Assembly (NCBI RefSeq): GCF_000430005.1 | Contig: NZ_AUCY01000012.1 | Location: 1-64,000 of the forward strand | Origin: Desulfovibrio cuneatus DSM 11391 | GTDB lineage: Bacteria; Desulfobacterota; Desulfovibrionia; Desulfovibrionales; Desulfovibrionaceae | Reading direction: 5' to 3' | Length of the DNA: 64,000 bases | Part shown: positions 1 to 64,000 of the stretch, piece by piece | Layout: each line of letters starts with the position of its first letter | Numbering within the stretch: the stretch's first letter is position 1 | Notes under the pieces: generated by a model | What the model was told of the DNA's origin: nothing | The model's database searches: none | What the model saw: the letters and a program-made list of their open reading frames with translations, nothing else | Program-made: the position numbers and the translations under genes

Positions 1-14
1 ATAAGATAGTAAGT

Positions 15-374
15 ATGCGATTTTTTGATTCATTTATATATCTGTTCATAACGACAGTTCCTGAAAGGCATATTGCGCAAAGCGCTAGTTTTGCATTTAC
101 CCAATTAATGTATGGTCGTTCCATCGCTTTTCTCCTCCCTCTTGGTGTATTTTTTGGGATGTACAGAAGTGGATTTACTATGGGGGTCATTGTCATAATA
201 ACAGTATTTATTTATGCATTGGCTCTGCTATTTTACTATAATTCTGTCAAATTTTATGCAGATGTAATGGCATCATGTACTTTGCTTTTGTTGGCGAATA
301 AGGCAGAGATTCAAAAGAATAGCCTACAGCAACAAGAGCCTGCTGGTGGCATCGGCAATACGTATTTTTGTTGA
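15..374 (+). CDS. Small multi-pass membrane protein, unrecognised
   Basis: A 119-residue hydrophobic protein with about three membrane segments (residues 28-45, 52-75 and 80-95 roughly) and a short polar glutamine-rich tail. The reading frame stays open to the left edge of the window, so the true start may lie outside it. It is more AT-rich than the genes that follow. A clear intrinsic terminator 26 bases after the stop supports real transcription on this strand. I recognise no family; it could be the end of a polysaccharide-polymerase or transporter-like membrane protein. Confidence 0.5.
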   Translation: MRFFDSFIYLFITTVPERHIAQSASFAFTQLMYGRSIAFLLPLGVFFGMYRSGFTMGVIVIITVFIYALALLFYYNSVKFYADVMASCTLLLLANKAEIQKNSLQQQEPAGGIGNTYFC

Positions 375-399
375 GTTGCAGAAGAATTGGACGTGGAAA

Positions 400-442
400 C
401 CCCGGCCCGTGTCTTTTACAGAACATGGGCCGGGGCGTTTTT
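400..442 (+). terminator. Rho-independent terminator after the membrane protein
   Basis: Arms CCCCGGCCCGTGT (400-412) and ACATGGGCCGGGG (423-435) pair with one mismatch and are followed by CGTTTTT. It lies just downstream of the gene ending at 374. Confidence 0.8.
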
Positions 443-639
443 CAGGGCAGTATCAGTACGGGGGAACATGCGCAGTTCCCGTTGCTGTTGTCCTGAGGGA
501 GCTTCACAGGGAAGGTAGCGGCTTGCCTGTGCATTCTCATTGTGTGGAGATGTTAGTGTACCAGGTTTTAAAAAGCGAAGCCCCTGCGAGTGGCGGGACG
601 CGGCTTTGCGCGTTCACGGCGCGAGCAAGGGGGCTGTGC

Positions 640-796
640 TTGGGCGGGGCGTTGGTGAAAAGATAGAATTTTTCGTGCAGGCAAGGCGGCGGCGGATTTT
701 GCAAGGGGCTGACCTCACGGTCTGCCCCGCCGGAAAATTCGCCGCCAACACAGCCTGCGCGAAAAAGGCTAGTTTTACCAACGTGCCACGCCCAAA
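640..796 (-). repeat. Long imperfect inverted repeat 3' of the hydantoinase gene (family 1-like)
   Basis: Two arms of about 65 bases (TTGGGCGGGGC... at 640 and ...CACGCCCAAAA near 796) pair over most of their length. The loop is itself a GC hairpin (GGGGCTGACC / GGTCTGCCCC, 704-727). It resembles family 1 elsewhere in this window in size, in the GGCAAGG arm segment and in the GC-hairpin loop, but its termini differ. The rest of 443-818 contains no credible gene, only further GC-rich pairing sequence at 575-638. Confidence 0.65.
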
Positions 797-818
797 ACAA
801 AACACAAAGTATGTAGCC

Positions 819-2198
819 TTACCCTAACTTCGGCAAACCCCTCTCCAAATACACCCCACGCCCGGCCTTGCCCACGAACGTGCCGTTCTCGGCAATCACT
901 TCCCCGCGCGCCATGGTCAGCACCGGCGCGCCCTGCACTTCCCAGCCTTCATAGGGGGTATAATCCACCCGCTCATGCAGGTGGGCTTTGGTAATGCTGC
1001 TGCGCACGGTGGGGTCTATGAGTACAAGGTCAGCATCGGCACCGGGGGCAATATCGCCCTTCTGCGGGGCAATGCCAAACAGCTTGGCAGGCCGAGTGCA
1101 GCAGGCCTGCACCACTTGCGGCAGGGTCAGGCGGCCTTTCATGAAGCCTTCCGAGAACATGAGCTGCATGCGCGTTTCCACGCCGGGTGCGCCATTGGGG
1201 CACTTGGTAAAGTTGCCAAGGCCTTGCATCTTCTGGGTGGCAAACTGGAAGGGGCAGTGGTCGGTGCCCACGGTTTCCACCTGCCCGCTGGCAAGGCCCT
1301 GCCACAGGGCGGCGTTGTCCACAGCGGTGCGCAGGGGGGGGCTCATAATAAATTTCAGGCCTTCGCGCTTGTCTTCATAACTGCTTTCATTAAGCAACAG
1401 GTACTGCGGGCATGTTTCGGCAAACACATGCTGTTGCCCGTTGTGGCGGGCTAGCTCAATGGCTTGCAGCCCCAGGCCGGAAGAAAGGTGCACTACATAC
1501 AGTGGCGCTTCCCCGGCCATTTTTGCCAGCATGAGCATGCGGAATACCGCTTCTGCCTCGCACTGCACGGGCCTGCTTTGGGCATGGTAACGCGGTGCGC
1601 TTTTGCCTGCTGCCAGTAATTTTTTGGTAAGGAAGGCAATGGAGGCGTCATTTTCGCAGTGCACGCACACCATAAGCCCCAGCTCTTGCGCTTTTTGCAT
1701 CACGGCAAGCACGTCAGCATCTGCCAGTTTGTAGCCATACGTCAGGTACAGCTTGTAGCTGGTAATGCCACGCGCTATAAGGCGCTGCATGTCTTCTAGC
1801 ACAGTGGCATCCACATGCTGAATAACCCCGTGGAAGCCGTAGTCCACCACGCATTGCCGGGCCAGCTCGTGGTACACGTCTACCTGGTGCTCCAGCCCGC
1901 AGCCTTTGGGGCCAAAGCCCATGTGGTCAATAATGGTGGTGGTACCGCCGCAGGCTGCGGCAATGCTGCCGGAAAGGAAGTCGTCCGCTGCCCGCGCCGC
2001 GCCTGTGTCCAGGTCCAAGTGGGTGTGGGCGTCTACCCCGCCGGGCAGCAGAAATTTGCCTGCTGCGTCAATCACCCGTGCGCCCCCGGCGGCAATGCCA
2101 GGGGCCACACGGCTGATTTTGCCATGTTCAATGAGGACATCGCCCTGCACCATCTGGGTGCTGGTGGCAATTTGCGCATTGGTAATGAGCGTTTTCAC
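819..2198 (-). CDS. hydA: Dihydropyrimidinase / hydantoinase (HyuA/HydA family)
   Basis: Amidohydrolase-fold enzyme of 459 residues, the usual length for dihydropyrimidinases. They open cyclic imides such as dihydrouracil or hydantoins, giving N-carbamoyl amino acids. Visible metal-site motifs: DAHTHLDLD near residue 56, the lysine in SYKLYLTYGYKL (carbamylated in the family), the histidine in CVHCEND, HLSSG, and the aspartate in GTDHCPF. The start is GTG at 2198, directly after the TAA of the preceding Mo hydroxylase gene, so translation is probably coupled. It is the last gene of the minus-strand nucleobase block. In Escherichia coli the homologous hyuA also lies with ssnA, xdhD and yqeC-type genes. 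The true substrate (dihydropyrimidine, hydantoin or a purine-derived ring) cannot be fixed from sequence. Confidence 0.9.
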   Translation of the reverse strand: MKTLITNAQIATSTQMVQGDVLIEHGKISRVAPGIAAGGARVIDAAGKFLLPGGVDAHTHLDLDTGAARAADDFLSGSIAAACGGTTTIIDHMGFGPKGCGLEHQVDVYHELARQCVVDYGFHGVIQHVDATVLEDMQRLIARGITSYKLYLTYGYKLADADVLAVMQKAQELGLMVCVHCENDASIAFLTKKLLAAGKSAPRYHAQSRPVQCEAEAVFRMLMLAKMAGEAPLYVVHLSSGLGLQAIELARHNGQQHVFAETCPQYLLLNESSYEDKREGLKFIMSPPLRTAVDNAALWQGLASGQVETVGTDHCPFQFATQKMQGLGNFTKCPNGAPGVETRMQLMFSEGFMKGRLTLPQVVQACCTRPAKLFGIAPQKGDIAPGADADLVLIDPTVRSSITKAHLHERVDYTPYEGWEVQGAPVLTMARGEVIAENGTFVGKAGRGVYLERGLPKLG

Positions 2199-4763
2199 TT
2201 ATTTCTTTTTCCGGTAGAAGGTATTTTTCAGGGGGAGCTTGGTGCGGAACACGCCGTCCAGCTTGTAGTAAGCCCCGGCCACGGCAGGCGCAGTGGGAAT
2301 GGTGGCAAGCTCGCCCACGCCCTTGGCACCGTATGCAAATTCCCCATTGTCCTTGGTTTTTACCAGAACAACGTCAATGGGGGGCACTTCCGTGGCGCGC
2401 AGCAGCCCAAGGGTGGCGTATTTTGCCAGGGGGCGGCTGTTTTTCAGCGGGTAGTCTTCTGTCAGGGCATAGCCAAGGCCCATGGCCACGCCGCCTTCCA
2501 CCTGCCCCTGGGCCGACTTGGGGTTAATCACGCGGCCCACGTCATAGGCGGCCACCACGCGCTCCAACTTGCCTTCTTTATCCAGCAGTACCACCTGGGC
2601 GGCATAGCCGTATGCCACGTGGCTTACGGGGTTTGGCTTGTCGCTGCCCATGGGGTCTGTCTGGGTGGTGTATTCGCCGTAAAACTCCTGGCCTTCAAGG
2701 TTTGCCAGTGTTTTGCCAGCATCCAGTTCCTTTTTCAGCAACCGGGCAGCACGCAGGGTAGATTCCCCGGTAAGCAACGTTTGGCGGGAAGCGGTGGTGG
2801 TGCCGGAGTTGGGGGTGCGCACGGTATCTGGCGCTTCCGCCACCATAAGGGAGGGGGGCAGACCCAGTGTTTCACACACCACCTGGGTGGTAACAGTGGC
2901 CATGCCCTGCCCGATGCAGGCGGCGCTGGCCCGAATGTGAATTTTGCCCTGCTCCACAGAAAGAATGCACCGGCTGGTGTCGGGAATGCCCACACCCACG
3001 CCGCTGTTTTTGAAGGAGCTGGCAATGCCTGCGTAAGGGGCTTGCTCGTACACGTCTTTTACTGCCAGCAGGCAGTTTTCCAGGGCGGTGCTGCTATCGG
3101 CAATTTGGCCGTTGGGCAGCACCTGGCCGGGGCGAATGGCGTTACGGAAGCGGATTTCCCAGGGGGAAATGCCCACCATTTCAGCCAGCAGGTTCAGGTT
3201 GCATTCCGTGGCAAAGGCAGACTGGGTAACACCAAACCCGCGGAAGGCCCCGGCAGGGGGGTTGTTGGTGTACACGGCGGTGCCTTCCACTTCCATGTTC
3301 TGGTAGTTGTAAGGCCCGGCAGCGTGGGTGCAGGCGCGTTGCAGCACTGGCCCGCCGAGTGAAGCGTAAGCCCCGGTGTCGGAAATGAGGGTGGCCTTCA
3401 TGCCTACCAGCATACCGTTTGCGTCGCAGGCGGTGGTGAATTCCATTTCCATGGCGTGGCGCTTTGGGTGTACCATAATGCTTTCCTGGCGGGAAAGCTT
3501 TACCTTAACAGGCTGTTGCAGCAGCCATGCGGCAAGGGCTGCGTGGTGCTGCACGCTCATGTCTTCCTTGCCGCCAAAGCCGCCGCCTACCAGCATGGAA
3601 GTCACGTGTACTTTTTCGGCTGCAATGCCCAGCATCAGGGAAACTTCGTGCTGTTCGTCGTAAATGCCCTGGCCGCCTGTGTAAATACGCACGCCGTCTT
3701 CCCCTTTGGGCAGGGCAATGGCGCATTCAGGTTCCATGCAGGCGTGTTCGGTAAAGGGCACGCTGTAATGGCGGGTTACCACGTGGGCAGCGCCCGCAAT
3801 GGCGGCTGCGGCGTCGCCACGCTTCAAGTGTTCATGGCGCAGAATATTGCCTTTGGGGTGAATGCTGGGGGCCCCGGCTGCCATGGCTTCCTGCGGGCTG
3901 GTAAGGGGGGTGAGCTCTTCATACTCCACCTGCACCAGCTTTTTGATTTCTTCCAGCGCTTCAGGGGTGTTGGCTACCACCAGGGCAACGGAGTCGCCCA
4001 CGTAGCGGGTAATGTCGCCCTCGGCAATCATTACGTCCCAGTCTTTTACCAAATGCCCAATCTGCTTGGCACCGGGCACGTCTGCTGCGGTGAACACAGC
4101 CACGCATTGCGGGTGGGCTTTGGCCTGGGCGGCGTCAATGCGCAGCACTTTGGCGCGGGGGAACTTGGCGCGCACGGCAGAAGCGTGCAGCAGGCCGGGC
4201 AGGGTCATGTCGTCGGCATACTGGCCTGTGCCCAGCACCTTTTCGTAGGCGTCCACGCGGTGGAAATCTTCACCCAGCACGCCTGCAAAGTTGCGGTGGG
4301 GCAGGGCGGTGCCTTCACGCAGCATTTGGGCTGCCATAAGCACGGCATCTTCAATTTTCACATAGCCTGTGCAGCGGCAAATGTTGCCGCGCAGGGCTTT
4401 CTTCACGTCTTCACGGGTGGGGCTTGGGGTGGTGTTAATAAGGCCCTTGGCGCTAATGACCATGCCGGGAATGCAAAAACCGCATTGCACGGCGCCTGCT
4501 TCGGCAAACGCGAAGGAAAATACGTCCTTTTCGCGCAGGGAAAGCCCTTCCACCGTCACCACCTGCTTGCCTGCCAGCTTTTCCAGGGAGGGAATGCAGG
4601 CGCGGGTTGCCTTGCCGTCTACCAGCACCATGCAGGTGCCGCATGCGCCCTGGGAACATCCGTCTTTGGCAGAAGTCACGCGCAAATCTTCGCGCAGAAA
4701 GGGGAGCAGCTTTTTATTGACCGGGCAGGTTACCTGCTTTCCGTTGACGTGAAGTGTGTACAT
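2199..4763 (-). CDS. xdhD: Selenium-dependent-type xanthine dehydrogenase (2Fe-2S plus molybdenum domains)
   Basis: Protein of 854 residues. Residues 1-75 form a plant-type ferredoxin domain (CSQGACGTCMVL) and 75-150 a second 2Fe-2S domain (CGFCIPGM and GNICRCTGY). From about 165 the molybdopterin-binding domains begin (HRVDAYEKVLGTGQYADD), with GGGFGGKED and RGFGV, and GAKGVGELATIPTAP near the C-terminus, whose glutamate (in GVGE) is the expected catalytic base. The FAD domain of classical xanthine dehydrogenases is absent, as is usual in the selenium-dependent subfamily of about 850 residues. Nearby mocA and yqeC genes encode cofactor-maturation factors linked to that subfamily. Selenium here would be a labile ligand; no in-frame TGA is seen. 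The electron partner is unknown; the adjacent PreA-like ferredoxin-domain protein is a candidate (inference). Confidence 0.88.
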   Translation of the reverse strand: MYTLHVNGKQVTCPVNKKLLPFLREDLRVTSAKDGCSQGACGTCMVLVDGKATRACIPSLEKLAGKQVVTVEGLSLREKDVFSFAFAEAGAVQCGFCIPGMVISAKGLINTTPSPTREDVKKALRGNICRCTGYVKIEDAVLMAAQMLREGTALPHRNFAGVLGEDFHRVDAYEKVLGTGQYADDMTLPGLLHASAVRAKFPRAKVLRIDAAQAKAHPQCVAVFTAADVPGAKQIGHLVKDWDVMIAEGDITRYVGDSVALVVANTPEALEEIKKLVQVEYEELTPLTSPQEAMAAGAPSIHPKGNILRHEHLKRGDAAAAIAGAAHVVTRHYSVPFTEHACMEPECAIALPKGEDGVRIYTGGQGIYDEQHEVSLMLGIAAEKVHVTSMLVGGGFGGKEDMSVQHHAALAAWLLQQPVKVKLSRQESIMVHPKRHAMEMEFTTACDANGMLVGMKATLISDTGAYASLGGPVLQRACTHAAGPYNYQNMEVEGTAVYTNNPPAGAFRGFGVTQSAFATECNLNLLAEMVGISPWEIRFRNAIRPGQVLPNGQIADSSTALENCLLAVKDVYEQAPYAGIASSFKNSGVGVGIPDTSRCILSVEQGKIHIRASAACIGQGMATVTTQVVCETLGLPPSLMVAEAPDTVRTPNSGTTTASRQTLLTGESTLRAARLLKKELDAGKTLANLEGQEFYGEYTTQTDPMGSDKPNPVSHVAYGYAAQVVLLDKEGKLERVVAAYDVGRVINPKSAQGQVEGGVAMGLGYALTEDYPLKNSRPLAKYATLGLLRATEVPPIDVVLVKTKDNGEFAYGAKGVGELATIPTAPAVAGAYYKLDGVFRTKLPLKNTFYRKKK

Positions 4764-4802
4764 AGGGGGGCTCCATATAAATTGTACGTGTGATGGCTGT
4801 GG

Positions 4803-5017
4803 TAGAAACGCTGATTTATTCCGTTTGGCGGCGTTACTTCACTTTTTTTGAAACAGTCGAGGACGGAAGAGTTGACTCGGCCCGTCCTGGGCCTCGGCCT
4901 TCGGCTCCCGCCCTGCGGGCAGTTCCCAATTCCGCTTTCCTGCAGAATTGTCACTCCTGTTTCCAAAAAAGCTCGTGCCTTGCCAAACGAAATAACTGCG
5001 CGTTTCAAAAATGCCAT
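4803..5017 (+). repeat. Family 1 long inverted repeat, expanded copy
   Basis: Left arm from TAGAAACGCTG (4803) to TTTTTTTGAAAC, right arm from GTTTCCAAAAAAG to GCGCGTTTC, with right flank AAAAATGCCAT ending at 5017. The loop is expanded by a GC-rich insert. The left arm points away from any plus-strand gene, unlike most copies, so this may be the remnant 3' end of a lost gene. It occupies part of the 705-base gap between the Mo hydroxylase gene and the PreA-like gene. Confidence 0.75.
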
Positions 5018-5341
5018 TTAATCAGTGTTTGCTTAGCTGTAATGGCAGTTTTGAAGGTGGCAATGTGATTTGCTTTGCGCTTGCTGCCTTATGCGGCTGG
5101 CCACGCATTCTTGCAGCACCGTAAATAGGGCTGAAGATCTGCTTACGGCGCTGCTTGGCGTTACACGCGGGCCCCTTCCGCATTGCGGAGGGGAATTTGG
5201 TGTGGTTCCTTTTCTACAGGGGGAAGGGGCACCACGGAAATTTATTTGATGATGCGTGAGGGATTTACCTTTAGCAGTGGCAGGCGCGGTGGAAGTGTTC
5301 AGTTTTTGTGTTTGGCAAGGCGCAAGTTTTTTTGCACCATA
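5018..5341. other. Gene-free spacer with GC-rich stem-loops
   Basis: No coding signal. It contains a stem CCCCTTCCGC-ATT-GCGGAGGGG near 5171-5193, a second imperfect stem near 5200-5240, and a degenerate half-copy of the family 1 right arm (TTTGGCAAGGCGCAAG, about 5310-5335). Confidence 0.5.
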
Positions 5342-5468
5342 GGAAACGCGCAGTTTTTGGTTTTGGCAAGGCGCGAGCCTTTTTCCACACGGTGGCTGGA
5401 CTCTTCGGTCCTGCCCCGCGTGGAAAAAGGTGAAGCAACGCCGCCAAAATCAAAAAATCAGCGTTTCC
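5342..5468 (-). repeat. Family 1 long inverted repeat abutting the PreA-like gene stop codon
   Basis: Read on the minus strand, the stop TAA (5471-5469) is followed at once by GGAAACGCTGA. The hairpin loop carries GGCAGGACC / GGACTC-type sequence (CGGGGCAGGACCGAAGAGTCC in minus orientation) and the element closes with CGCGTTTCC at 5342. Stem length is about 50 bases with mismatches. Confidence 0.85.
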
Positions 5469-6554
5469 TTAGTAGGCGATGTGGAGAGCAGCAGGCTTAC
5501 AACGACTCACGCACAGCCCACACCCAAAGCACTTTTCTTTGTCCACAGTCCATGCTTCGGTAATATCAATGGCTTCATACACACAGCTTACCTTGCACAG
5601 GCCACATTTTGTACAGCGTTCCTGGTCGCAGGTAGGCAGTTCCACGTGTTTGCGGGGCTTGCGTTCATGCAGTTTTTTGCGGGTAAGGCCCACAATTTCG
5701 CTTACATCTTTGTAACCCTGCTTGTCCAGGAAGTCGGAAAGCTGCTTGGCAATTTTGCCATACACGCCGGGGCCTTTCAGAATAGCCTCGGTGCAGGTTT
5801 GCACAGCCGCAGCACCAGCCATAAGCATTTCAGCTGCGTCTTTACCATCAGCCACGCCGCCAACGCCGATTACCGGAATTTTCACAGCGCCGCACACGTC
5901 AAAAATGGTGCGAATGGCAATGGGGCGAATGGCGCGGCCTGTAAGCCAGCCGTAACCGCTTTCACTGCCCATAAGGGGGAAGCCAGTTTCAATATCAATG
6001 CCCATGCAGGGGCCCACGGAGTTGATCATAACCAGGCCGTCTGCCCCGGCATTTTCGCAAGCTTTGGCAATTTCGGTAATGTCGGTGTGGGGGCTCATTT
6101 TCATGAACACAGGTACATCCAGGGCTTTTTTTGCGGCGCGCAGGGCGTCCAGCATGGGTTCCATGCTTGTGCCCACGTAGTGCACAGACATTTCCACGGC
6201 GTCGGCAAAGGGCTTTACCATGGGGGCGACTTTTGCAATTTGTTCCGCAGTGTAGCCAAGGCCCACAATAACGGGCAGGCCAAGCTTTTTAATTTCAGGG
6301 TATTCATGCTCAACCCAGTGTTCCGGGGTGAGTTCAGACCATAGCTCGGTGTTCAGAAAGCCGCTGTTGGTCAGGGTCATGCAGGGGCGGGGCACGTCGG
6401 CTGCTTTGGCAGAAATGGTTTTGGTCACAATGCCGCCAGCGCCGCCTTCGGCTGCCTGCTTGCACAGTTCTGCGTCTTTGGCACCGGGGCCTGCGGCTGT
6501 CATGATGGGGTTGGGGAACTCAAGTCCGCAAATGATCGTTTTAAGATTAGCCAT
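5469..6554 (-). CDS. PreA-like dihydroorotate/dihydropyrimidine dehydrogenase-family flavoprotein with C-terminal 2[4Fe-4S]
   Basis: Protein of 361 residues. Residues 1-290 form an FMN-binding TIM barrel of the dihydroorotate/dihydropyrimidine dehydrogenase family (LEFPNPIMTAAGPG, GADGLVMINS, PVIGVGGVADGKDAAEML). Residues 305-361 hold two ferredoxin motifs (CTKCGLCKVSC and CFGCGLCVSRC). The closest named relative is PreA of NAD-dependent dihydropyrimidine dehydrogenase, but no preT gene is present. The loop that in this family reads N-x-S-C-P (catalytic Cys) reads EMSVHYVG around residues 121-128, so the catalytic cysteine is a valine here. That argues for altered chemistry. A strong AAGGAG precedes the ATG. 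It lies in the nucleobase block between the permease and Mo hydroxylase genes. It is not a housekeeping PyrD, given its ferredoxin tail and context. Confidence 0.75.
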   Translation of the reverse strand: MANLKTIICGLEFPNPIMTAAGPGAKDAELCKQAAEGGAGGIVTKTISAKAADVPRPCMTLTNSGFLNTELWSELTPEHWVEHEYPEIKKLGLPVIVGLGYTAEQIAKVAPMVKPFADAVEMSVHYVGTSMEPMLDALRAAKKALDVPVFMKMSPHTDITEIAKACENAGADGLVMINSVGPCMGIDIETGFPLMGSESGYGWLTGRAIRPIAIRTIFDVCGAVKIPVIGVGGVADGKDAAEMLMAGAAAVQTCTEAILKGPGVYGKIAKQLSDFLDKQGYKDVSEIVGLTRKKLHERKPRKHVELPTCDQERCTKCGLCKVSCVYEAIDITEAWTVDKEKCFGCGLCVSRCKPAALHIAY

Positions 6555-6649
6555 GGTGTCTCCTTACTCTGGAAAAGGTTGGAAAAGATTAAAAGCCTGT
6601 ATTGGCATGAAACAAGCCATGCAGGCGGGTTCACCTGCATGGCTGTGCG

Positions 6650-7996
6650 TTAATGCGAAATGGCTTTGTCTGTGGGGTTAAAAATAAGGTTTGCCAGCAC
6701 GGAACACAGGCAAACAGCGGCAATGGGTTCACCAAACATAAAGTGCAGGGCCGCGGGCAACTGGGCGGTTGCTGCGGGCACAGAGCCAAGGCCGTAGCCA
6801 AGGCCAAAGGTTATGGCCAGCACTAGGCTGTTGGATTCGGAAAACCCTTCCTTGGAAATCATTTTTACGCCGTTCAGGAAAATCATGGCAAACACGGTAA
6901 TAACCGCGCCGCCAAGCACGCTGGGGGGAAGGGAAGAAAACACGGTGCCGATTTTAGGGCAGAATGCCACAAAAATCATGACTGCAGCGCCCACAGCAAT
7001 GCTGAAACGGTTGATAACCTTGGTCATGGAAACAATGCCAGCGTTCTGCCCAAAGGCTGCCATGGGCAGGGCGTTGAACAGTGCGCCCACCTGGGCACCC
7101 ACGGCGGCGGCAACAATGGTGCCGGAAGTTTCTTGGGGGGTGGTGTCGCGGTTCAGGGTGGCCATGGTAATGCCTGCGGTGTTGCCCATGGTTTCAAGGG
7201 CCACAATAATGTACACGGCAGCAAAGCTGACAACGGCTTCCATGTGGAATTCAGGCATAAAGTACAAGGGGCGGGGCAGGTCGAACCAGGGGGCAGCGGC
7301 AATGGGGGCAAAGTTCACCTTGCCCATAAGGGCTGCCAGGGCATAACCCACGCCAATGCCAACAAGAATGGCAACGGTTTTCAGCATGCCTTTGGCGAAG
7401 CGGTTCAGCACCGTAATTACGCCGAACACGCTAAAGCCCAGCAGCAGGTTTTGCCAGGAGCCAAAGTCCGGCGCGCCAACGCCGCCAGCAAAGTAGTTGG
7501 CCCCAATGGAAAGCAGGCTGATGCCAATGGTAACCAGCACGGAGCCAATAACCAGGGGCGGGAAAAAGCGTTTGAGGGGGCCAATGAAGATGCCGAACAG
7601 CAGTTCCACAAAGCCGCCCAGCAGGGCTGCCCCCAGCACACCGGGAATGCCATAGGCTGCGCCCACAGTTTTCATGGTGGGCACAAAGGCAAAGGAGGTG
7701 CCCATAACCACGGGCAGGCCAGCGCCAATTTGGAATTTGCCAATTTTAATGGGGTACACTTGCAGCATGGTCATAAGGCCAGCCATGAGCATGGCGCACT
7801 GGATCATCATAACCCTGTCCTGGTGGCTCAGCCCACCCACAACACCTGCCAGAATAAGAATGGGGGCAAGGTTGCCTGTGAACATGGCGAACACGTGCTG
7901 CAACCCAATGGGCAGGGCAACGCGCAGGCTTGGGCGTCCTTCCAACTGGTACAGCATTTGCTGGTCGGTTGGTGGTGTTTCGGAAGATTGTGTCAA
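6650..7996 (-). CDS. Nucleobase:cation symporter-2 family xanthine/uracil permease
   Basis: A 448-residue membrane protein with about 12-14 hydrophobic segments. It carries the family signature QNAGIVSMTK within FGQNAGIVSMTKV and the ALETMGNTAG motif in the preceding helices. The family imports uracil, xanthine, urate or related bases with protons. The start is TTG at 7996: AAAGGAG lies seven bases upstream, and the next in-frame ATG is 13 codons further. Sitting between SsnA and the PreA-like enzyme, it is likely the uptake step of the block; a purine such as xanthine or urate is favoured by the Mo hydroxylase but not proven. Confidence 0.9.
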   Translation of the reverse strand: MTQSSETPPTDQQMLYQLEGRPSLRVALPIGLQHVFAMFTGNLAPILILAGVVGGLSHQDRVMMIQCAMLMAGLMTMLQVYPIKIGKFQIGAGLPVVMGTSFAFVPTMKTVGAAYGIPGVLGAALLGGFVELLFGIFIGPLKRFFPPLVIGSVLVTIGISLLSIGANYFAGGVGAPDFGSWQNLLLGFSVFGVITVLNRFAKGMLKTVAILVGIGVGYALAALMGKVNFAPIAAAPWFDLPRPLYFMPEFHMEAVVSFAAVYIIVALETMGNTAGITMATLNRDTTPQETSGTIVAAAVGAQVGALFNALPMAAFGQNAGIVSMTKVINRFSIAVGAAVMIFVAFCPKIGTVFSSLPPSVLGGAVITVFAMIFLNGVKMISKEGFSESNSLVLAITFGLGYGLGSVPAATAQLPAALHFMFGEPIAAVCLCSVLANLIFNPTDKAISH

Positions 7997-8028
7997 AACA
8001 CGTCTCCTTTATTCTTTGCGTAGCGAGA

Positions 8029-9354
8029 TTATAGTTTAGCCCAGAGGTTTGTTGCCAATTGGCGGCTTTTGGCGCGCATGGCTTTCTCGTCAATGGTCAA
8101 CAGTTCGCGGTTGCGCATGACCAGCTTGCCGTTGATCATGCTGGTGTGCACCAGGGGGCCATACAGGCCAAAGTGCATGTGGCCTGCAATGTTTTCCGGC
8201 ATGAGCGGGGTAAGGGGGTCGTAGTCAACTATAATAATGTCTGCGGCAGCGCCGGGGGCCAGTTCCCCAAGGCGGGTGCCGAACATTTCCCCGGCAATGC
8301 GCGGGTTGTTCTGGCGCAGGAAGGTGTAGGGTTCACCCCAGGCCACGGAAGGGTCGGCAAGGTGGTGGCGTTGCAGTAAACCTGCTGCCTTGGCAGACTC
8401 CAGCACACAGTTTGTGTAGCCGTCTGTGCCAAGACCAAGGCGAATGCCATGGGCATTCAGGGCAAGCAGGGGGCTGCACCCCACGGCGTTGCTCATGTTG
8501 GACTGCGGGTTGTGCAGCACGGTGGTGTTTGTGCGGGCAAGGGTTTGCATTTCCGCTTCATTCACATGAATGCAGTGCACAGCCAGGGTTTTGGGGCCAA
8601 GAATGCCAAAACGTTCCAGGCGTTCCACCACGCGGGTGCCGTGCTTTTGCAGGCAGTCTTCCACGTCGGCAGCGCCTTCTGCCACGTGCACGTGGAAGCC
8701 CGCATCCCCGGCAGCGTCTTTGCTGGCCTTCAGGGTTTCGTCGCACAGGGTGAAGGAAGCATGCAGGCCAAACAGCCCTGCCAGCATGCCTTCCTTGTGG
8801 GCCTTGGCGCGTTGCAGGAACTGCTTGTTCTCGGCAATGCTTTCCAGGGCAGCTTCTTTGCCGCAGCGGTCGGAAACTTCAAAACACAGGCAGGCCCGCA
8901 CGCCCATGGAAAGGGCGGAATCGGCAATGGTATCCAGGCTGCCGGTAATGGCGCCAAAAGAGGCGTGGTGGTCCACAATGGTGGTAACCCCGCACTTAAT
9001 GGAGTCTGCCATGGTGGTTTCAGCACTCAGGCGCACATCTTCAAGGGTAAGGGCCTTGTCTATTTTCCACCACAGGTTTTCCAAAATTTCATTGAAGTTT
9101 TTGGAAACCTTGGGGTCTTTTATCATCATGCCCCGGGCCAGGGCGCTGTAAAAATGGTGGTGGGTGTTTACAAGCCCGGGCATAATAAGCCCGCCCTTGG
9201 CGTCTATAAATTCGTGGCCCGGAAATTGTGCCCGCAGGGCTGTGGTTTCACCCACTGCCTGAATAAGGCCGCCGGAAACAGCTACAGCACCGTTTTTGGT
9301 AACAGCGTGTTCTGCGGTGTTGGCAAGCAAGGTTCCGTTTCCAATGATAATCAT
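8029..9354 (-). CDS. ssnA: Amidohydrolase SsnA
   Basis: A 441-residue aminohydrolase, matching the length of Escherichia coli SsnA. Metal motifs: NTHHHFYS near residue 65, HVHVAEG, VHCIHVNE and LGTDGYTN. The start ATG at 9354 has GGAGGG eight bases upstream; the frame extends further 5' but without a ribosome site. SsnA is related to chlorohydrolases and guanine deaminases and is found next to selenium-dependent Mo hydroxylase genes in many anaerobes. Its reaction is not settled; deamination of an aminopurine or opening of a purine-derived ring is plausible here. A family 2 repeat separates it from the upstream ridA gene. Confidence 0.88.
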   Translation of the reverse strand: MIIIGNGTLLANTAEHAVTKNGAVAVSGGLIQAVGETTALRAQFPGHEFIDAKGGLIMPGLVNTHHHFYSALARGMMIKDPKVSKNFNEILENLWWKIDKALTLEDVRLSAETTMADSIKCGVTTIVDHHASFGAITGSLDTIADSALSMGVRACLCFEVSDRCGKEAALESIAENKQFLQRAKAHKEGMLAGLFGLHASFTLCDETLKASKDAAGDAGFHVHVAEGAADVEDCLQKHGTRVVERLERFGILGPKTLAVHCIHVNEAEMQTLARTNTTVLHNPQSNMSNAVGCSPLLALNAHGIRLGLGTDGYTNCVLESAKAAGLLQRHHLADPSVAWGEPYTFLRQNNPRIAGEMFGTRLGELAPGAAADIIIVDYDPLTPLMPENIAGHMHFGLYGPLVHTSMINGKLVMRNRELLTIDEKAMRAKSRQLATNLWAKL

Positions 9355-9407
9355 GTTCTTCCCTCCAGCAGTGACGAAAAGCGTGGGTCTGAGTACCCTG
9401 TGTGTAT

Positions 9408-9492
9408 AAGACCATTGCAATTGTGCGTTTTGCGTGCTTTTGGGAAAGCCTTCCTTGTGGGAACCGCTCTACGATTATTTTGCAATGGTCTT
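9408..9492. repeat. Family 2 short inverted-repeat element (AAGACCATTGCAA ends)
   Basis: An 85-base element bounded by AAGACCATTGCAA (9408-9420) and TTGCAATGGTCTT (9480-9492), a perfect 13-base terminal inverted repeat. Related ends recur at 42761-42796, 51027-51215 and 51562-51607. It lies 54 bases upstream of the ssnA start, inside the apparent operon. Confidence 0.75.
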
Positions 9493-9577
9493 ATGGCAGC
9501 CGTTAAAGGCAGAAAGTGCGTCCTGTTGGTATTGTATGAGCAGGGTGGTATTAAGGATGGACGGATTGCGTGGCGTT

Positions 9578-9702
9578 GGGAATCGCTCAGTTTTGGGTTT
9601 GGCAAGGCACGAGCTTTTTTTGAAGCGGGTGCTGGACGCTTTGGTCCTGCCCCGCTTTAAAAAAAGCAAGTAACGTAGCCAAACGTAAAACTGAGTGGTT
9701 CC
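9578..9702 (-). repeat. Family 1 long inverted repeat abutting the ridA stop codon
   Basis: On the minus strand the ridA stop TAG (9705-9703) is followed by GGGAACCACTCAG, then a stem of about 50 bases with loop GGGGCAGGACCAAAGCGTCC and closing arm AAGCTCGTGCCTTGCC to GCGATTCCC. The two arms carry compensating changes relative to other copies (CAG/CTG and TTTTACG/GGGTTT parts), so the stem is kept. Confidence 0.82.
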
Positions 9703-10083
9703 CTAGCGTGCAGCAACCACTTCAATTTCTACCTTAGCACCAAGGGGCAGGGCCTTAACGGCAAAGCAGCTACGGGCAGGGAATGGGGCGCTGAAAAAGC
9801 TGGAGTACACTTCGTTCACGGCAGCAAAGTCTGCCATGTCCACCAAGTACACAGTGGTTTTTACCACTTTGTCCAGGCTGGTACCGGCAGCTTCCAAAAT
9901 GGCCTTTACGTTGGCAAGGGAATTGGTGGCCTGTTCCTTAATGCCTTCTGGCATGGCCTTGGTGGCTGGGTCTATGGGCAACTGGCCGGAGGTGAACACA
10001 AGGTCGCTGGTGGCAATGGCCTGGGAATAGGGGCCAATGGCGGCGGGGGCTTTTTCAGTAGCGATTACGGTGCACTTGCTCAT
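9703..10083 (-). CDS. ridA: RidA family reactive imine/enamine deaminase
   Basis: A 126-residue protein of standard RidA (YjgF/YER057c/UK114) length with the family features AIGPYSQAI, FTSGQLPIDP, VVKTTVYLVDMADF and the arginine in PARSCFAV that binds carboxylate. RidA hydrolyses 2-aminoacrylate and similar imines produced by PLP enzymes and lyases. It is the first gene downstream of the sigma-54 promoter, so it probably heads the transcript that runs into ssnA, the permease and beyond. Placement suggests it removes a reactive enamine made during ring catabolism (inference). Confidence 0.92.
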   Translation of the reverse strand: MSKCTVIATEKAPAAIGPYSQAIATSDLVFTSGQLPIDPATKAMPEGIKEQATNSLANVKAILEAAGTSLDKVVKTTVYLVDMADFAAVNEVYSSFFSAPFPARSCFAVKALPLGAKVEIEVVAAR

Positions 10084-10167
10084 TATATGCTCTCTTTTAT
10101 GGTTATGGTGTGGAACAATATGGGGCAGTAGGGGAGTTTTTAAATCCGCTTGCTCCTAAGTGATACA

Positions 10168-10183
10168 AGCAAGGATTGTGCCA
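10168..10183 (-). promoter_or_regulatory. Sigma-54 promoter upstream of ridA
   Basis: The minus strand reads TGGCACAATCCTTGCT, matching the consensus TGGCAC-N5-TTGC with GG at -24 and GC at -12 and ten bases between them. It lies 85 bases upstream of the ridA ATG, giving a predicted start near 10157. Such promoters need an enhancer-binding ATPase; none is encoded in the window. Confidence 0.82.
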
Positions 10184-10249
10184 CTCCATATATGCTATGA
10201 TAGCTCAATAATATTAGTGTATTGTATGAACTTTTCAGCTATGGGGAAC

Positions 10250-10314
10250 GTGTATCAAATTGATAAAATTATCACATTGATACACGGGGGGTGGGGTATT
10301 TTATCATTTTGATT
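10250..10314. promoter_or_regulatory. Clustered palindromic operators, likely enhancer sites for the sigma-54 promoter
   Basis: Two 13-base palindromes, TATCAAATTGATA (10253-10265) and TATCACATTGATA (10270-10282), lie 17 bases apart and together form a larger dyad from GTGTATCA (10250) to TGATACAC (10285). A third, weaker copy TATCATTTTGATT is at 10302-10314. They are about 100-150 bases upstream of the predicted start at 10157, the usual distance for activator sites of sigma-54 promoters. The rest of the gap 10084-10478 shows no gene. Confidence 0.7.
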
Positions 10315-10478
10315 TATAAAAAGAGGAGTTATTTTAGGCGGCTATTGTTTCTTGCCCGTTCACTTTTGCGGCTGCGCATTGTCTTTTACTGTAAAGCATG
10401 TGGCAATAGCCATGGTGGGGAACCAACATCAAGCCAGCCGCTTTCTATATCATTTTATACAGGTTTAAAAGGATTATT

Positions 10479-11126
10479 TTACTCTGGATTCTTTGGGCTG
10501 CACAGTAACTTGGCGTAGGCTTCCGGGGTGTCGATGTCGTACAGAATACCAGGGTCTGGCACGGGCAGCAGCAGTTTTTCTTGCAGGGTGGCAAGCACAC
10601 CCCGCGCGCCTGCGTCGCCTGTAATGGCACCCAAGGCAGGGAACAGGCTGCACCCCAGCAGCACGGGGTTGCCCCGTTGCCCCTGGTAGGTGGGCAGCAC
10701 CGCCTGCACAGGCCTTCTCTGTTGCTGGGCCAGGGAAAAAGCGTCTATAAGGGCGTGCAGGGTGGCGGGTAGCACCAGGGGCATATCTCCCAGCAGCACC
10801 AGCACGGCCTGCACACCTTCCCCCTGAGGCAGGCTTTGCACCCAGTGCAGGCCAAGGCCTAAGGAAGTGCTTTGGCCTTGCGCCCAATGGGTATTTTCCA
10901 AAAATTGCCAGCCAGCATACCCCTGCACAGCTTCCTGCACGGCCTGGGCGGCATGGCCCACAATGCAGGCTTTGTGGTGTATGGCTGGCAGGGCATCCAC
11001 TTGTTCCAGCACGTGGGCCAGCAGGGGCTTGCCCTGCCAGGGCAACAATTGCTTGCTGCCCCCCAAGCGTGAACCCTGCCCCGCAGCCAGTACCAGGGCG
11101 GCTATTCCGGGTGCACACACAGGCAT
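10479..11126 (-). CDS. mocA: Molybdenum cofactor cytidylyltransferase-type protein MocA (YgfJ)
   Basis: A 215-residue nucleotidyltransferase with the N-terminal signature LVLAAGQGSRLGGSKQ and downstream LVLLGDMPLV. MocA proteins transfer CMP to molybdopterin to make the dinucleotide cofactor used by xanthine-dehydrogenase-type enzymes; the YgfJ branch goes with selenium-dependent hydroxylases. The start ATG at 11126 lies inside the 3' end of yqeC (25-base overlap), indicating coupled translation. The gene ends before the regulatory gap that precedes ridA. Confidence 0.88.
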   Translation of the reverse strand: MPVCAPGIAALVLAAGQGSRLGGSKQLLPWQGKPLLAHVLEQVDALPAIHHKACIVGHAAQAVQEAVQGYAGWQFLENTHWAQGQSTSLGLGLHWVQSLPQGEGVQAVLVLLGDMPLVLPATLHALIDAFSLAQQQRRPVQAVLPTYQGQRGNPVLLGCSLFPALGAITGDAGARGVLATLQEKLLLPVPDPGILYDIDTPEAYAKLLCSPKNPE

Positions 11127-12052
11127 TCCCCTTGCAATGTGCGGGCAGACCCTGCAAATAGGGTGAGGGCCTGGGTGCCAGAAGCACTGCCTGAAGCATT
11201 GCGTGTGGCGGCGGCGGCCTTGCTCACTTCATGGGCAACTTCGTGCGCCAGGGCAAGGGTTGCAGGTGTTTCTGCCCCGTTGAGGAATAACAGAGTTCGC
11301 GCTGTGGCTGGGGCGCGGCTGAACAGCCCTTGGGCATGGGTAATTACCTGGGCCACGGCGCGTGGTGTTATAGGGGCACCAAGGGGAAGGCCGCTGCGCT
11401 GGGCGAAAATTTCTGGCCGCCACACGGTGTCTTCATGCAGGGGCTGCCCTAGGCCCCACAGGCCCACTACCCCAATAACCACCTGGGTGGCAGCGGGAAT
11501 AAGGGGTTCCTTAGGGGAATGGGCCTTCACGGGCCGCCCGGCTGAACCGTCTGCTTCTACTAAAAGGATGCTTTCAGTAAAGGCACTTGCCTGCACGGTG
11601 GGCCACCATGCGTCCAGCAATTCCGGCGGGTAGCCGATAATTTTTTTGCGGGGGGTGCCATCTGCCAGCATGGCATGGGGGTGGGGGGAGTGCGCGCCTT
11701 GCTTGTTTTGGGTTGCTGGCTGTTCTGCATAGGCGCTGCCAATGGTGCACATGCCCGTACCGTGGGGAAAGTGCCGGGCCAGGGGGCCAGCCGTAATGCC
11801 CTGTGCGCAGGGCAAGGTAGGCAGCAGACAAAACGGGCATTCCTCCGGCAGGGGTTCCCACAGTTTTGTGGTGGTGGTGCATAGCACGGCACGCTGCACG
11901 GCATTGGCTCTGGCAAGGCTGTGCATAAGGGTGGTTTTACCGCCGGAACCGATAATGGCGACCAGGCTGCCATTATGCAGGCCTAAAGCCTGCGTAAAGG
12001 CGGGCGGAATATTTGAGGGAGGAGCAGAAAATTGAGTTGGCATGGAGGACAT
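11102..12052 (-). CDS. yqeC: Selenium-dependent hydroxylase maturation protein YqeC
   Basis: About 316 residues, with a P-loop near the N-terminus (IIGSGGKTTLM) followed by CTTTTKLWEP, and LVEADGSAGRPVKAH in the middle, which are typical of YqeC. The family occurs only beside selenium-dependent Mo hydroxylases and is thought to help make or insert the labile selenium cofactor. ATG codons at 12052 and 12043 are both possible; neither has a clear ribosome site, and 12052 is taken as the first. The gene overlaps mocA at its 3' end. The usual third partner YqeB is not in the window. Confidence 0.82.
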   Translation of the reverse strand: MSSMPTQFSAPPSNIPPAFTQALGLHNGSLVAIIGSGGKTTLMHSLARANAVQRAVLCTTTTKLWEPLPEECPFCLLPTLPCAQGITAGPLARHFPHGTGMCTIGSAYAEQPATQNKQGAHSPHPHAMLADGTPRKKIIGYPPELLDAWWPTVQASAFTESILLVEADGSAGRPVKAHSPKEPLIPAATQVVIGVVGLWGLGQPLHEDTVWRPEIFAQRSGLPLGAPITPRAVAQVITHAQGLFSRAPATARTLLFLNGAETPATLALAHEVAHEVSKAAAATRNASGSASGTQALTLFAGSARTLQGECLCVHPE

Positions 12053-12089
12053 CCATTGACAGGGAAGGCAGACAGAGAAGGGAGCCAAA

Positions 12090-12115
12090 TTAGGGGAGGC
12101 AGAAACCTCCCCTAA
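12090..12115 (-). terminator. GC stem-loop after peptidase T
   Basis: TTAGGGGAGG and CCTCCCCTAA form a perfect 10-base stem ten bases after the pepT stop. There is no strong U-run, so it may be a processing or weak termination signal. Near-identical GGGGAGGC stems occur at 13606-13630 and 40154-40176. Confidence 0.5.
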
Positions 12116-12124
12116 CGGAATAAC

Positions 12125-13363
12125 TCAGCGTTTCTTGGCGTTAAGCTCGCAAATGCGGCGCGTAAGCTCATAAGAACTTACAAAAGAGGGCACCGGCAGA
12201 AACTCGAAAGGAGAGTGGAAGTTGTGCGCCCCGGTGAAATAGTTGGGGGTAACAAGACCACGGGCAGAAAGGGCGGAACCGTCTGTGCCGCCGCGCATGG
12301 CAATGACGTTGGGGGTAATGCCCAGCTCTTGCATGGCTTCAAAAATAAGGGCAATGGAAGGGTGCCCTTCTTTCCCAACAGCATTGGCAATGTTGCTGTA
12401 CACGTCGGTCACGGTGCAGGTAACCTTGGCCCGTGGGTGGCGGGCTTGCACCAGCGTGGCTGCCTGCTGGATAAAGGCCTTGCGTTCTTCAAAGCTGGCT
12501 TTGTCGAAGTCGCGAATGGCCATTTGCAGCACGGCCTTGTTGGGGTTTGCTACCATATCGGTAAACCAGAAGTAGCCTTCGCGTCCTTCGGTGTGTTCCG
12601 GGGTGTCGCGCCTGTCGAAATAGCCCATAAAGTCGTGGGCCACGCGCAGGGGGTTTACCAGTACGTTTTTAGCAGACATGGGGTGGGCGGTAATGCCCGT
12701 AATTTCAAGGGTGGCAAACGCTGCGTTGAATGTTTCATACACCACTTCGCCCAGGCCGCATGAATCAATGGTGTAGGCAAACTGCACGGGAAAGCGCTGT
12801 AAGTCCAGCTTGTTGGACCCTTTCAGGCCTATTTCTTCATCTGGCACAAAGGCCACATACATGTCACCCATGGGCGGGTTTTCCGCCTTCAAGTTAGCCA
12901 GCAGGGTCATAATAACGGTAATGGCGGCTTTGTTGTCTGCCCCAAGCACGCTGGTGCCGTCGCTGAAAATAATGTCCTGCCCCTTGTAAGGAGCACTTTC
13001 CGGGTGTTCATCTACCCGGAACCAGATGTCTTGTTCTTTGTTCAGGCACAGGTCTTGCCCGGTAAAGTGCAGCACCTGGGGGTGCACATGGGGGGAAATA
13101 GCCACGTCCACCGTGTCCAGGTGGGCCACAAAGCCAATGGCAGGGGCGCTGGCAACAGTGCCGGGCCTGCGGGCGGTGACAATGGCGTGCTCGTCCATGT
13201 GCACATCCACAAGGCCAAGGGCTTGCAGTTCCTGCACCAGCAGTTTGCCAAGTTCGCGCTGGCCTTCAGTGCTGGGCACGGCAGGGCTTGCGGCGTCGCT
13301 TTGGCTGGTCACCGCAGCATAGCGGAAGAAGTTATCGGTAAGTTGTTTGTCTAGTGTTTTCAT
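12125..13363 (-). CDS. pepT: Peptidase T (tripeptide aminopeptidase)
   Basis: A 412-residue M20 metallopeptidase, the usual PepT length. Visible motifs: GFVAHLDTVD (metal histidine and aspartate), LGADNKAAI (bridging aspartate), FVPDEEIGLKG (catalytic and metal glutamates), ITAHPM and RGGTDGSALS, with the last metal histidine in TGAHNFHSPFEFLPV. It removes N-terminal residues from tripeptides in the cytoplasm. The start at 13363 has CAGGAG nine bases upstream. It follows an AbgT-type transporter gene, which suggests peptides or aminoacyl conjugates as shared substrates. Confidence 0.93.
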   Translation of the reverse strand: MKTLDKQLTDNFFRYAAVTSQSDAASPAVPSTEGQRELGKLLVQELQALGLVDVHMDEHAIVTARRPGTVASAPAIGFVAHLDTVDVAISPHVHPQVLHFTGQDLCLNKEQDIWFRVDEHPESAPYKGQDIIFSDGTSVLGADNKAAITVIMTLLANLKAENPPMGDMYVAFVPDEEIGLKGSNKLDLQRFPVQFAYTIDSCGLGEVVYETFNAAFATLEITGITAHPMSAKNVLVNPLRVAHDFMGYFDRRDTPEHTEGREGYFWFTDMVANPNKAVLQMAIRDFDKASFEERKAFIQQAATLVQARHPRAKVTCTVTDVYSNIANAVGKEGHPSIALIFEAMQELGITPNVIAMRGGTDGSALSARGLVTPNYFTGAHNFHSPFEFLPVPSFVSSYELTRRICELNAKKR

Positions 13364-13405
13364 AGTATTCTCCTGCATAAGAACCATTGCCAACTGATTT
13401 GTTGA

Positions 13406-13632
13406 CTTTTATTGGGGGACGTTGCACAGGGCCTGTGTCCCTGATCCCCCAGCCCCCTGCAAGGGACGTGACGCCCCTTGACCCCCACTATACCCTAAAG
13501 CCGACGGCAGTCGCGAGCATAGCGAGCTGTGGAGCGACAAGGCGGGGCGCAGGCGGCTTTGCCGCCGAAGCACCTACCCCGCCTTTAGAGCGTAGAAAGG
13601 AGGGGTTTGGGGAGGCAGAGCCTCCCCAAATA
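13406..13632. repeat. GC-rich intergenic repeat (family 5) between abgT and pepT
   Basis: Contains a segment (ATTGGGGGACG... to ...CGCCCCTTGACCCCC, about 13412-13486) that is nearly the reverse complement of 57236-57320. A palindromic GGGGAGGC-AGA-GCCTCCCC stem (13606-13630) lies three bases after the abgT stop. The same CCCCCAGCCCCC and GACGTGACGCCCC words recur at 40185-40300 and 37149-37240. No coding signal is seen. Confidence 0.6.
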
Positions 13633-15192
13633 TTACTGCGGGGTGGGGGGTGCCCAGGTAAAGGAGCTGTCAAACCCAAGGGGAATGTTCAGGCCCCAGA
13701 ACAGGTACAGGGCTGCGGTAAGCACAATGAGCAGGGCAAAGGTGTAGGGCAGCATCATGGAACTTAAGGTGCCCACCCCTGCCTTGGGGCAGTAGTGCTT
13801 GCAGTAGGTAAGAATGAGCGGGTAAAAGGCAAACATGGGGGTACACACGTTTACGGCGGAATCGCTTACCCGGAAGGCGGCCTGGGTCAGCTCCGGGGCA
13901 ATGCCAACAGCCATGAGCATGGGCACCAGCACCGGGGCGAGAATAGCCCACTTGGAGGTGGCGGAGGTAATGATAAGGTTCAGGAACCCTGTGAGAATGA
14001 TAACCCCAAGCACGGTAAAGCCGGAAGGCATGGCAAGGGAGCGCAGCAGGTCGGCCCCGGAAAGGGCCAGCAGGGTGCCCAGGTTGGAGTGCCCGAAGGA
14101 ATACAGGAACTGGGCACCGAAAAAGCTGAACACGATGAAGGACACCAGGGACTGGGTAACCCGCTCCATGGCGGCGGTTACGTCACGTGAGCTGTGGTAC
14201 TTTCGTACCATAAAGCCATGGATAAGGCCGGGAATGGCAAAAAACAGGAAAATCAGAGGCACAATGGCCTGCATAATGGGGGCTTTGGGGCTGGTCAGGC
14301 TGCCATCTGGGGCACGCAGAATGGAATCCACAGGCATGAGCATGGCAAATACCACGGCCATCATGAGCAGAAGGGTGAGCCCTGCAATGCGAAAGGCGCG
14401 GTTTTCTTCAGGGGTAATTTGTTGCAGGGCAGCGGCGGCGCTGTCTTTCATGGTGCTATCTACTGGCATGGAACGGCGCAGGCGTGGCTCTACAATGCGC
14501 TCAGTAACAAACCACACGGCTGCCACAACACCAATGGTACCAGCAAGGCTAACAAAATAGTTGCACAGCACGCTTACGTTGTAGCTGGGGTCCATAATGC
14601 GGGCGGCTTTTTCGGTAAAGCTTTGCATGACCGGGTCAATAATGGAGGGGGTGAAACTGGCGGTAAAGCCCCCGGCCAGGCCGGCAAAGGCGGCGGCAAT
14701 GCCCGCAAGGGGGTGCCTGCCGGAAGCGTGGAACATGAGCGCTGCCACAGGCATAAGGATAACATAGGCAGAATCGGAAGCCATGTGGCTGATAATGCTT
14801 ACAATAACTACCACAGGGGTAAGGGCCGATTTGGGCGTTATGGAAAGCAGCTTTTTAATGGCAACCTGCACAAAGCCGCTGGCTTCGGCAATGCCAATGC
14901 CCAGGGTGGCCACAATGGTAATGCCAAGGGGCGGGAAGCTGATAAAGTTTTTCACCATAAGGAGAATGAAGTCCACAATCTCCTTGGGCTGAAACATGTT
15001 GATAATGCGAATCTTCTCTTTGGTTACCGGGTGAATGTAGTTGAACTCGATGAAGGACAGACCAAAAGAAAGCACCCAGCACACCACCAGGGCATACATA
15101 AAGAGCATGGTAATGTCTGGCATGGCGTTGCCTATGCGCTCAATTGTATTCAAAAATCCTTTGGATTGATTGGATGAACCCGTTGCCGACAT
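13633..15192 (-). CDS. abgT: AbgT family transporter (p-aminobenzoyl-glutamate type)
   Basis: A 519-residue inner membrane protein with about 11-13 hydrophobic segments. It carries AbgT-family sequence such as IGNAMPDITMLF near residue 20, HMASDSAYVILMPVAALMF and TSATSKWAILAPVLVPML. Family members import p-aminobenzoyl-glutamate or export sulfonamide-like compounds. The start at 15192 has GGGAGG six bases upstream. It lies 5' of pepT on the same strand; no abgAB amidohydrolase genes are present, so the carried substrate may be a different acyl-amino acid or short peptide. Confidence 0.88.
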   Translation of the reverse strand: MSATGSSNQSKGFLNTIERIGNAMPDITMLFMYALVVCWVLSFGLSFIEFNYIHPVTKEKIRIINMFQPKEIVDFILLMVKNFISFPPLGITIVATLGIGIAEASGFVQVAIKKLLSITPKSALTPVVVIVSIISHMASDSAYVILMPVAALMFHASGRHPLAGIAAAFAGLAGGFTASFTPSIIDPVMQSFTEKAARIMDPSYNVSVLCNYFVSLAGTIGVVAAVWFVTERIVEPRLRRSMPVDSTMKDSAAAALQQITPEENRAFRIAGLTLLLMMAVVFAMLMPVDSILRAPDGSLTSPKAPIMQAIVPLIFLFFAIPGLIHGFMVRKYHSSRDVTAAMERVTQSLVSFIVFSFFGAQFLYSFGHSNLGTLLALSGADLLRSLAMPSGFTVLGVIILTGFLNLIITSATSKWAILAPVLVPMLMAVGIAPELTQAAFRVSDSAVNVCTPMFAFYPLILTYCKHYCPKAGVGTLSSMMLPYTFALLIVLTAALYLFWGLNIPLGFDSSFTWAPPTPQ

Positions 15193-15380
15193 GCGTAGCC
15201 TCCCAAAAAAGGATGATAAGGTGAGATTCTGAGTTTGCAAACACGTGTAGGTTGCACTTGCCTGCCAATAGTTTATTGTAAAATGAAGGAAAAAGTGCCA
15301 TGCCCTTGCGCGTGAGTCAATGGGTATTCGCAGCCCAGTTCTTTATAACCTTCCCAGGTAAACAACAGTAATTTCCATCA

Positions 15381-15405
15381 GAGCCGTTTCACTGTGAAAT
15401 TGCTC
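15381..15405. repeat. Family 3 palindrome (GAGC-TTTCAC-type)
   Basis: GAGCCGTTTCACTGTGAAAT continues to TTGCTC: a near-perfect dyad on TTTCAC/GTGAAA. Related dyads are at 56977-57003 and 61758-61781, and a degenerate one lies near 22365-22397. The remainder of 15193-15457 shows no gene. Confidence 0.5.
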
Positions 15406-15457
15406 TAGGCAATGGGCTTCAATAAAACGCATTGAACAAATATTCTGTATAACGCAC

Positions 15458-15489
15458 AACACCCCCAAAGCCGTTGCTTTGGGGGTGTT
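15458..15489 (-). terminator. Strong hairpin after hmcF, probable end of the hmc transcript
   Basis: AACACCCCCAAAGC (15458-15471) and GCTTTGGGGGTGTT (15476-15489) form a perfect 14-base stem with a four-base loop. It lies 26 bases beyond the hmcF stop. A U-rich tail is weak on the minus strand, so termination efficiency is uncertain. Confidence 0.65.
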
Positions 15490-15514
15490 GCTATTTTGGG
15501 TGGCAGGGCTGGGG

Positions 15515-16912
15515 TTATTCTTCCCCGTCCTCTTCCTGTGGTTTCAAGTGGTCGGGCACAATGCACATTTTAATGAGCAGGGGCTTTAAGAATGTCCATT
15601 TAATGCCAATGTGGTATTCTTCTTCCAGGTCGCGTATGGCGTCCCAGCAGTTGTGGCAGGGGGCCACCACCAGCTTGCAGCCGGTGGCAAGAATCTGGTC
15701 GCGTTTGGTAAGCAGGGCCACGTTACGCTGTTTGCGGTACATGCCAATGCCGTTAAAGCCGCCGCCACCGCCGCAGCAATAGTTGTATTCACGGTTGGGG
15801 CCCATTTCCCGGAAGTCATCAGCAAGGTAGCTCATAATTTCGCGGGTATATTTGCCAAGGCCGTGGTTACGTACATAGTTGCAGGAGTCTTGCAGGGTCA
15901 CAGGCTCTTTAATGCGCTTGGCAGGGTCAATTTTCAGTTTGCCAGTGCGCAGGGCTTCTGCCACCCATTCCACGTAGTGAATGTATTCTGCTGGCGGCAG
16001 GCCGTCTGGGCGGCCCATCCAGTACGGTCCTTCAATAACTGTGGCCCGGTGGGCGTGGCCGCATTCGGTACCAATAACACGCTTGGGGCGCAGGCGCTCA
16101 ATGGAATCGTACACCTTTTCCACGTTCATGCGGCAGGCTTCCCAGTCGCCAGCAAACATGGAAAGGGAGGTTTGCTCCCACCCTGTGCTGGGCACTGTCC
16201 AGTTTTCCCCGGCCAGGTGGAACAAAATGGCGGCTTCGGCCACGTCTTCCGGGTAGTGCTTGGGTTCGCGGGCGTTCAGTGTGTACATAATGTCCGCGTC
16301 TTCCTTGTCTACAGGAATTTCAAGACCGGGCCATTCTTCACCGTTTTCTTCCGCCATCCATTCGCAGGTATCCACCCAGTCTTCCGTGGTTACGTCCATT
16401 TGGGCACCGTACACGCGGTGCATGCCTGCCCCAATTTTCAGTTCCCAGGGCACAAAGCCTTGGGAATAAAGCAGGCCGCGCAGGTAGCTGAACATAACGC
16501 CCACGTCAATGCCATGGGGGCAGAACTGGCCGCAGCGGTTGCAGCATGTGCAGCGTGACCAGGCATATTCCATGGCCCGGCGCATGAAGGCGTTATCCAC
16601 ATTGCCTTTGCGGCGAATGATTTCACCAAGGGTCGACTGAATTTTAAAGGCAGGCACCTGTTCCGGGTCTGCATTGTTGCAGCGGTAAAGGAAGCAGCTG
16701 TCTGCGCACAGGCCGCAGTGGGCGCAAATTTCCAGCCAGGTTTTGGTTCTGGTTTTGCACGTTTTTTCAATGGTAGACCACAACTTGACAGTGTCTACAT
16801 CCAGCTTGGTCATTTCGTCGTAATATTGCTTGCCCCCTTTGTCCGCAAGAAGGGCTTTAAGCGCTTCTTCGGTACTAATAGGGGTTCTGTTGCACAATTG
16901 GCCTTCAGGCAT
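15515..16912 (-). CDS. hmcF: HmcF, HdrD-like iron-sulfur subunit of the Hmc complex
   Basis: A 465-residue cytoplasmic protein like the catalytic subunit of heterodisulfide reductases. Two 4Fe-4S motifs ([11 protein letters not shown] and [14 protein letters not shown]) lie at residues 60-120. Two cysteine-rich CCG domains follow, the last showing [13 protein letters not shown] and VAPCHNCWD near 390-435. In the Hmc complex this subunit takes electrons from the membrane part and is thought to hand them to cytoplasmic reactions of sulfate reduction. AAGGAG precedes the ATG. Unlike the compact spacing of the other hmc genes, 254 bases containing a family 1 hairpin separate it from hmcE. Confidence 0.93.
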
Positions 16913-17013
16913 GGTCTGCTCCTTGTTGGGGCGCGCATAGCAACGCCCAAAATCCTTCAGGGTGAGCGCACGGTACAGCGTTGCAGCGGTACCTGGGAAT
17001 TACATGGCTTTTT

Positions 17014-17139
17014 GGAAACGCTCAGTTGTTTCGTTTGGCTAGGAATGAGCTTTTTTTGAAGCAGGAGTGGACTCTTCCGTCCTCGACTGTTTCAAAAAAA
17101 GTGAAATAACACCGCCAAACGGAATAAATCAGCGTTTCT
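17014..17139 (-). repeat. Family 1 long inverted repeat inside the hmc operon
   Basis: On the minus strand it starts with AGAAACGCTGATTTATTCCG about 27 bases after the hmcE stop, has loop AGTCGAGGACGGAAGAGTCC, and closes with AAACGAAACAACTGAGCGTT (the element's other end at 17014). It separates hmcE from hmcF. The orientation matches the other gene-abutting copies. Confidence 0.85.
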
Positions 17140-17166
17140 CTGGCCTTGTTCACATGTTGCCACTGC

Positions 17167-17856
17167 CTACCAGGGAAAGCAGGGGCCTCTTCTGTGCCCG
17201 CCACGCTTGATGCTGTAGTCGGCCCCAAGCTGCCAGCGGGAGGCAAAGTACAACACAATGTGGGAAAGCTTGGTGAAGGGGGCAAGAACCAGCATCAATT
17301 CCCCGCTGATAATATGTACCAGCAGCCAGCCATCAGAACCTGCGCTGCTTACCCGTGCAATAAAGCCGCTGACAAAAGGCACTGCCACCAGGGCTATGAT
17401 GAAATAATCATAAGCCGTAGTAATAATGCGCACTTCCGTAAGGGCAATGCGGCGAAGAATGATGAAGAACAGCCCGATAATGGTTGCCACGGTGAGTACG
17501 TCTGTAACACCTTGTGGCAGGGAAGGCAGGCCAAACCCGAAGCGCATCCGCAAAATTTCGTTGTGGGCTGTTAAAAACAGCGGCACAAGCACTGCACCAA
17601 GGTGCAGCAGGAAAAAACAGATGGTGAAAAAGGGTTGGGCGCGCCAGCCAAAGGTGCCAAATGGCACCAGCCATTTATAGGCGGAGTACAGGCCGCCGCG
17701 CATACCTTCCGACATGTGCGGCTTGTAGGCCACACGGTCCAGGCGCCAGTCTAGCCCCATGAAATACAGCACAAGCCGAACGGCAAGGCCTATAAAGAAT
17801 ACAGCCAGAGAAATGATTAGCCCCGGCCCTGTGAGAAACGACATCAACGATTCCAT
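17167..17856 (-). CDS. hmcE: HmcE, membrane haem b-type subunit of the Hmc complex
   Basis: A 229-residue membrane protein with about five or six hydrophobic segments, related to the gamma subunits of nitrate reductases (NarI/DsrM-like), which carry haem b. Histidines lie in several helices (FFLLHLGAVLVPLF, LLVHIISGELML, KLSHIVLYF). The start ATG at 17856 has GGAG six bases upstream; the upstream in-frame extension lacks membrane character and was excluded. It is the fifth gene of hmcABCDEF, with length close to the known family. A stem-loop and 112 bases precede it. Confidence 0.9.
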   Translation of the reverse strand: MESLMSFLTGPGLIISLAVFFIGLAVRLVLYFMGLDWRLDRVAYKPHMSEGMRGGLYSAYKWLVPFGTFGWRAQPFFTICFFLLHLGAVLVPLFLTAHNEILRMRFGFGLPSLPQGVTDVLTVATIIGLFFIILRRIALTEVRIITTAYDYFIIALVAVPFVSGFIARVSSAGSDGWLLVHIISGELMLVLAPFTKLSHIVLYFASRWQLGADYSIKRGGHRRGPCFPW

Positions 17857-17887
17857 ATGAGTTCTCCTTCTGGCGGTCCGCTGCACA

Positions 17888-17916
17888 GGCCATGCGCAGT
17901 GTTTGTGCGCGTGGCC
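17888..17916 (-). other. Stem-loop between hmcD and hmcE
   Basis: GGCCATGCGCA (17888-17898) pairs with TGCGCGTGGCC (17906-17916) over 11 positions with one G-T. It lies 31 bases upstream of the hmcE start. It could set the relative expression of hmcE by mRNA processing or stabilisation (inference). Confidence 0.5.
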
Positions 17917-17968
17917 TGGCGAGCGTTGCATTTACTTTAGGAACGAATATTCCCAAAGCGCCTTTGCC

Positions 17969-18112
17969 CTAGTACTTCCGAATGGGTTCATCCCTTCCGG
18001 TAAGGAAGAGCCAGAAACCGAGAAGGCCAAAAAGCCCAAGGCCCATAAGGACATAGGTGATTGTTTTGGTTGCCAGCATGAAGTCGTGGTAGGAATAAAA
18101 TACAGTATCCAT
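17969..18112 (-). CDS. hmcD: HmcD, small membrane subunit of the Hmc complex
   Basis: A 47-residue protein with the N-terminus MDTVFYSYHDFMLATKT, one membrane helix (YVLMGLGLFGLLGFWLFL) and a charged tail TGRDEPIRKY. Its size and position between hmcC and hmcE match HmcD of Desulfovibrio, the roughly 5.8 kDa subunit. GGGAG lies seven bases upstream of the ATG, and the gene begins 15 bases after the hmcC stop. Confidence 0.88.
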   Translation of the reverse strand: MDTVFYSYHDFMLATKTITYVLMGLGLFGLLGFWLFLTGRDEPIRKY

Positions 18113-18127
18113 ATTATTCTCCCGGCC

Positions 18128-19300
18128 CTAATGGGCGTCTTTGTACTCAGGATGCTCGTACATAACGGGCATTTTGGTACAAATGAAGCGGTAGGCGGTA
18201 ATGATAAGGGTCACAACAAATACGGAAACGCCAATTTCCATCCAGTGGGGGAAGTACCGTTCTGAAGCGTCGAGCTGGTAGTTAAACGCTACCTGGCTCA
18301 CGTTGAAGCGGTTCAGCACCACACCAAGCACGGTAATAACTGCGGCGATTTTCATGAGGCTTACATTGCGTTCCCGTGCGCCCATGGCATACAGGAAGGC
18401 AGGCAGGGCCACAAAGCCAATGGTTTCAACCAGGAACCACAGCCCATACCCGGTGAACAGGTACTTGAAGTTGTTGTCCATGGCCACGCCGTAAAAGCGA
18501 ATGAACAGGTAGCCCATCATGACAAAGGCAGAAGCCTTGCCAAAGGCAAGCACTACGCCGTCGGCCTGTTTCAGGTGCAACGCATCCATTTTGCCGTGCA
18601 GGCCCTTATGGGCCAGTATGCCTTCAAAAATAACCATGCTCATGCCGGCAAACATGCTGGAAATAAAGAAGAAGACCGGAATAAAGCTGGAGTACCACAA
18701 GGGGTGCATTTTTGAAGGGGCAATAAGGTACAAGGCCCCCAAAGAAGACTGGTGCATGGTGGAAAGAATAACACCCAGAATGGTCAGAGGAATGGTAAGG
18801 GGCAACACAAGGCTGCGCAGCTTTTTAATACCAAGCCATTCCCACACGGCAGGTGAAAATTCAATGGCCAGTACTGTGACGTACAGGAACACGCACAGGC
18901 CTACTTCAAACAGGATGGACGTGGTGCCCTGGGAAACAAAAATGGGGTACACAAGGCGCCAGGGCTGGCCCACATCGTAATGCAGGGCGAACACCACAAA
19001 AGCGTACCCAAGAAAGGCGCTGGTAATGGCCGGGCGCACAGCGGAACGGAAATGCTTCAGCCCGAACAGGTAGTAAGCAGAGGTGGTGGTGTAGCCACCT
19101 GCCGCCAGCACCACGCCGCACAGAAGGTCAAAACTGATCCAGATGCCCCAGGGGTTGTTGTCGTCCAGGGCTGTAACGCTGCCAATGCCTTTGGTAAAGC
19201 GCAGCACCGTAATAAACAGCCCCACAAGAAGGATGATGGCTGTAATGACGTTACCGGGGGTGAGCAGTGTGTTTTTTGCACCGTTATCATGCGTGTTCAT
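18128..19300 (-). CDS. hmcC: HmcC, NrfD/PsrC-like integral membrane subunit
   Basis: A 390-residue polytopic protein with about ten hydrophobic segments, of the NrfD/PsrC/DsrP family that handles quinones or passes electrons across the membrane. Representative stretches are NPWGIWISFDLLCGVVLAAG and GALYLIAPSKMHPLWYSS. Its ATG overlaps the hmcB stop (TAATG at 19302-19298), so translation is coupled. It would link the periplasmic and membrane iron-sulfur protein HmcB to HmcE and HmcF. Confidence 0.93.
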   Translation of the reverse strand: MNTHDNGAKNTLLTPGNVITAIILLVGLFITVLRFTKGIGSVTALDDNNPWGIWISFDLLCGVVLAAGGYTTTSAYYLFGLKHFRSAVRPAITSAFLGYAFVVFALHYDVGQPWRLVYPIFVSQGTTSILFEVGLCVFLYVTVLAIEFSPAVWEWLGIKKLRSLVLPLTIPLTILGVILSTMHQSSLGALYLIAPSKMHPLWYSSFIPVFFFISSMFAGMSMVIFEGILAHKGLHGKMDALHLKQADGVVLAFGKASAFVMMGYLFIRFYGVAMDNNFKYLFTGYGLWFLVETIGFVALPAFLYAMGARERNVSLMKIAAVITVLGVVLNRFNVSQVAFNYQLDASERYFPHWMEIGVSVFVVTLIITAYRFICTKMPVMYEHPEYKDAH

Positions 19301-20430
19301 TAGGCGTCTCCCTCCTTGCCGCTGGCATCTTCAGGGGTACTTTCCCCATCCGGTGCTTGTGGGGGCGCGAACTTGGCCTCAGTTTCCTGAATGGCTTCTT
19401 CCCGCGCCTTCTTAACTTCCCGTGCAACGGCGGCGTCTTTGTCTTTTTCCGCCTTGGCAAGGGCTTTTTGCAGCTTGGCTTCCGCTTCTTCACGGGTAGT
19501 GGCCACAGCGGTTGTTACAGCTTCTTTTGCTTCTTCCTGGGCCATTTTGGTGCGGCGCTTGTTAATGGCATAGGCCCCGCCAAGCAGCACAGGCCAAATG
19601 CCTGCCACCATGGCCACAGCGCCAAGGGCGCCGCTGGTCAGTTCCGGGGCAGACGTTTTGCCAAGCTCGGGCTGTGCCAGTTCCGTGTGCTGTACGGGAG
19701 AAAGGTACAGCCAGTTGGTGCCACCCATTTCTGATTCGCCAAACACTTTGGCGTCATACAGTTCCGGGTTTTTCTGAATGCGTTCACGGGCAATGTTGAT
19801 AAGGTCTGTGCGTTTGCCAAATACCAAGGCTTCCTTGGGGCAGGCTTCCACACAGCCGGGCAACTGCCCTTTGGCAATGCGCGGTGCGCACATGGTGCAC
19901 TTGTACACCAGGGGGTTCCAGGCGCTGCCGTAGTCGTAGGTGGGTACATAGAAGGGGCAGGCTACCATGCAGTAGCGGCAGCCAACGCACAATTCAGGTT
20001 TGTACACCACAGGCCCTTCCGGTGTTTTCACGAATGCTTTTACGAAGCATGCGGAAGCACAGGCAGGTTCCTGGCAGTGGTTGCATTGCAGTTTGCGGTA
20101 TACGGGGCCTTTTTCCGTTTGGTACCGGTTCACCACGGTGTAGGTGTTGCAGTTTGTCCGGCGCTTTTTGTTCAGCACCTCAAGGTCTGCAAAGTCTGGG
20201 CGCTGGGCGCTGGGGTCGTTTTTAAAGGCAGGCAGGTCTTGCCCGTTTACCTTAAAGCACCCTTCTTCGCACTTGCGGCAGCCAATGCAGCGCACAGAAT
20301 CGTGCAGAACGCCCACAGCTTCCGGGTGACCATTAAAGGATGTAGTTGCCGCAGCATTGGCAGAAGCCGGGCTCAGCGCGGCTCCAAGGCCTGCTGCGCT
20401 CATCAGCGTAAGGAACTTTCTTCGTTGCAT
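19300..20430 (-). CDS. hmcB: HmcB, Tat-exported iron-sulfur subunit with membrane anchor
   Basis: A 376-residue protein. It begins [18 protein letters not shown], a twin-arginine signal. Four clustered ferredoxin motifs follow ([55 protein letters not shown]), as in DmsB/NrfC/HmcB proteins that carry up to four 4Fe-4S clusters. Near residue 280 is a hydrophobic segment ([19 protein letters not shown]), then a highly charged, Ala/Glu/Lys-rich coiled-coil tail of about 75 residues. GGAG lies eight bases before the ATG at 20430. It sits 14 bases after hmcA. Confidence 0.93.
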
Positions 20431-20444
20431 GGAGAGACTCCTTT

Positions 20445-22160
20445 CTACTTCACGCGCGGCTTGTGGCAGCCGTTGCAGTCGGTTTCCGCAGGTTTTTGGT
20501 TCATGCGGGCATGGCATGTCATACACTGCAAGTGGTACGCGGCTTTTAATGCAGGCACACCGCTGGTGGCTTTTTGTGGGTCAACAGCGTGGCAGGAAAC
20601 GCAGCGCGGCGGTGTTTTGGAAGCCGGGCTGTTGTGGTGGCAGCTTTGGCACAAGGTGGTGCTTTCCGTGTGGAAGGCGTTAGCCAGCTTGCTTTCACCA
20701 GCTTTTGCCGTAAGCGTTTGCACTATTTTACCGTGGGGCAATACGCTGGGCTCAAACTCGTTGCTTAAAATGCCAATGGTCACTGTTTCAGGAATGTCAC
20801 TTTTGGCAACCATGGTCACTGTGCGGTTGTTGCGGGCTTGAATGGTAGCAGCAGCAAGGCGGCTGCGTTCCTCTTTTTCAAGGGCCGAAAGAGCCGCAGG
20901 GGTAGCCTTTTCGCTGGCAACACCCACAGGTGCCGCGTGGCAGGTGCCGCAGGCGTTTTCGTTCATGCGTTTTGGCAAGGATGCGTGGCACCCTGCGCAC
21001 TGGGGCTGTTCTGTCGCCTGGTTGTGGCAGCCAATGCAGGAACGGGCAGCGGTTTGGCTGTGCATGGTCTTATCAAGGGTGACAAAGCCGCCCTTTGCCG
21101 TGCCTTCAAGGGTGTGGCAGGAAGAACAGGCCGCAATTTGCTTGTGGTGGCAGGTGCGGCAGTCGGTGGCGGCTGCTTCATGCAGCTTGTGGTCAAAACT
21201 TACCGGCAGCATGCCGCCCTGCTTGTCTTCCTTTTTAGTGGTGGCAGGGAACATAAGCACGGCATCGGGCTGGCCGCGGTCAAGCCGCATGCTGGCAAGT
21301 GCCTTTATGTCTGCCTGGGCAGGGGCATAGTGCTGGGTAATTTTTGTGTCGTGGCAGCCAGCACATTCCGCAGGGCCGGAATTGGCAGTGGCATTTTTCG
21401 CAGTAACTTGCAGGTGGCAGTTAATGCACATGGCGTGGCTGGCCTGGTTGCTGGGGGTGCGCTTGGCAATGGGGCCAAATGCGTCGGCAGCTTCCGGGTT
21501 TTTGGCAAGTTCACGCGCTTTCTGGGCGGGGGTAAGGTGGCAGGTAAGGCAGGCTTCTTCCGTGCCGCGTTTTACCGTAAAGGTTCCTGTAGCAGCATCA
21601 AAGCCAGTGTGGTGGCATGTGCCGCAGTTGTCTTTTGCCCCGGCAACCTGCAAGGTTTTTGCCGCAATGTGGCGGTTGTGCAGCATGGCGTCAAAGCGCA
21701 TGCTTTCCTTGCTGGAAACCAGCCCGGATTCGCCGTTGTGGCAGGAGCGGCAGGAAGCTTCAGTTGGGCCAGTGGGTTTACCCGCGACAGCCAATTCTGT
21801 GTGGCAGCCAATACAGCTTGCGTGGAAGGCTTCCTTTTTGGCGCTGGGGGCCAGGTTTTCCGTTTCTTTAAACGAAAAAACAACCTGTTCTTGCCCGTTC
21901 ACGGTTTTGGTTTGGTGGCAAGCTTGGCAACTCTTGCCATTTTTGGCAAGGGCCTGGGTGTGCTGGTCATGTTTGAATTTGACCAGGGGCATTTCGCGCC
22001 CTTTTTCCCCAGAGCCCAACGTGACAAGGTCAACACGCGGGTTGGCCCGTGCCCCTGTTGCCTTTGCTGCGCTTTGCGCGGGTTGCCCAAGGGCAAAAAA
22101 CGCAATAAGGACAGACGTAAATACGCCCATCCTTCGCAGTAACGACGACTGGTTCTTCAT
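20445..22160 (-). CDS. hmcA: HmcA, 16-haem high-molecular-weight cytochrome c
   Basis: A 571-residue secreted cytochrome. A signal peptide ([20 protein letters not shown], ending near residue 30) is followed by exactly 16 CxxCH haem-binding motifs, from CQACH near residue 78 to CNGCH near the end. The count of 16 is diagnostic of HmcA. Many additional histidines provide sixth ligands. In the periplasm HmcA takes electrons from hydrogenases through type I cytochrome c3 and feeds the membrane Hmc complex. The start ATG at 22160 has AAGGA eight bases upstream; the 16-codon upstream extension was rejected. It is the first gene of the operon. Confidence 0.96.
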
Positions 22161-22689
22161 AGTGGCAGTCCTTGTGAAAGATAAAGTGTAACAACCCCTT
22201 GCATACACACCTCAAAAGGCCGTCTTTTGGATGTGTCGTTCGGCTTTTCTGCTGGCTGGTGTTGCTGTGGCGGCAACACCAGGTGAAGAACAACCGAAAT
22301 ATATGTGATGCGCCCAGAGCCTTTTGTACTTGAAATAGTCGCTTGGCGGGTGGCAAAGCTCGCTTGCTCTTATTTCATGTGTAACTTGCTCTAGGCGGCC
22401 TCATTGGCAGTTGCATCTAAATAATAGCGGGGCAGCCCCCTGGCAGGTGGCTGTGGCACCAAGATGCAGCATAGTGTCACGTGCCCACCCCGTGGATATG
22501 GGGTGCTTTTAACCGCCGCAAAAGGCCGTGGCAGGCCTGTGTGGCATTTGGGCTTGTGGCTCAGCCCCCCAAAAGCGGGTGTGCGCCTCTATTTACCAAG
22601 TATATAATTTCACATTCGTAGCTTGCTTATTAAGGTAGAGTCAAGAGGAAAAAAAATTAAGTTGCTGGGAAAAAAATGCTAATTTCTTC
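22161..22689. other. Leader and promoter region of hmc; no gene
   Basis: No coding signal over 529 bases. A perfect stem CTGGTGTTGC/GCAACACCAG at 22256-22282 and a smaller one CAAAAG/CTTTTG at 22213-22229 lie about 100 and 55 bases upstream of the hmcA start and may be leader RNA structures. No convincing sigma-70 promoter for hmcA was identified by eye. Confidence 0.45.
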
Positions 22690-22718
22690 TTGACTGATTC
22701 AGGGAGTTCCATTAAAAC
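22690..22718 (+). promoter_or_regulatory. Sigma-70-type promoter for the tRNA cluster
   Basis: TTGACT (22690-22695), a 17-base spacer and TAAAAC (22713-22718), placing a start near 22725, just ahead of tRNA-Val at 22729. Confidence 0.5.
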
Positions 22719-22728
22719 TTCATCTCTC

Positions 22729-22804
22729 GGGCGGTTAGCTCAGTTGGTAGAGCATCGGCCTTACAAGCCGAGGGTCGCAGGTTCGAGCCCTGCACCGCCC
22801 ACCA
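22729..22804 (+). tRNA. tRNA-Val (anticodon TAC)
   Basis: A 76-base cloverleaf: acceptor GGGCGGT/ACCGCCC, D-arm TTAGCTCAGTTGGTAGAGC, anticodon loop CTTACAA flanked by TCGGC/GCCGA, and T-loop GTTCGAGC. CCA is encoded at 22802-22804. Confidence 0.97.
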
Positions 22805-22821
22805 CACGAGTTGTCGTGTTC

Positions 22822-22898
<77 letters not shown>

Positions 22899-22948
22899 TA
22901 AATTTCGCATTCCGCATCATGTTTGGTAAAGGGCTATGCCTTTTATCT

Positions 22949-23025
<77 letters not shown>

Positions 23026-23046
23026 TCTTCCCCCCCTAGTGGGGCA

Positions 23047-23080
23047 GCCGGGAACTTCCACGAGGTTCCCGGCTTTTTTT
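23047..23080 (+). terminator. Terminator after the Val-Asp-Asp tRNAs
   Basis: GCCGGGAAC (23047-23055) and GTTCCCGGC (23065-23073), nine-base stem, followed by seven T. Confidence 0.85.
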
Positions 23081-23218
23081 ATGTTCTGCATGTCTGCATG
23101 AGGACGATACGCAAAAATGCAGACGCTCAGGGATGTCATTTGAATGCCAAATATGAGTGTTGCCAGTATGGAACACCAATACGGCATGGGTATTTTTTTA
23201 TTTTTCTCAAAAACCCAT

Positions 23219-23250
23219 TGACATTTTCCGCTCCCTAAGGCATTTATTTT
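23219..23250 (+). promoter_or_regulatory. Probable promoter for tRNA-Ala
   Basis: TTGACA begins at 23217-23218, and a -10-like TTTATT lies about 19 bases further on, upstream of the tRNA at 23259. The -35 box is perfect but the -10 box is weak. Confidence 0.35.
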
Positions 23251-23258
23251 TTCCGCGT

Positions 23259-23334
<76 letters not shown>

Positions 23335-23341
23335 GAAATTT

Positions 23342-23375
23342 AAGGGTTCCGTAGTAATACGGAACCCTTTTTTTT
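23342..23375 (+). terminator. Terminator after tRNA-Ala
   Basis: AAGGGTTCCGTA and TACGGAACCCTT form a perfect 12-base stem with loop GTAA, followed by a T-run to 23375. Confidence 0.92.
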
Positions 23376-23478
23376 GGCGTGTTGCTCATTGTATACTCTA
23401 TGACCCAAATATGACCCTTGCTTTGGCATGACCATGCGTTATGGTAAATTTCTTGTAGACTTTCTTCAATAACCGGAA

Positions 23479-23514
23479 CCAATGCTGTCCGGCTAAAAAG
23501 TCGGACAGCATTGG
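23479..23514. repeat. Family 4 hairpin (CCAATGCT-type)
   Basis: CCAATGCTGTCCG (23479-23491) and CGGACAGCATTGG (23502-23514), perfect 13-base stem with loop GCTAAAAAGT. Relatives are at 43353-43385, 43639-43672 and 51512-51557. There is no U-run, so it is not an obvious terminator. Confidence 0.65.
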
Positions 23515-23926
23515 CGGTGTCACCATTGGGCTTGAAGGTGTCTCCTTCTTTCCCTTGCTCAAACCTGCCGTTACCAATGGAAGTACTGCCAGCAACGCTC
23601 GGTCACCCTCAAGGTGTGCCCTTGCAACGGTGGTGTCACGCCGGAGGAGGGGGGCAGGGTATTCCCCGCAACAACCAGGGCGTTGGTATGATGGCCCTTA
23701 GTATAGTGAGTGAAGCCATATAAAATATGGGATGCCCTTATAACTAGCTGGCAAGATTGGCATGAAAATAGCATAAAGAGTGTGGAGCGGCAAAAAAGTA
23801 TAGTGGAAGGCTAAAATTTTGACAATGCTCCTGCTATTATAATAATGCTGTAAGCACGAACTGTGATTCTTCTCTGTTACTTCGTACTCTTATTTATAAT
23901 ACACCCAATAGTTTGTAGTGAATATA
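23515..23926. other. AT-richer gap upstream of the autotransporter; no gene supported
   Basis: Short open frames exist on both strands but none has a ribosome site with protein-like composition. A promoter-like pair TTGACA (23819-23824) and AATAAT (23841-23846) with a 16-base spacer points towards the autotransporter. Confidence 0.45.
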
Positions 23927-23956
23927 TTGACTTTGATAATATCAGTCTAGTATATA
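23927..23956 (+). promoter_or_regulatory. Candidate promoter of the autotransporter gene
   Basis: TTGACT (23927-23932), an 18-base spacer and TATATA (23951-23956). The predicted start near 23963 gives a leader of about 138 bases. The upstream pair at 23819-23846 is an alternative. Confidence 0.4.
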
Positions 23957-24100
23957 GGCTGCATATCTTTCCTATTGTTAACCCGTTGAATTATTGACTT
24001 GAGAAGTTCGGATGCGGGTAAAGAGAACGGAATGACTCGATAAATAACAAAAAAGAGCCGGGCATTCTTGCCAGGCATAACACCGGGGAGGTGGCTGGCC

Positions 24101-27100
24101 GTGAACAGTCGCACAATATACGCAAAATCTTCATTGGTGGTGAGCCATTACGGGCAGCAAATGAAAATGTTGTTGCTGAGTGTGATTGCCTTTATTTTTT
24201 TAGGGCTGCCGACCTCACTGGCCATAGCGAATGGCGGGCGCGGCGGCGGTGATCTTTCCGGGGCAGGGGGGGCCAGCTCAATTACCGGCAATGGCGGCAA
24301 CGGGGGAAACTCTATCGGAGCGCGCGGTGGTGGTGGTGGTGGCGCTGGCGTAAGGGGCGGCGACGGCGGCCGATCCTCCTCTGGGAATACTAACCCTGTA
24401 GGTGTGGGGGGGCAAACTCCCGGTGCCAATGGTACCAATGGTGGCCATGCCTCGGCTGGTGATGGGGGAGGTCATGGGGGCGGGGGCGGTGCTCATCGTC
24501 TGGTGCTGATTATGGACTCTATTCAAACTGCCATACTCAGAGGTGGCAATGGTGGCACAGGCGGCGGTGCCGGCGGTGCCACGGCGGGCTTGGGCGGCGG
24601 CGGCGGCGGGGGCGCTGGTGGCTTCGGAGTGGTAGTCAATTCTGCCCTTGGTGGAAACCCATTATCCCTCGCTATTTCGAGCATAGCACAGGTTTTTGGC
24701 GGTAACGGCGGTGCTGGTGGGTCACGGGGCAATGGAGTAGCACCCACAGGGGGCGCTGGTAGCGGCGGTTTGGGAGGAGTCGGGATTTTCTTCACTGGTG
24801 GTGGCGTACTTGATAACGCGGGTACTGTGCAGGGCGGCACCGGGGGCGCACCGGGCGCAGCGACTTCCCTTGAACGAGGATTGAATGCTGCGGGCGGCGC
24901 GGGGGTGGTCGGCTCAAATTTGCAAATCAACAACAGTGGTACCATTCAAGGGGGCAATGCCGGTAGTGGCCTTACAACCCCCACTGCACCAGCCGTTGCT
25001 GGCGGTGTTGGTATTTCTGGTCAAAACCTGAATGTTATCAATAGCGGCAGGATTCTTGGCGGCCTTGGGCTTGACGTTGGCGGCATCGGTAGCATCCGTG
25101 CCAATGCCATTGAGTTTACTGGTGGCACCAATAGGCTGGAATTGCAGGCAGGCAATACCATTACTGGCAATGTGCTGGCCTTTAGTAGTGCTGATACGCT
25201 GCGGCTGGGTGGCGCGGAAGATGCCGGCTTTAATACCGGGCAACTGGGTGCTTTGGGTACTGCACTGCAATTTCAGGGGTTTGGCCATTTTGAAAAGGTG
25301 GGCAGCAGTACCTGGACGTTGACAGGCACCCCCACACAATCGACGCCGTGGACGATTTCTGAAGGGACTCTTTCGGTAGCCAGCGGTTCTTCTCTTGGTC
25401 ACCCAACAGGTGACCCGGTGACCATTCAGACTGGTGGTGCGTTGGCAATCACTTCCCCCACCACACTGTTAAACACCATTGTGCTTGGCATTGGGGGTGG
25501 CATTATTGATGTTGCCACGGCCCTGGCAAGCGATGTGCTGGTCATGAATGGTCAGATCAGCGGGACACACCTGACCAAAACTGGCATTGGCACCATGCGG
25601 ATGAACCAAAACGTCAATATCAGTTTGACAACCGTGGCAGAAGGGCTGCTGGAGTTGGGCAATGGGGGTGCCAGTGGCTGGATAACTGGCAATATGGAAG
25701 TTGAAACCCCTGGTATTTTGGCCTTTAGCCGTGCCGATAACGTGACCTTTGGCGGGACAATTTCCGGCGATGGATCGGTTCGGCAAACAGGGAGTGGCAT
25801 CACAACCCTGACGGGCAATAACAGCTACACCGGCACGACTTCCATTGAAGCAGGTGGGTTACGGGTAGGCAATGGTGGCAACAGCGGTACATTAACCAGC
25901 GATGTTTCCCTGGCCAGCGGTACCAGCCTCGGCTTTAACCGTACCGGCCTCTGGAATTTTACTCACAGCATTACAGGTGATGGTGCACTGCTACAAATAG
26001 GCAGCGGCACAACAGTACTCAGTGGTAACAATAGCGGTTTTAGCGGAAACACCTCCATTACAGGCGGTAACTTGCGTGTTGATGGCGTGCTGGGTGATGG
26101 CAGCAACACGGTTGCGGTAAGCAACGGAGCGGGACTTCAGGGAAGCGGCACGGTAGATGGAAATGTGACCGTGGCCAATGGCGGTATTTTGTCCCCAGGG
26201 GCAGGAACGGATGGGGTGGGAGCGCTGCACATTGGAGGCAACCTGTCCTTAAATAATGCTTCCCAGCTCAATTATAACCTGGGGCAGGCCGGGGTAACCG
26301 GTGGGTTTTATAACGATATGGTAACCGTGGGCGGCAACCTGGTGCTTGATGGCATCCTGAATGTGGCCACAGTTCCCGGCGGCACCTTCGGCCCTGGTGT
26401 GTACCGACTCTTTTCTTATGGCGGCAGCCTTACCAACAATGACCTGGCACTGGGCACTGGCCTCAACAATATAGACCATTCCATTCTTACCCGCGTTGCA
26501 GGCGAAGTGGATTTGGTCAATACCACCGGCCTTACCCTTAATTACTGGAACCCGGATCAGGATCTCAATGTCCTCAACGGTGGGAGTGGCGTGTGGCAGG
26601 GCGATTCAGGCAACACCAACTGGGCTGATACCAACTTAACGGCTAATGGCCGTTTCACTCCTGGCAGCTTTGCCATTTTTGCTGGTACTGGTGGTACAGT
26701 GACTGTGGATAACAGTGCAGGCACGGTGACCAGTGGTGGTATGCAATTTCTTAGCGACGGGTACACAATTGAAGGCGATGACCTCACCCTCGCTGATGGC
26801 ATGAATGTTATCCGTGTGGGTGATGGCACGGCAGCCAGTGCAAGCAAAACTGCCACCCTCGACAGCGACCTGGTGGGCAACGGGGGCCTGGACAAGGAAG
26901 ACTTTGGTACCCTGCTCCTCACCGGAGACAATACCTACAGAGGCGGCACCATTATTACCGATGGCGTTCTTCAACTGGGAGATGGGATAAATGCGGGGTC
27001 CATCAGTGGTCATGTAACCAACGACGCTACCCTGGCCTTCAATAACCCCAACAGCCTATTCAGCGGCATTATTAGCGGCAGTGGTGATGTGCACCAAATG

Positions 27101-30100
27101 GGCGGCACCACCATTTTTACCGCCAACAACGCCTACACTGGCGCTACCTCCATTGATAATGGCAGTACCCTGCAACTGGGTGATGGCATCACAGCAGGGG
27201 CAATTACGGGGACCAGTGGCATTACCAACAGTGGTACCTTTGCCTTTAACAACCCCGGCATTACCACATTCAACCGTGTAATTAGCGGCAGTGGTGATGT
27301 GCGCCAAATGGGCGGCACCACCGTTCTTACTGGCAGCAGCACATACAGTGGTGCCACCACCATTGACAATGGCAGCACCCTGCAATTGGGCAACGGAAAC
27401 ACAGCCGGGGCAATTACCAGCACCAGCGGCATTACCAACAGCGGCACCCTTGCCTTTAACAACCCCGGCACCACCACCTTTGACCGCGTCATTAGCGGGA
27501 ACGGCAACGTGCACCAAAAGGGCGGCACAACGGTGCTGAGCGGAACCAGCAGCGGCTTTAGCGGCAGCACCTCCATCACGGGCGGTAACTTGCGCGTTGA
27601 TGGCGTGCTGGGTGATGGCAGCAACACGGTTGCGGTGAGCAACGGAGCGGGCCTTCAGGGCAGCGGCACGGTAGATGGAAATGTAACCGTGGCCGACGGC
27701 GGTATTTTGTCCCCAGGGGCAGGAACGGATGGGGTGGGAACGCTGCACATTGGCGGCAACTTGTCCTTAAATAATGGTTCCCAGCTTAATTATAACCTTG
27801 GGCAGGCCGGGGTAACCGGTGGTTCCTATAACGATATGGTAACCGTGGGCGGCGACCTGGTGCTTGATGGCACCCTGAATGTGGCCACAGCCCCCGGCGG
27901 CACCTTCGGGCCCGGTATATATCGCATCTTTTCTTACGTTGGCTCCCTCATCAACAACGGCCTGGCCCTGGGCACAGGCCTCAATAGCACTGATCACTCC
28001 ATTCTTACCCGCATTGCAGGAGAAGTGGATCTGGTCAATACCAACGGCCTTACCCTTAACTACTGGAACCCGGATCAGAACCTCGGCACCCTCAATGGTG
28101 GGAGTGGGGTGTGGCAGGGCGATTTAGGCAACACCAACTGGACAGATACCAACGCTACGGCTATGGGCCGCTTTACCTCCGGCGGTTTTGCTATTTTTGC
28201 CGGCACGGGCGGTACAGTGACTGTGGATAACAGTGCAGGCGCGGTGACCAGTGGCGGCATGCAGTTTATGAGCGATGGCTACAAAATTGAAGGCCAAGAT
28301 ATAACCCTTGCCAGTGGCAAAAACGTTATCCGTGTAGGCGACGGTACAGCAGCCAGTGCTGGCAAAACCGCCACCATTGAAAGCGACCTTGTGGGCACTG
28401 GTGGCGTTGACAAAGAAGACGCCGGAACCCTTATTCTTACTGGCACCAATACCTACACAGGCGGCACCAAAATTACCGACGGGGTTCTCCAACTGGGCGA
28501 CGGGGTAACTGCGGGTTCCATCACCGGCAATGTCACCAACGACGCTACCCTGGCCTTCAATAACCTGAGCAGCCTATTCAGTGGTAGTATCAGCGGGATG
28601 GGTGATGTGCATCAAATGGGCGGTACCACCATTTTTACCGCCAGCAACACCTACACTGGCGCTACCACCATTGATAATGGCAGTATCCTGCAACTTGGTG
28701 ATGGCATCAGCGCAGGGGCAATTACTGGCAGCAGTGGCATTGCCAACAGCGGTACCTTTGCCTTTAACAACCCCGGCACCACCACATTCAACCGTGTCAT
28801 TAGCGGTAATGGCAATGTGCACCAAATAGGCGGCACAACGGTTCTTACCTCCAACAATACTTACAGCGGTGTTACCAACATCGACAACGGTGGTACCCTG
28901 CAATTGGGCGACGGCACCACAGCCGGGGCAATTACCGGTACCAGCGGCATTACCAACAGCGGCACCCTTGCCTTTAACAACCCTGGCACCACCACCTTTG
29001 ACCGTGTAATTAGCGGCAATGGCGAAGTGCACCAAATGGGCGGCACCACCATTCTTACCGCTACCAACACCTATAGCGGTGCCACCACTATTGATAGCGA
29101 CAGTACCCTGCAACTGGGTGACGGCACCACAGCCGGAGCAATTACCAACATCAGCGGCATTGACAACAGCGGTACCCTTGCCTTTAACAACCCCGGCACC
29201 ACTATCTTCGACCGCGTTATTTCTGGCATCGGTGGCGTGCACCAGAAGGGCGGCACTACCGCGCTTACCTCTGACAACACGTATAGCGGCATCACCACCA
29301 TTGACAACGGGAGCACTCTGCAACTGGGCAATGGCGCGGCGAGTGGCAGCATCAACAGCAGCAGTGGTATCAGCAATGACGGTACCCTGATCTTCAACAA
29401 CTCCGGCACAACGTCCTTTGATGGCAGTATTAGCGGCAACGGGGATATAGAGCAGCGCATTGGCAACCTTGTCCTTAACGGCAACAGTGCCAACTTCACC
29501 GGCAATACCCAGGTGAACGGTGGTATTATGCAGGTGGACGGTACCCTTGGGGGCAGCAGCAGTTCTCTTGCTGTAAACACAGGGGCGACCTTAAGTGGCA
29601 GCGGAACCCTTGGTGGCAATGTTACCGTTGGGGCTGGCGGCACCCTTTCCGCTGGTGCGGGAAATGGCATTGATTCCGTAGGGCATCTTTCTGTCAATGG
29701 TAACCTTGCACTTGATTCTGCCAGTACGGTTAATTTTGACTTTGGCGAGGCTGGTGCTGTTGGCGGCCAACTGAATGACCTAGTGGATGTGGCAGGCAAC
29801 CTCACCCTGGCTGGCATCCTGAATGTCAATGTACCCCCTGGCGGCATCTTCGGCCCCGGCCTGTATCGTATTTTCAACTACGGTGGCAGCCTTGTGGACA
29901 ACGGCCTGCTCATTAGTACAGAGCCAGTACCCGGCGAAACCCACGTGCTTACGGCCATTGACCACGAAGTTGATCTGGTCAATACCGCTGGCCTTGATAT
30001 GACCTATTGGGATGGCGGTAATACGGCCTTGCATAACAACAGCCGTATCGACGGTGGGAGTGGTACATGGTCTTTGGCGGCGCTCAACCGGGCTTGGACT

Positions 30101-33100
30101 AGTGAAACTGGCACTGTCAACAGTTCTTACACTAACCCTTCCTTCTCTATTTTTGCGGGAAAGGCCGGAACAGTGACGGTGGATAACAGCGCAGGGCAGG
30201 TCAGGTCTGAAGGCATGCAGTTTGCTGTGGATGGCTACCGCATTCAGGGCGATAGCATTGAGCTTGAAGCGGGCAACAATATTGTGCGTGTGGGCGACGG
30301 CACTGTTACCAGTAAGGATTACACCGCCACCATTGATGCACCGCTTACAGGCAGCGGCGCAATGGAAAAATACGACGTAGGTACCTTGATACTGACTGGT
30401 GCCAACACCTACAGTGGCGGTACCACCATTACGGGCGGTACGCTGCAATTGGGTGATGGCGTAAGTACAGGCTCTATCATTGGCGACGTTACCAACAACG
30501 CCATCATGACCTTTTATAATCCTGGCACCACCACCTTTGATGGCACCATTACCGGAACTGGTGCTGTGCGCCAGGAAAGCGGCACAACGGTGTTTACCAA
30601 AGACAACACCTACAGCGGCGGTACCTACATTCGGGCAGGCGGTACGCTGCAACTTGGCAACGGCATTGGTGGCGGTGCCAGTGGCTGGTTCACTGGTGAT
30701 GTACTGAATGAAGGCGGGCTGGTTTTCAACCGTTCCAACAGCGCCAACTATGGTGATGTCATTTCCGGCTCTGGGACCGTAACGCAACAAGGCAGCGGCA
30801 CCACCACCCTTACCGGGGCCAACACCTATACTGGCGGCACGTTCATTACTGGTGGCACCCTGCAACTGGGTGACGGCATTACAGCAGGTTCTGTTACCGG
30901 GAATATTACCAACAATGCCAAGCTGGCCTTTAACAGCCCCGGCACCACCACTGTTGACAACGTCATCAGCGGCAACGGGCAGATTGCCCAGGAAGGTGGC
31001 ACAACAGTGCTGAGCGGCAACAGCGCCAATTTCAACGGTAACACGCAGGTGAACAATGGTAACCTGCAAGTGGAAGGCACCCTCGGCTCCAGCAGCAGTA
31101 GCCTGACAGTGAACGCAGGGGGCACCCTGAGCGGCAGCGGCACCCTTGGCGGCAATGTGAACGTGGGCAGTGGCACCCTTTCCGCCGGGGAGGGGAATGG
31201 CGTGGATTCCGTTGGGCACCTGCATGTGGGTGGCAACCTTGCACTGGATTCTGCCAGCACCCTCAACTTTGACTTTGGTCGGGTAGGCGTGGTGGGCGGC
31301 GTTGATAACGACCTGGTAAGCGTGGGCGGCAACCTGGTGCTTGACGGCATCCTGAATGCCACTACCGTAAGCGGCGGCACCTTCGGCCCTGGCGTGTACC
31401 GCCTGTTCTCTTACGGCGGTAGCCTTACCAACAACGGCCTGGATTTGGGCACAGGTCTTAGCCCCGCTGATCACTCCATTCTTACCCGCATTGCAGGTGA
31501 AGTGGATTTGGTGAACACCGCTGGCCTTACCCTGAACTACTGGAACCCGGATGGGAGCACCAGTGCCCTTAATGGTGGCAGTGGCGTGTGGCAAGGCAGC
31601 TCAGGCAACACCAACTGGACAGATACCAACCTTACGGCCAACGGCCGTTATACCGACAGCAGTTTTGCCATTTTTGCCGGAACGGGCGGTACCGTCACTG
31701 TAGATAACAGCCAAGGCACGGTGACCACTGGCGGCATGCAGTTCCTTACCGACGGGTACAGAATTCAGGGAGAAGATGTAACCCTTGCCAATGGCGACAA
31801 CGTCATTCGCGTGGGTGACGGCACGGCAGCGCGGGCAGGAACCAAGGCCACCATCGACAGCAATTTGGTGGGCGCAGGGGGCATTGACAAGGAAGACCAT
31901 GGCACCCTGGTGCTTACCGGAACGAACACCTACACCGGCAGCACCAAAGTGACTGATGGCGTGTTGCAACTGGGCGACGGGACAAATGCAGGCTCCATTG
32001 ACGATACCAGCGATGTTGCCATTCGCAGCGGCGGTACCCTGGCCTTCAACAACCCCGGCACCACTACCTTTGACCCCAACATTAGCGGCACAGGTGCGCT
32101 GCACCAGATGAAAGGCACCACCATTCTTACTGGTGCCAACGCGTTCAACGGTGCCACCACCATTGACGGCGGCAGTACTCTGCAACTTGGCAGCGGTGGT
32201 ACCAGCGGCTGGATTGCCGGAAGCGTGAGCAACAGCGGCACCCTTACTTTTAACCGCTCTGATGCCAATACGTATGCAAACATCATCAGCGGCACTGGCG
32301 GCGTGGTGCAACAAGGTGGCGGCAACACCCTTCTGACCAATGCCAACACCTATGTGGGGAACACCACCGTCAACCAAGGTACCCTCACCCTTTCCGGGGC
32401 TGGCAGCATCAACGCTGCAAGTACCGTAAACATTGGTGCAAGTGGCAAATTCAATGTTGAAAATATCACCACCAACAGCGGTAACTACACCTTTGCCAAC
32501 CTGCTTACGGGCAGCGGCCTGCTTAGCGTGGCACTGAATACGGCAAGCAACACCTTCAACTTTGGGGCCAACACTGGCACCGCCTTTACAGGCACCTTGG
32601 CCCTGGGAAGAAGTATTTTCGAACTTGCTGGCGACAACACCAAGGCATTGGGTAACGCTACCCTTGAACTCAACAACGACAACCTGACAACGGTAGGCAC
32701 TGGCAACCAGGCTATTGGCAACCTGCACCTTAACGGCGGGGCACTCAGCTTTGCCAACCAGCCCACTGGGAAAATTACCACCAACACCCTTACCCTTGAT
32801 GACGGGCAAATTCGCATCAACCCGGGGAACACAGCGGACACAAGCGGCAACCTCCTGACCCAAGATGAGGGAATGCGCAAGGTGCTGGTTACGGCCAATA
32901 GCGTTACTGGCAGCGCCAGCAACCTTGACCTGGCTGACCTTTCCGGCACTGCCCTCAGCAGTTCCGATATGGGAATTGTGCAAAGCGGCCGTACTGTTGC
33001 CACAGGCTCTTACGGCTACAACCTTGGCAACAGCGCCACAGAGCTGTTCCTGAACTCAAACTTGTTCCGTATCACCCTGCTTTCCGGTGAAACACTCACC

Positions 33101-36100
33101 CTTTCCGGTGATGCAGCCGCACCCGCCGGTGCCAACGACATGACGGCCCTTATTACCGGCGCAGGCAACCTTACCATTACTGCAACGGATCGTATTCTCC
33201 TCGATAATAGTAATAACAACTATACGGGCAAAACCACTGTTACCAGCGGTACCCTGGCACTTGGCAGCGACCAGGCCCTTGGCAACACCAGCCAGTTGAA
33301 TATTGCCGCCGGGGCCAGCACTGACCTTGGCGGGCACAGCCAAACCATCAACAGCCTCGCTGGAGCGGGCAATTTGCTCATGGCCAATGGCGCACTCACC
33401 GTAACTAACGGCGGCGCATTCTCCGGGGCAATTTCCGGCACTTCCGGCAATTTGCACCTTAACTCCGGCACTCTGATTCTTTCTGGCGACAACACCTATA
33501 CAGGAAGCACCAACATCGACCTGGCAGCAACGTTGCAAATGGGTGAAGGTGGAGCATCTGGACGTTATGCTGGGGACATCAGCAACCAGGGCAACGTTGT
33601 TTTCGATAACACTGGGGCAGACGTAACCTATGCTGGGGTCATTTCCGGCAGCGGCTCGTTGACCCAGCAAGGCGACAACACCTTGACCCTGAGCCAGAGT
33701 AATACCTACACCGGCAGCACCGCTGTTGCTTCCGGCACCCTGAAATTAACTGGTGCGGGCAGCATCAGCCCAACCAGCGCAGTTGCTATTGGTGACGGTG
33801 CAACCTTCCGTATTGAAAACACCACAGCCAACGGTGGTGATTACCTGTTTGTCAATCCGTTACGCGGTACGGGGACCCTGTCTGTGGACCTCATAAATAG
33901 TGCCAACATATTCGACTTTGGCAGTGCCGCCGGAACAGTTTTTGCCGGAACACTTGACCTTGGACGAAGCACGTTTGACCTTTCCGGGCAAAATACCCTT
34001 GCCTTGCAAGACGCAACACTGGTGGCCAGCACAGGCAATACCACCACTGTGGGAAATGGAAACCAGGTGCTTTCCGGCTTCAAGTTCAATGGTGGCACCG
34101 TGTATTTTGACGCAGACAATCCTCCCTCAGGCACTATTGCCCATACCATCATAGAAACCACAGACCTGCTGGACGTTTCCCAGGACGGTACGGCCCAAGT
34201 TGATATCCCAGCGGGCTTCACCACCAACCCACCGGTGGTGGACACCAACTTGTCGCTCCTGGAACAGGATGATGATAATGTCCAACTGAAGCTCATCCAG
34301 GCCAATGACCAAGTTATTGGCAGTGCCGGGGCCATTGAACTCATCGACGAGAATGGTGACGAGATTACTAACGAAACCACCCTGGACATTAGCAACACGG
34401 TGGGAGGGCCAAACGTTGCCAAAGGGCATTACGACTACCGCCTGACCACCAGCTCCGCCAATGATGGCCTTTACATTAACTACGGGCTTTTGCAACTTGA
34501 CCTTATAGGCCAAGGAAGCGATGCCACCATCCTTTCACCCCGCGCGGGCGCAACAGCTACTGCGGCAGATTTATCCGCATTGCTCACAGGCAGCGGTGAT
34601 CTGGCCATCGTCACCCAGCCGGGGGACTATGTGTCGCTCTCCAACTTGAACAACGACTACACAGGCACCACCACGGTACGTAGCGGCAACCTGAAACTGG
34701 CCAACGATAATGTACTCGGGAACACCTCAAACCTGACTATCGCCGCAGGTGGCGCCGTTGACATGGATGGGTACACCCAATCTGTTGGCGCCCTGAACAC
34801 CGTGGCAGGCAGCCAGCTTCTTGTTGACGGCAGCCTCAACATTACCAGCACGCAACGTACACCGGGCGAAACAGCGGGTGGCGGCGTTGACGTGAACTCT
34901 TTGTATGGCGCTGGCGAACTGCATATTGACGACAGTAGGGTATATGTAAACAAGACCCAGAGCGGCTTTACTGGCAATGTCATTCTTGATGGTGGTGCCA
35001 CTTTGTTCCTGAACACCGCCAAAGGCTTTAACGCAGAAAGCCTGCATCTTTCCCACGCGGACGACACCCTGATTTTCGGCGATGAAAGTCACTTCAACGC
35101 AGCCTGGACTTCCATTCCACAGGGCGACCATGGTATCTCCCTTAGCGGTATAGGTAACGTTTCTGTGCAAGATAGCTCGGACGTTAATTTTACCGCGGAC
35201 AACAGCGACTTCTCAGGTCGCTTCCTCATTGGCGACAGCTCTGTGCTGCGTGCCTCCCAGGCCAACAACCTGGGCAGCGCGAGCATTGACAATGCCGGGA
35301 CTGCCGTTCTTACTGTGAATAATGATTGGGATCTTACCAATGCTATGACGGGCGACGGCACCCTGATTAAAGACGGCAGTGCCACCCTGCGGGCAGACCA
35401 ATCCCTGGCGGCCTTCAGCGGTACCACCCAGGTTAAGGCGGGTACCCTGGCCTTTGGTGACACGACACCCTCGGTTGGTGGCAACATCGGCGGGAATGTT
35501 ATTGTAGAGAGTGACGCGGTACTGTTGGGCCATGGCAGCATCGCTGGCGGCCTTAACAACGCAGGTACTGTTCGTCTGAGCGGTGATGGTGGTGCAGTGC
35601 TTTCCGTTGCGGGCAACTATATGTCCAATGGTGGCTCGCTGTACCTTAACACTGTGCTTGGCAACAGCCAGTCCCTTACCGACCGCCTTGTGGCAGGTAG
35701 CGTAAGCCTTGGCCCTGGTGGCGCCACGAGGTTGTATGTGAACAATGTTGGCGGCCTGGGTGCGAAAACCACAGGTAACGGGATTGAAGTGGTGCATGTT
35801 AACGGCGGTGCGGCTGCATCTGCTGCGGGTGCGTTTGTACTGGGTGACCACGTCAAAGCAGGTGCCTACGAATATTCGCTTTACCACAATGGCGTAGGTG
35901 GGGCCAATGGGAGCTGGTATCTGCGTTCTGCCAATGACAGCCCGGTTGGCCCGTCCGATCCCTATCGTCCTGAAGTGCCTGCCTATATGGTTTCTTCCGC
36001 GTTAGCCAGCAAGTTTGGTCTTGCCATGCTGGGCACCTGGAATGAGCGTTCAGGTTCCTATGCCAGCGCTAATACATCTGGTTCTTCGCAGGCTGAGCAT

Positions 36101-36970
36101 CGCCAGCGGATGTGGGGACGCATGTTTGGCGAAAGTGGTGATGTCGGTTTTGGCGGCTCAGGTGTTGCCAGTCGTGTTAACAACTTTGAAAAGTATGGCC
36201 CTTCCTACGATTACGACCTGACCGGTATTCAGGCTGGCGTAGATGTCTATCGTGGTGAACATGCGGATGGGGCAGAGAACATTGCTGGCTTTTATGTAGG
36301 CGCTGGCCGTGCTTCTGCAACGGTTGACCGGGTTGGTGGCGGCAAAGCGGGTGATGTGGATATGGACAACTATTCCATTGGCGCGTACTGGACCCATAAG
36401 GGTGCGCGTGGGTGGTATGTGGACACGGTTGTCCAGGGAACACGTTATAGCGATATCAACACAAATTCGGTAGATGATCAGTCGCTAACATCCAACGGTT
36501 GGGGCTTTATCGGTTCAACTGAAGCTGGTTACCCGATTACGCTTGGGTATAACTGGACACTGACCCCGCAAGCACAACTTATTTACCAGCATGTGGCGCT
36601 GGACGATGGGAGCGACCAATACGGTACTGTTGATTATGACGCCACGGATGCCGTTTATGGCCGGGTTGGCGGTAAGTTGAACAAGGATTGGGAAACACAG
36701 CAAGGGTACCGCATAAGTACGTTTACCCGGGCTGGTATTTTGCATGACTTTGGCGCAGAAGGGAAAACGACATTCAACACCCTGGATGGGCAAAATCCTG
36801 TAACGCTCAAGACTGATTTGGGTGGTACACAAGGCCAGATCGGTTTGGGTATCTCCGGTCAAATCAGCCGCAATGTCAGTTTGTTTGGCGGCACTGATTA
36901 CAGCTTTGCCGTCGATCAGGGTGATGGATCGTCCCTGGGGGGAAGAGTCGGTGTGAATGTCAGCTGGTAG
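24101..36970 (+). CDS. Giant type V autotransporter adhesin with beta-strand repeats
   Basis: About 4,289 residues. GTG at 24101 is chosen because GGGGAGG lies nine bases upstream. It gives an extended 40-43-residue signal region (NSRTIYAKSSLVVSHYGQQ, then the hydrophobic core MLLLSVIAFIFLG). Residues to about 250 are glycine-rich (GGNGG, GGGGAG). From about 560 to 3,950 the passenger is built of autotransporter-associated beta-strand repeats, including 70-residue units of the type NTYSGATTIDNGSTLQLGDG. There are four larger modules (anchors near 26064, 27582, 29523 and 31060) containing NYWNPD and GGSGVWQG. From about 3,995 an outer-membrane beta-barrel (MWGRMFGESGDVGFGG onwards) ends in a terminal tryptophan. 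Expected to be secreted through its own barrel and displayed as a long beta-helix for adhesion. Ligand unknown. It stands alone with its own terminator. Confidence 0.95.
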   Translation: MNSRTIYAKSSLVVSHYGQQMKMLLLSVIAFIFLGLPTSLAIANGGRGGGDLSGAGGASSITGNGGNGGNSIGARGGGGGGAGVRGGDGGRSSSGNTNPVGVGGQTPGANGTNGGHASAGDGGGHGGGGGAHRLVLIMDSIQTAILRGGNGGTGGGAGGATAGLGGGGGGGAGGFGVVVNSALGGNPLSLAISSIAQVFGGNGGAGGSRGNGVAPTGGAGSGGLGGVGIFFTGGGVLDNAGTVQGGTGGAPGAATSLERGLNAAGGAGVVGSNLQINNSGTIQGGNAGSGLTTPTAPAVAGGVGISGQNLNVINSGRILGGLGLDVGGIGSIRANAIEFTGGTNRLELQAGNTITGNVLAFSSADTLRLGGAEDAGFNTGQLGALGTALQFQGFGHFEKVGSSTWTLTGTPTQSTPWTISEGTLSVASGSSLGHPTGDPVTIQTGGALAITSPTTLLNTIVLGIGGGIIDVATALASDVLVMNGQISGTHLTKTGIGTMRMNQNVNISLTTVAEGLLELGNGGASGWITGNMEVETPGILAFSRADNVTFGGTISGDGSVRQTGSGITTLTGNNSYTGTTSIEAGGLRVGNGGNSGTLTSDVSLASGTSLGFNRTGLWNFTHSITGDGALLQIGSGTTVLSGNNSGFSGNTSITGGNLRVDGVLGDGSNTVAVSNGAGLQGSGTVDGNVTVANGGILSPGAGTDGVGALHIGGNLSLNNASQLNYNLGQAGVTGGFYNDMVTVGGNLVLDGILNVATVPGGTFGPGVYRLFSYGGSLTNNDLALGTGLNNIDHSILTRVAGEVDLVNTTGLTLNYWNPDQDLNVLNGGSGVWQGDSGNTNWADTNLTANGRFTPGSFAIFAGTGGTVTVDNSAGTVTSGGMQFLSDGYTIEGDDLTLADGMNVIRVGDGTAASASKTATLDSDLVGNGGLDKEDFGTLLLTGDNTYRGGTIITDGVLQLGDGINAGSISGHVTNDATLAFNNPNSLFSGIISGSGDVHQMGGTTIFTANNAYTGATSIDNGSTLQLGDGITAGAITGTSGITNSGTFAFNNPGITTFNRVISGSGDVRQMGGTTVLTGSSTYSGATTIDNGSTLQLGNGNTAGAITSTSGITNSGTLAFNNPGTTTFDRVISGNGNVHQKGGTTVLSGTSSGFSGSTSITGGNLRVDGVLGDGSNTVAVSNGAGLQGSGTVDGNVTVADGGILSPGAGTDGVGTLHIGGNLSLNNGSQLNYNLGQAGVTGGSYNDMVTVGGDLVLDGTLNVATAPGGTFGPGIYRIFSYVGSLINNGLALGTGLNSTDHSILTRIAGEVDLVNTNGLTLNYWNPDQNLGTLNGGSGVWQGDLGNTNWTDTNATAMGRFTSGGFAIFAGTGGTVTVDNSAGAVTSGGMQFMSDGYKIEGQDITLASGKNVIRVGDGTAASAGKTATIESDLVGTGGVDKEDAGTLILTGTNTYTGGTKITDGVLQLGDGVTAGSITGNVTNDATLAFNNLSSLFSGSISGMGDVHQMGGTTIFTASNTYTGATTIDNGSILQLGDGISAGAITGSSGIANSGTFAFNNPGTTTFNRVISGNGNVHQIGGTTVLTSNNTYSGVTNIDNGGTLQLGDGTTAGAITGTSGITNSGTLAFNNPGTTTFDRVISGNGEVHQMGGTTILTATNTYSGATTIDSDSTLQLGDGTTAGAITNISGIDNSGTLAFNNPGTTIFDRVISGIGGVHQKGGTTALTSDNTYSGITTIDNGSTLQLGNGAASGSINSSSGISNDGTLIFNNSGTTSFDGSISGNGDIEQRIGNLVLNGNSANFTGNTQVNGGIMQVDGTLGGSSSSLAVNTGATLSGSGTLGGNVTVGAGGTLSAGAGNGIDSVGHLSVNGNLALDSASTVNFDFGEAGAVGGQLNDLVDVAGNLTLAGILNVNVPPGGIFGPGLYRIFNYGGSLVDNGLLISTEPVPGETHVLTAIDHEVDLVNTAGLDMTYWDGGNTALHNNSRIDGGSGTWSLAALNRAWTSETGTVNSSYTNPSFSIFAGKAGTVTVDNSAGQVRSEGMQFAVDGYRIQGDSIELEAGNNIVRVGDGTVTSKDYTATIDAPLTGSGAMEKYDVGTLILTGANTYSGGTTITGGTLQLGDGVSTGSIIGDVTNNAIMTFYNPGTTTFDGTITGTGAVRQESGTTVFTKDNTYSGGTYIRAGGTLQLGNGIGGGASGWFTGDVLNEGGLVFNRSNSANYGDVISGSGTVTQQGSGTTTLTGANTYTGGTFITGGTLQLGDGITAGSVTGNITNNAKLAFNSPGTTTVDNVISGNGQIAQEGGTTVLSGNSANFNGNTQVNNGNLQVEGTLGSSSSSLTVNAGGTLSGSGTLGGNVNVGSGTLSAGEGNGVDSVGHLHVGGNLALDSASTLNFDFGRVGVVGGVDNDLVSVGGNLVLDGILNATTVSGGTFGPGVYRLFSYGGSLTNNGLDLGTGLSPADHSILTRIAGEVDLVNTAGLTLNYWNPDGSTSALNGGSGVWQGSSGNTNWTDTNLTANGRYTDSSFAIFAGTGGTVTVDNSQGTVTTGGMQFLTDGYRIQGEDVTLANGDNVIRVGDGTAARAGTKATIDSNLVGAGGIDKEDHGTLVLTGTNTYTGSTKVTDGVLQLGDGTNAGSIDDTSDVAIRSGGTLAFNNPGTTTFDPNISGTGALHQMKGTTILTGANAFNGATTIDGGSTLQLGSGGTSGWIAGSVSNSGTLTFNRSDANTYANIISGTGGVVQQGGGNTLLTNANTYVGNTTVNQGTLTLSGAGSINAASTVNIGASGKFNVENITTNSGNYTFANLLTGSGLLSVALNTASNTFNFGANTGTAFTGTLALGRSIFELAGDNTKALGNATLELNNDNLTTVGTGNQAIGNLHLNGGALSFANQPTGKITTNTLTLDDGQIRINPGNTADTSGNLLTQDEGMRKVLVTANSVTGSASNLDLADLSGTALSSSDMGIVQSGRTVATGSYGYNLGNSATELFLNSNLFRITLLSGETLTLSGDAAAPAGANDMTALITGAGNLTITATDRILLDNSNNNYTGKTTVTSGTLALGSDQALGNTSQLNIAAGASTDLGGHSQTINSLAGAGNLLMANGALTVTNGGAFSGAISGTSGNLHLNSGTLILSGDNTYTGSTNIDLAATLQMGEGGASGRYAGDISNQGNVVFDNTGADVTYAGVISGSGSLTQQGDNTLTLSQSNTYTGSTAVASGTLKLTGAGSISPTSAVAIGDGATFRIENTTANGGDYLFVNPLRGTGTLSVDLINSANIFDFGSAAGTVFAGTLDLGRSTFDLSGQNTLALQDATLVASTGNTTTVGNGNQVLSGFKFNGGTVYFDADNPPSGTIAHTIIETTDLLDVSQDGTAQVDIPAGFTTNPPVVDTNLSLLEQDDDNVQLKLIQANDQVIGSAGAIELIDENGDEITNETTLDISNTVGGPNVAKGHYDYRLTTSSANDGLYINYGLLQLDLIGQGSDATILSPRAGATATAADLSALLTGSGDLAIVTQPGDYVSLSNLNNDYTGTTTVRSGNLKLANDNVLGNTSNLTIAAGGAVDMDGYTQSVGALNTVAGSQLLVDGSLNITSTQRTPGETAGGGVDVNSLYGAGELHIDDSRVYVNKTQSGFTGNVILDGGATLFLNTAKGFNAESLHLSHADDTLIFGDESHFNAAWTSIPQGDHGISLSGIGNVSVQDSSDVNFTADNSDFSGRFLIGDSSVLRASQANNLGSASIDNAGTAVLTVNNDWDLTNAMTGDGTLIKDGSATLRADQSLAAFSGTTQVKAGTLAFGDTTPSVGGNIGGNVIVESDAVLLGHGSIAGGLNNAGTVRLSGDGGAVLSVAGNYMSNGGSLYLNTVLGNSQSLTDRLVAGSVSLGPGGATRLYVNNVGGLGAKTTGNGIEVVHVNGGAAASAAGAFVLGDHVKAGAYEYSLYHNGVGGANGSWYLRSANDSPVGPSDPYRPEVPAYMVSSALASKFGLAMLGTWNERSGSYASANTSGSSQAEHRQRMWGRMFGESGDVGFGGSGVASRVNNFEKYGPSYDYDLTGIQAGVDVYRGEHADGAENIAGFYVGAGRASATVDRVGGGKAGDVDMDNYSIGAYWTHKGARGWYVDTVVQGTRYSDINTNSVDDQSLTSNGWGFIGSTEAGYPITLGYNWTLTPQAQLIYQHVALDDGSDQYGTVDYDATDAVYGRVGGKLNKDWETQQGYRISTFTRAGILHDFGAEGKTTFNTLDGQNPVTLKTDLGGTQGQIGLGISGQISRNVSLFGGTDYSFAVDQGDGSSLGGRVGVNVSW
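26041..29060 (+). repeat. Near-identical tandem 1.5-kb modules within the autotransporter gene
   Basis: The 20-base word GATGGCGTGCTGGGTGATGG occurs at 26081 and again at 27599, 1,518 bases apart, within long stretches of near identity. More diverged counterparts begin near 29523 and 31060. Between 28650 and 29330 are 210-base (70-residue) tandem units. The high identity of the first two modules suggests recent duplication or gene conversion. Confidence 0.8.
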
Positions 36971-36992
36971 TGACAGTTGACACTGTACAATG

Positions 36993-37034
36993 CCCCCGCC
37001 AAAGGTTGTAATGCCTTTGGCGGGGGCTTTTTTT
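36993..37034 (+). terminator. Terminator of the autotransporter gene
   Basis: CCCCCGCCAAAGG (36993-37005) and CCTTTGGCGGGGG (37014-37026), perfect 13-base stem, then CTTTTTTT. Confidence 0.95.
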
Positions 37035-37294
37035 CGGCCACATTGCCGTTGCCCGCCATGCTCAATGCGTGGCAAAAACTGGCCCGATAAGTAAAAAGCA
37101 TATTACGCTTACGCAGCTTTTTCTCAAAACGAGAAGGAGAATCCTTACCCCCCAAAGGCCAACCACAGACTTACGGCACAGCTTGGCGGGGGCACCCCGC
37201 TGCCGGAGTGAAGAAACAACGGGGGTTGGGGGGGGCAGCGCCTACCAAAGGAAATACAATCTGTTCAATGGGACAATACTTTCAAATAAAGCTA
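37035..37294. other. GC-rich spacer after the autotransporter (family 5 words)
   Basis: No gene. A segment near 37149-37240 with CCCCC/GGGGG runs (GGCGGGGGCACCCCGCTGCC) resembles the GC-rich intergenic repeat seen at 13406 and 40185. Confidence 0.4.
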
Positions 37295-37912
37295 CTATTC
37301 TTCTTCTGCCCCTTGCTTGCTGGCACCCAAAAAACCGGGCTGCCCCACGGCCCAGGCCAGTTCCGGTTGCAGCAGTTCTGCGGCATCTGCCACCAGGCCC
37401 GTCAATTCATCGGCATCCAGCACGCTGAACACCCCCGGCGCATGAAAAAAGGAAACGTGCAGGTCTGCTGGCATACGTGCCCCATACAGAGTGCGAAAAT
37501 GCGGTTGTTCCTGCCCTGGCCCCATGCTTGCCACCTGCCGCAGCACCGGGGGCACACAGAACAAAAATTCCGCATACAGCCGCATAGCAGTATCTTCCCG
37601 CGCTTCTCCTGCTTCCACAAAACCACTGGGCAACGCCAGCAGGGGCAATTCTCCTGCTCCTGGCCTGCCCCCAGCAAGGATTGGGGCAGGGGCGGTGGAA
37701 GGCACAGGTTGGCGGCACACAACAAGTTTTCCTTCCGGGGTAAACAGGGCCACTACTACCTGCCGCCGGGCAAGCCCCTGCCGGGCAGCCTGCACCCCCG
37801 GCATGTACAAAAGCGGGGTGTCGCCGCCATCCACCACCATGCATGTGCTGGCAACAGTATGGCGGAGAACAGAAATTTTGGAAGCCGGAAATGATTTTGC
37901 TGTTTTTTTCAT
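37295..37912 (-). CDS. NUDIX-like hydrolase with a degenerate Nudix box
   Basis: A 205-residue protein. The central stretch RRQVVVALFTPEGKLVVCRQ followed by LPSGFVEAGEAREDTAMRLY looks like the start of a NUDIX fold and the box G-x5-E-x7-R-E-U-x-E-E. The segment after the conserved R reads RLYAEF instead of REUxEE, so at least one metal-binding glutamate is missing. ADP-ribose or other nucleoside-diphosphate hydrolysis would be the family activity, but this copy may be altered or inactive. The ATG at 37912 has only a weak ribosome site. The neighbour rimI is divergent. Confidence 0.55.
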   Translation of the reverse strand: MKKTAKSFPASKISVLRHTVASTCMVVDGGDTPLLYMPGVQAARQGLARRQVVVALFTPEGKLVVCRQPVPSTAPAPILAGGRPGAGELPLLALPSGFVEAGEAREDTAMRLYAEFLFCVPPVLRQVASMGPGQEQPHFRTLYGARMPADLHVSFFHAPGVFSVLDADELTGLVADAAELLQPELAWAVGQPGFLGASKQGAEEE

Positions 37913-37954
37913 TGTATCGTACAGAAGGTTAATGCATACTCACGGCGGGCTACG

Positions 37955-37996
37955 GAAACGCTTGTGCCGTGCCAACCGAAAAACCGAGTGATTCCC
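37955..37996 (-). repeat. Solitary right-arm fragment of family 1
   Basis: GGAAACGCTTGTGCCGTGCC to GAGTGATTCCCC matches the distal arm of the long inverted repeat (compare 9578-9620), followed by the flank AAAGGCCATTTTAA. No left arm is present. Confidence 0.55.
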
Positions 37997-38147
37997 CAAA
38001 GGCCATTTTAAAGTGCTTCCCTGGCAACAGTTTTTGCCCCTGGAAGCGCCCAGTACACGCAGGCAGCACAGCGTGTAGCAAAACAGGGGCTGCCGTACCG
38101 CTTGGGTGCACCGCCCATACTGAAGGATACTGAGCAGAGAACCCGCA

Positions 38148-38681
38148 ATGCATAGCGTGAAACCACAGCTTACCATACACGCCCTTGGCAGGGAAGATGC
38201 CCCCGCCCTGGCCCAGCTTGAAGCGGCCTGCTTCAGCACACCCTGGCAGGCAGAGCAGTATGACCAGTTCATTGCCTCGGGCATGGGGCAGGCGCAAGGC
38301 CCCGCGCCCTTGGCGCAGGCTTTGGCCTGCTGCCCCAACAAGGCCGCGGCGGGGTTTGTTGCCGGGGCCGTTACTGCCCACCACGAACTGGTGGGGTATA
38401 TTTCTTTTGTGGCCCAGTTTGCCGCAGGTGAAATTGAAATTTATAATGTGGCTGTAGCCCCGGCCATGCGCCGTGCAGGCACTGCCAGGCAATTGCTCAC
38501 AGCCATGCTTGAAGCCGCCACAGGAACAGGTATTGCCCAATTTTTCCTGGAAGTGCGGGAACACAACCTGCCCGCCCTGGGCCTGTATTACGGCGCAGGG
38601 TTTAGCCTGTGTGGCAGGCGCAAAGCCTATTATGCGGATACGGGCGAAGATGCCCTGCTGCTGAGCCTGGAGAAACGCTGA
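38148..38681 (+). CDS. rimI: Ribosomal protein alanine N-acetyltransferase RimI-type
   Basis: A 177-residue GNAT acetyltransferase. Motif A region IYNVAVAPAMRRAGTARQLL binds acetyl-CoA, and LEVREHNLPALGLYYGAGF followed by RRKAYYADTGEDALLLSL is the characteristic RimI C-terminus. RimI acetylates the N-terminal alanine of ribosomal protein S18. An internal segment (residues 45-75) is longer than usual. The last codons and TGA stop lie within a collapsed copy of the family 1 repeat. Confidence 0.9.
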   Translation: MHSVKPQLTIHALGREDAPALAQLEAACFSTPWQAEQYDQFIASGMGQAQGPAPLAQALACCPNKAAAGFVAGAVTAHHELVGYISFVAQFAAGEIEIYNVAVAPAMRRAGTARQLLTAMLEAATGTGIAQFFLEVREHNLPALGLYYGAGFSLCGRRKAYYADTGEDALLLSLEKR

Positions 38682-38699
38682 GCGTTTCCCAAATGCCAT
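38671..38699 (+). repeat. Collapsed family 1 repeat overlapping the rimI stop
   Basis: AGAAACGCTGAGCGTTTCCC: only the two termini of the long inverted repeat remain, joined as a palindrome, followed by the family's right flank AAATGCCAT. The TGA of rimI (38679-38681) lies inside it. Confidence 0.65.
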
Positions 38700-38753
38700 G
38701 TACCTAGTCCTTGCACTCAATATTTTATTATCATCAACTGATGGAGCCCCCTC

Positions 38754-39503
38754 ATGAAACTGCTCATGGCTGCCAACTGGAAAATGTACAAGAATCAGGA
38801 AAGTGCCCGCGCCACCCTGGTGGAGCTGGCAACACGCATTGCCCCATTGCCGCAAGACAGGGAAGTGGCTGTGTTTGCGCCCTTCACCCTGTTGCCTGCC
38901 TGTGCCGCTGCCGTGCAGGGTTCCCCCATACGCCTTGGGGGGCAAAACTGCTACCCGGAATCGGAAGGGGCCTTTACCGGGGAAATTTCCCCCGGCATGT
39001 TGCAAGACGCAGGCTGCACCCTGGTGCTTACCGGACATTCCGAGCGCCGGGCCATTTTGGGTGAAAGCGACGAATTTGTGGGCCAGAAAACGGCCTTTGC
39101 CCTGCAACTGGGGCTTGATGTGGTGCTGTGCATTGGGGAAACCCTTGCCCAGCGTGAAGCAGGAAAACTGGAAGAAGTGCTGGCCCGCCAACTGGCGGCA
39201 GGCCTGGCAGACGTGCCCGCTTCAGTGCCACCGCAGCGCATAAGCATAGCCTATGAACCTGTGTGGGCCATTGGCACAGGCAAGGTGGCAGGCCCGGTGG
39301 AAATTGTGGCAGCCCACACCGCAGTGCGCCACATGCTGCACAATAATTTTAAAGAAAATGCCAGCCAAGTACGCATAGTATATGGCGGAAGTGTGAAACC
39401 GGATAACGCCAAAGAAATTATTGCACTTGACAACGTAAACGGAGTACTGGTAGGTGGAGCTTCTTTACAAGCAGAAAGTTTTAGCCGTATAGCTCTTGCC
39501 TAA
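38754..39503 (+). CDS. tpiA: Triosephosphate isomerase
   Basis: A 249-residue TIM barrel of standard length. Catalytic features: lysine in ANWKMYK near residue 9, histidine in LTGHSERR near residue 94, glutamate in AYEPVWAIGTGK near residue 166, and the phosphate-binding GGSV and GVLVGGASL near the C-terminus. It interconverts dihydroxyacetone phosphate and glyceraldehyde 3-phosphate in the cytoplasm. It precedes secG on the same strand, as is common in many bacteria. Confidence 0.98.
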   Translation: MKLLMAANWKMYKNQESARATLVELATRIAPLPQDREVAVFAPFTLLPACAAAVQGSPIRLGGQNCYPESEGAFTGEISPGMLQDAGCTLVLTGHSERRAILGESDEFVGQKTAFALQLGLDVVLCIGETLAQREAGKLEEVLARQLAAGLADVPASVPPQRISIAYEPVWAIGTGKVAGPVEIVAAHTAVRHMLHNNFKENASQVRIVYGGSVKPDNAKEIIALDNVNGVLVGGASLQAESFSRIALA

Positions 39504-39697
39504 CGCGTCATATCCTTATATACTGCGTTGTTCGTAAGAGAAGGAACACAGGTAAACGCCTGTAAGTGTTGCCCGCGCAACACCACACAAGGCACCACCC
39601 GTTCCGCCGCAAAGGTACCTGCCCACGCATTGTGTGCCAATTGCCCCATGGCAACCACCGCCTTTGCACCACCCATTGCCAGCAAGAGGATAGCCCC

Positions 39698-40057
39698 TTG
39701 GAAAAAATGGTTCTGATACTCCACATTGTTATTTGTGTGCTCCTTATTGTCCTTGTACTCTTGCAGTCTGGCAAGGAAGGCATGGGCGTCATTTTTGGTG
39801 GGGGCAACACCTCGCTTTTTGGCAGCTCTGGCGCTGGCGGTATTCTGGTAAAGCTTACCACCTTTGCAGCCATTATTTTTCTGGTAACTTCGCTGGGCTA
39901 TAATATTTTGAGCTCATCCAAGTTCAAACACAGCTCCACCATTCTTGAAATGGTAAAGCAAGACCCCTTCCGTGCTACTCCCCCGGCTGCCCAACCCGCA
40001 GCCCCGGCTACCCCTGCCACACCAGCCTCCCCGGCAGGGAATACAACAGCCAACTAG
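39698..40057 (+). CDS. secG: Preprotein translocase subunit SecG
   Basis: A 119-residue inner membrane protein with two helices (VLILHIVICVLLIVLVLLQ, and LTTFAAIIFLVTSLGYNIL) and the conserved loop SGKEGMGVIFGGG between them, followed by an Ala/Pro-rich tail. It assists SecYE in protein export. A TTG at 39698 is taken as start because AGAGGA lies seven bases upstream, giving MEKMVLILHI. The nearby ATG at 39707 has poorer spacing. Confidence 0.92.
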   Translation: MEKMVLILHIVICVLLIVLVLLQSGKEGMGVIFGGGNTSLFGSSGAGGILVKLTTFAAIIFLVTSLGYNILSSSKFKHSSTILEMVKQDPFRATPPAAQPAAPATPATPASPAGNTTAN

Positions 40058-40075
40058 TCTGTTTTCTTGCAACGC

Positions 40076-40117
40076 AAAAAGCACTGTATGCAACCCATAC
40101 AGTGCTTTTTGTTTTTT
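40076..40117 (+). terminator. Terminator after secG
   Basis: AAAAAGCACTGTATG (40076-40090) and CATACAGTGCTTTTT (40096-40110) with loop CAACC, then GTTTTTT. Confidence 0.92.
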
Positions 40118-40301
40118 AGGGGCCATTGCACAAGTGAAATTGTTGCACTTCTCTTGGGGAGGCTCTGCCTCCCCAACCCCCTCCGCCAAGGGCATGATGC
40201 CCTTGGAACCCGCATCAGCATTTACTTTTCCGCTTTGCGGGAAAGTAAATGCAAATGGGGGGGCAAGGGGCGTCACGTCCCCCAGCCCCCCTCTGTCAAC
40301 T
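40118..40301. repeat. GC-rich repeat cluster between secG and proA (family 5)
   Basis: TTGGGGAGGC-TCT-GCCTCCCCAA (40154-40176) is a perfect stem shared with 13606-13630. It is followed by AAGGGCAT/ATGCCCTT, a TTTACTTTCCCGC-type palindrome (about 40211-40250), and CAAGGGGCGTCACGTCCCCC words shared with 13440-13490 and 57240-57290. These lie directly downstream of proA. Confidence 0.65.
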
Positions 40302-41558
40302 TTACCGAACGGTATAGTTCCCCTGGGCAATCCACTTATACGTTGTCAGCGCATCCAGCCCAAGCGGCCCACGGCCGTGCAATTTTTGGGTGCTCACCGC
40401 CACTTCGGCCCCCAGGCCAAACTGCCCGCCGTCGTTAAAGCGTGTGCTGGCGTTCACAAATACCGCACCGGCATCTGCCCCTTGCACAAACTGGTGGGCC
40501 GTTTCCATGCATTCCGTCAGAATGGCCTCGGAATGCCCGTTGCCATAGGCACGAATATGGGTCAGCGCTTCTTCACAGCCAGGCACCACATGTACGTTTA
40601 CATCAAGGGTAAGCCATTCACTGTGCAGGGCTTCTTCCGTAACAGGAATTGCTGTGCCGGGCGCAAAAAAAGGCATGGCCTGCGCCGTGGCATGAAAACG
40701 CACGCCAAGCGCGCCCAGGTATGCCACCATGCGGGGAATAAATTCTTCGGCAATACCCGCATGCACCAGTACCGTTTCCACAGAATTACACACGCTGGGG
40801 CGCTGTACTTTAGCATTTTCCAGTACAACAAGACTTTCTGGCTGCTTTGCCGTTGCATCCACAAAAATATGGCACACCCCAATACCCCCAAGAATAACGG
40901 GAATAAGAGAGTTCTCCTGACAAAAGCGTTGCAGCCCAGCGCCACCACGGGGAATAACCATATCCACATAGCGGTCAAGGCGCAGCAAGTCACCCACCAA
41001 AGTCCTGTCCGGGTCAGTAATGGCCTGCACAGCATCTTCCGGCAGGTTATGGGCTGCCAGCACCCCACGCATCACCGCCACCAAGGCTTCATTGGTGCGC
41101 CGCGTTTCCTTGCCGCCACGTAAAATAACGGCGTTTCCCGCTTTCAGGCACAGGGTGGCCACGTCCACAGTGACATTGGGCCGGGCTTCGTAAATTACCG
41201 CTACCACCCCAAGGGGTACACGTTTACGCACCATGTTCAGGCCGCGCCCCAGGTCGGCGCCATCCAGCACTCTCCCCACGGGGTCTGGCAGGCTGCATAC
41301 GACTTCCACATCAGCCGCAATGGCTTGCAGCCGCTGGGGGGAAAGCAGCAGGCGGTCCAGCATGGCGCTGGCCATACCGTTTTCCCTGGCTTCCTGCACA
41401 TCTTGTTGGTTGGCGGCGCAAATGGGGCCTTCTGCCTGACGCAATGCCTTGGCAATGCTGCGCAGCAAGTCGTTCTTGGCAGCGGTGTCACACACGCCTA
41501 AAGCATAGGAGGCGTTTTTGGCCGCTTGCCCCATGGTTAGCAGTCTGTTTGTTTCCAT
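40302..41558 (-). CDS. proA: Glutamate-5-semialdehyde dehydrogenase (gamma-glutamyl phosphate reductase)
   Basis: A 418-residue aldehyde-dehydrogenase-fold enzyme of proline synthesis. Features: [32 protein letters not shown], and the catalytic cysteine in [14 protein letters not shown]. It reduces gamma-glutamyl phosphate with NADPH. GAGAGGG precedes the ATG. It lies 17 bases after proB, so the two form an operon. Confidence 0.97.
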
Positions 41559-41575
41559 GATGCCCTCTCGTTAAC

Positions 41576-42715
41576 TTATAAATTCTCTGTATCTGCGGCA
41601 TTGCGGGAACGAATAATACAATCATCCCGGTGAATAGCCACAGGGCCATAATCGTAGCCCAGCACAGCGGCAATACCTTCTGAATGCAGGCCTTTGATGC
41701 GCTGCATGTCGTCGCTGTTATAGCAGGCAACGCCGTGGGCAATGTCTGCCCCGTGCGGGGAAAGAATACGCACCACTTCACCCCTGGCGAAAGTGCCGCC
41801 CACCCCGGTAATACCTTTGGGCAGTAAGGAACTGCCCCGTTCCAGCAAGGCCTTTGATGCCCCTGCATCAATATGCAGGCTACCAGCAGCAGGCGGGCCG
41901 AACAACCACAGCTTGCGCGACTCCAGCGGGTTCTTGCAGGGCAAAAACCGGGTGCCCACACTTTGGCCTGCCAGCACAGCAGGGATAACCTTGGCGTTTG
42001 CCCCTGGGGCAATAACCACAGGAATACCCGCCTGTGTGGCAATTTCCGCTGCCTGAATTTTGGTAATCATGCCCCCTGTGCCAAGCCCGGAAACACTCCC
42101 CCCGGCAAGGCGGTAAATATCTTCTGTTATGGCAGGCACTTCAGGAATAAGCTGGGCACTCGGGTTATTACGCGGGTCGGCGGTGAACAGCCCTTCCTGG
42201 TCGGTAAGCAGCACAAGGGCATCTGCCCCGGCAAGCACCGCTGCCAGGGCGGAAAGGGTGTCGTTGTCGCCCACCCGTATTTCCGAGGTCACCACCGCAT
42301 CGTTCTCATTAATAACCGGCACAATGCCGTGTTCCAGCAGGGCGCGCAAGGTGTCGCGGGCGTTCAAAAAACGCTCCCTGTCTTCCAGGTCTGCCCGGGT
42401 AAGCAGCATTTGCCCCACGTGCAGGCCATAAATACCAAACAAGTTTTCCCACACCCGAATAAGACGGCTTTGCCCCACTGCGGCAAGCAGTTGCTTGCAG
42501 GCAACCGTTTGGGGCAGCACAGGGTGGCCCAGGTGTTCGCGCCCGGCTGCAATGGCCCCGGAGGTAACAATAATAATACGGTGCCCCTGCTGGCGGGCAG
42601 CGGCACATTGGCGCACAATTTCCATCATATGGGCCTGGTTCAGGCTGCGGGTACCCTGCGTTAGCACGCTGGTGCCCAGCTTCACCACCAGGGTAGAACC
42701 ACTGTGTGTTGTCAT
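41576..42715 (-). CDS. proB: Glutamate 5-kinase
   Basis: A 379-residue protein. The N-terminal amino-acid-kinase domain ([49 protein letters not shown]) phosphorylates glutamate. The C-terminal PUA domain (about 280-370; [18 protein letters not shown]) is typical of the longer ProB form. The start at 42715 is chosen for its GGAG upstream and the match to the family N-terminus. It is the first gene of proBA, and proline feedback control is expected at the kinase. Confidence 0.96.
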
Positions 42716-42760
42716 GGCGTTATCCACTCCGTCTATGCAATATTGTCCCACTTTTGTTGG

Positions 42761-42796
42761 CAAAACTACGCAAAACGTAGTTTTGCAATGGTCTTG
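42761..42796. repeat. Family 2 repeat end and hairpin upstream of proB
   Basis: CAAAACTACG (42761-42770) and CGTAGTTTTG (42776-42785) pair perfectly and run into TTTTGCAATGGTCTT, the conserved family 2 terminus. Confidence 0.6.
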
Positions 42797-43243
42797 ATTT
42801 TGCTTCACCCTGCGCGAAGAGTTACCCAAGCTTATGCAGGTGTCCCAAAAAAGTAAATACATTGTGTTTGGCAATCACCGCTGCACGTCTTTTCTCAGGG
42901 GAACACTTGCCCCCAGCACGTATTTTTTCACACCAGCAGAAAAATAATTGGCACACACTTTTACCATGGCTACCCAACCTTCCCCTTGTGCCAGAATATG
43001 CCAGGCACAAATTCATACCATTATCTTGTGTTTTTTCACCAGCGATTAGCTGGTTTTATTGTGGAAGCTCCACAAAATTGCCACTTTTTTCTCTTTCTTT
43101 ATTGCCTAAAAGTGGCGTATCATTCTATACGTTCTTCACTACCTCCCCCCTCTCTTCCACATGGTATGTCTTTTATGGTGCACCACGTTGATGTTGTACT
43201 TTACCCTCTGTTTTGAGAACACAGTAGGTATCAATACTGTCCA
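42797..43243. other. Gene-free region between proB and cheV
   Basis: Open frames here have no ribosome sites or protein-like composition. No clear promoter or RNA structure was found in this part. Confidence 0.4.
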
Positions 43244-43672
43244 GCTATCTTTTTGTTCTCTGCCAAGCATTACCTTAAAAGAGAGGACAACAAGAGGTGA
43301 TTATAAAGGCAAACGACACGCTACGCGGGCAATTTTGTAAGCAAAATAGCCCCAATGCTCTCCGGATTTGTAGCCGGAGGCATTGAGCAGGTGTGGCATG
43401 AGCACCATGGAACAATTGGGCACGTGTTAGAAGGTGCACCCTGGCTTTTCCCATAATGTTCGCTATTTGACCTAAATGAAAACACAGGGTTGGCCGATAC
43501 ATATGAATGACACAAGATATTACTTTCCGGCTATCTTTTTTGCTCTCTGCCAAGCGTTCCGCAAAAGGTGAGACAATAAGAGGTGACTGCAACCACAAAC
43601 AACACGCTACACGGGCAATTTTGCAAGCAAAATAGCCCCAATGCTCTCCTGCTTTTTAGCCAGAAAGCATTG
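43244..43672. repeat. Pair of about 140-base direct repeats upstream of cheV
   Basis: Unit 1 (43244-43385) and unit 2 (43529-43672) share CTATCTTTTT..CTCTGCCAAGCR, RTRAGAGGTGA, ACACGCTAC.CGGGCAATTTT and AAGCAAAATAGCCCCAATGC. Each ends in a family 4 hairpin (43353-43385 and 43639-43672) whose stem sequences differ but pair. The second lies 56 bases upstream of the cheV start. Confidence 0.75.
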
Positions 43673-43728
43673 GACAAAAGAAACAGCTTTGGCTGACGTC
43701 CATAACCATATGGCTAGAGGAAACACCC

Positions 43729-44679
43729 ATGTCGCACAATAATATTCTGCTTGAATCAGGCACCAACGAACTCGAAATTGTTGAGTTTTACATTGATGAA
43801 CCAGGGTACCGTGGTCATTATGGCGTAAACGTCGCCAAGGTTATTGAAATAATTCGTACCCAGCCCGTTACTTCCATGCCACAAATGCGCCACCCTGCCG
43901 TTATGGGGGCATTCCCCCACCGCGACGGCAAGGTTGTTCCCCTGGTGGACCTTGGCAAATATTTGATGAAGGGGGCCATTGACCAAAACAATGCCAAAAT
44001 TATTGTTACAGAGTTCAACTCCATTGTCACGGCCTTCCTTGTTTCCGGGGTAAACCGTATTCACCGGTTGAACTGGAACGAAGTGGAAGAACCGGGTGGC
44101 TTTTTGCAAAATATGAGCGAAAACACGGTAACCGGGGTTATTCGCCTGGAAGGCCGCGTTATTTTTATGGTGGACCTTGAAAATGTGGTGGCCAGCATAG
44201 ACCCTGCCCTGGCTATTAAACTGGCTGAATTCGCCCCCAAAACGGCGCTTGATTCAGAATACGTCATTTTGCATGCAGACGATTCCGGCAGCATACGTGC
44301 CCTGGTAAAGCGTATGCTTGAAAAAAGCGAACGTTTTAAGGTGGTGCAGGCCACCAGCGGGCAAGAAGCCTGGGACATTCTTATGCGCTATAAACAGCGC
44401 GTCCTGGATGAAGGCATTGCCCTGCGAGACGTTGTACAAGCCGTGGTGACCGATGTTGAAATGCCTCGCATGGACGGGCTTACCTTGTGCCGCCTCATCA
44501 AGGAAGACCCAATTCTGAAAGAATTGCCTGTGGCCCTCTTTTCTTCCCTCATTACGGAAAAGCTGGAGCACAAAGGCCTTTCCGTGGGGGCAGACGCCCA
44601 GTTTGCCAAACCGGACCTGCAGGCCCTAAGTACGAAAGTTATTGACCTCATTACCACAAAAGCTGCTGGCCACCATTAA
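43729..44679 (+). CDS. cheV: Chemotaxis coupling protein CheV (CheW-REC fusion)
   Basis: A 316-residue cytoplasmic protein. The N-terminal CheW-like domain (about 10-170; YGVNVAKVIEII, GKVVPLVDLGKYL) couples receptors to CheA. The C-terminal receiver domain (about 183-310) has HADDSGSIR (acidic pocket), the phosphorylation aspartate in VTDVEMPRMDG near residue 242, and the lysine in FAKPDL. Phosphorylation of CheV tunes adaptation. AGAGGAA precedes the ATG. It is followed 80 bases later by a chemoreceptor gene, so the two probably work together. Confidence 0.95.
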   Translation: MSHNNILLESGTNELEIVEFYIDEPGYRGHYGVNVAKVIEIIRTQPVTSMPQMRHPAVMGAFPHRDGKVVPLVDLGKYLMKGAIDQNNAKIIVTEFNSIVTAFLVSGVNRIHRLNWNEVEEPGGFLQNMSENTVTGVIRLEGRVIFMVDLENVVASIDPALAIKLAEFAPKTALDSEYVILHADDSGSIRALVKRMLEKSERFKVVQATSGQEAWDILMRYKQRVLDEGIALRDVVQAVVTDVEMPRMDGLTLCRLIKEDPILKELPVALFSSLITEKLEHKGLSVGADAQFAKPDLQALSTKVIDLITTKAAGHH

Positions 44680-44759
44680 CATACTCCCCAGCCAAACAAT
44701 GGGCACCAATAAGCGCATTCATGTTTGGCCAGGAAAAATATAAATGAGGGGAATTTGAA

Positions 44760-46787
44760 ATGCGCATTAACTTACTCGTAAAAATAGCAGTGGCTCCTGT
44801 ACTGGGCCTGATTATATTAGCAGCAAGCATTGCCTTTGGTGTGTACTATTACGTTGGTGCCGGGTTTGATGCCCAGGCAGCCCAGGAACTGGCAGGCAAC
44901 CAGCAGGCAGTTAGCAGCCAACTGGCAGACATGGAAAAACGTGTTCTGCTTGCCGCCCGCCTAGTGGCAGAACGGGGTGCCACTATTACAGCCCTTGAAA
45001 GTGGCAATGGGGCTGCGCTTGTGCCTTTTGCCCAAGAATTGGTGGGGCAACGGGGCGTGCACCTGGTAACCATTATTGATGCACAAGGCAACGTGCTGGC
45101 CCTTGGGCACACGGCCACCCAAGACAATTCCGTGAAAAATTTGCATGTGGTGCAAGAAGCGCTGCAAGGCAGAACCAGCGTAAGCATGGAACCCGGGGGA
45201 ACTGTGAAGCTGGCCATGCGCGCTGCCGTTCCCATTCAGCATAATGGCAAACTGCTTGGGGTAGCCATTGCCGGGTACAACCTGGGCGAAAACGACTTTG
45301 TGGATGGCATCAAGCAGCGCCTTGGGGCGGAAGCCACTGTATTTGCAGCGAACACCCGCATAGCCACAACCATTATGCAAAATGGCCAACGGGCTGTGGG
45401 CACAGCAATGGACAACGCAGCAGTGCTGGACCGTGTGCTGACCCAAAAACAAACGTTTACCGGACGCAACACCATTCTTGGTGCCCCTTACGACACCATA
45501 TACTGGCCGCTGCTTACCCCCACCGGGGAAGCCGTGGGCATGCTGTTCCTTGGGCAACCACGGGCCGCAATTGAACAAGCCGAACGCTCTGTTGTGGGCT
45601 CTGTTCTAGTTATCACCCTTGTTTTCCTTGTGTTGCTCAGCGTGTGTTTTGCCTTTATTGCCAGGTCCATAGTGCAGCCCATTCTGCAATCCACCAATTT
45701 TGCCAAGCAGGTTGCCGCAGGTAACCTTGAAGGCAAGCTGCACATTACTTCTGGCGATGAAGTGGCAGAACTGGCAGGAGCACTGAACACCATGGTGGGC
45801 GCACTGCGCAACATGATAACCACAGCCCAAACAAAAACAGATGAAGCCGCAAAACAGGCCGAAGCTGCCAGGGTTGCCATGAAAGAAGCAGATGCTGCCC
45901 GCCTGGCTGCCGAAAACGCCAAGCGAGAAGGCATGGTGCAGGCCGCCAACCGCATTGAAAGCATTATGGCCGAGGTGAGCGCTGCTTCCCACGACCTTGC
46001 CGGGGAAGTGACCCGCTCCAGTAACGGGGCAGAAGCCCAGGCCCACCGCATTATGGAAACAGCTTCAGCCATGGAGCAAATGAACACAACCGTGCTGGAA
46101 GTTGCCCGCAACGTTTCCAATGCGGCCCAGGTTGCCGGGCAAGCCAGTGGCCGTGCCCTGGAAGGCCGCGACACCGTAAAGAACATGTCCATTGGCATTA
46201 ATGGCATGCAGCAAAAGTCGCTTTCCCTCAAAGAAGAAATGAGCAGCCTTGGGCAGCTTGCTGAAAATACCGGGCAAATCTTGAATGTTATTTCGGAAAT
46301 TGCCGACCAGACAAACCTGTTGGCCTTGAACGCTGCCATTGAAGCGGCCCGTGCCGGGGAAGCCGGACGCGGCTTTGCCGTGGTAGCCGATGAAGTGCGC
46401 AAACTGGCGGAAAAAACCATGACCGCCACCAAGGAAGTGGGCGACGCCGTAAACCGCATTCAAGCTGGCACCAAAAGCAATATGCAGCATGTAGACAGCG
46501 TGAGCAGTAGCGTGGACCAACTGACAGAACTCGCCCATAGTTCTGATTCTCTGTTGCAGGACATTGCCTCATTGGTGGAAGGCGGAGCCCATGAAATGCG
46601 CCAAATAGCCACTGCCGTGGAAGAACAATCTGCCGCAAGCACCCTTATTAACCAGGCCGTGGAAGAAGTTTCCGGCATTTCACGCCAAACCGCCACAGCC
46701 ATGCAAAGCGCAGCGGAAATAGTGGAAGGCCTTGAAGGCCAAGTGAACGCCTTGCAACGCCTCATTGAAGAGCTGAAACGCGGGTAA
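44760..46787 (+). CDS. Methyl-accepting chemotaxis protein with periplasmic Cache sensor
   Basis: A 675-residue receptor. Membrane helix 1 spans residues 8-30 and a periplasmic Cache-type domain about 35-275 ([58 protein letters not shown]). Helix 2 spans about 281-303, then HAMP to about 355, a coiled-coil linker, and the signalling domain to the end with the hairpin tip [20 protein letters not shown]. Ligand unknown; Cache domains of this layout often bind small organic acids or amino acids. GAGGGG precedes the ATG. Confidence 0.94.
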
Positions 46788-46808
46788 TCGCACGCCGCAC
46801 AAGTAAAC

Positions 46809-46855
46809 AAACCAAGGCCCTGCAAAGAATTTCTTTGCAGGGCCTTGGTTTTTAT
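46809..46855. terminator. Bidirectional terminator between the chemoreceptor and tex
   Basis: AAACCAAGGCCCTGCAAAGA and TCTTTGCAGGGCCTTGGTTT form a perfect 20-base stem with a short loop, T-rich on both strands. It serves the convergent genes on either side. Confidence 0.92.
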
Positions 46856-46875
46856 GCAGAATAACGCTGTGCTTC

Positions 46876-49230
46876 CTACCCGCGCTTCAGGCTGGCAAAG
46901 GGGTTGTTAAACCCGCCGCCGCCAGATTGTTCTGGGCGCTGCTGGCTGTTTTTGCGGCTCTCATCCCTGCCCCCCTGCGGGGGGCGGGCATGCCCTTTGC
47001 CCTGGTCACCCTTGCGTTGCGGCTGGCCGTGCTGTTCCGGCCTGCGCGGGCGTTCCGGCTGCCGTGCCCTGTCTTGCTGGCCACCAGCTTCCCCGCGGGG
47101 GGCAGCGCCTTCGCCCGTGCGCATGGTCAGGGAAATGCGCTTGCGCGGGGCGTCCACTTCCAGCACCGTCACAAACACTTCCTGGCGCACCGCAACCACG
47201 GTGTGTGGGTCGCTTACATACTGGTCAGCAAGCTGGCTGATGTGCACAAGGCCGTCCTGGTGCACGCCAATGTCCACAAAGGCCCCAAAATTGGTGACGT
47301 TGGTGACAATGCCGGGCAGGCGCATACCCGGTTGCAGGTCTTGCATGGTGGTCACGGCTTCATTAAAGGCAAAGGCGCTGAAGGCCGCACGGGGGTCGCG
47401 CCCCGGCTTTTCCAGTTCTTTCAGAATATCGGTAATGGTGGGCAGGCCAAAGCGGTCGTCCACATACTCTTCAGGCCGCAGCTTGCGGCGTGTTTCTTCC
47501 TGCTGCACCAAATCGCTAGGGGTGCAACCCAGGTTTTTGGCCATGCGCTGCACCACGGGGTACGATTCCGGGTGCACGGCAGAAGCATCCAGCGGGTTTT
47601 CCCCGCCCCGAATGCGCAAAAATCCGGCGGCCTGCTCAAAGGCCTTGGGGCCAAGGCGTGGCACTTTCAGCAAGTCTTTACGCTGGCGGAAAGGGCCATT
47701 GGCGTCGCGGTAGGCCACAATGTTGGTGGCAAGGGAAGGCCCAAGGCCGGAAACGTGGGCCAAAAGCAGGGCGCTGGCGGTATTTACATCTACCCCCACA
47801 GCGTTCACGCAGCTTTCCACCACATCGGTAAGGCTTTGCTTTAAGGTGGTCTGGTCCACGTCGTGCTGGTACTGCCCCACCCCAATGGCCTTGGGGTCAA
47901 TTTTCACCAGTTCAGCCAGGGGGTCCATAAGGCGGCGCCCAATGGAAATGGCCCCGCGCACTGTCAAATCAAGGTCAGGGAATTCTTTGCGGGCTGTTTC
48001 GGAAGCAGAATACACGCTCGCACCGCTTTCGCTTACCACCACAATGGGAATACTCAGGCCAAGGCCGCGGGCCAATGCCTCCGACTCCCGGCTGGCAGTA
48101 CCGTTGCCAATGGCAATAGCTTCTGCCCCAAAGCGGCTGGCCAGGGCTTGTAACTTGCTGGTGGCTTCTGCCCGCTGGTTATCGCTCAGTATATACACCA
48201 CATCATGGTGCAGCAGTTTCCCCTGGGCGTCCAGGCAGGCCACCTTGCAGCCTGTACGGAAACCGGGGTCTAAAGCCAGCACCCGCTTTTGCCCCAGGGG
48301 GGAATCCAGCAGCAGGCCGCGCAGGTTGCGGGCAAACACGCCAATGGCCTCTTTTTCCGCCTTTTCCCGCAAGGTATTACGCAGTTCCGTTTCCATGGCA
48401 GGGGCCAGCAGGCGCTTGTAGCCGTCTTCCACAGCAGCACGCACTTCCTGCCCTGCCGGGGAACTATTACGGCAAAACTGGCTGCACAGGGCGTTCAGGG
48501 CCAATTCTGGCTCTGGCTGCACTTTCAGGGTTAAAAACCCTTCATTTTCACCGCGCAGCATGGCCAGCACCCGGTGCCCGGCAGCCTGGGCCGCAGGTTC
48601 TTCCCACTGGAAATAATCGCGGAACTTGGCCCCTTCTTCTTCCTTGGCCTTGGTAACCGTACTGGCAAACAAGGCCTTGCGCAAGAACAGTTCCCGCATG
48701 GCAGTGCGGGCTTCGGCATTTTCGTTCACCAGTTCGGCAATAATATCCCGCGCTCCGGCCAGGGCTTCTTCCACACTGGCCACCCCTTTTTCCGCATCCA
48801 CAAAGGCCTGGGCAGCCTCGGCTGGCTGCATGCCCGCCTGCTGCTCCAGCAAGGCAAGGGCCAGTGGTTCCAGCCCTTTTTCCCGTGCCATCATGGCCCT
48901 GGTGCGCCGCTTGGGGCGGTAGGGCAGGTAAATGTCTTCCAGCAGTGCCATGGTACTGGCCCCTTGCACCGCCGCTTCAAGTTCGGCAGAAAGCAGCCCG
49001 CGCTCTTCCAGGGAGGCCCGAATGGCTGTTTTGCGTTCTGCCAACTGGCGCAGTTGGGAAAGCCTGTCGCGCACGGCAGTAATGACTACTTCATCGAGGG
49101 AGCCGTGGGCTTCCTTGCGGTAGCGGGCAATAAAGGGAATGGTGGCCCCTTCGTCCAGCAGGGCGGCAACTGCGGCGCACTGTTGTGGAGCAATGGCAAG
49201 TTCCTGGGCAATGGTAGAAAAATCGTTCAT
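46876..49230 (-). CDS. tex: Tex-family RNA-binding transcription accessory protein
   Basis: A 784-residue protein. The N-terminal helical part (about 1-200) is followed by a YqgF/RNase H-like domain (VLALDPGFRTGCKVACLD), helix-hairpin-helix motifs (NTASALLLAHVSGLGPSLA, LLKVPRLGPKAFEQ) and a C-terminal S1 domain (GMRLPGIVTNVTNFGAFVDI, about 640-710). After it is a basic, Gly/Arg/Gln-rich tail of about 75 residues ending FNNPFASLKRG, longer than in many Tex proteins. The start ATG at 49230 is the family N-terminus (MNDFSTIAQEL), though no clear ribosome site is seen. Confidence 0.94.
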   Translation of the reverse strand: MNDFSTIAQELAIAPQQCAAVAALLDEGATIPFIARYRKEAHGSLDEVVITAVRDRLSQLRQLAERKTAIRASLEERGLLSAELEAAVQGASTMALLEDIYLPYRPKRRTRAMMAREKGLEPLALALLEQQAGMQPAEAAQAFVDAEKGVASVEEALAGARDIIAELVNENAEARTAMRELFLRKALFASTVTKAKEEEGAKFRDYFQWEEPAAQAAGHRVLAMLRGENEGFLTLKVQPEPELALNALCSQFCRNSSPAGQEVRAAVEDGYKRLLAPAMETELRNTLREKAEKEAIGVFARNLRGLLLDSPLGQKRVLALDPGFRTGCKVACLDAQGKLLHHDVVYILSDNQRAEATSKLQALASRFGAEAIAIGNGTASRESEALARGLGLSIPIVVVSESGASVYSASETARKEFPDLDLTVRGAISIGRRLMDPLAELVKIDPKAIGVGQYQHDVDQTTLKQSLTDVVESCVNAVGVDVNTASALLLAHVSGLGPSLATNIVAYRDANGPFRQRKDLLKVPRLGPKAFEQAAGFLRIRGGENPLDASAVHPESYPVVQRMAKNLGCTPSDLVQQEETRRKLRPEEYVDDRFGLPTITDILKELEKPGRDPRAAFSAFAFNEAVTTMQDLQPGMRLPGIVTNVTNFGAFVDIGVHQDGLVHISQLADQYVSDPHTVVAVRQEVFVTVLEVDAPRKRISLTMRTGEGAAPRGEAGGQQDRARQPERPRRPEQHGQPQRKGDQGKGHARPPQGGRDESRKNSQQRPEQSGGGGFNNPFASLKRG

Positions 49231-49344
49231 GGGCAAATGGGGGGTGTGTACGGGGGCACGGGTAAAAAGTGGAGGAAACACCATGGCCCAAAGGCACACA
49301 CAACGCGCCTTTGGGCCACAGCAAAGAAGGCAAAAATAGCCTGC

Positions 49345-50076
49345 TTACCCCTGGTATGCTGTATTATCAATAATCCAGCAGAGTTTACCGTTGTGCGGGC
49401 GTACCATTTGGGCTGGCAGCATGGGGGCAGCCATCAGGTTCAGGGCGGTGGTGAGCACGTGGTTCTTTTCCCTGCCGGAAGCCAGAAAAACGCAGCAGCG
49501 GCAGTTGTTCAGCACGGGCAGGGTCATGGTAAGGCGGCTTTTTTTCAGCTTGGGAATATAGGCGTCCATGACAAGGCGTTTTTTTTCTGCCATTGCCGGG
49601 TCGCCAGGGTACAAAGAAGCGGTGTGGCCGTCTGAGCCAACGCCAAGAATGACGCAGTCGAACCGGGGCAGTTCACCTTCTTTCAAGGAAAAGTGGTCTT
49701 GCAACAGTTTTTCATAATCCAGGGCGGCTTTTTCAGGGTGTTCTTCGCCTTTCATACGGTAAAAACGGGTGGCTTCCACCTTGGAAAGCAGCTCCTGCCG
49801 TGCTGCACGGTAATTGCTTTCTTCACTTTCAATGGAAACGCAGCGCTCGTCCACCCAATATACCATGGTATTGGCCCAGTCTATTTTGGTGGCCCAGTCC
49901 GGGTGCGATAACAGGCGGAAAAGAGGCAGTGGCGTTTTCCCACCGGAAATGGCCAGGGAGAACACCCCGCGCTCTGCAATGGCGGCTTTGCTTTGTTCCA
50001 CCATAAGGAGTGCGGCCTGTTCTGCCATTTGTTCTACGTCAGCAGCTACATACAAAGAAAGATGTGTTGTAATCAT
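49345..50076 (-). CDS. pgl: 6-phosphogluconolactonase
   Basis: A 243-residue protein of the DevB/NagB-like fold. Motifs: FSLAISGGKTPLPLFRLL, VYWVDERCVSIESEESNY and the catalytic histidine in CVILGVGSDGHTASLYPG. It hydrolyses 6-phosphogluconolactone in the oxidative pentose phosphate pathway. The start at 50076 fits the family N-terminus; the 58-codon upstream extension is rejected. It is alone here, with no zwf or gnd neighbour. Confidence 0.93.
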   Translation of the reverse strand: MITTHLSLYVAADVEQMAEQAALLMVEQSKAAIAERGVFSLAISGGKTPLPLFRLLSHPDWATKIDWANTMVYWVDERCVSIESEESNYRAARQELLSKVEATRFYRMKGEEHPEKAALDYEKLLQDHFSLKEGELPRFDCVILGVGSDGHTASLYPGDPAMAEKKRLVMDAYIPKLKKSRLTMTLPVLNNCRCCVFLASGREKNHVLTTALNLMAAPMLPAQMVRPHNGKLCWIIDNTAYQG

Positions 50077-50515
50077 AACCTGAGCCCGGTTCCTGTATAA
50101 TTGGGTGAATGGGTGGGGCCTTGCGTCCTTTGGCCATGCCGGGAAAAATGAGAAGGCAATTGCTTCCGGCGTTGTCAACCATGGTGAAAGGTATACCGAA
50201 AGAGCCAAAAGGGCAAGGTACACGCATACTTCTTGGTTCTCTTGATACAATGAGTACAGATTGTTTCAACAGACACACCTAAAAAGGCCCGATAACCCGG
50301 CACAAAGTATTTGCCCGGCGCGGCGAAATAAAGGAACCGCAGGACAATAGACAATAACACATGGACGAGACACAAGAAAAGGAGTATCCTATTCAAAATA
50401 TACGCTCTTATATGCGCTTTTGTTTTACCTTCTGCTCTTGTACCCAATTCGCCACACACTACCCAAACGGCATGTACCTGCGCTGGCCGCAGCCATGCCA
50501 CTACAGGAGGACACC
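50077..50515. other. Divergent intergenic region between pgl and the secreted protein; no gene
   Basis: Open frames on both strands lack ribosome sites. It contains no recognised repeat. Promoters for both flanking genes must lie here, but none could be chosen with confidence. Confidence 0.4.
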
Positions 50516-50965
50516 ATGAAGAAATCATTATTGGTTTTACTGCCAGCCCTGGCCCTGCTCTGTAGCCCCTTGCCCGCAGCAGGGGCAGCACCCACTGCGG
50601 CGGAAACACAAAACAGCGCCGGGGCAACCCCGCAATTGCGGGCAGACCACGCCCCCGTGGTGCAAATGCGCCACTGGCAAGCTTCCACCAAAGAAGAAAA
50701 GCAGGCCTTCCTGGCAGGCATGGTGACCATGCTGGAACTGGAAAAAGAATGGCAACGGCGTGATGGCCGCAAGCCCCTGCCTTTTGACAAAAGCCTGAAC
50801 AGTGCCTGGATGCATGGATTGAACGGGCAAACCCTGGATTCCTTGATTAATGTGCTGGACGCACACGCCAAGGCAAAGCCCCAAGACATGAACAGGCCCG
50901 TAGTGGAAGTGCTGTGGTACCTGTATGCCCAGCCTGCAAAAGATGCCGCTAAAAAAGGAAAATAA
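50516..50965 (+). CDS. Small secreted protein, unrecognised
   Basis: A 149-residue protein with a clear signal peptide (MKKSLLVLLPALALLCSPLP, cleavage near AGA-A at residue 24) and a strong AGGAGG eight bases before the ATG. The mature part has a low-complexity start, then a helical region with RHWQASTKEEKQAFLAGMV, LELEKEWQ and PVVEVLWYLYAQPAKDA. The pattern (conserved tryptophan in an early motif, then several helices) resembles small periplasmic proteins with an EF-hand-like or Rap1a-like helical fold, but no motif is definite. Function unknown. Confidence 0.75.
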   Translation: MKKSLLVLLPALALLCSPLPAAGAAPTAAETQNSAGATPQLRADHAPVVQMRHWQASTKEEKQAFLAGMVTMLELEKEWQRRDGRKPLPFDKSLNSAWMHGLNGQTLDSLINVLDAHAKAKPQDMNRPVVEVLWYLYAQPAKDAAKKGK

Positions 50966-51026
50966 TCCCCTGCTACTTGCGCAACATACAAACGGATACC
51001 CCCTGTTGCAGGCAACAAGACCATAT

Positions 51027-51215
51027 TTAAGACTATTGCATAATAGTCTTAAAGCGACTTCCCGCAGGGAAGACGCTCCAAAAAGCACGAGTAAAGGAAA
51101 TTAATTTTCCTGTAAAATGAGTGTGTTTTGTGACTTAGGCCATATTTCGCTCTGCGCAGGCAGAGGGAAATATGATGGAAAAAGCACGTAAAACGTAGTT
51201 TTGCAATGGTCTTTA
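51027..51215. repeat. Family 2 element with nested palindromes upstream of the lipoprotein gene
   Basis: The left end is a perfect dyad TTAAGACTATT/AATAGTCTTAA (51027-51052). Inside are GGAAATTAATTTTCC and a stem CATATTTC-CTCTGC/GCAGAG-GAAATATG (51138-51172). The right end is AAAACGTAGTTTTGCAATGG then TCTT. The element stops 18 bases before the lipoprotein start, so it may supply its leader. Confidence 0.65.
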
Positions 51216-51232
51216 TTGAGAGGAGAAATACC

Positions 51233-51469
51233 ATGAAAGCATTTATTATAAGCTGTTTATTGGCTGGCGGGCTTTGCCTTGGCGCAGCAGGCTGCACAAA
51301 CATGAATAAAACCCAGCAAGGTGCCTTAAGCGGCGCAGCCATTGGCGCTGGTGCCGGGGCAGGCATTGCCGCCATTTCCGGTGGCAGTGTGGGCACCGGG
51401 GCTGCCGTGGGTGGTGCCCTTGGTGGTGTTGCTGGCGGCATTCAGGGCCGCAACCAGTCACGCTGGTAG
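51233..51469 (+). CDS. Glycine-zipper lipoprotein
   Basis: A 78-residue protein. The signal MKAFIISCLLAGGLCLGAAG is followed by the lipobox cysteine (AAGC, residue 21). The mature part is dominated by a glycine zipper (GAAIGAGAGAGIAA, GGSVGTGAAVGGALGGVAGG) ending QGRNQSRW, like OsmB/YMGG proteins that insert in or brace the outer membrane. GAGAGGAG precedes the ATG. It is probably expressed under envelope stress in relatives, but there is no direct evidence here. Confidence 0.85.
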   Translation: MKAFIISCLLAGGLCLGAAGCTNMNKTQQGALSGAAIGAGAGAGIAAISGGSVGTGAAVGGALGGVAGGIQGRNQSRW

Positions 51470-51511
51470 AACAGAGAGAAATTTTTGGTTTTTCCGTGAT
51501 TTCTTACCACC

Positions 51512-51557
51512 TTGTAATGCTCTGGTCACTGCAAAAGCGGTTGCCAGAGCATTACAA
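51512..51557. repeat. Family 4 hairpin after the lipoprotein gene
   Basis: TTGTAATGCTCTGG (51512-51525) pairs with CCAGAGCATTACAA (51544-51557) around an inner GTCAC/GTTG-type part. It shares AATGCT/AGCATT with the other family 4 stems. Confidence 0.6.
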
Positions 51558-51561
51558 CCTT

Positions 51562-51607
51562 AAGACTATGGAAAAAACACGCAAAACATAGTTTTGCAAT
51601 GGTCTTA
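51562..51607. repeat. Short family 2 element
   Basis: TTAAGACTATGG at the left and CATAGTTTTGCAATGGTCTT at the right, 46 bases in all; a compact version of the 51027 element. Confidence 0.6.
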
Positions 51608-51695
51608 CATTACACTGCGCTTCCATGCCGGCCGTGCTGCAACCACAGCAGGGCATTTTTTTCACATAAATTTGGGGGCAAAGAGCCTGTGTGGG

Positions 51696-51724
51696 TTGAA
51701 GAAGCGCGTTTCTTTTTGTACTAT
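51696..51724 (+). promoter_or_regulatory. Sigma-70-type promoter of the aminotransferase gene
   Basis: TTGAAG (51696-51701), a 17-base spacer and TACTAT (51719-51724). The predicted start near 51731 leaves a leader of about 22 bases containing the AAGGA ribosome site. Confidence 0.55.
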
Positions 51725-51752
51725 TGAAAAAAATACGGAAAGGACCACCCAC

Positions 51753-52919
51753 ATGCTCAATAAACCGCGTTTGCTCACCCCCGGCCCCACCCCACTGCCT
51801 GAACGTGTGCGCCTTGCCATGGCCCACGACATGATTCACCACCGCAAGGCGCAGTTTAAAGCCCTGTTTGGCGAGGTGCAAACAGGCCTGAAAGAACTTT
51901 TTGGCACAACTCAAGTGGTACTGCCCATGGCCGCTTCCGGCACCGGGGCCATGGCAGCCGCCGTGACAGGCTTGTTCCAGCCGGGTGAAACTGTACTGGT
52001 GGTGGAAGCTGGGCGCTTTGCCGAACGCTGGTCTGAAATTTGCCGTATGCACGGCATTCATGTAGTGGTCATTACTGTTCCCTGGGGCGAAGGGGTTGCC
52101 CCGCAAGCTGTGCAAAAAGCACTTGCCGCCCACCCGGAAGCTTCCGGGGTGCTTATGCAGCTTTCAGAAACTTCCACCGGGGTGCAGCACCCGGTAAAAG
52201 AAGTGGCCGCCATAACCCGTGAAAGCAAGGCCCTGTTGGTGGTAGACGGCATTTCCGGTGTTTCCATTGCCCCCTGCCCCATGGACGCCTGGGGCATTGA
52301 CTGCCTGGTTACGGGCTCCCAAAAAGGCCTTATGCTGCCCCCTGGCCTTGCGCTGTTGGCCTTTTCAGGCCGGGCCTGGCAAAAGGCAGAAGGCGTGCCC
52401 CCGTGCAATTTCTATTTCAACCTGCTGGCTGAACGTGAAAATTGTTTGAAAAACCAAACAAATTTCACCACCCCGGTAAGTCTTATTGTGGGCCTGCGGG
52501 AAAGCCTTGCCATGTTCCGCGAAACAGGGCTTGAAGCTGTGTACCGCAAGCAGTGGGCCCTTACCCGCATGGTACGTGCCAGCGTGAAGGCCATGGGCCT
52601 TACCCTGTATGCCCCCACCCATTTTGCCTGGGGCGTTACCAGCATTTTACTGCCGGAAGCCATGAATGCCAGCACCCTTGTGGCCCATGCCACCAGCCAG
52701 CATGGTGTTATTTTTGCCGCAGGGCAGGGCCACATGAAAGACCGCATGGTGCGCTTTGGGCACATGGGCTGGGTGGATTATGGCGACATTTTGGCCGGGC
52801 TGCATGCCCTGGCTGCCTCCTATGTAGCCCTTGGCGGGTTTATTTCCTGCCGTGACTACCTGGAACAGGGCCTGGTGGCCTACCACACTGCGTTGCAGGA
52901 ACCCATTACCCTGGTTTAA
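51753..52919 (+). CDS. Class V PLP aminotransferase (serine-pyruvate/alanine-glyoxylate type)
   Basis: A 388-residue fold-type I PLP enzyme. It begins LLTPGPTPLPERVRLAM, as is typical of alanine-glyoxylate and serine-pyruvate aminotransferases. It has MAASGTGAMAAAV (cofactor phosphate loop), VVDGISGVSIAPCPMDAWGI (aspartate that holds the pyridine nitrogen) and the Schiff-base lysine in VTGSQKGLMLPPGL. The C-terminus carries RFGHMGWVDYGDI. In anaerobes such enzymes often make serine, glycine or aspartate-family products; exact substrates cannot be assigned. It begins a plus-strand group with DUF1844 and argC. Confidence 0.9.
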   Translation: MLNKPRLLTPGPTPLPERVRLAMAHDMIHHRKAQFKALFGEVQTGLKELFGTTQVVLPMAASGTGAMAAAVTGLFQPGETVLVVEAGRFAERWSEICRMHGIHVVVITVPWGEGVAPQAVQKALAAHPEASGVLMQLSETSTGVQHPVKEVAAITRESKALLVVDGISGVSIAPCPMDAWGIDCLVTGSQKGLMLPPGLALLAFSGRAWQKAEGVPPCNFYFNLLAERENCLKNQTNFTTPVSLIVGLRESLAMFRETGLEAVYRKQWALTRMVRASVKAMGLTLYAPTHFAWGVTSILLPEAMNASTLVAHATSQHGVIFAAGQGHMKDRMVRFGHMGWVDYGDILAGLHALAASYVALGGFISCRDYLEQGLVAYHTALQEPITLV

Positions 52920-52947
52920 GCACCGGCTGCCAAATAAGGAAATTCCC

Positions 52948-53262
52948 ATGACAGACCATTCCGAAAATACCACGGAAAACACCAGCGAAGGCCAGGGCAA
53001 TATGGGGTATTCACCTATTATGCCCATGCCCACGTTCTCCACCTTCATTCTCTCCCTGGCCTCTTCTGCTCTGGTACAACTGGGGGAAGCGCCAGACCCC
53101 TCCAGCGGAAAAATGGAAGAAGACATTGCCCTGGCAAAACACACCATTGATATTCTTTCCATGCTCCAGGAAAAAACACAAAGCTGCCTGGATGAAGATG
53201 AAAAGCGCCTCATGAACGGCCTTTTGTATGAATTGCGTATGAAGTATGTGGTAAAACGATAG
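52948..53262 (+). CDS. DUF1844 family protein
   Basis: A 104-residue acidic protein. After a low-complexity N-terminus, the stretch PMPTFSTFILSLASSALVQL, with EDIALAKHTIDILSMLQEKT and LMNGLLYELRMKYV, matches the conserved DUF1844 domain, which in Desulfovibrio is commonly near argC. Function unknown. AAGGAA lies six bases upstream of the ATG. It starts 28 bases after the aminotransferase. Its TAG stop forms the first bases of a family 1 repeat. Confidence 0.88.
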   Translation: MTDHSENTTENTSEGQGNMGYSPIMPMPTFSTFILSLASSALVQLGEAPDPSSGKMEEDIALAKHTIDILSMLQEKTQSCLDEDEKRLMNGLLYELRMKYVVKR

Positions 53263-53388
53263 AAACGCTGATTTATTCCGTTTGGCGGCGTTGCTTCACT
53301 TTTTTTGAAACGGGGCAGGACCGAAGAGTCCAGCCGCCGTTTCAAAAAAAGCTCGCGCCTTGTCAAACGAAATAACTACGCGTTTTTT
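53262..53388 (+). repeat. Family 1 long inverted repeat abutting the DUF1844 stop codon
   Basis: TAG-AAACGCTGATTTATTCC, with arm to TTTTTTTGAAAC, loop GGGGCAGGACCGAAGAGTCC, right arm GTTTCAAAAAAAGCTCGCGC to CGCGTTTTTT. This is the cleanest copy, with a stem of about 50 bases ending in a T-run, so it could act as an oversized intrinsic terminator. Confidence 0.9.
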
Positions 53389-53537
53389 AAAGGCTACTTA
53401 CCAAACGATGTACGAAGGAAACACATTTGCGCTGACCCTCCCACGTGGTGCGAAAGTCAGCAGATATTCTTGCTAGAGTTGCACCAGGCCGTGGAACGGA
53501 ACGACAGTGCTTTCTCAACAGACATAAAGGAGCTGCC

Positions 53538-54602
53538 ATGAAGGCAGAACAGACAATTCGGGTAGGGCTTGTGGGTGTAACGGGTTACACGGGCATGGAA
53601 CTGGTGCGCCTGCTGGCAGGGCACCCCCGCATGCAGTTGGTGCAGGTTACTTCCCGTAAAGAAGCAGGCACCCGCCTGGACGAGCATTACCCCTTTACCC
53701 AGGGCCTGCCCTGCGGGGAACTGGTTATTTGCGAACCAGACCCAACAGCGCTTGCTGCCGGGTGCGACATTGTGTTCCTTGCCATTCCACATGGTGCTGC
53801 CATGAACATGGGGGCAGAACTGGTGAACAAGGGGTGCCGCGTGGTGGACCTTTCAGCAGACTACCGCCTGCGTGACATTCCCACCTATGAAGCATGGTAC
53901 AAGGTGGAACACACCCAACAGGCCATGCTGGCCGAAGCGGTGTATGGCCTGCCGGAACTGTATGCCGCAGACATTGCCAAAGCACGCTTGGTAGCAAACC
54001 CGGGGTGCTACCCCACTGCCTCCATTCTGGGCCTGTACCCTGCCCTTAAAGCAGGGCTTGCACAGCCCGATGATATTGTGATTGATGCAAAATCCGGCAC
54101 CAGCGGGGCTGGGCGCGGGGCAAGCGTGGGCACCTTGTTTTGTGAAGTTTCCGACACCTTTCGGGCCTACAACCTGGCAGCCCACCGCCACACCCCTGAA
54201 ATTGAGCAGGAAGTTTCCCTTGTGGCCGGAGTGCCCATTACCCTTTCCTTTAACCCGCACCTGTTACCCGTAAACCGGGGCATTCTTGCCACCATTTACA
54301 CCCGCTTGGCAAACGACAGCACCACAGTAGAACAGGTACATGCCGCATACAAAGAAGCGTATGCCCCCCACAGTTTTGTGCGGGTTTTGCCCTTGGGTAA
54401 ACTGCCGGAACTGAAGAACGTGCGCGGCACCATGTTCTGCGACATTGGGCTGGTGGTAGATAAACGTACCAAACGCCTGATTATTGTGAGTGCCATTGAT
54501 AACCTGTGCCGTGGCGCTTCCGGCCAGGCAGTGGCCTGCGCCAACCTTGTGGCCGGACTGCCCTTGGAAACGGGGCTACGTCTTGCCCCCATGGTCCCCT
54601 AA
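53538..54602 (+). CDS. argC: N-acetyl-gamma-glutamyl-phosphate reductase
   Basis: A 354-residue enzyme of arginine synthesis. N-terminal NADP-binding GVTGYTGMELVRLLAGHP, then FLAIPHGAAM, DLSADYRLRD, the catalytic cysteine in VANPGCYPTASIL near residue 158, and HRHTPEIEQE. It reduces N-acetylglutamyl phosphate to the semialdehyde. The start at 53538 has AAGGAG six bases upstream. The stop TAA is followed directly by GGAAACGCTGATTTATTCCG, a truncated family 1 left arm. Confidence 0.97.
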   Translation: MKAEQTIRVGLVGVTGYTGMELVRLLAGHPRMQLVQVTSRKEAGTRLDEHYPFTQGLPCGELVICEPDPTALAAGCDIVFLAIPHGAAMNMGAELVNKGCRVVDLSADYRLRDIPTYEAWYKVEHTQQAMLAEAVYGLPELYAADIAKARLVANPGCYPTASILGLYPALKAGLAQPDDIVIDAKSGTSGAGRGASVGTLFCEVSDTFRAYNLAAHRHTPEIEQEVSLVAGVPITLSFNPHLLPVNRGILATIYTRLANDSTTVEQVHAAYKEAYAPHSFVRVLPLGKLPELKNVRGTMFCDIGLVVDKRTKRLIIVSAIDNLCRGASGQAVACANLVAGLPLETGLRLAPMVP

Positions 54603-54622
54603 GGAAACGCTGATTTATTCCG
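54602..54622 (+). repeat. Truncated family 1 left arm at the argC stop
   Basis: GGAAACGCTGATTTATTCCG follows the argC stop directly and then diverges; a different terminator hairpin lies 45 bases further on. Confidence 0.7.
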
Positions 54623-54667
54623 TTATTTTTCTAGCTTAGACAGCCTATTTCTCTATAGGAGTTGCAG

Positions 54668-54716
54668 AAAAACAGGCGCAAGGGAATACTATTCTCTTGC
54701 GCCTGTTTCCTTTTTC
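54668..54716. terminator. Bidirectional terminator between argC and the propeller protein
   Basis: AAACAGGCGCAAG and CTTGCGCCTGTTT pair over 13 bases, with GAAT/ATTC pairing inside and T-rich sequence on both outer sides. Confidence 0.88.
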
Positions 54717-54735
54717 CCACCCCCAAATAACTACT

Positions 54736-55863
54736 TTATTTGGTCGGCTCTTGGGGCATGGCAGGCCAGGTGGCAACGGGCATGGCTTGTTCCGGGGGCA
54801 ACAGGGCTTTGCGTGTAAACCGGGCCACAAAAGGGGCAGGCCAGGGCGCTTCCGGCAGTTGCAGGCTGCCCCCCAGGGCTATATCGCCGTTGGGCAGGGG
54901 GGCAAGGCACACCAAAAAGGCCTTGGGCAGGGGGGAAGGCGTGCGGGTTATGCTGCCGTGTGGGGCCTGTATGACATACAAAGAATCCCCAAGGGCAATG
55001 GCGGCCTCGGTGTTGCTCAGGCCCACCAAGCGCAAAAAATTTGCGGCATCTGCCTCTGTAGGAATGTCCACATGGCGGGTTACGCCGGAAGGCAAATGCA
55101 CAAGGCCCACACGCAACTGCTTGTCGCTGGTAAACCCGGCTGTAAGCATGAAATCGCCAAAAAACAGGGTGGGCACAATAACCTGCGGGTAGCGCACTGT
55201 GGCAGGAAATTGCGGCACTGGCACTACCTGCTGCAACGTGCCTTCCAGGGAAAAGAGAGCCAGTTCCAGCCCCCTGTGCCTGTGCGCTGCTGCCAGCACA
55301 AGCCCATGTTGCCACTGGCCTATGCCAAAGCTGGCCGTGTAGTCTGTGCCAGCAAGGCTGGGCTTGCGCCACAGCACCTGCCCCTGTGCATCAATGGCCC
55401 ACAGTTCATTGGTGCCATCTGCACGGGTGCCTGCCAGGGCAAAAAAAACCTTGCCTGGGGCAGTGTGCACAAAGGTGCCAGCCGTTTCGGTAAAAGGAGT
55501 TGCCACAGTGGCAATGGGTTCATAACTAGTGGAAAAGAGTGAAACACCCGTTTCCTGATTCAAAATAAAGTTGTTGTTGCACAGCAGAATGCTGTTTTCC
55601 CCCACCACCACCTGCCGGGCCGGGGCAGTGTTCAGAATCATGCCCGGCACAAGCAAACCCTGGTTGTTCAGGCGGAACAGGGGCCGGCTTTCAAAATTGC
55701 CATTAATAATGACCCCTACACTGTGGGGCAAAGGGAACACATGCTGGGTGTAGCCTGTGCGCTGGGCGTCTGCCGGAAGGGTTTGCAACCACAGGGGAGT
55801 GGCCCCCCAAGTGGGGGTGTGCAGCAGGCACACCAAAATAAGACTACAGAACAATGCACGCAT
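54736..55863 (-). CDS. Secreted beta-propeller-like protein, unrecognised
   Basis: A 375-residue protein with a signal peptide (MRALFCSLILVCLLHTPTWG). The mature protein consists of repeated beta-rich blades with patterns such as NELWAIDAQGQVLWRKPS, HGLVLAAAHRHRGLELALF and GDIALGGSLQLPEAPW, reminiscent of PQQ- or WD-like propellers. No catalytic motif is seen. Its ATG overlaps the stop of the upstream C93 protease gene (TAATG), so the two are translationally coupled and probably act together in the periplasm. It could be a protease regulator or scaffold (inference). Confidence 0.7.
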   Translation of the reverse strand: MRALFCSLILVCLLHTPTWGATPLWLQTLPADAQRTGYTQHVFPLPHSVGVIINGNFESRPLFRLNNQGLLVPGMILNTAPARQVVVGENSILLCNNNFILNQETGVSLFSTSYEPIATVATPFTETAGTFVHTAPGKVFFALAGTRADGTNELWAIDAQGQVLWRKPSLAGTDYTASFGIGQWQHGLVLAAAHRHRGLELALFSLEGTLQQVVPVPQFPATVRYPQVIVPTLFFGDFMLTAGFTSDKQLRVGLVHLPSGVTRHVDIPTEADAANFLRLVGLSNTEAAIALGDSLYVIQAPHGSITRTPSPLPKAFLVCLAPLPNGDIALGGSLQLPEAPWPAPFVARFTRKALLPPEQAMPVATWPAMPQEPTK

Positions 55864-56783
55864 TATGGCTTCCTTGTGTCTGAAGAGGCAAACAAGCTTA
55901 CAGATGCAGGCCCTATGGCAAAAATGGGCATATACGTTGTGTTGTAATGCACTGGAGTTTGCCCCAGCACGCGCAGGCTGTCCAGCACATACATAACGTG
56001 CTCTTTCGGGTCTTGCACCATTAGCACGGCATGGCCAATAAGCCCTTCCTTGGTAGGGGCGTACACCGCAACTATTTGCATTTGGGCAGCAGGAACGCCC
56101 GCTTCCAGAAGCAAACCAAACTTATACATGGCAAAGTCTTCACAGTCGCCCCCCTTGGCCCCCCCGTATTTTGGGTTCAAAAATTCGCTGGGCAACATCC
56201 AGTAGTCTTCCTGTTGTGTTGTTCCATTTTCCGTGTGCTTGGGCTCGGCAAAGTACTTGAACTGATTCCCTAAAGTTTCCGTGACCAGCACCTTGTCCAG
56301 CAATGAATCTTTTTCCGCAATGCGGCGCAGGGCATACTGGAAGGATGCATCAGTCTCTCTCAAATGGGAAACGTCTTCCGGCACCTGGGCAAGGCGGTCA
56401 TACCGTTCGCGCAGTTGCAGGGCAGAAGGAAAGGCATCTGCCAGGGCCAAAAGTTGCTCCGGGGTATACTGGTGCTTTTCCTCAACCCCCCAATACCTGT
56501 TCAGGGGCATGGGGCTGTTGCTGAGGTCTTGCGTCTTCTCCCGCATCTGTTTCTTGTTTACCGCCTTGCCCGGGGCCTGCTGCGCTGGTGCCACCAGGGC
56601 CGGGTAAGCATCCAGGTGCAGGTGTTCACCTTCCATGTACTGCTTTGCACTGGAAGCGTGTTTTGCCACCATGCCTGTAACAGGAAACACACAAGACAGG
56701 GCCAACACACACAGTATGCCAAAGACCCAAGCTCCCCAAAGAGCATGGTTGCGGGTAGATGGTGTGGCTGGGGGCCTTGCCAT
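55863..56783 (-). CDS. Transglutaminase-like cysteine protease (peptidase C93, LapG type)
   Basis: A 306-residue protein. An N-terminal membrane helix (residues 14-37) precedes a periplasmic domain of the bacterial transglutaminase-like family. The predicted triad is clear: Cys214 in GGDCEDFAMYKFGLLLEAGV, His251 in LIGHAVLMV and Asp268 in YVLDSLR. LapG-type members cleave surface adhesins under cyclic-di-GMP control, but this one is anchored and has a roughly 150-residue N-terminal extension, so its target is open. AAGGAG precedes the ATG. It is coupled to the propeller gene. Confidence 0.85.
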   Translation of the reverse strand: MARPPATPSTRNHALWGAWVFGILCVLALSCVFPVTGMVAKHASSAKQYMEGEHLHLDAYPALVAPAQQAPGKAVNKKQMREKTQDLSNSPMPLNRYWGVEEKHQYTPEQLLALADAFPSALQLRERYDRLAQVPEDVSHLRETDASFQYALRRIAEKDSLLDKVLVTETLGNQFKYFAEPKHTENGTTQQEDYWMLPSEFLNPKYGGAKGGDCEDFAMYKFGLLLEAGVPAAQMQIVAVYAPTKEGLIGHAVLMVQDPKEHVMYVLDSLRVLGQTPVHYNTTYMPIFAIGPASVSLFASSDTRKP

Positions 56784-57344
56784 GGGTTCTCCTTATGACA
56801 CACGAAAAGACAATGCCACAGCAAGCCATGAACCGTGCCTTGCGGATACTCTTTCACATAGTGTAGAATCATTGCAAAAAAAGGAGTCTTGTCATGCTTG
56901 ATACAATGCATACACATGACAAATAACGAATACCACATCACATTCAATGTTTCAATAAATACAGGTTCTACTATCTAGAGCAATTTCACGTTAAAAATGC
57001 TCGGTGGCAGCAACGTGGCCACCTGCGGAGCGTGTCGTTTTATGATATGGAGACCATTGCATAAAGTAAAAATTCTTTCTCAATTTTGGCAAGAATCTTG
57101 GACGAAAATGACTGTAAAACCATTGATACCAGTGAAAAATTGTACAGGCATGAATTTTAATGAACGAGATATTACCGGGCATGACGCCCTTGGGGCAACC
57201 ATTCGTGCTTGCTTTTCGGAACAGTAAACGCAAATGGGGGTACAAGGGGTGTCACGTCCCTTGCAAAGGGCTGGGGGATTGGGGAAACAGCCCTTGTGCA
57301 GCGTCCCCCAATGAACGTCACTATAATTCCCTGGCTCATGATCC
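56784..57344. other. Repeat-rich gap; no gene
   Basis: It holds a family 3 dyad (AGAGCAATTTCACGTTAAAA... 56977-57003), a lone family 2 end (GAGACCATTGCA near 57050) and a family 5 GC-rich repeat (57236-57320), nearly the reverse complement of 13412-13486. No coding signal is supported. Confidence 0.55.
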
Positions 57345-58151
57345 TTACTTGTTGGTATGCACCAGCAAGGCCTGTATGTTTGTATGCACACCCGGTGCTG
57401 CGGCGAGAATCTCCCCATTTTCCAGGCACATGGGGGTGCCATTGCAGGCAGTCACCACGCCGCCTGCTTCTTCCACCAGCAACCAGCCCGCGGCCATGTC
57501 CCACGGCTTCAGGCAATGCTCATAAAAGGCATCAAACCTGCCACAGGCCACCCAGGCTAAATCAAGTGCTGCCGCACCGCACCGCCGCACACCCTGTGTG
57601 GCGGGTAAAATAGCCTGAAGACGCTGTATAACAAGCGGCAATTCTTCCTGCACAGTGTAAGGAAACCCGGTGGCCACAAGCGATTTATGCACTTCCGAAG
57701 CGTTGCTTACCCCAATGGGCACACCGTTGCACCAGGCTCCGCCGCCGCGCACTGCTGTGTAGCATTCTCCCAGCAGGGGCAGGTTTATTACACCAAGCTG
57801 CACCTGCCCGTGTGCCCACAGGGCAACGGAAGTAGCCACCAGGGGCAGGCCGTGGGCAAAATTGGTGGTGCCGTCCACTGGGTCAATAACCCAGCAGCAG
57901 GCGGGCAGTTCCAGGCTTTGGGCACTTTCTTCCGCCAAAAAGGCAGCTTCCGGCAGGCAAGGGGCCAAGTGGGTGTGCAAAAAAGCTTCCACCGCAAGGT
58001 CCGTTTCTGTCACCAGATCTATGCGCCCCTTGTAGCGAATGGTGCGCGGGGCAGCGTTGTGGCGGCGAATGATTTCGCCAGACTGCTGCACAATGGCGGC
58101 AACCTGGGCTAACAGGGCAGGGGAGGCAAAGGCAGAAGGAGAGGAGGGCAT
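57345..58151 (-). CDS. suhB: Inositol monophosphatase family protein
   Basis: A 268-residue phosphatase. Metal-binding motifs: the glutamate of FLAEES (about residue 73), WVIDPVDGTTNFAHGLP (about 88-104) and KPWDMAAGWLLVEEAGG (about 215-231). The family hydrolyses inositol 1-phosphate and related sugar phosphates, and in some bacteria (SuhB) also joins transcription complexes. It starts 36 bases after mreB, and the gap contains a family 1 fragment. The ribosome site is weak. Confidence 0.9.
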   Translation of the reverse strand: MPSSPSAFASPALLAQVAAIVQQSGEIIRRHNAAPRTIRYKGRIDLVTETDLAVEAFLHTHLAPCLPEAAFLAEESAQSLELPACCWVIDPVDGTTNFAHGLPLVATSVALWAHGQVQLGVINLPLLGECYTAVRGGGAWCNGVPIGVSNASEVHKSLVATGFPYTVQEELPLVIQRLQAILPATQGVRRCGAAALDLAWVACGRFDAFYEHCLKPWDMAAGWLLVEEAGGVVTACNGTPMCLENGEILAAAPGVHTNIQALLVHTNK

Positions 58152-58168
58152 ATGGGTGTTATCTTTAT

Positions 58169-58187
58169 GGAATAAATCAGCGTTTCC
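58169..58187 (-). repeat. Family 1 left-arm fragment at the mreB stop
   Basis: On the minus strand the mreB stop TAG is followed directly by GGAAACGCTGATTTATTCC; the rest of the element is missing. Confidence 0.7.
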
Positions 58188-59210
58188 CTAATTGATGAAG
58201 ACGCTGTTGTACAGCTTCAAATCACTCAAGGTGCGGCCTGTGCCGCGCACCACAGTGGTGAGGGGGTCGTCATCCACCAGCACACTAATGCCTGTGCTTT
58301 TGTGAATAAGGGTATCAAGGCCTTTAAGCAGCGCCCCGCCGCCCGCCAGGAGCAGGCCGTTTTCCCCCACGTCAGCCGCCAACTCCGGCGGAAGTTTTTC
58401 CAGTGTTTTATGGAGGGTAAGCAAAATTGCCCGTACAGGTTCGGTTAAGGCTTCGCGGATATGTCCATCGGTCACCTTAACGGTGCGCGGGGTGCCTGTT
58501 ACCACGTCTTTGCCTGCCACTTCCACAATAAGCTGTTCTGGCAGCGGGTAGGCAGAACCAACGGCAATTTTTACCCGCTCTGCCATGTTGTCGCCTATGT
58601 ATAACTGAAGTTCGCTTTGAAAATACCGTTTTACGGCACTATCCATGGCGTCGCCCGCCACACGAAGCGATTCCGCATGGGCCACAGCGGAAAGAGAAAT
58701 AAGGGCTACCTCGGTGGTGCCCCCGCCAATATCAATAACCAGGTTGCCAAGGGGCTTGTGAATGGGCAGGTTTGCCCCAATGGCGGCAGCCATGGGTTCT
58801 TCAATAAGTCGCACCCGGCTTGCCCCGGCAAGCTGGGCGGCTTCAATAACAGCCCGCATTTCCACCTGGGTGATGCCTGTGGGAACGCAAATGACAATGT
58901 TTGGCCTGGCCAGGCTGAACCCCATGATAACTTTGCGAATAAAAAAAGAGATGAGTTCTTTGGTGACTTCAAAGTCAGCAATAACACCATCTCGCATGGG
59001 GCGCACAGCCCGAATGGTTTTTGGGGTTCTGCCAAGAAATTCCTTGGCTTCACGGCCCACGGCAAGCACTGTTCCCTTTTCTGCATCTAGGGCCACTACA
59101 GAAGGTTCGTTCAGAACAACACCTTTTTGCGGTGTGTACAGCAACGTGTTGGCGGTGCCAAGGTCCATGGCCAGATGCGCGCCGAACATTTCTAAGAGTT
59201 TCCGGAACAT
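58188..59210 (-). CDS. mreB: Rod shape-determining protein MreB
   Basis: A 340-residue bacterial actin of standard length. Motifs: AMDLGTANTLLY (phosphate 1), RPMRDGVIADFEVT, VIDIGGGTTEVALIS (phosphate 2) and LLAGGGALLKGLD (adenosine). It forms membrane-bound filaments that guide cell-wall elongation. The start at 59210 matches the family N-terminus (MFRKLLEMFGAHLAMDLG). No mreC or mreD follows; suhB is next instead. Confidence 0.96.
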   Translation of the reverse strand: MFRKLLEMFGAHLAMDLGTANTLLYTPQKGVVLNEPSVVALDAEKGTVLAVGREAKEFLGRTPKTIRAVRPMRDGVIADFEVTKELISFFIRKVIMGFSLARPNIVICVPTGITQVEMRAVIEAAQLAGASRVRLIEEPMAAAIGANLPIHKPLGNLVIDIGGGTTEVALISLSAVAHAESLRVAGDAMDSAVKRYFQSELQLYIGDNMAERVKIAVGSAYPLPEQLIVEVAGKDVVTGTPRTVKVTDGHIREALTEPVRAILLTLHKTLEKLPPELAADVGENGLLLAGGGALLKGLDTLIHKSTGISVLVDDDPLTTVVRGTGRTLSDLKLYNSVFIN

Positions 59211-59351
59211 ATGGTTCTCAGTTCTGGTAGTTAGTAGGAGTGGGCCAAATTCATTTTGTAGTGAAAATGCGTGGATGTGAAACAGTGTGAGAAAGAGGAT
59301 ATCAGAAAATAACACGATTCACTAGGGCCTAATTCTTGCCGTGCAAGTTTC

Positions 59352-60347
59352 CTAGCTGTTTGGTTGCTGTGCCTGCCTGTGCAAGCGCTTCAAGTGGTCT
59401 TTCACGTACAGGTTTTCAAGGAACAGGGCCAAATGTTCTCCAGCCATGTTCACAAATTCCTTCAGGTGGTCTTCCACCTCCAGGGGGTGTTCATGGGCAA
59501 GGCTCAGCACGGCCCGTGTTTTGCGGTGAATAACAAGGGGCAGGGCATAAATGGTTTGAAAGGTGGGCACACCCTCTGTTTTTCCTACCAGCAGGGGGTC
59601 TGCCCCCATGTGGGCGGCGCAGTTCACCACCGGGGAAGAATGCCGGAAAACCCACCCCGCAACCCCGGCAGCAATGGGGAAAGAAGCATCGCCCTGGGCC
59701 AGCAGGGTAACGTTTTCCCCCTCCACAGAATAGCTTTGCCCTTGCTGGTCCAGGGTAAACAGGGAACAGTAGGAAAAGCCGGAAACAGAGGCCAGCAGGC
59801 TTAAGAATGAACGCAAAAAATCGTCCCACCGGGTGTGGTGGTGGCGCAGGGTGTATATCATGCGTAAAGCGGCATAATATTTACGGGCCGAGCGGTATTT
59901 TTCCAGTGTGCCATCTTCTGCCTGCATGCGGCTGATGAGGTCGGCAAACAGGTGCAGCATTTTCTGGTCTTTTTCCGAAAAAGAATACTGGCGCTTGCTG
60001 TCTACACACAAGGCACCGCCCTCGCCAGGCAAGGGGCAACCCATAAAGGCTTTTATGTGCTGTTCCTCGTTGTCGTTATAATACCCAAGGTGGTTTTGGC
60101 GCTGGTCAAAGTTCACCACAAGCAATGGTTCTGCATTCCGCAAGATCCAGCCCACAAGCCCACGCCCCTGGGCCACAAGTGCATCGGTATCTATTTTTTC
60201 CCCCAGGCTGAAATGGGCTGCAAGCTGGAAGGCCTGTTGCCCTTTTTCCCCTTCATGGGGGGCGGCAGGCAGGAAAAGACAGGCAGAATATGTGTCTAAC
60301 ACACTGCACAAAATACCAAGAAGGCGTTGATAGCTGCTGCGCTGCAT
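59352..60347 (-). CDS. Protein with two GAF domains
   Basis: About 331 residues. The first GAF domain (about 10-140 from this start: LDTYSACLFLPAA, LVAQGRGLVGWILRNAEPLL, AFMGCPLPGEGGALCVD) and the second (about 170-310: VSGFSYCSLFTLDQQG, GVAGWVFRHSSPVVN, IYALPLVIHRKTRAVLSLA) are joined by a helical linker. No output domain is present. Such stand-alone GAF proteins bind small ligands or partner proteins. ATG at 60347 has AGGA five bases upstream; ATG at 60374 is an alternative with AAGGAAG further away. Confidence 0.82.
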   Translation of the reverse strand: MQRSSYQRLLGILCSVLDTYSACLFLPAAPHEGEKGQQAFQLAAHFSLGEKIDTDALVAQGRGLVGWILRNAEPLLVVNFDQRQNHLGYYNDNEEQHIKAFMGCPLPGEGGALCVDSKRQYSFSEKDQKMLHLFADLISRMQAEDGTLEKYRSARKYYAALRMIYTLRHHHTRWDDFLRSFLSLLASVSGFSYCSLFTLDQQGQSYSVEGENVTLLAQGDASFPIAAGVAGWVFRHSSPVVNCAAHMGADPLLVGKTEGVPTFQTIYALPLVIHRKTRAVLSLAHEHPLEVEDHLKEFVNMAGEHLALFLENLYVKDHLKRLHRQAQQPNS

Positions 60348-60609
60348 AAAAGTCCTGTGGTTAGGCGAAATCATAAAAATGGAAACTTCCTTATGCATAC
60401 AGCAGGAAGCCATTGGTTTCAAGTGGTGGCTTGGCCTTGCTGTATTCTGTTGCCATAACATCAAAGAGTGTTGAAGAAATAAAATGATAAAATATTCACG
60501 GGGTAATTGACAAAAGATGAAATGACAGGGCATTCTTTACAATGATTGTGTTATGCTAGCTTGGGCATTTGCCTGTTATGCCATTTTTTACCGGGAAAAG
60601 ACACAAAGA

Positions 60610-61455
60610 ATGAGCCCTTACGCCTGTTTTTCCGTTGTTTCATGTGCAAGGCCTGTGCGTGTATGCATTATTGGGCACCATGGGCGCATGGGCCGCATGT
60701 TTACCGCCTTGTGGCAGCAAGCCGGGCATAGTGTGGTGGGTATTGACCGTAATACCGAAAGCACTGAAGACCCCCACATAAACCTGTTGCAGGTGAATAT
60801 AGATACAGACGCCCTTGCCGCTGCTGTATTGGGGGCAGAGGTGGTTATGCTGTGCGTGCCCACCAATGCCTTGCCAGACGTACTGGCCTTGCTTGTGCCA
60901 CTTTTGCAGCCCCACCAGGTGCTGGCGGATGTTTGTTCCGTAAAAACACTGCCTTTGGCGGCCATGTGTGCGGCCCATAATGGGCCTGTGGTGGGCACAC
61001 ACCCCTTGTTTGGGCCTGTGGCCACCAAAAAAGATTTGGCGGTGGCTGTTACACCGGGGGAAGGAACCCCTGAAACGGCTGTGGAACTGGTAGAAACGTT
61101 GTTCACAGGTATTGGTTGCCGGGTGTTTCGCACCACAGCGGCAGAACACGACAGGGGCGTGGGGTTTGCCCAGGCCCTGAACTTTGCTTCCAACGCCATT
61201 TATTTTGCCACCGTGGCAGACCAGTTGCCCGGCATAATGCCGTTTATTACCCCTTCTTTTCGCAGGCGTATTGAAGCGGGCCGCAAGCAAATGACAGAAG
61301 ATGCCAATATGTTTATTGGGTTTATCAAGGCCAACCCGGAAATGGGGTATGCCCTGGAGGCTATGCGCAACGTGCTGGATGCCGTGGATAATGGAAACCT
61401 GGAACCAGTAGTGCGCAGGGCCCAGCACTGGTTTGGCACCAAGGGGGATAGGTAG
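60610..61455 (+). CDS. tyrA: Prephenate dehydrogenase
   Basis: A 281-residue protein. NAD-binding motif VCIIGHHGRMGRMFTALW at residues 18-35, then VVMLCVPTNALPDVL, VLADVCSVKTLPL, GTHPLFGP and an all-helical C-terminal domain (EHDRGVGFAQALNFASNAIY). It oxidises prephenate to 4-hydroxyphenylpyruvate for tyrosine synthesis. Start ATG at 60610 is preferred, although its ribosome site is weak; an in-frame ATG at 60553 would add 19 residues. No other aromatic pathway gene is adjacent. Confidence 0.9.
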   Translation: MSPYACFSVVSCARPVRVCIIGHHGRMGRMFTALWQQAGHSVVGIDRNTESTEDPHINLLQVNIDTDALAAAVLGAEVVMLCVPTNALPDVLALLVPLLQPHQVLADVCSVKTLPLAAMCAAHNGPVVGTHPLFGPVATKKDLAVAVTPGEGTPETAVELVETLFTGIGCRVFRTTAAEHDRGVGFAQALNFASNAIYFATVADQLPGIMPFITPSFRRRIEAGRKQMTEDANMFIGFIKANPEMGYALEAMRNVLDAVDNGNLEPVVRRAQHWFGTKGDR

Positions 61456-61911
61456 TGGAGAAAGGGTGCTGGGCCGCAGCTTCTAAGCAGACTAAGTGTA
61501 TGTTTTTTTTGTAAGTGCGTGCATAAAGTTCCTGCTTCCCCTTGACAGTAACACCTTTTGCTCATATACAATTAGTATAGAAATACAGCCGGAAATAGGG
61601 AAAAGTGTTTTTTCCTGTTTTTTGAATATGCAATACATTCAGTTGGTTACAATGTTTTTGTTGCATGGCTGGATACAATATATCCCAATGCATTTGTAGC
61701 ATATGCAACATAGCTTTTGGGGTATGGTGAATACATGCGGAAACCCAACGTATTAACGCGATTTCACTTTGAAATTGCTCGGCGGGCGCAAGGCGGACAC
61801 CTGCGAAGCATGTGGTTTTATTTCATGAAAACTGCATGTAACGTGAAATTTTCCAGGTGCGCTTTAGCAATGGGTATAACGCTTCAAAGTTGAACTGTTC
61901 TAGTGGATACT
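61456..61911. other. AT-richer gap with family 3 dyads; no gene
   Basis: GCGATTTCACTTTGAAATTG then CTC (61758-61781) is a family 3 dyad, and a further half-site, ACGTGAAATTTTCC, lies near 61840. No supported open frame. The promoter of the downstream acidic protein must lie here. Confidence 0.45.
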
Positions 61912-62514
61912 ATGAAAACACAGATTGAAGAAATAATCCTTTCCAATGCTGCCAGTGCGGAGGCTTCTGAATACGGTGCCGTATTCAGAGCAGGGCAACC
62001 TGCGCCCACTGCAAGCCTGGCAGGCAGCATGGCAAGCGTAACGCCCACGGAAGATGTGTTGTATGACCCTTCCGTGGATACGGGTGTTTCCATGCCAGAA
62101 TTTGTATGGGAGGAGGTGTCTTCTCTTGCTGGTGGTGGGGAAAGCTCGCGGGATATTTTAGGTTGGTCCGGGGAATATGACGATTCTCTGGAAAGTTTGT
62201 TGCAGTCCCCCACCTATTTGCTGTTTGAAGACTTACAAGGGCTCCCTTTGGCGGAGGATGACAATGACCCCCCTGCGGCAGTGAGGGTGCTGCCCGCCAT
62301 GGGCGATGTGCTTGGCGGCCCAGGGGAAGAAGTGCCCCTTATGGCTGTTTCCCCGGCGATGCCTTCTGCTGGGTGCGTGGAAACAGGCCCGGTTATGCTG
62401 GAAGAAACCCTTGTGGCCCATGGCTTTCCTGTTATGCTGGAACAGACCTCCCCCAGTTCTGAATCTGCTGAGATGACATTGTTCCAGTTTTACTCTTCCA
62501 CCACTATGAGTTAG
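61912..62514 (+). CDS. Acidic protein, unrecognised
   Basis: A 200-residue, strongly acidic protein, low in lysine and arginine and rich in Glu, Asp, Ser, Pro and Gly. No signal peptide, membrane helix or known motif. A short imperfect internal repeat is visible near the end (PVMLEETLVAHGF followed by PVMLEQTSP). ATG at 61912 is used; GTG at 61903 is possible. The ribosome site is weak. The stop is followed directly by a family 1 repeat. Composition suggests a partly disordered binding protein; it could also be a spurious frame, but the abutting 3' element and lack of frame breaks favour a gene. Confidence 0.55.
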   Translation: MKTQIEEIILSNAASAEASEYGAVFRAGQPAPTASLAGSMASVTPTEDVLYDPSVDTGVSMPEFVWEEVSSLAGGGESSRDILGWSGEYDDSLESLLQSPTYLLFEDLQGLPLAEDDNDPPAAVRVLPAMGDVLGGPGEEVPLMAVSPAMPSAGCVETGPVMLEETLVAHGFPVMLEQTSPSSESAEMTLFQFYSSTTMS

Positions 62515-62675
62515 GGAAACGCTGACTTTTTCCGATTGGCTTTGTCGCTACGCTTTTATTATAAAAAAATTTCCTCAAATAACATACGCATGAAGAGCAA
62601 ACACTCTTCATGCGTATGTTGTTTGAGATAAATAATGCGAATAACGTAGCCAAACGGAAAAAATCAGTACTTCCC
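62515..62675. repeat. Family 1 element exactly filling a convergent gap
   Basis: GGAAACGCTGACTTTTTCCG follows the TAG at 62514, and on the other strand GGGAAGTACTGATTTTTTCC follows the TAA of the permease gene at 62676. Both ends therefore abut stop codons. In place of the usual loop is a separate 24-base stem with one mismatch (62574-62597 with 62604-62627, loop CAAACA). Confidence 0.85.
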
Positions 62676-64000
62676 TTAAAAGAGAATGCCTTCCGGCGTG
62701 GGCACCAACAACAACAAGGTGAATACAATCCACACGGCAAGGCACACCCCTGCCCCCACAGCAACGCCCAGGCCCAGCCGTTTTGCCAGGGTTGTGCTGG
62801 GGTCGCCCAGGTAGGTTGCTGCCACGGCCATGAAGGCAAAAGACATGACGAAAAAGCCCACAACATTAATAAGGGCAAGGTATGCACCAGTAAGGGCCAG
62901 CAGCCCCAGCACCCTTGGCAGGCTTGTTAGGAATTCCTTGTCTTTGTAAGTAAACCCTTTTTTCCAGGCCAGGGCAAACAGCAGAAGGGCACCCACAGCA
63001 AGAAATGCTTGCAGGCCTATGGGAAAAACGCGGCCTGCGCCTTCAAGGTCGTGGTTGGCTGTGTAAAACAGGGCCGCCGTGCCCAAAAAGCACAGCCCGC
63101 TGAGCAAATCTGCCTTGCCACTTGTTTGGGGAAGAACTTCCTGTTCTGAAGGCAAGGGGTTGCCTTGTTCATCTGCTTCGCAGACAGTTTTTGCCTTGCG
63201 CCGTGCCAGAAATAACGGGGTAACGCAGGAAAGGGCTGTAAGCCCCATAAGAACAATAACCGTTTTACTGCTGAAGAACACCGTGCCAAGGTTTCCCATG
63301 GCTCTTGAAAGGTCCATGGATTTGCCCAGGTTTTCTTCAATCATGGGGCCAAGAATAATGCCAAGGGCCAGTGCCCCGGTATCCAGCCCAATGCGCCCGC
63401 CAAAAAAGCCTATCAACCCGAAGGCCAGCACCACCCATACATCCAAAAGGCTGTTGCGTATGGCATAAGAACCAATAACAGAAAGCACAACAATGGTAAT
63501 GGCCACATAGTTCAGCTTTACGTTAAGCAGCCGGGCAATGATTTTAGCCAAAAAATAGCCCACAGGAATAAGGAGCAGGTTCCCCACTACTTGTGAAAGC
63601 ATGAAGGTGTAGGCAAGGTCTGCTGTTTCTGTGAAAATTTTAAAGCCAGGCTGAATACCTTTGGCCAGCAAGGCTCCCAGAATAATGGCTGCCACTGCGC
63701 TCCCCGGAATTCCCAGGGTGAGCATGGGAATAAGCGAACCACCAATAACCGCGTTGTTGGAACTTTCACTGGCAGCTACACCTTCCACCACGCCTGTGCC
63801 AAAGCGTTCTGGCTTGGCGTCCCAGCGTTTGGCTTCATTGTAGGCAATGATGGAGGCGATTTCTCCCCCGGCCCCGGGCAGCATGCCTACCACTGTGCCA
63901 ATGCCGGAAGAAAGCAGCAGCACTCGCTTGCAGTCTGTAAATAGTTTTTTGGCCACAGCGGTGAACACCCCTTTTTGGGGGTTGAAGGCCGCAATGTAGT
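62676..64000 (-). CDS. Tripartite tricarboxylate transporter permease TctA fused to TctB, 5' end outside window
   Basis: At least 440 residues; the frame continues past the right edge (YIAAFNPQKGVFTAV is readable up to the border). The TctA part carries SSGIGTVVGMLPGAGGEIAS, FGTGVVEGVAASESSNNAV and IPMLTLGIPGSAVAAIILGA, the hallmark glycine-rich motifs. After about residue 265 a hydrophilic linker leads to four more membrane helices (LLSGLCFLGTAALFYTANHD, VLGLLALTGAYLALINVVGF, and others) resembling the small subunit TctB. Usually TctA and TctB are separate, so this is a fusion. With a periplasmic TctC it would import carboxylates; tctC is not in view. Confidence 0.88.
   Translation of the reverse strand, partial: YIAAFNPQKGVFTAVAKKLFTDCKRVLLLSSGIGTVVGMLPGAGGEIASIIAYNEAKRWDAKPERFGTGVVEGVAASESSNNAVIGGSLIPMLTLGIPGSAVAAIILGALLAKGIQPGFKIFTETADLAYTFMLSQVVGNLLLIPVGYFLAKIIARLLNVKLNYVAITIVVLSVIGSYAIRNSLLDVWVVLAFGLIGFFGGRIGLDTGALALGIILGPMIEENLGKSMDLSRAMGNLGTVFFSSKTVIVLMGLTALSCVTPLFLARRKAKTVCEADEQGNPLPSEQEVLPQTSGKADLLSGLCFLGTAALFYTANHDLEGAGRVFPIGLQAFLAVGALLLFALAWKKGFTYKDKEFLTSLPRVLGLLALTGAYLALINVVGFFVMSFAFMAVAATYLGDPSTTLAKRLGLGVAVGAGVCLAVWIVFTLLLLVPTPEGILF

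Follow-up and report, generated by a model that had tools for sequence, protein, structure and literature searches.

In the original paper on YPAL (RU-2), a repeat of Yersinia, the copies are reportedly located close behind stop codons. According to PMC2229807, the inverted repeats of YPAL are internal, its ends lack TA and its duplications measure 3-26 bp, and it may affect the stability of the upstream message. The same paper describes ERIC (IRU, RU-1) as a 127-bp repeat that is co-transcribed with its neighbours and has effects on message stability (PMC2229807). GTAG-tagged REPs are palindromic repeats of 20-40 bp, the ends of which often supply the TAG stop codon of a flanking gene (PMC3733652). 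Insertions of the IS5 family typically carry YTAR duplications (PMC10359306), and bacterial MITEs abutting genes are well known (PMC2229807, PMC3733652, PMC2759123). A literature search at the level of titles and abstracts, with most subscription journals outside its coverage, gave no report of the family described here in Desulfovibrio, nor of an orientation rule at stop codons.

The DNA analyzed was a stretch of 64 kb from Desulfovibrio cuneatus DSM 11391, below called the window. An earlier note on this DNA had described hairpins of about 125 bases beginning at or close to stop codons, always in the same orientation to the gene. Copies and fragments in the window were detected with a profile built from three window copies, and are collected together with shorter remnants in Table 1. 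Profile hits and reading of the flanks confirmed that copies or remnants do start at the stop codons of the six genes listed in the note, namely PreA-like, ridA, DUF1844, argC, mreB and the gene for an acidic protein. Hairpins as such were present behind the first three; argC and mreB are followed only by remnants of about 20 nt, and the copy at the acidic-protein gene has a foreign interior. The copy said to lie 27 bases behind 'hmcE' was found there as a full hairpin, and the rimI stop codon does lie in a collapsed copy. The motif GGAAACGCTGA occurred 43 times in the window with up to two mismatches, against a shuffle mean of 14.1 (sd 3.8).

Table 1. Copies and remnants of the element in the 64-kb window.
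Feature	Position	Strand	Relation to genes and flanks
Long-form copy, about 229 nt, with extra loop insert; right tail present	4804-5032	plus	Away from stops; right flank TTAG
Right-arm fragment of a further copy	5291-5336	minus	Immediately downstream of copy 5342-5468
Full hairpin copy, 127 nt; recognisable right tail absent	5342-5468	minus	Left end adjoins PreA-like stop 5469-5471
Full hairpin copy	9579-9702	minus	Directly 3' of ridA stop; CTAG at left
Left-end remnant, weak profile match	12100-12135	minus	M20-type peptidase gene 12125-13387 ends on TGA inside remnant
Full hairpin copy	17014-17139	minus	About 27 nt past stop of gene 17167-17856 ('hmcE')
Collapsed copy, left arm fused to right arm	38671-38689	plus	Internal TGA is the end of rimI-type gene
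Full hairpin copy	53261-53387	plus	Overlaps DUF1844 stop TAG
Solo left-end remnant	54603-54624	plus	Directly 3' of argC stop (CTAA)
Solo left-end remnant	58169-58187	minus	Directly 3' of mreB stop (TTAG)
Copy with foreign interior	62515-62674	plus	Left end at acidic-protein stop (TTAG); right end adjoins stop of convergent gene 62676-63968

Nine window proteins were searched against Pfam. Matches were DHO_dh and 4Fe-4S for the PreA-like protein (5469-6554), RidA-type at 9703-10083, M20 peptidase at 12125-13387, GNAT at 38148-38681, DUF1844 at 52948-53262, an ArgC-type semialdehyde dehydrogenase at 53538-54602 and MreB at 58188-59210. The matches bear out the gene names of the earlier note with two exceptions: the match of the 'hmcE' protein was nitrate-reductase gamma, and the search gave none for the acidic protein. 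The interior of copy 62515-62674 is a hairpin with 24-nt arms that are 96% complementary, and the ends of this copy adjoin the stop codons of two convergent genes. A weak right-arm profile match at 37956-37995 (plus strand, E 0.00055) is perhaps an old fragment. A second motif, TAAGACCATTGCAA, was observed at 9406-9494 and at about 51600-51640, at one of the two places in inverted-repeat form; it may be part of a different small mobile repeat. The window also contains an open frame of 4300 codons at 24068-36970 (plus strand), which by the look of its sequence encodes a large repetitive surface protein.

The hairpin of 125 nt is real, and is the larger part of a longer unit and not the complete copy it had been taken for. 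The unit measures 148-151 bp and consists of the hairpin followed by about 25 nt, the last of which repeat the left end in inverted orientation. Both ends are conserved across this unit, and full copies are up to 97% identical to the consensus. Longer copies of about 229 bp, which have an extra insert in the loop, form a second size class. Scanning of 1.264 Mb of the genome with profile HMMs gave 120 copies and fragments, 77 of them with both arms, and by extrapolation the whole genome (3.36 Mb) would hold some 320 copies and fragments. The element is thus short, without a transposase gene and present in many copies, as is characteristic of a MITE; it also has a near-complete internal palindrome. 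Copies with the same ends and another interior, of the GCCGACGGCAGTCGCGAGC type, were observed in the genome sample at C2:23666-23989, on the minus strand of C4 at 51266 and at C1:316277. The family exchanges its interiors and retains its ends and its position at stop codons. Left-end sequence without the family interior stands after the stop codons of up to 30 genes, as flagged by a script among 77 stop-adjacent genes and including at least two reverse-orientation copies, and in several of them it is directly followed by an ordinary-looking terminator. Such interior-less left ends are probably scars of collapsed palindromes.

The position behind stop codons goes beyond chance, a point that the earlier note had wished to see checked. 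Of 65 left ends in 800 kb beyond the window, 31 lay within -2 to +1 nt of a same-strand stop codon, and 7 further genes ended on a TGA inside the left repeat. Among 33 right ends (window included) a single one was located at an opposite-strand stop codon, and one more gene ended inside the right end. A match of at least 13 of 19 positions to the left end was found right after the stop codon in 77 of 985 genes (window included), compared to 5 of 3940 positions 31-79 nt further on; genes were called by a purpose-made codon-usage script instead of a standard caller. The complete genome G128 had left-end-like sequence right after the stop codon in 8 of 311 genes (control 0 of 1244). Frequent placement directly behind stop codons, together with a strong fold (-69.7 kcal/mol, z -8.4, predicted for copy 5342-5468), is what would be expected of regulatory or terminator structures built into the 3' ends of genes and evolved in place. 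This origin is scarcely credible. No terminator-like site, that is a hairpin with a U-tract, was called at copies 5342-5468 and 53261-53387, the two regions scanned, and only four tRNAs reached the Rfam gathering score in the window. Moreover, about half of the copies are away from stop codons, and the target duplications, element-free homologues and patchy distribution presented below all speak for DNA that has moved.

The four bases at the left flank followed the consensus YTAR (Y in 89, T in 79, A in 68 and R in 105 of 114 flanks), and so did those at the right flank (Y 40, T 31, A 33 and R 36 of 43). Exact 4-bp duplications were found at 27 of 97 two-ended copies, compared to 5.3 by permutation, and 0 of 5000 permutations reached 27. 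The count spans four genomes, with 12 of 70 copies in this genome (2.9 expected), 9 of 11 in G004 (2.8), 5 of 13 in G011 (1.4) and 1 of 3 in G031 (1.3); the fifth genome, G009, had zero two-ended copies. Pairs departing from the consensus also matched (ATAA/ATAA, TTTT/TTTT and CTAT/CTAT), and the same was true of TTTA. Matching of off-consensus flanks is the mark of a true target duplication. In this genome most copies had no exact duplication, and several well-preserved ones had YTAR on one side only.

Genes with and without the element end at nearly the same place. A homologue was available among the loci examined for eight of the 35 genes that have a copy at the stop codon, and in 8 of 8 cases at least one element-free homologue ended within two residues. 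Alignments that covered less than half of the protein or stopped more than 15 residues short were dropped from this comparison; one weak homologue (25% identity) ends 93 residues later. For DUF1844, ten relatives without a copy ended within one residue of the same place. Terminal repeats, duplications and element-free gene ends support the mobile repeat that the earlier note had offered as its second explanation; its target is YTAR, and the targeting of terminators then suggested found no support.

The element was detected in 6 of 59 relatives at E 0.001; across the order, 11 of 348 genomes from four genera had it at E 1e-8. Both counts include this genome. Carriers among the matches listed were Desulfovibrio sp. 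MES5, Desulfovibrio sp. Im510_bin30, Desulfovibrionaceae UBA930 and Deltaproteobacteria TD116_bin81. Copies 90-94% identical to the consensus occur in other genera, whereas 21 longer alignments of MES5 loci to this genome were 65-75% identical, a difference which suggests that the element has spread horizontally. The plasmid and phage collections searched gave no match to the element.

Searches of this genome gave no match to PF01609 or PF05598, and none to the IS5 transposase of a sister genome. The same transposase query found none in three other carriers, where an empty answer is weakly informative. The sister genome, G014, belongs to the same bacterial family and contains an IS5-family transposase gene (NF033581; PF05598 and PF01609) with its 3' end cut off, located about 90 nt behind CTAG followed by GGAAACGCGGATTTACTCCGTT. 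The same genome has an internally deleted IS5 copy (L121, 1172-1931) that retains both terminal repeats and is flanked by TTAA at either end, likely a stage between IS and MITE. In G259, from another genus, the right end behind a related IS5 gene matches the first 18 bases of the MITE exactly, with CTAA next to it; the left end is beyond the contig. PF01609 genes were present in 14 of 18 relatives searched, carriers included. Two simple searches of 30 PF01609 loci from the 18 relatives found no gene flanked by matching ends, and an intact IS with both ends was not seen among the loci examined. On the strength of the target duplications and of sister IS genes with matching ends, the family was identified as being of the IS5 type.

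Fragments of Y1_Tnp (IS200-like) genes number ten in this genome, and at least nine lie at contig ends (for example C15:9-221 and C20:49981-50184). They are a multi-copy IS that breaks the assembly. A Y1 transposase of the IS200/RAYT kind would insert next to a tetranucleotide without duplication and could in this way explain a one-sided orientation. The ten matches and the copies with YTAR on one side only would suit such an enzyme. Insertion by Y1 without duplication was nevertheless rejected as extremely improbable, on account of the matched duplications (27 of 97, off-consensus ones too); at the four Y1 loci read of the ten (L258-L261) the ends were unlike those of the element. The look-up of an associated transposase or RAYT gene, proposed in the earlier note, was rewarded in one respect, by IS5 transposases with matching ends in relatives, and not in the other, for RAYT.

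Part of the preference for stop codons is due to the target. A Y precedes the stop codon in 27 of 35 element-bearing genes compared to 194 of 634 others, so the DNA target matters. The stop was not YTAR in 10 of the 35. Occupancy was 25 of 186 for YTAR stops and at most 10 of 614 for YTAR sites 1-300 nt downstream, a difference of about eightfold, and the YTAR target alone does not explain the stop preference. Since YTAR contains TAA or TAG, insertion at a gene end preserves the stop codon. It was also considered that the element supplies the stop codon as the main cause of its position. This was rejected because the in-frame TAR of the target is already a stop codon; the homologues, too, end within two residues wherever this could be checked (8 of 8 loci). 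Roughly one gene in 13 of the sampled genome (77 of 985) ends against the element or left-end-like sequence, so a transposon has probably shaped the 3' ends of many of its messages.

The orientation to the gene had been called constant; it is nearly so at stop codons and is mixed elsewhere. Of the 77 two-armed copies in the 1.264 Mb, one was excluded as it had no neighbouring gene. Among the other 76, the left end was at a stop codon in 35 and the right end in 1, the gene ended on a TGA within the left repeat in 5 and inside the right repeat in 2, and 33 copies were elsewhere. The latter comprised 12 sense and 11 antisense copies between co-directional genes, 3 between convergent and 7 between divergent genes (35:1 vs 12:11, Fisher p 4e-5). 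A right end was counted as at the stop only 22-28 nt beyond the hairpin, and one tailless copy with its hairpin 1 nt from an opposite stop codon was listed as free; adding it gives 35:2. In other genomes the left to right counts at stop codons were 10:1 (MES5), 3:0 (G004), 8:2 (G011), 3:0 (G009) and 2:0 (G031), in total 26:3 (p 1.5e-5), and 6:2 in G128. Copies from G031, G004, G011, G009 and MES5 were chosen by similarity to the element; those of G128 and the systematic part of this genome were not. Stretches of this genome chosen for well-preserved two-ended copies gave 8 left and 3 right ends at stop codons. All two-ended copies of the duplication set gave 31 and 6, which is less one-sided than the systematic sample, and pooled two-ended copies away from stop codons were 16 sense and 31 antisense. 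The orientation bias at stop codons is strong and not absolute.

YTAR is nearly symmetric, and targeting of YTAR alone therefore predicts no orientation bias. A preference for tandem over convergent genes was tried and rejected, as the 27 to 8 observed at stop codons is much like the ratio among background stops (588 to 218). Bare left ends and copies with a replaced interior showed the same position and orientation at stop codons, so the bias follows the left end and not the hairpin. In copies away from stop codons the left flank was richer in GC than the right (0.538 vs 0.489; 44 vs 23 of 72, p 0.001, exploratory). The GC step was 0.088 at occupied stops (n=19) compared to 0.026 at unoccupied YTAR stops (n=219), with an exploratory p of 0.025. 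These GC results came after several looks at the data; the effect was gone at 20 nt when both flanks were non-coding (10 vs 11), and it weakens or vanishes in subgroups.

Another explanation for the one-sided orientation could be that insertion is even, and that sense copies behind stop codons are retained because their RNA hairpin is useful there, for instance by protecting or regulating the message at its 3' end, a role suggested for YPAL and ERIC. We regard such retention as possible, though on balance unlikely. It would account for the ratios at stop codons (35:1 vs 12:11 elsewhere; 26:3 and 6:2 in other genomes), and it agrees with several features of the copies. Diverged copies paired slightly better at stop codons (0.915, 12 copies) than elsewhere (0.868, 9 copies), and copies with a nearest neighbour at <90% were at stop codons in 13 of 21 cases, compared to 22 of 55 with one at >=90%. 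The tail was lost in 25 of 35 copies at stop codons compared to 18 of 33 free copies. The recent-looking copies of G004 are mostly away from stop codons, with 3 of 14 left ends at stops. On the other hand, the share of copies at stop codons did not rise steadily when copies were grouped by how closely their first 60 nt match the consensus (11/25, 12/23, 17/42 and 12/19), and the bias was independent of the 125-nt hairpin, as replaced interiors and bare left ends behaved alike. An increase of retention with the age of copies thus has no clear support, although the nearest-neighbour figures do rise mildly.

The arms of the hairpin bear on retention from both sides. Compensating changes, noticed earlier, are real: in 252 cells, which comprise 47 distinct types, both partners differ from the consensus and again form a Watson-Crick pair. 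Arm pairing in 93 short-form copies, computed by aligning copies to the consensus, was 0.927 compared to 0.871 after shuffling, as expected if the hairpin were selected. Single changes were A.C in 28 types (96 cells) and G.U in 25 types (46 cells). As G.U is not commoner than A.C, no preference for the transcript strand is apparent, and RNA of the reverse orientation would fold at least as well (-66.9 kcal/mol, compared to -53.1 for the consensus). With G.U not favoured and about half of the copies away from stop codons, the selection on RNA structure put forward in the earlier note found no support. Maintenance of the palindrome as DNA, through source copies or arm-to-arm correction, would fit the covariation at least as well as selection on RNA. 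Hairpins that covary and stand behind genes need to be read with caution, as they can be mobile palindromic DNA and not regulatory RNA.

Taken together, the hairpins are very probably non-autonomous MITE copies of the IS5 type, moved by an IS5-family transposase into YTAR, tolerated at stop codons and later decaying. The transposase would recognise the terminal repeats, insert copies at a 4-bp YTAR and duplicate it, as the duplications and the sister IS copies indicate. In a gene-dense genome many of the tolerated YTAR targets would be stop codons, where the protein is left intact. The favoured candidate for the orientation, tentative and drawn from the exploratory GC figures, is that insertion might prefer a step from GC-rich (coding) to AT-rich (non-coding) DNA, the left end facing the GC-rich part. 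Tail loss and palindrome collapse, to which the remnants point, would then leave left-end scars after stop codons. A more far-reaching version, in which the insertion machinery senses gene ends and picks YTAR stops at the coding-to-noncoding step, left end towards the coding side and whatever the interior, is rather doubtful. The ratio of 35:1 at stop codons against 12:11 elsewhere makes the family a clean case for asking whether the landing pattern of a transposon arises during insertion or through selection.

Compared to known systems, the element shares terminal repeats and the 4-bp YTAR duplication with insertion sequences of the IS5 family and their MITE derivatives, and sister IS remnants have a transposase beside matching ends. 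Unlike an IS5-family IS, it has no coding capacity, a near-complete internal palindrome and an extrapolated number of some 320 copies and fragments, and no transposase was found in the genome. Like YPAL it is a short palindromic intergenic mobile repeat, but it differs in having true terminal repeats and a 4-bp YTAR duplication. The similarity in length to ERIC looks like a coincidence; ERIC has TA ends and is found in enterobacteria, while the present element has YTAR flanks, a link to IS5 and another host group, a separation made by description and not by alignment. REPs are linked to Y1 transposases and are not known to duplicate their target. The element differs from GTAG-tagged REPs in its 151 bp, in the YTAR duplication and in showing no link to Y1 at the four loci read. 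Its nearest kinds are IS5-derived MITEs and the stop-adjacent palindromic MITEs such as YPAL and ERIC; the element is ordinary in kind and oddly one-sided in its orientation at stop codons.
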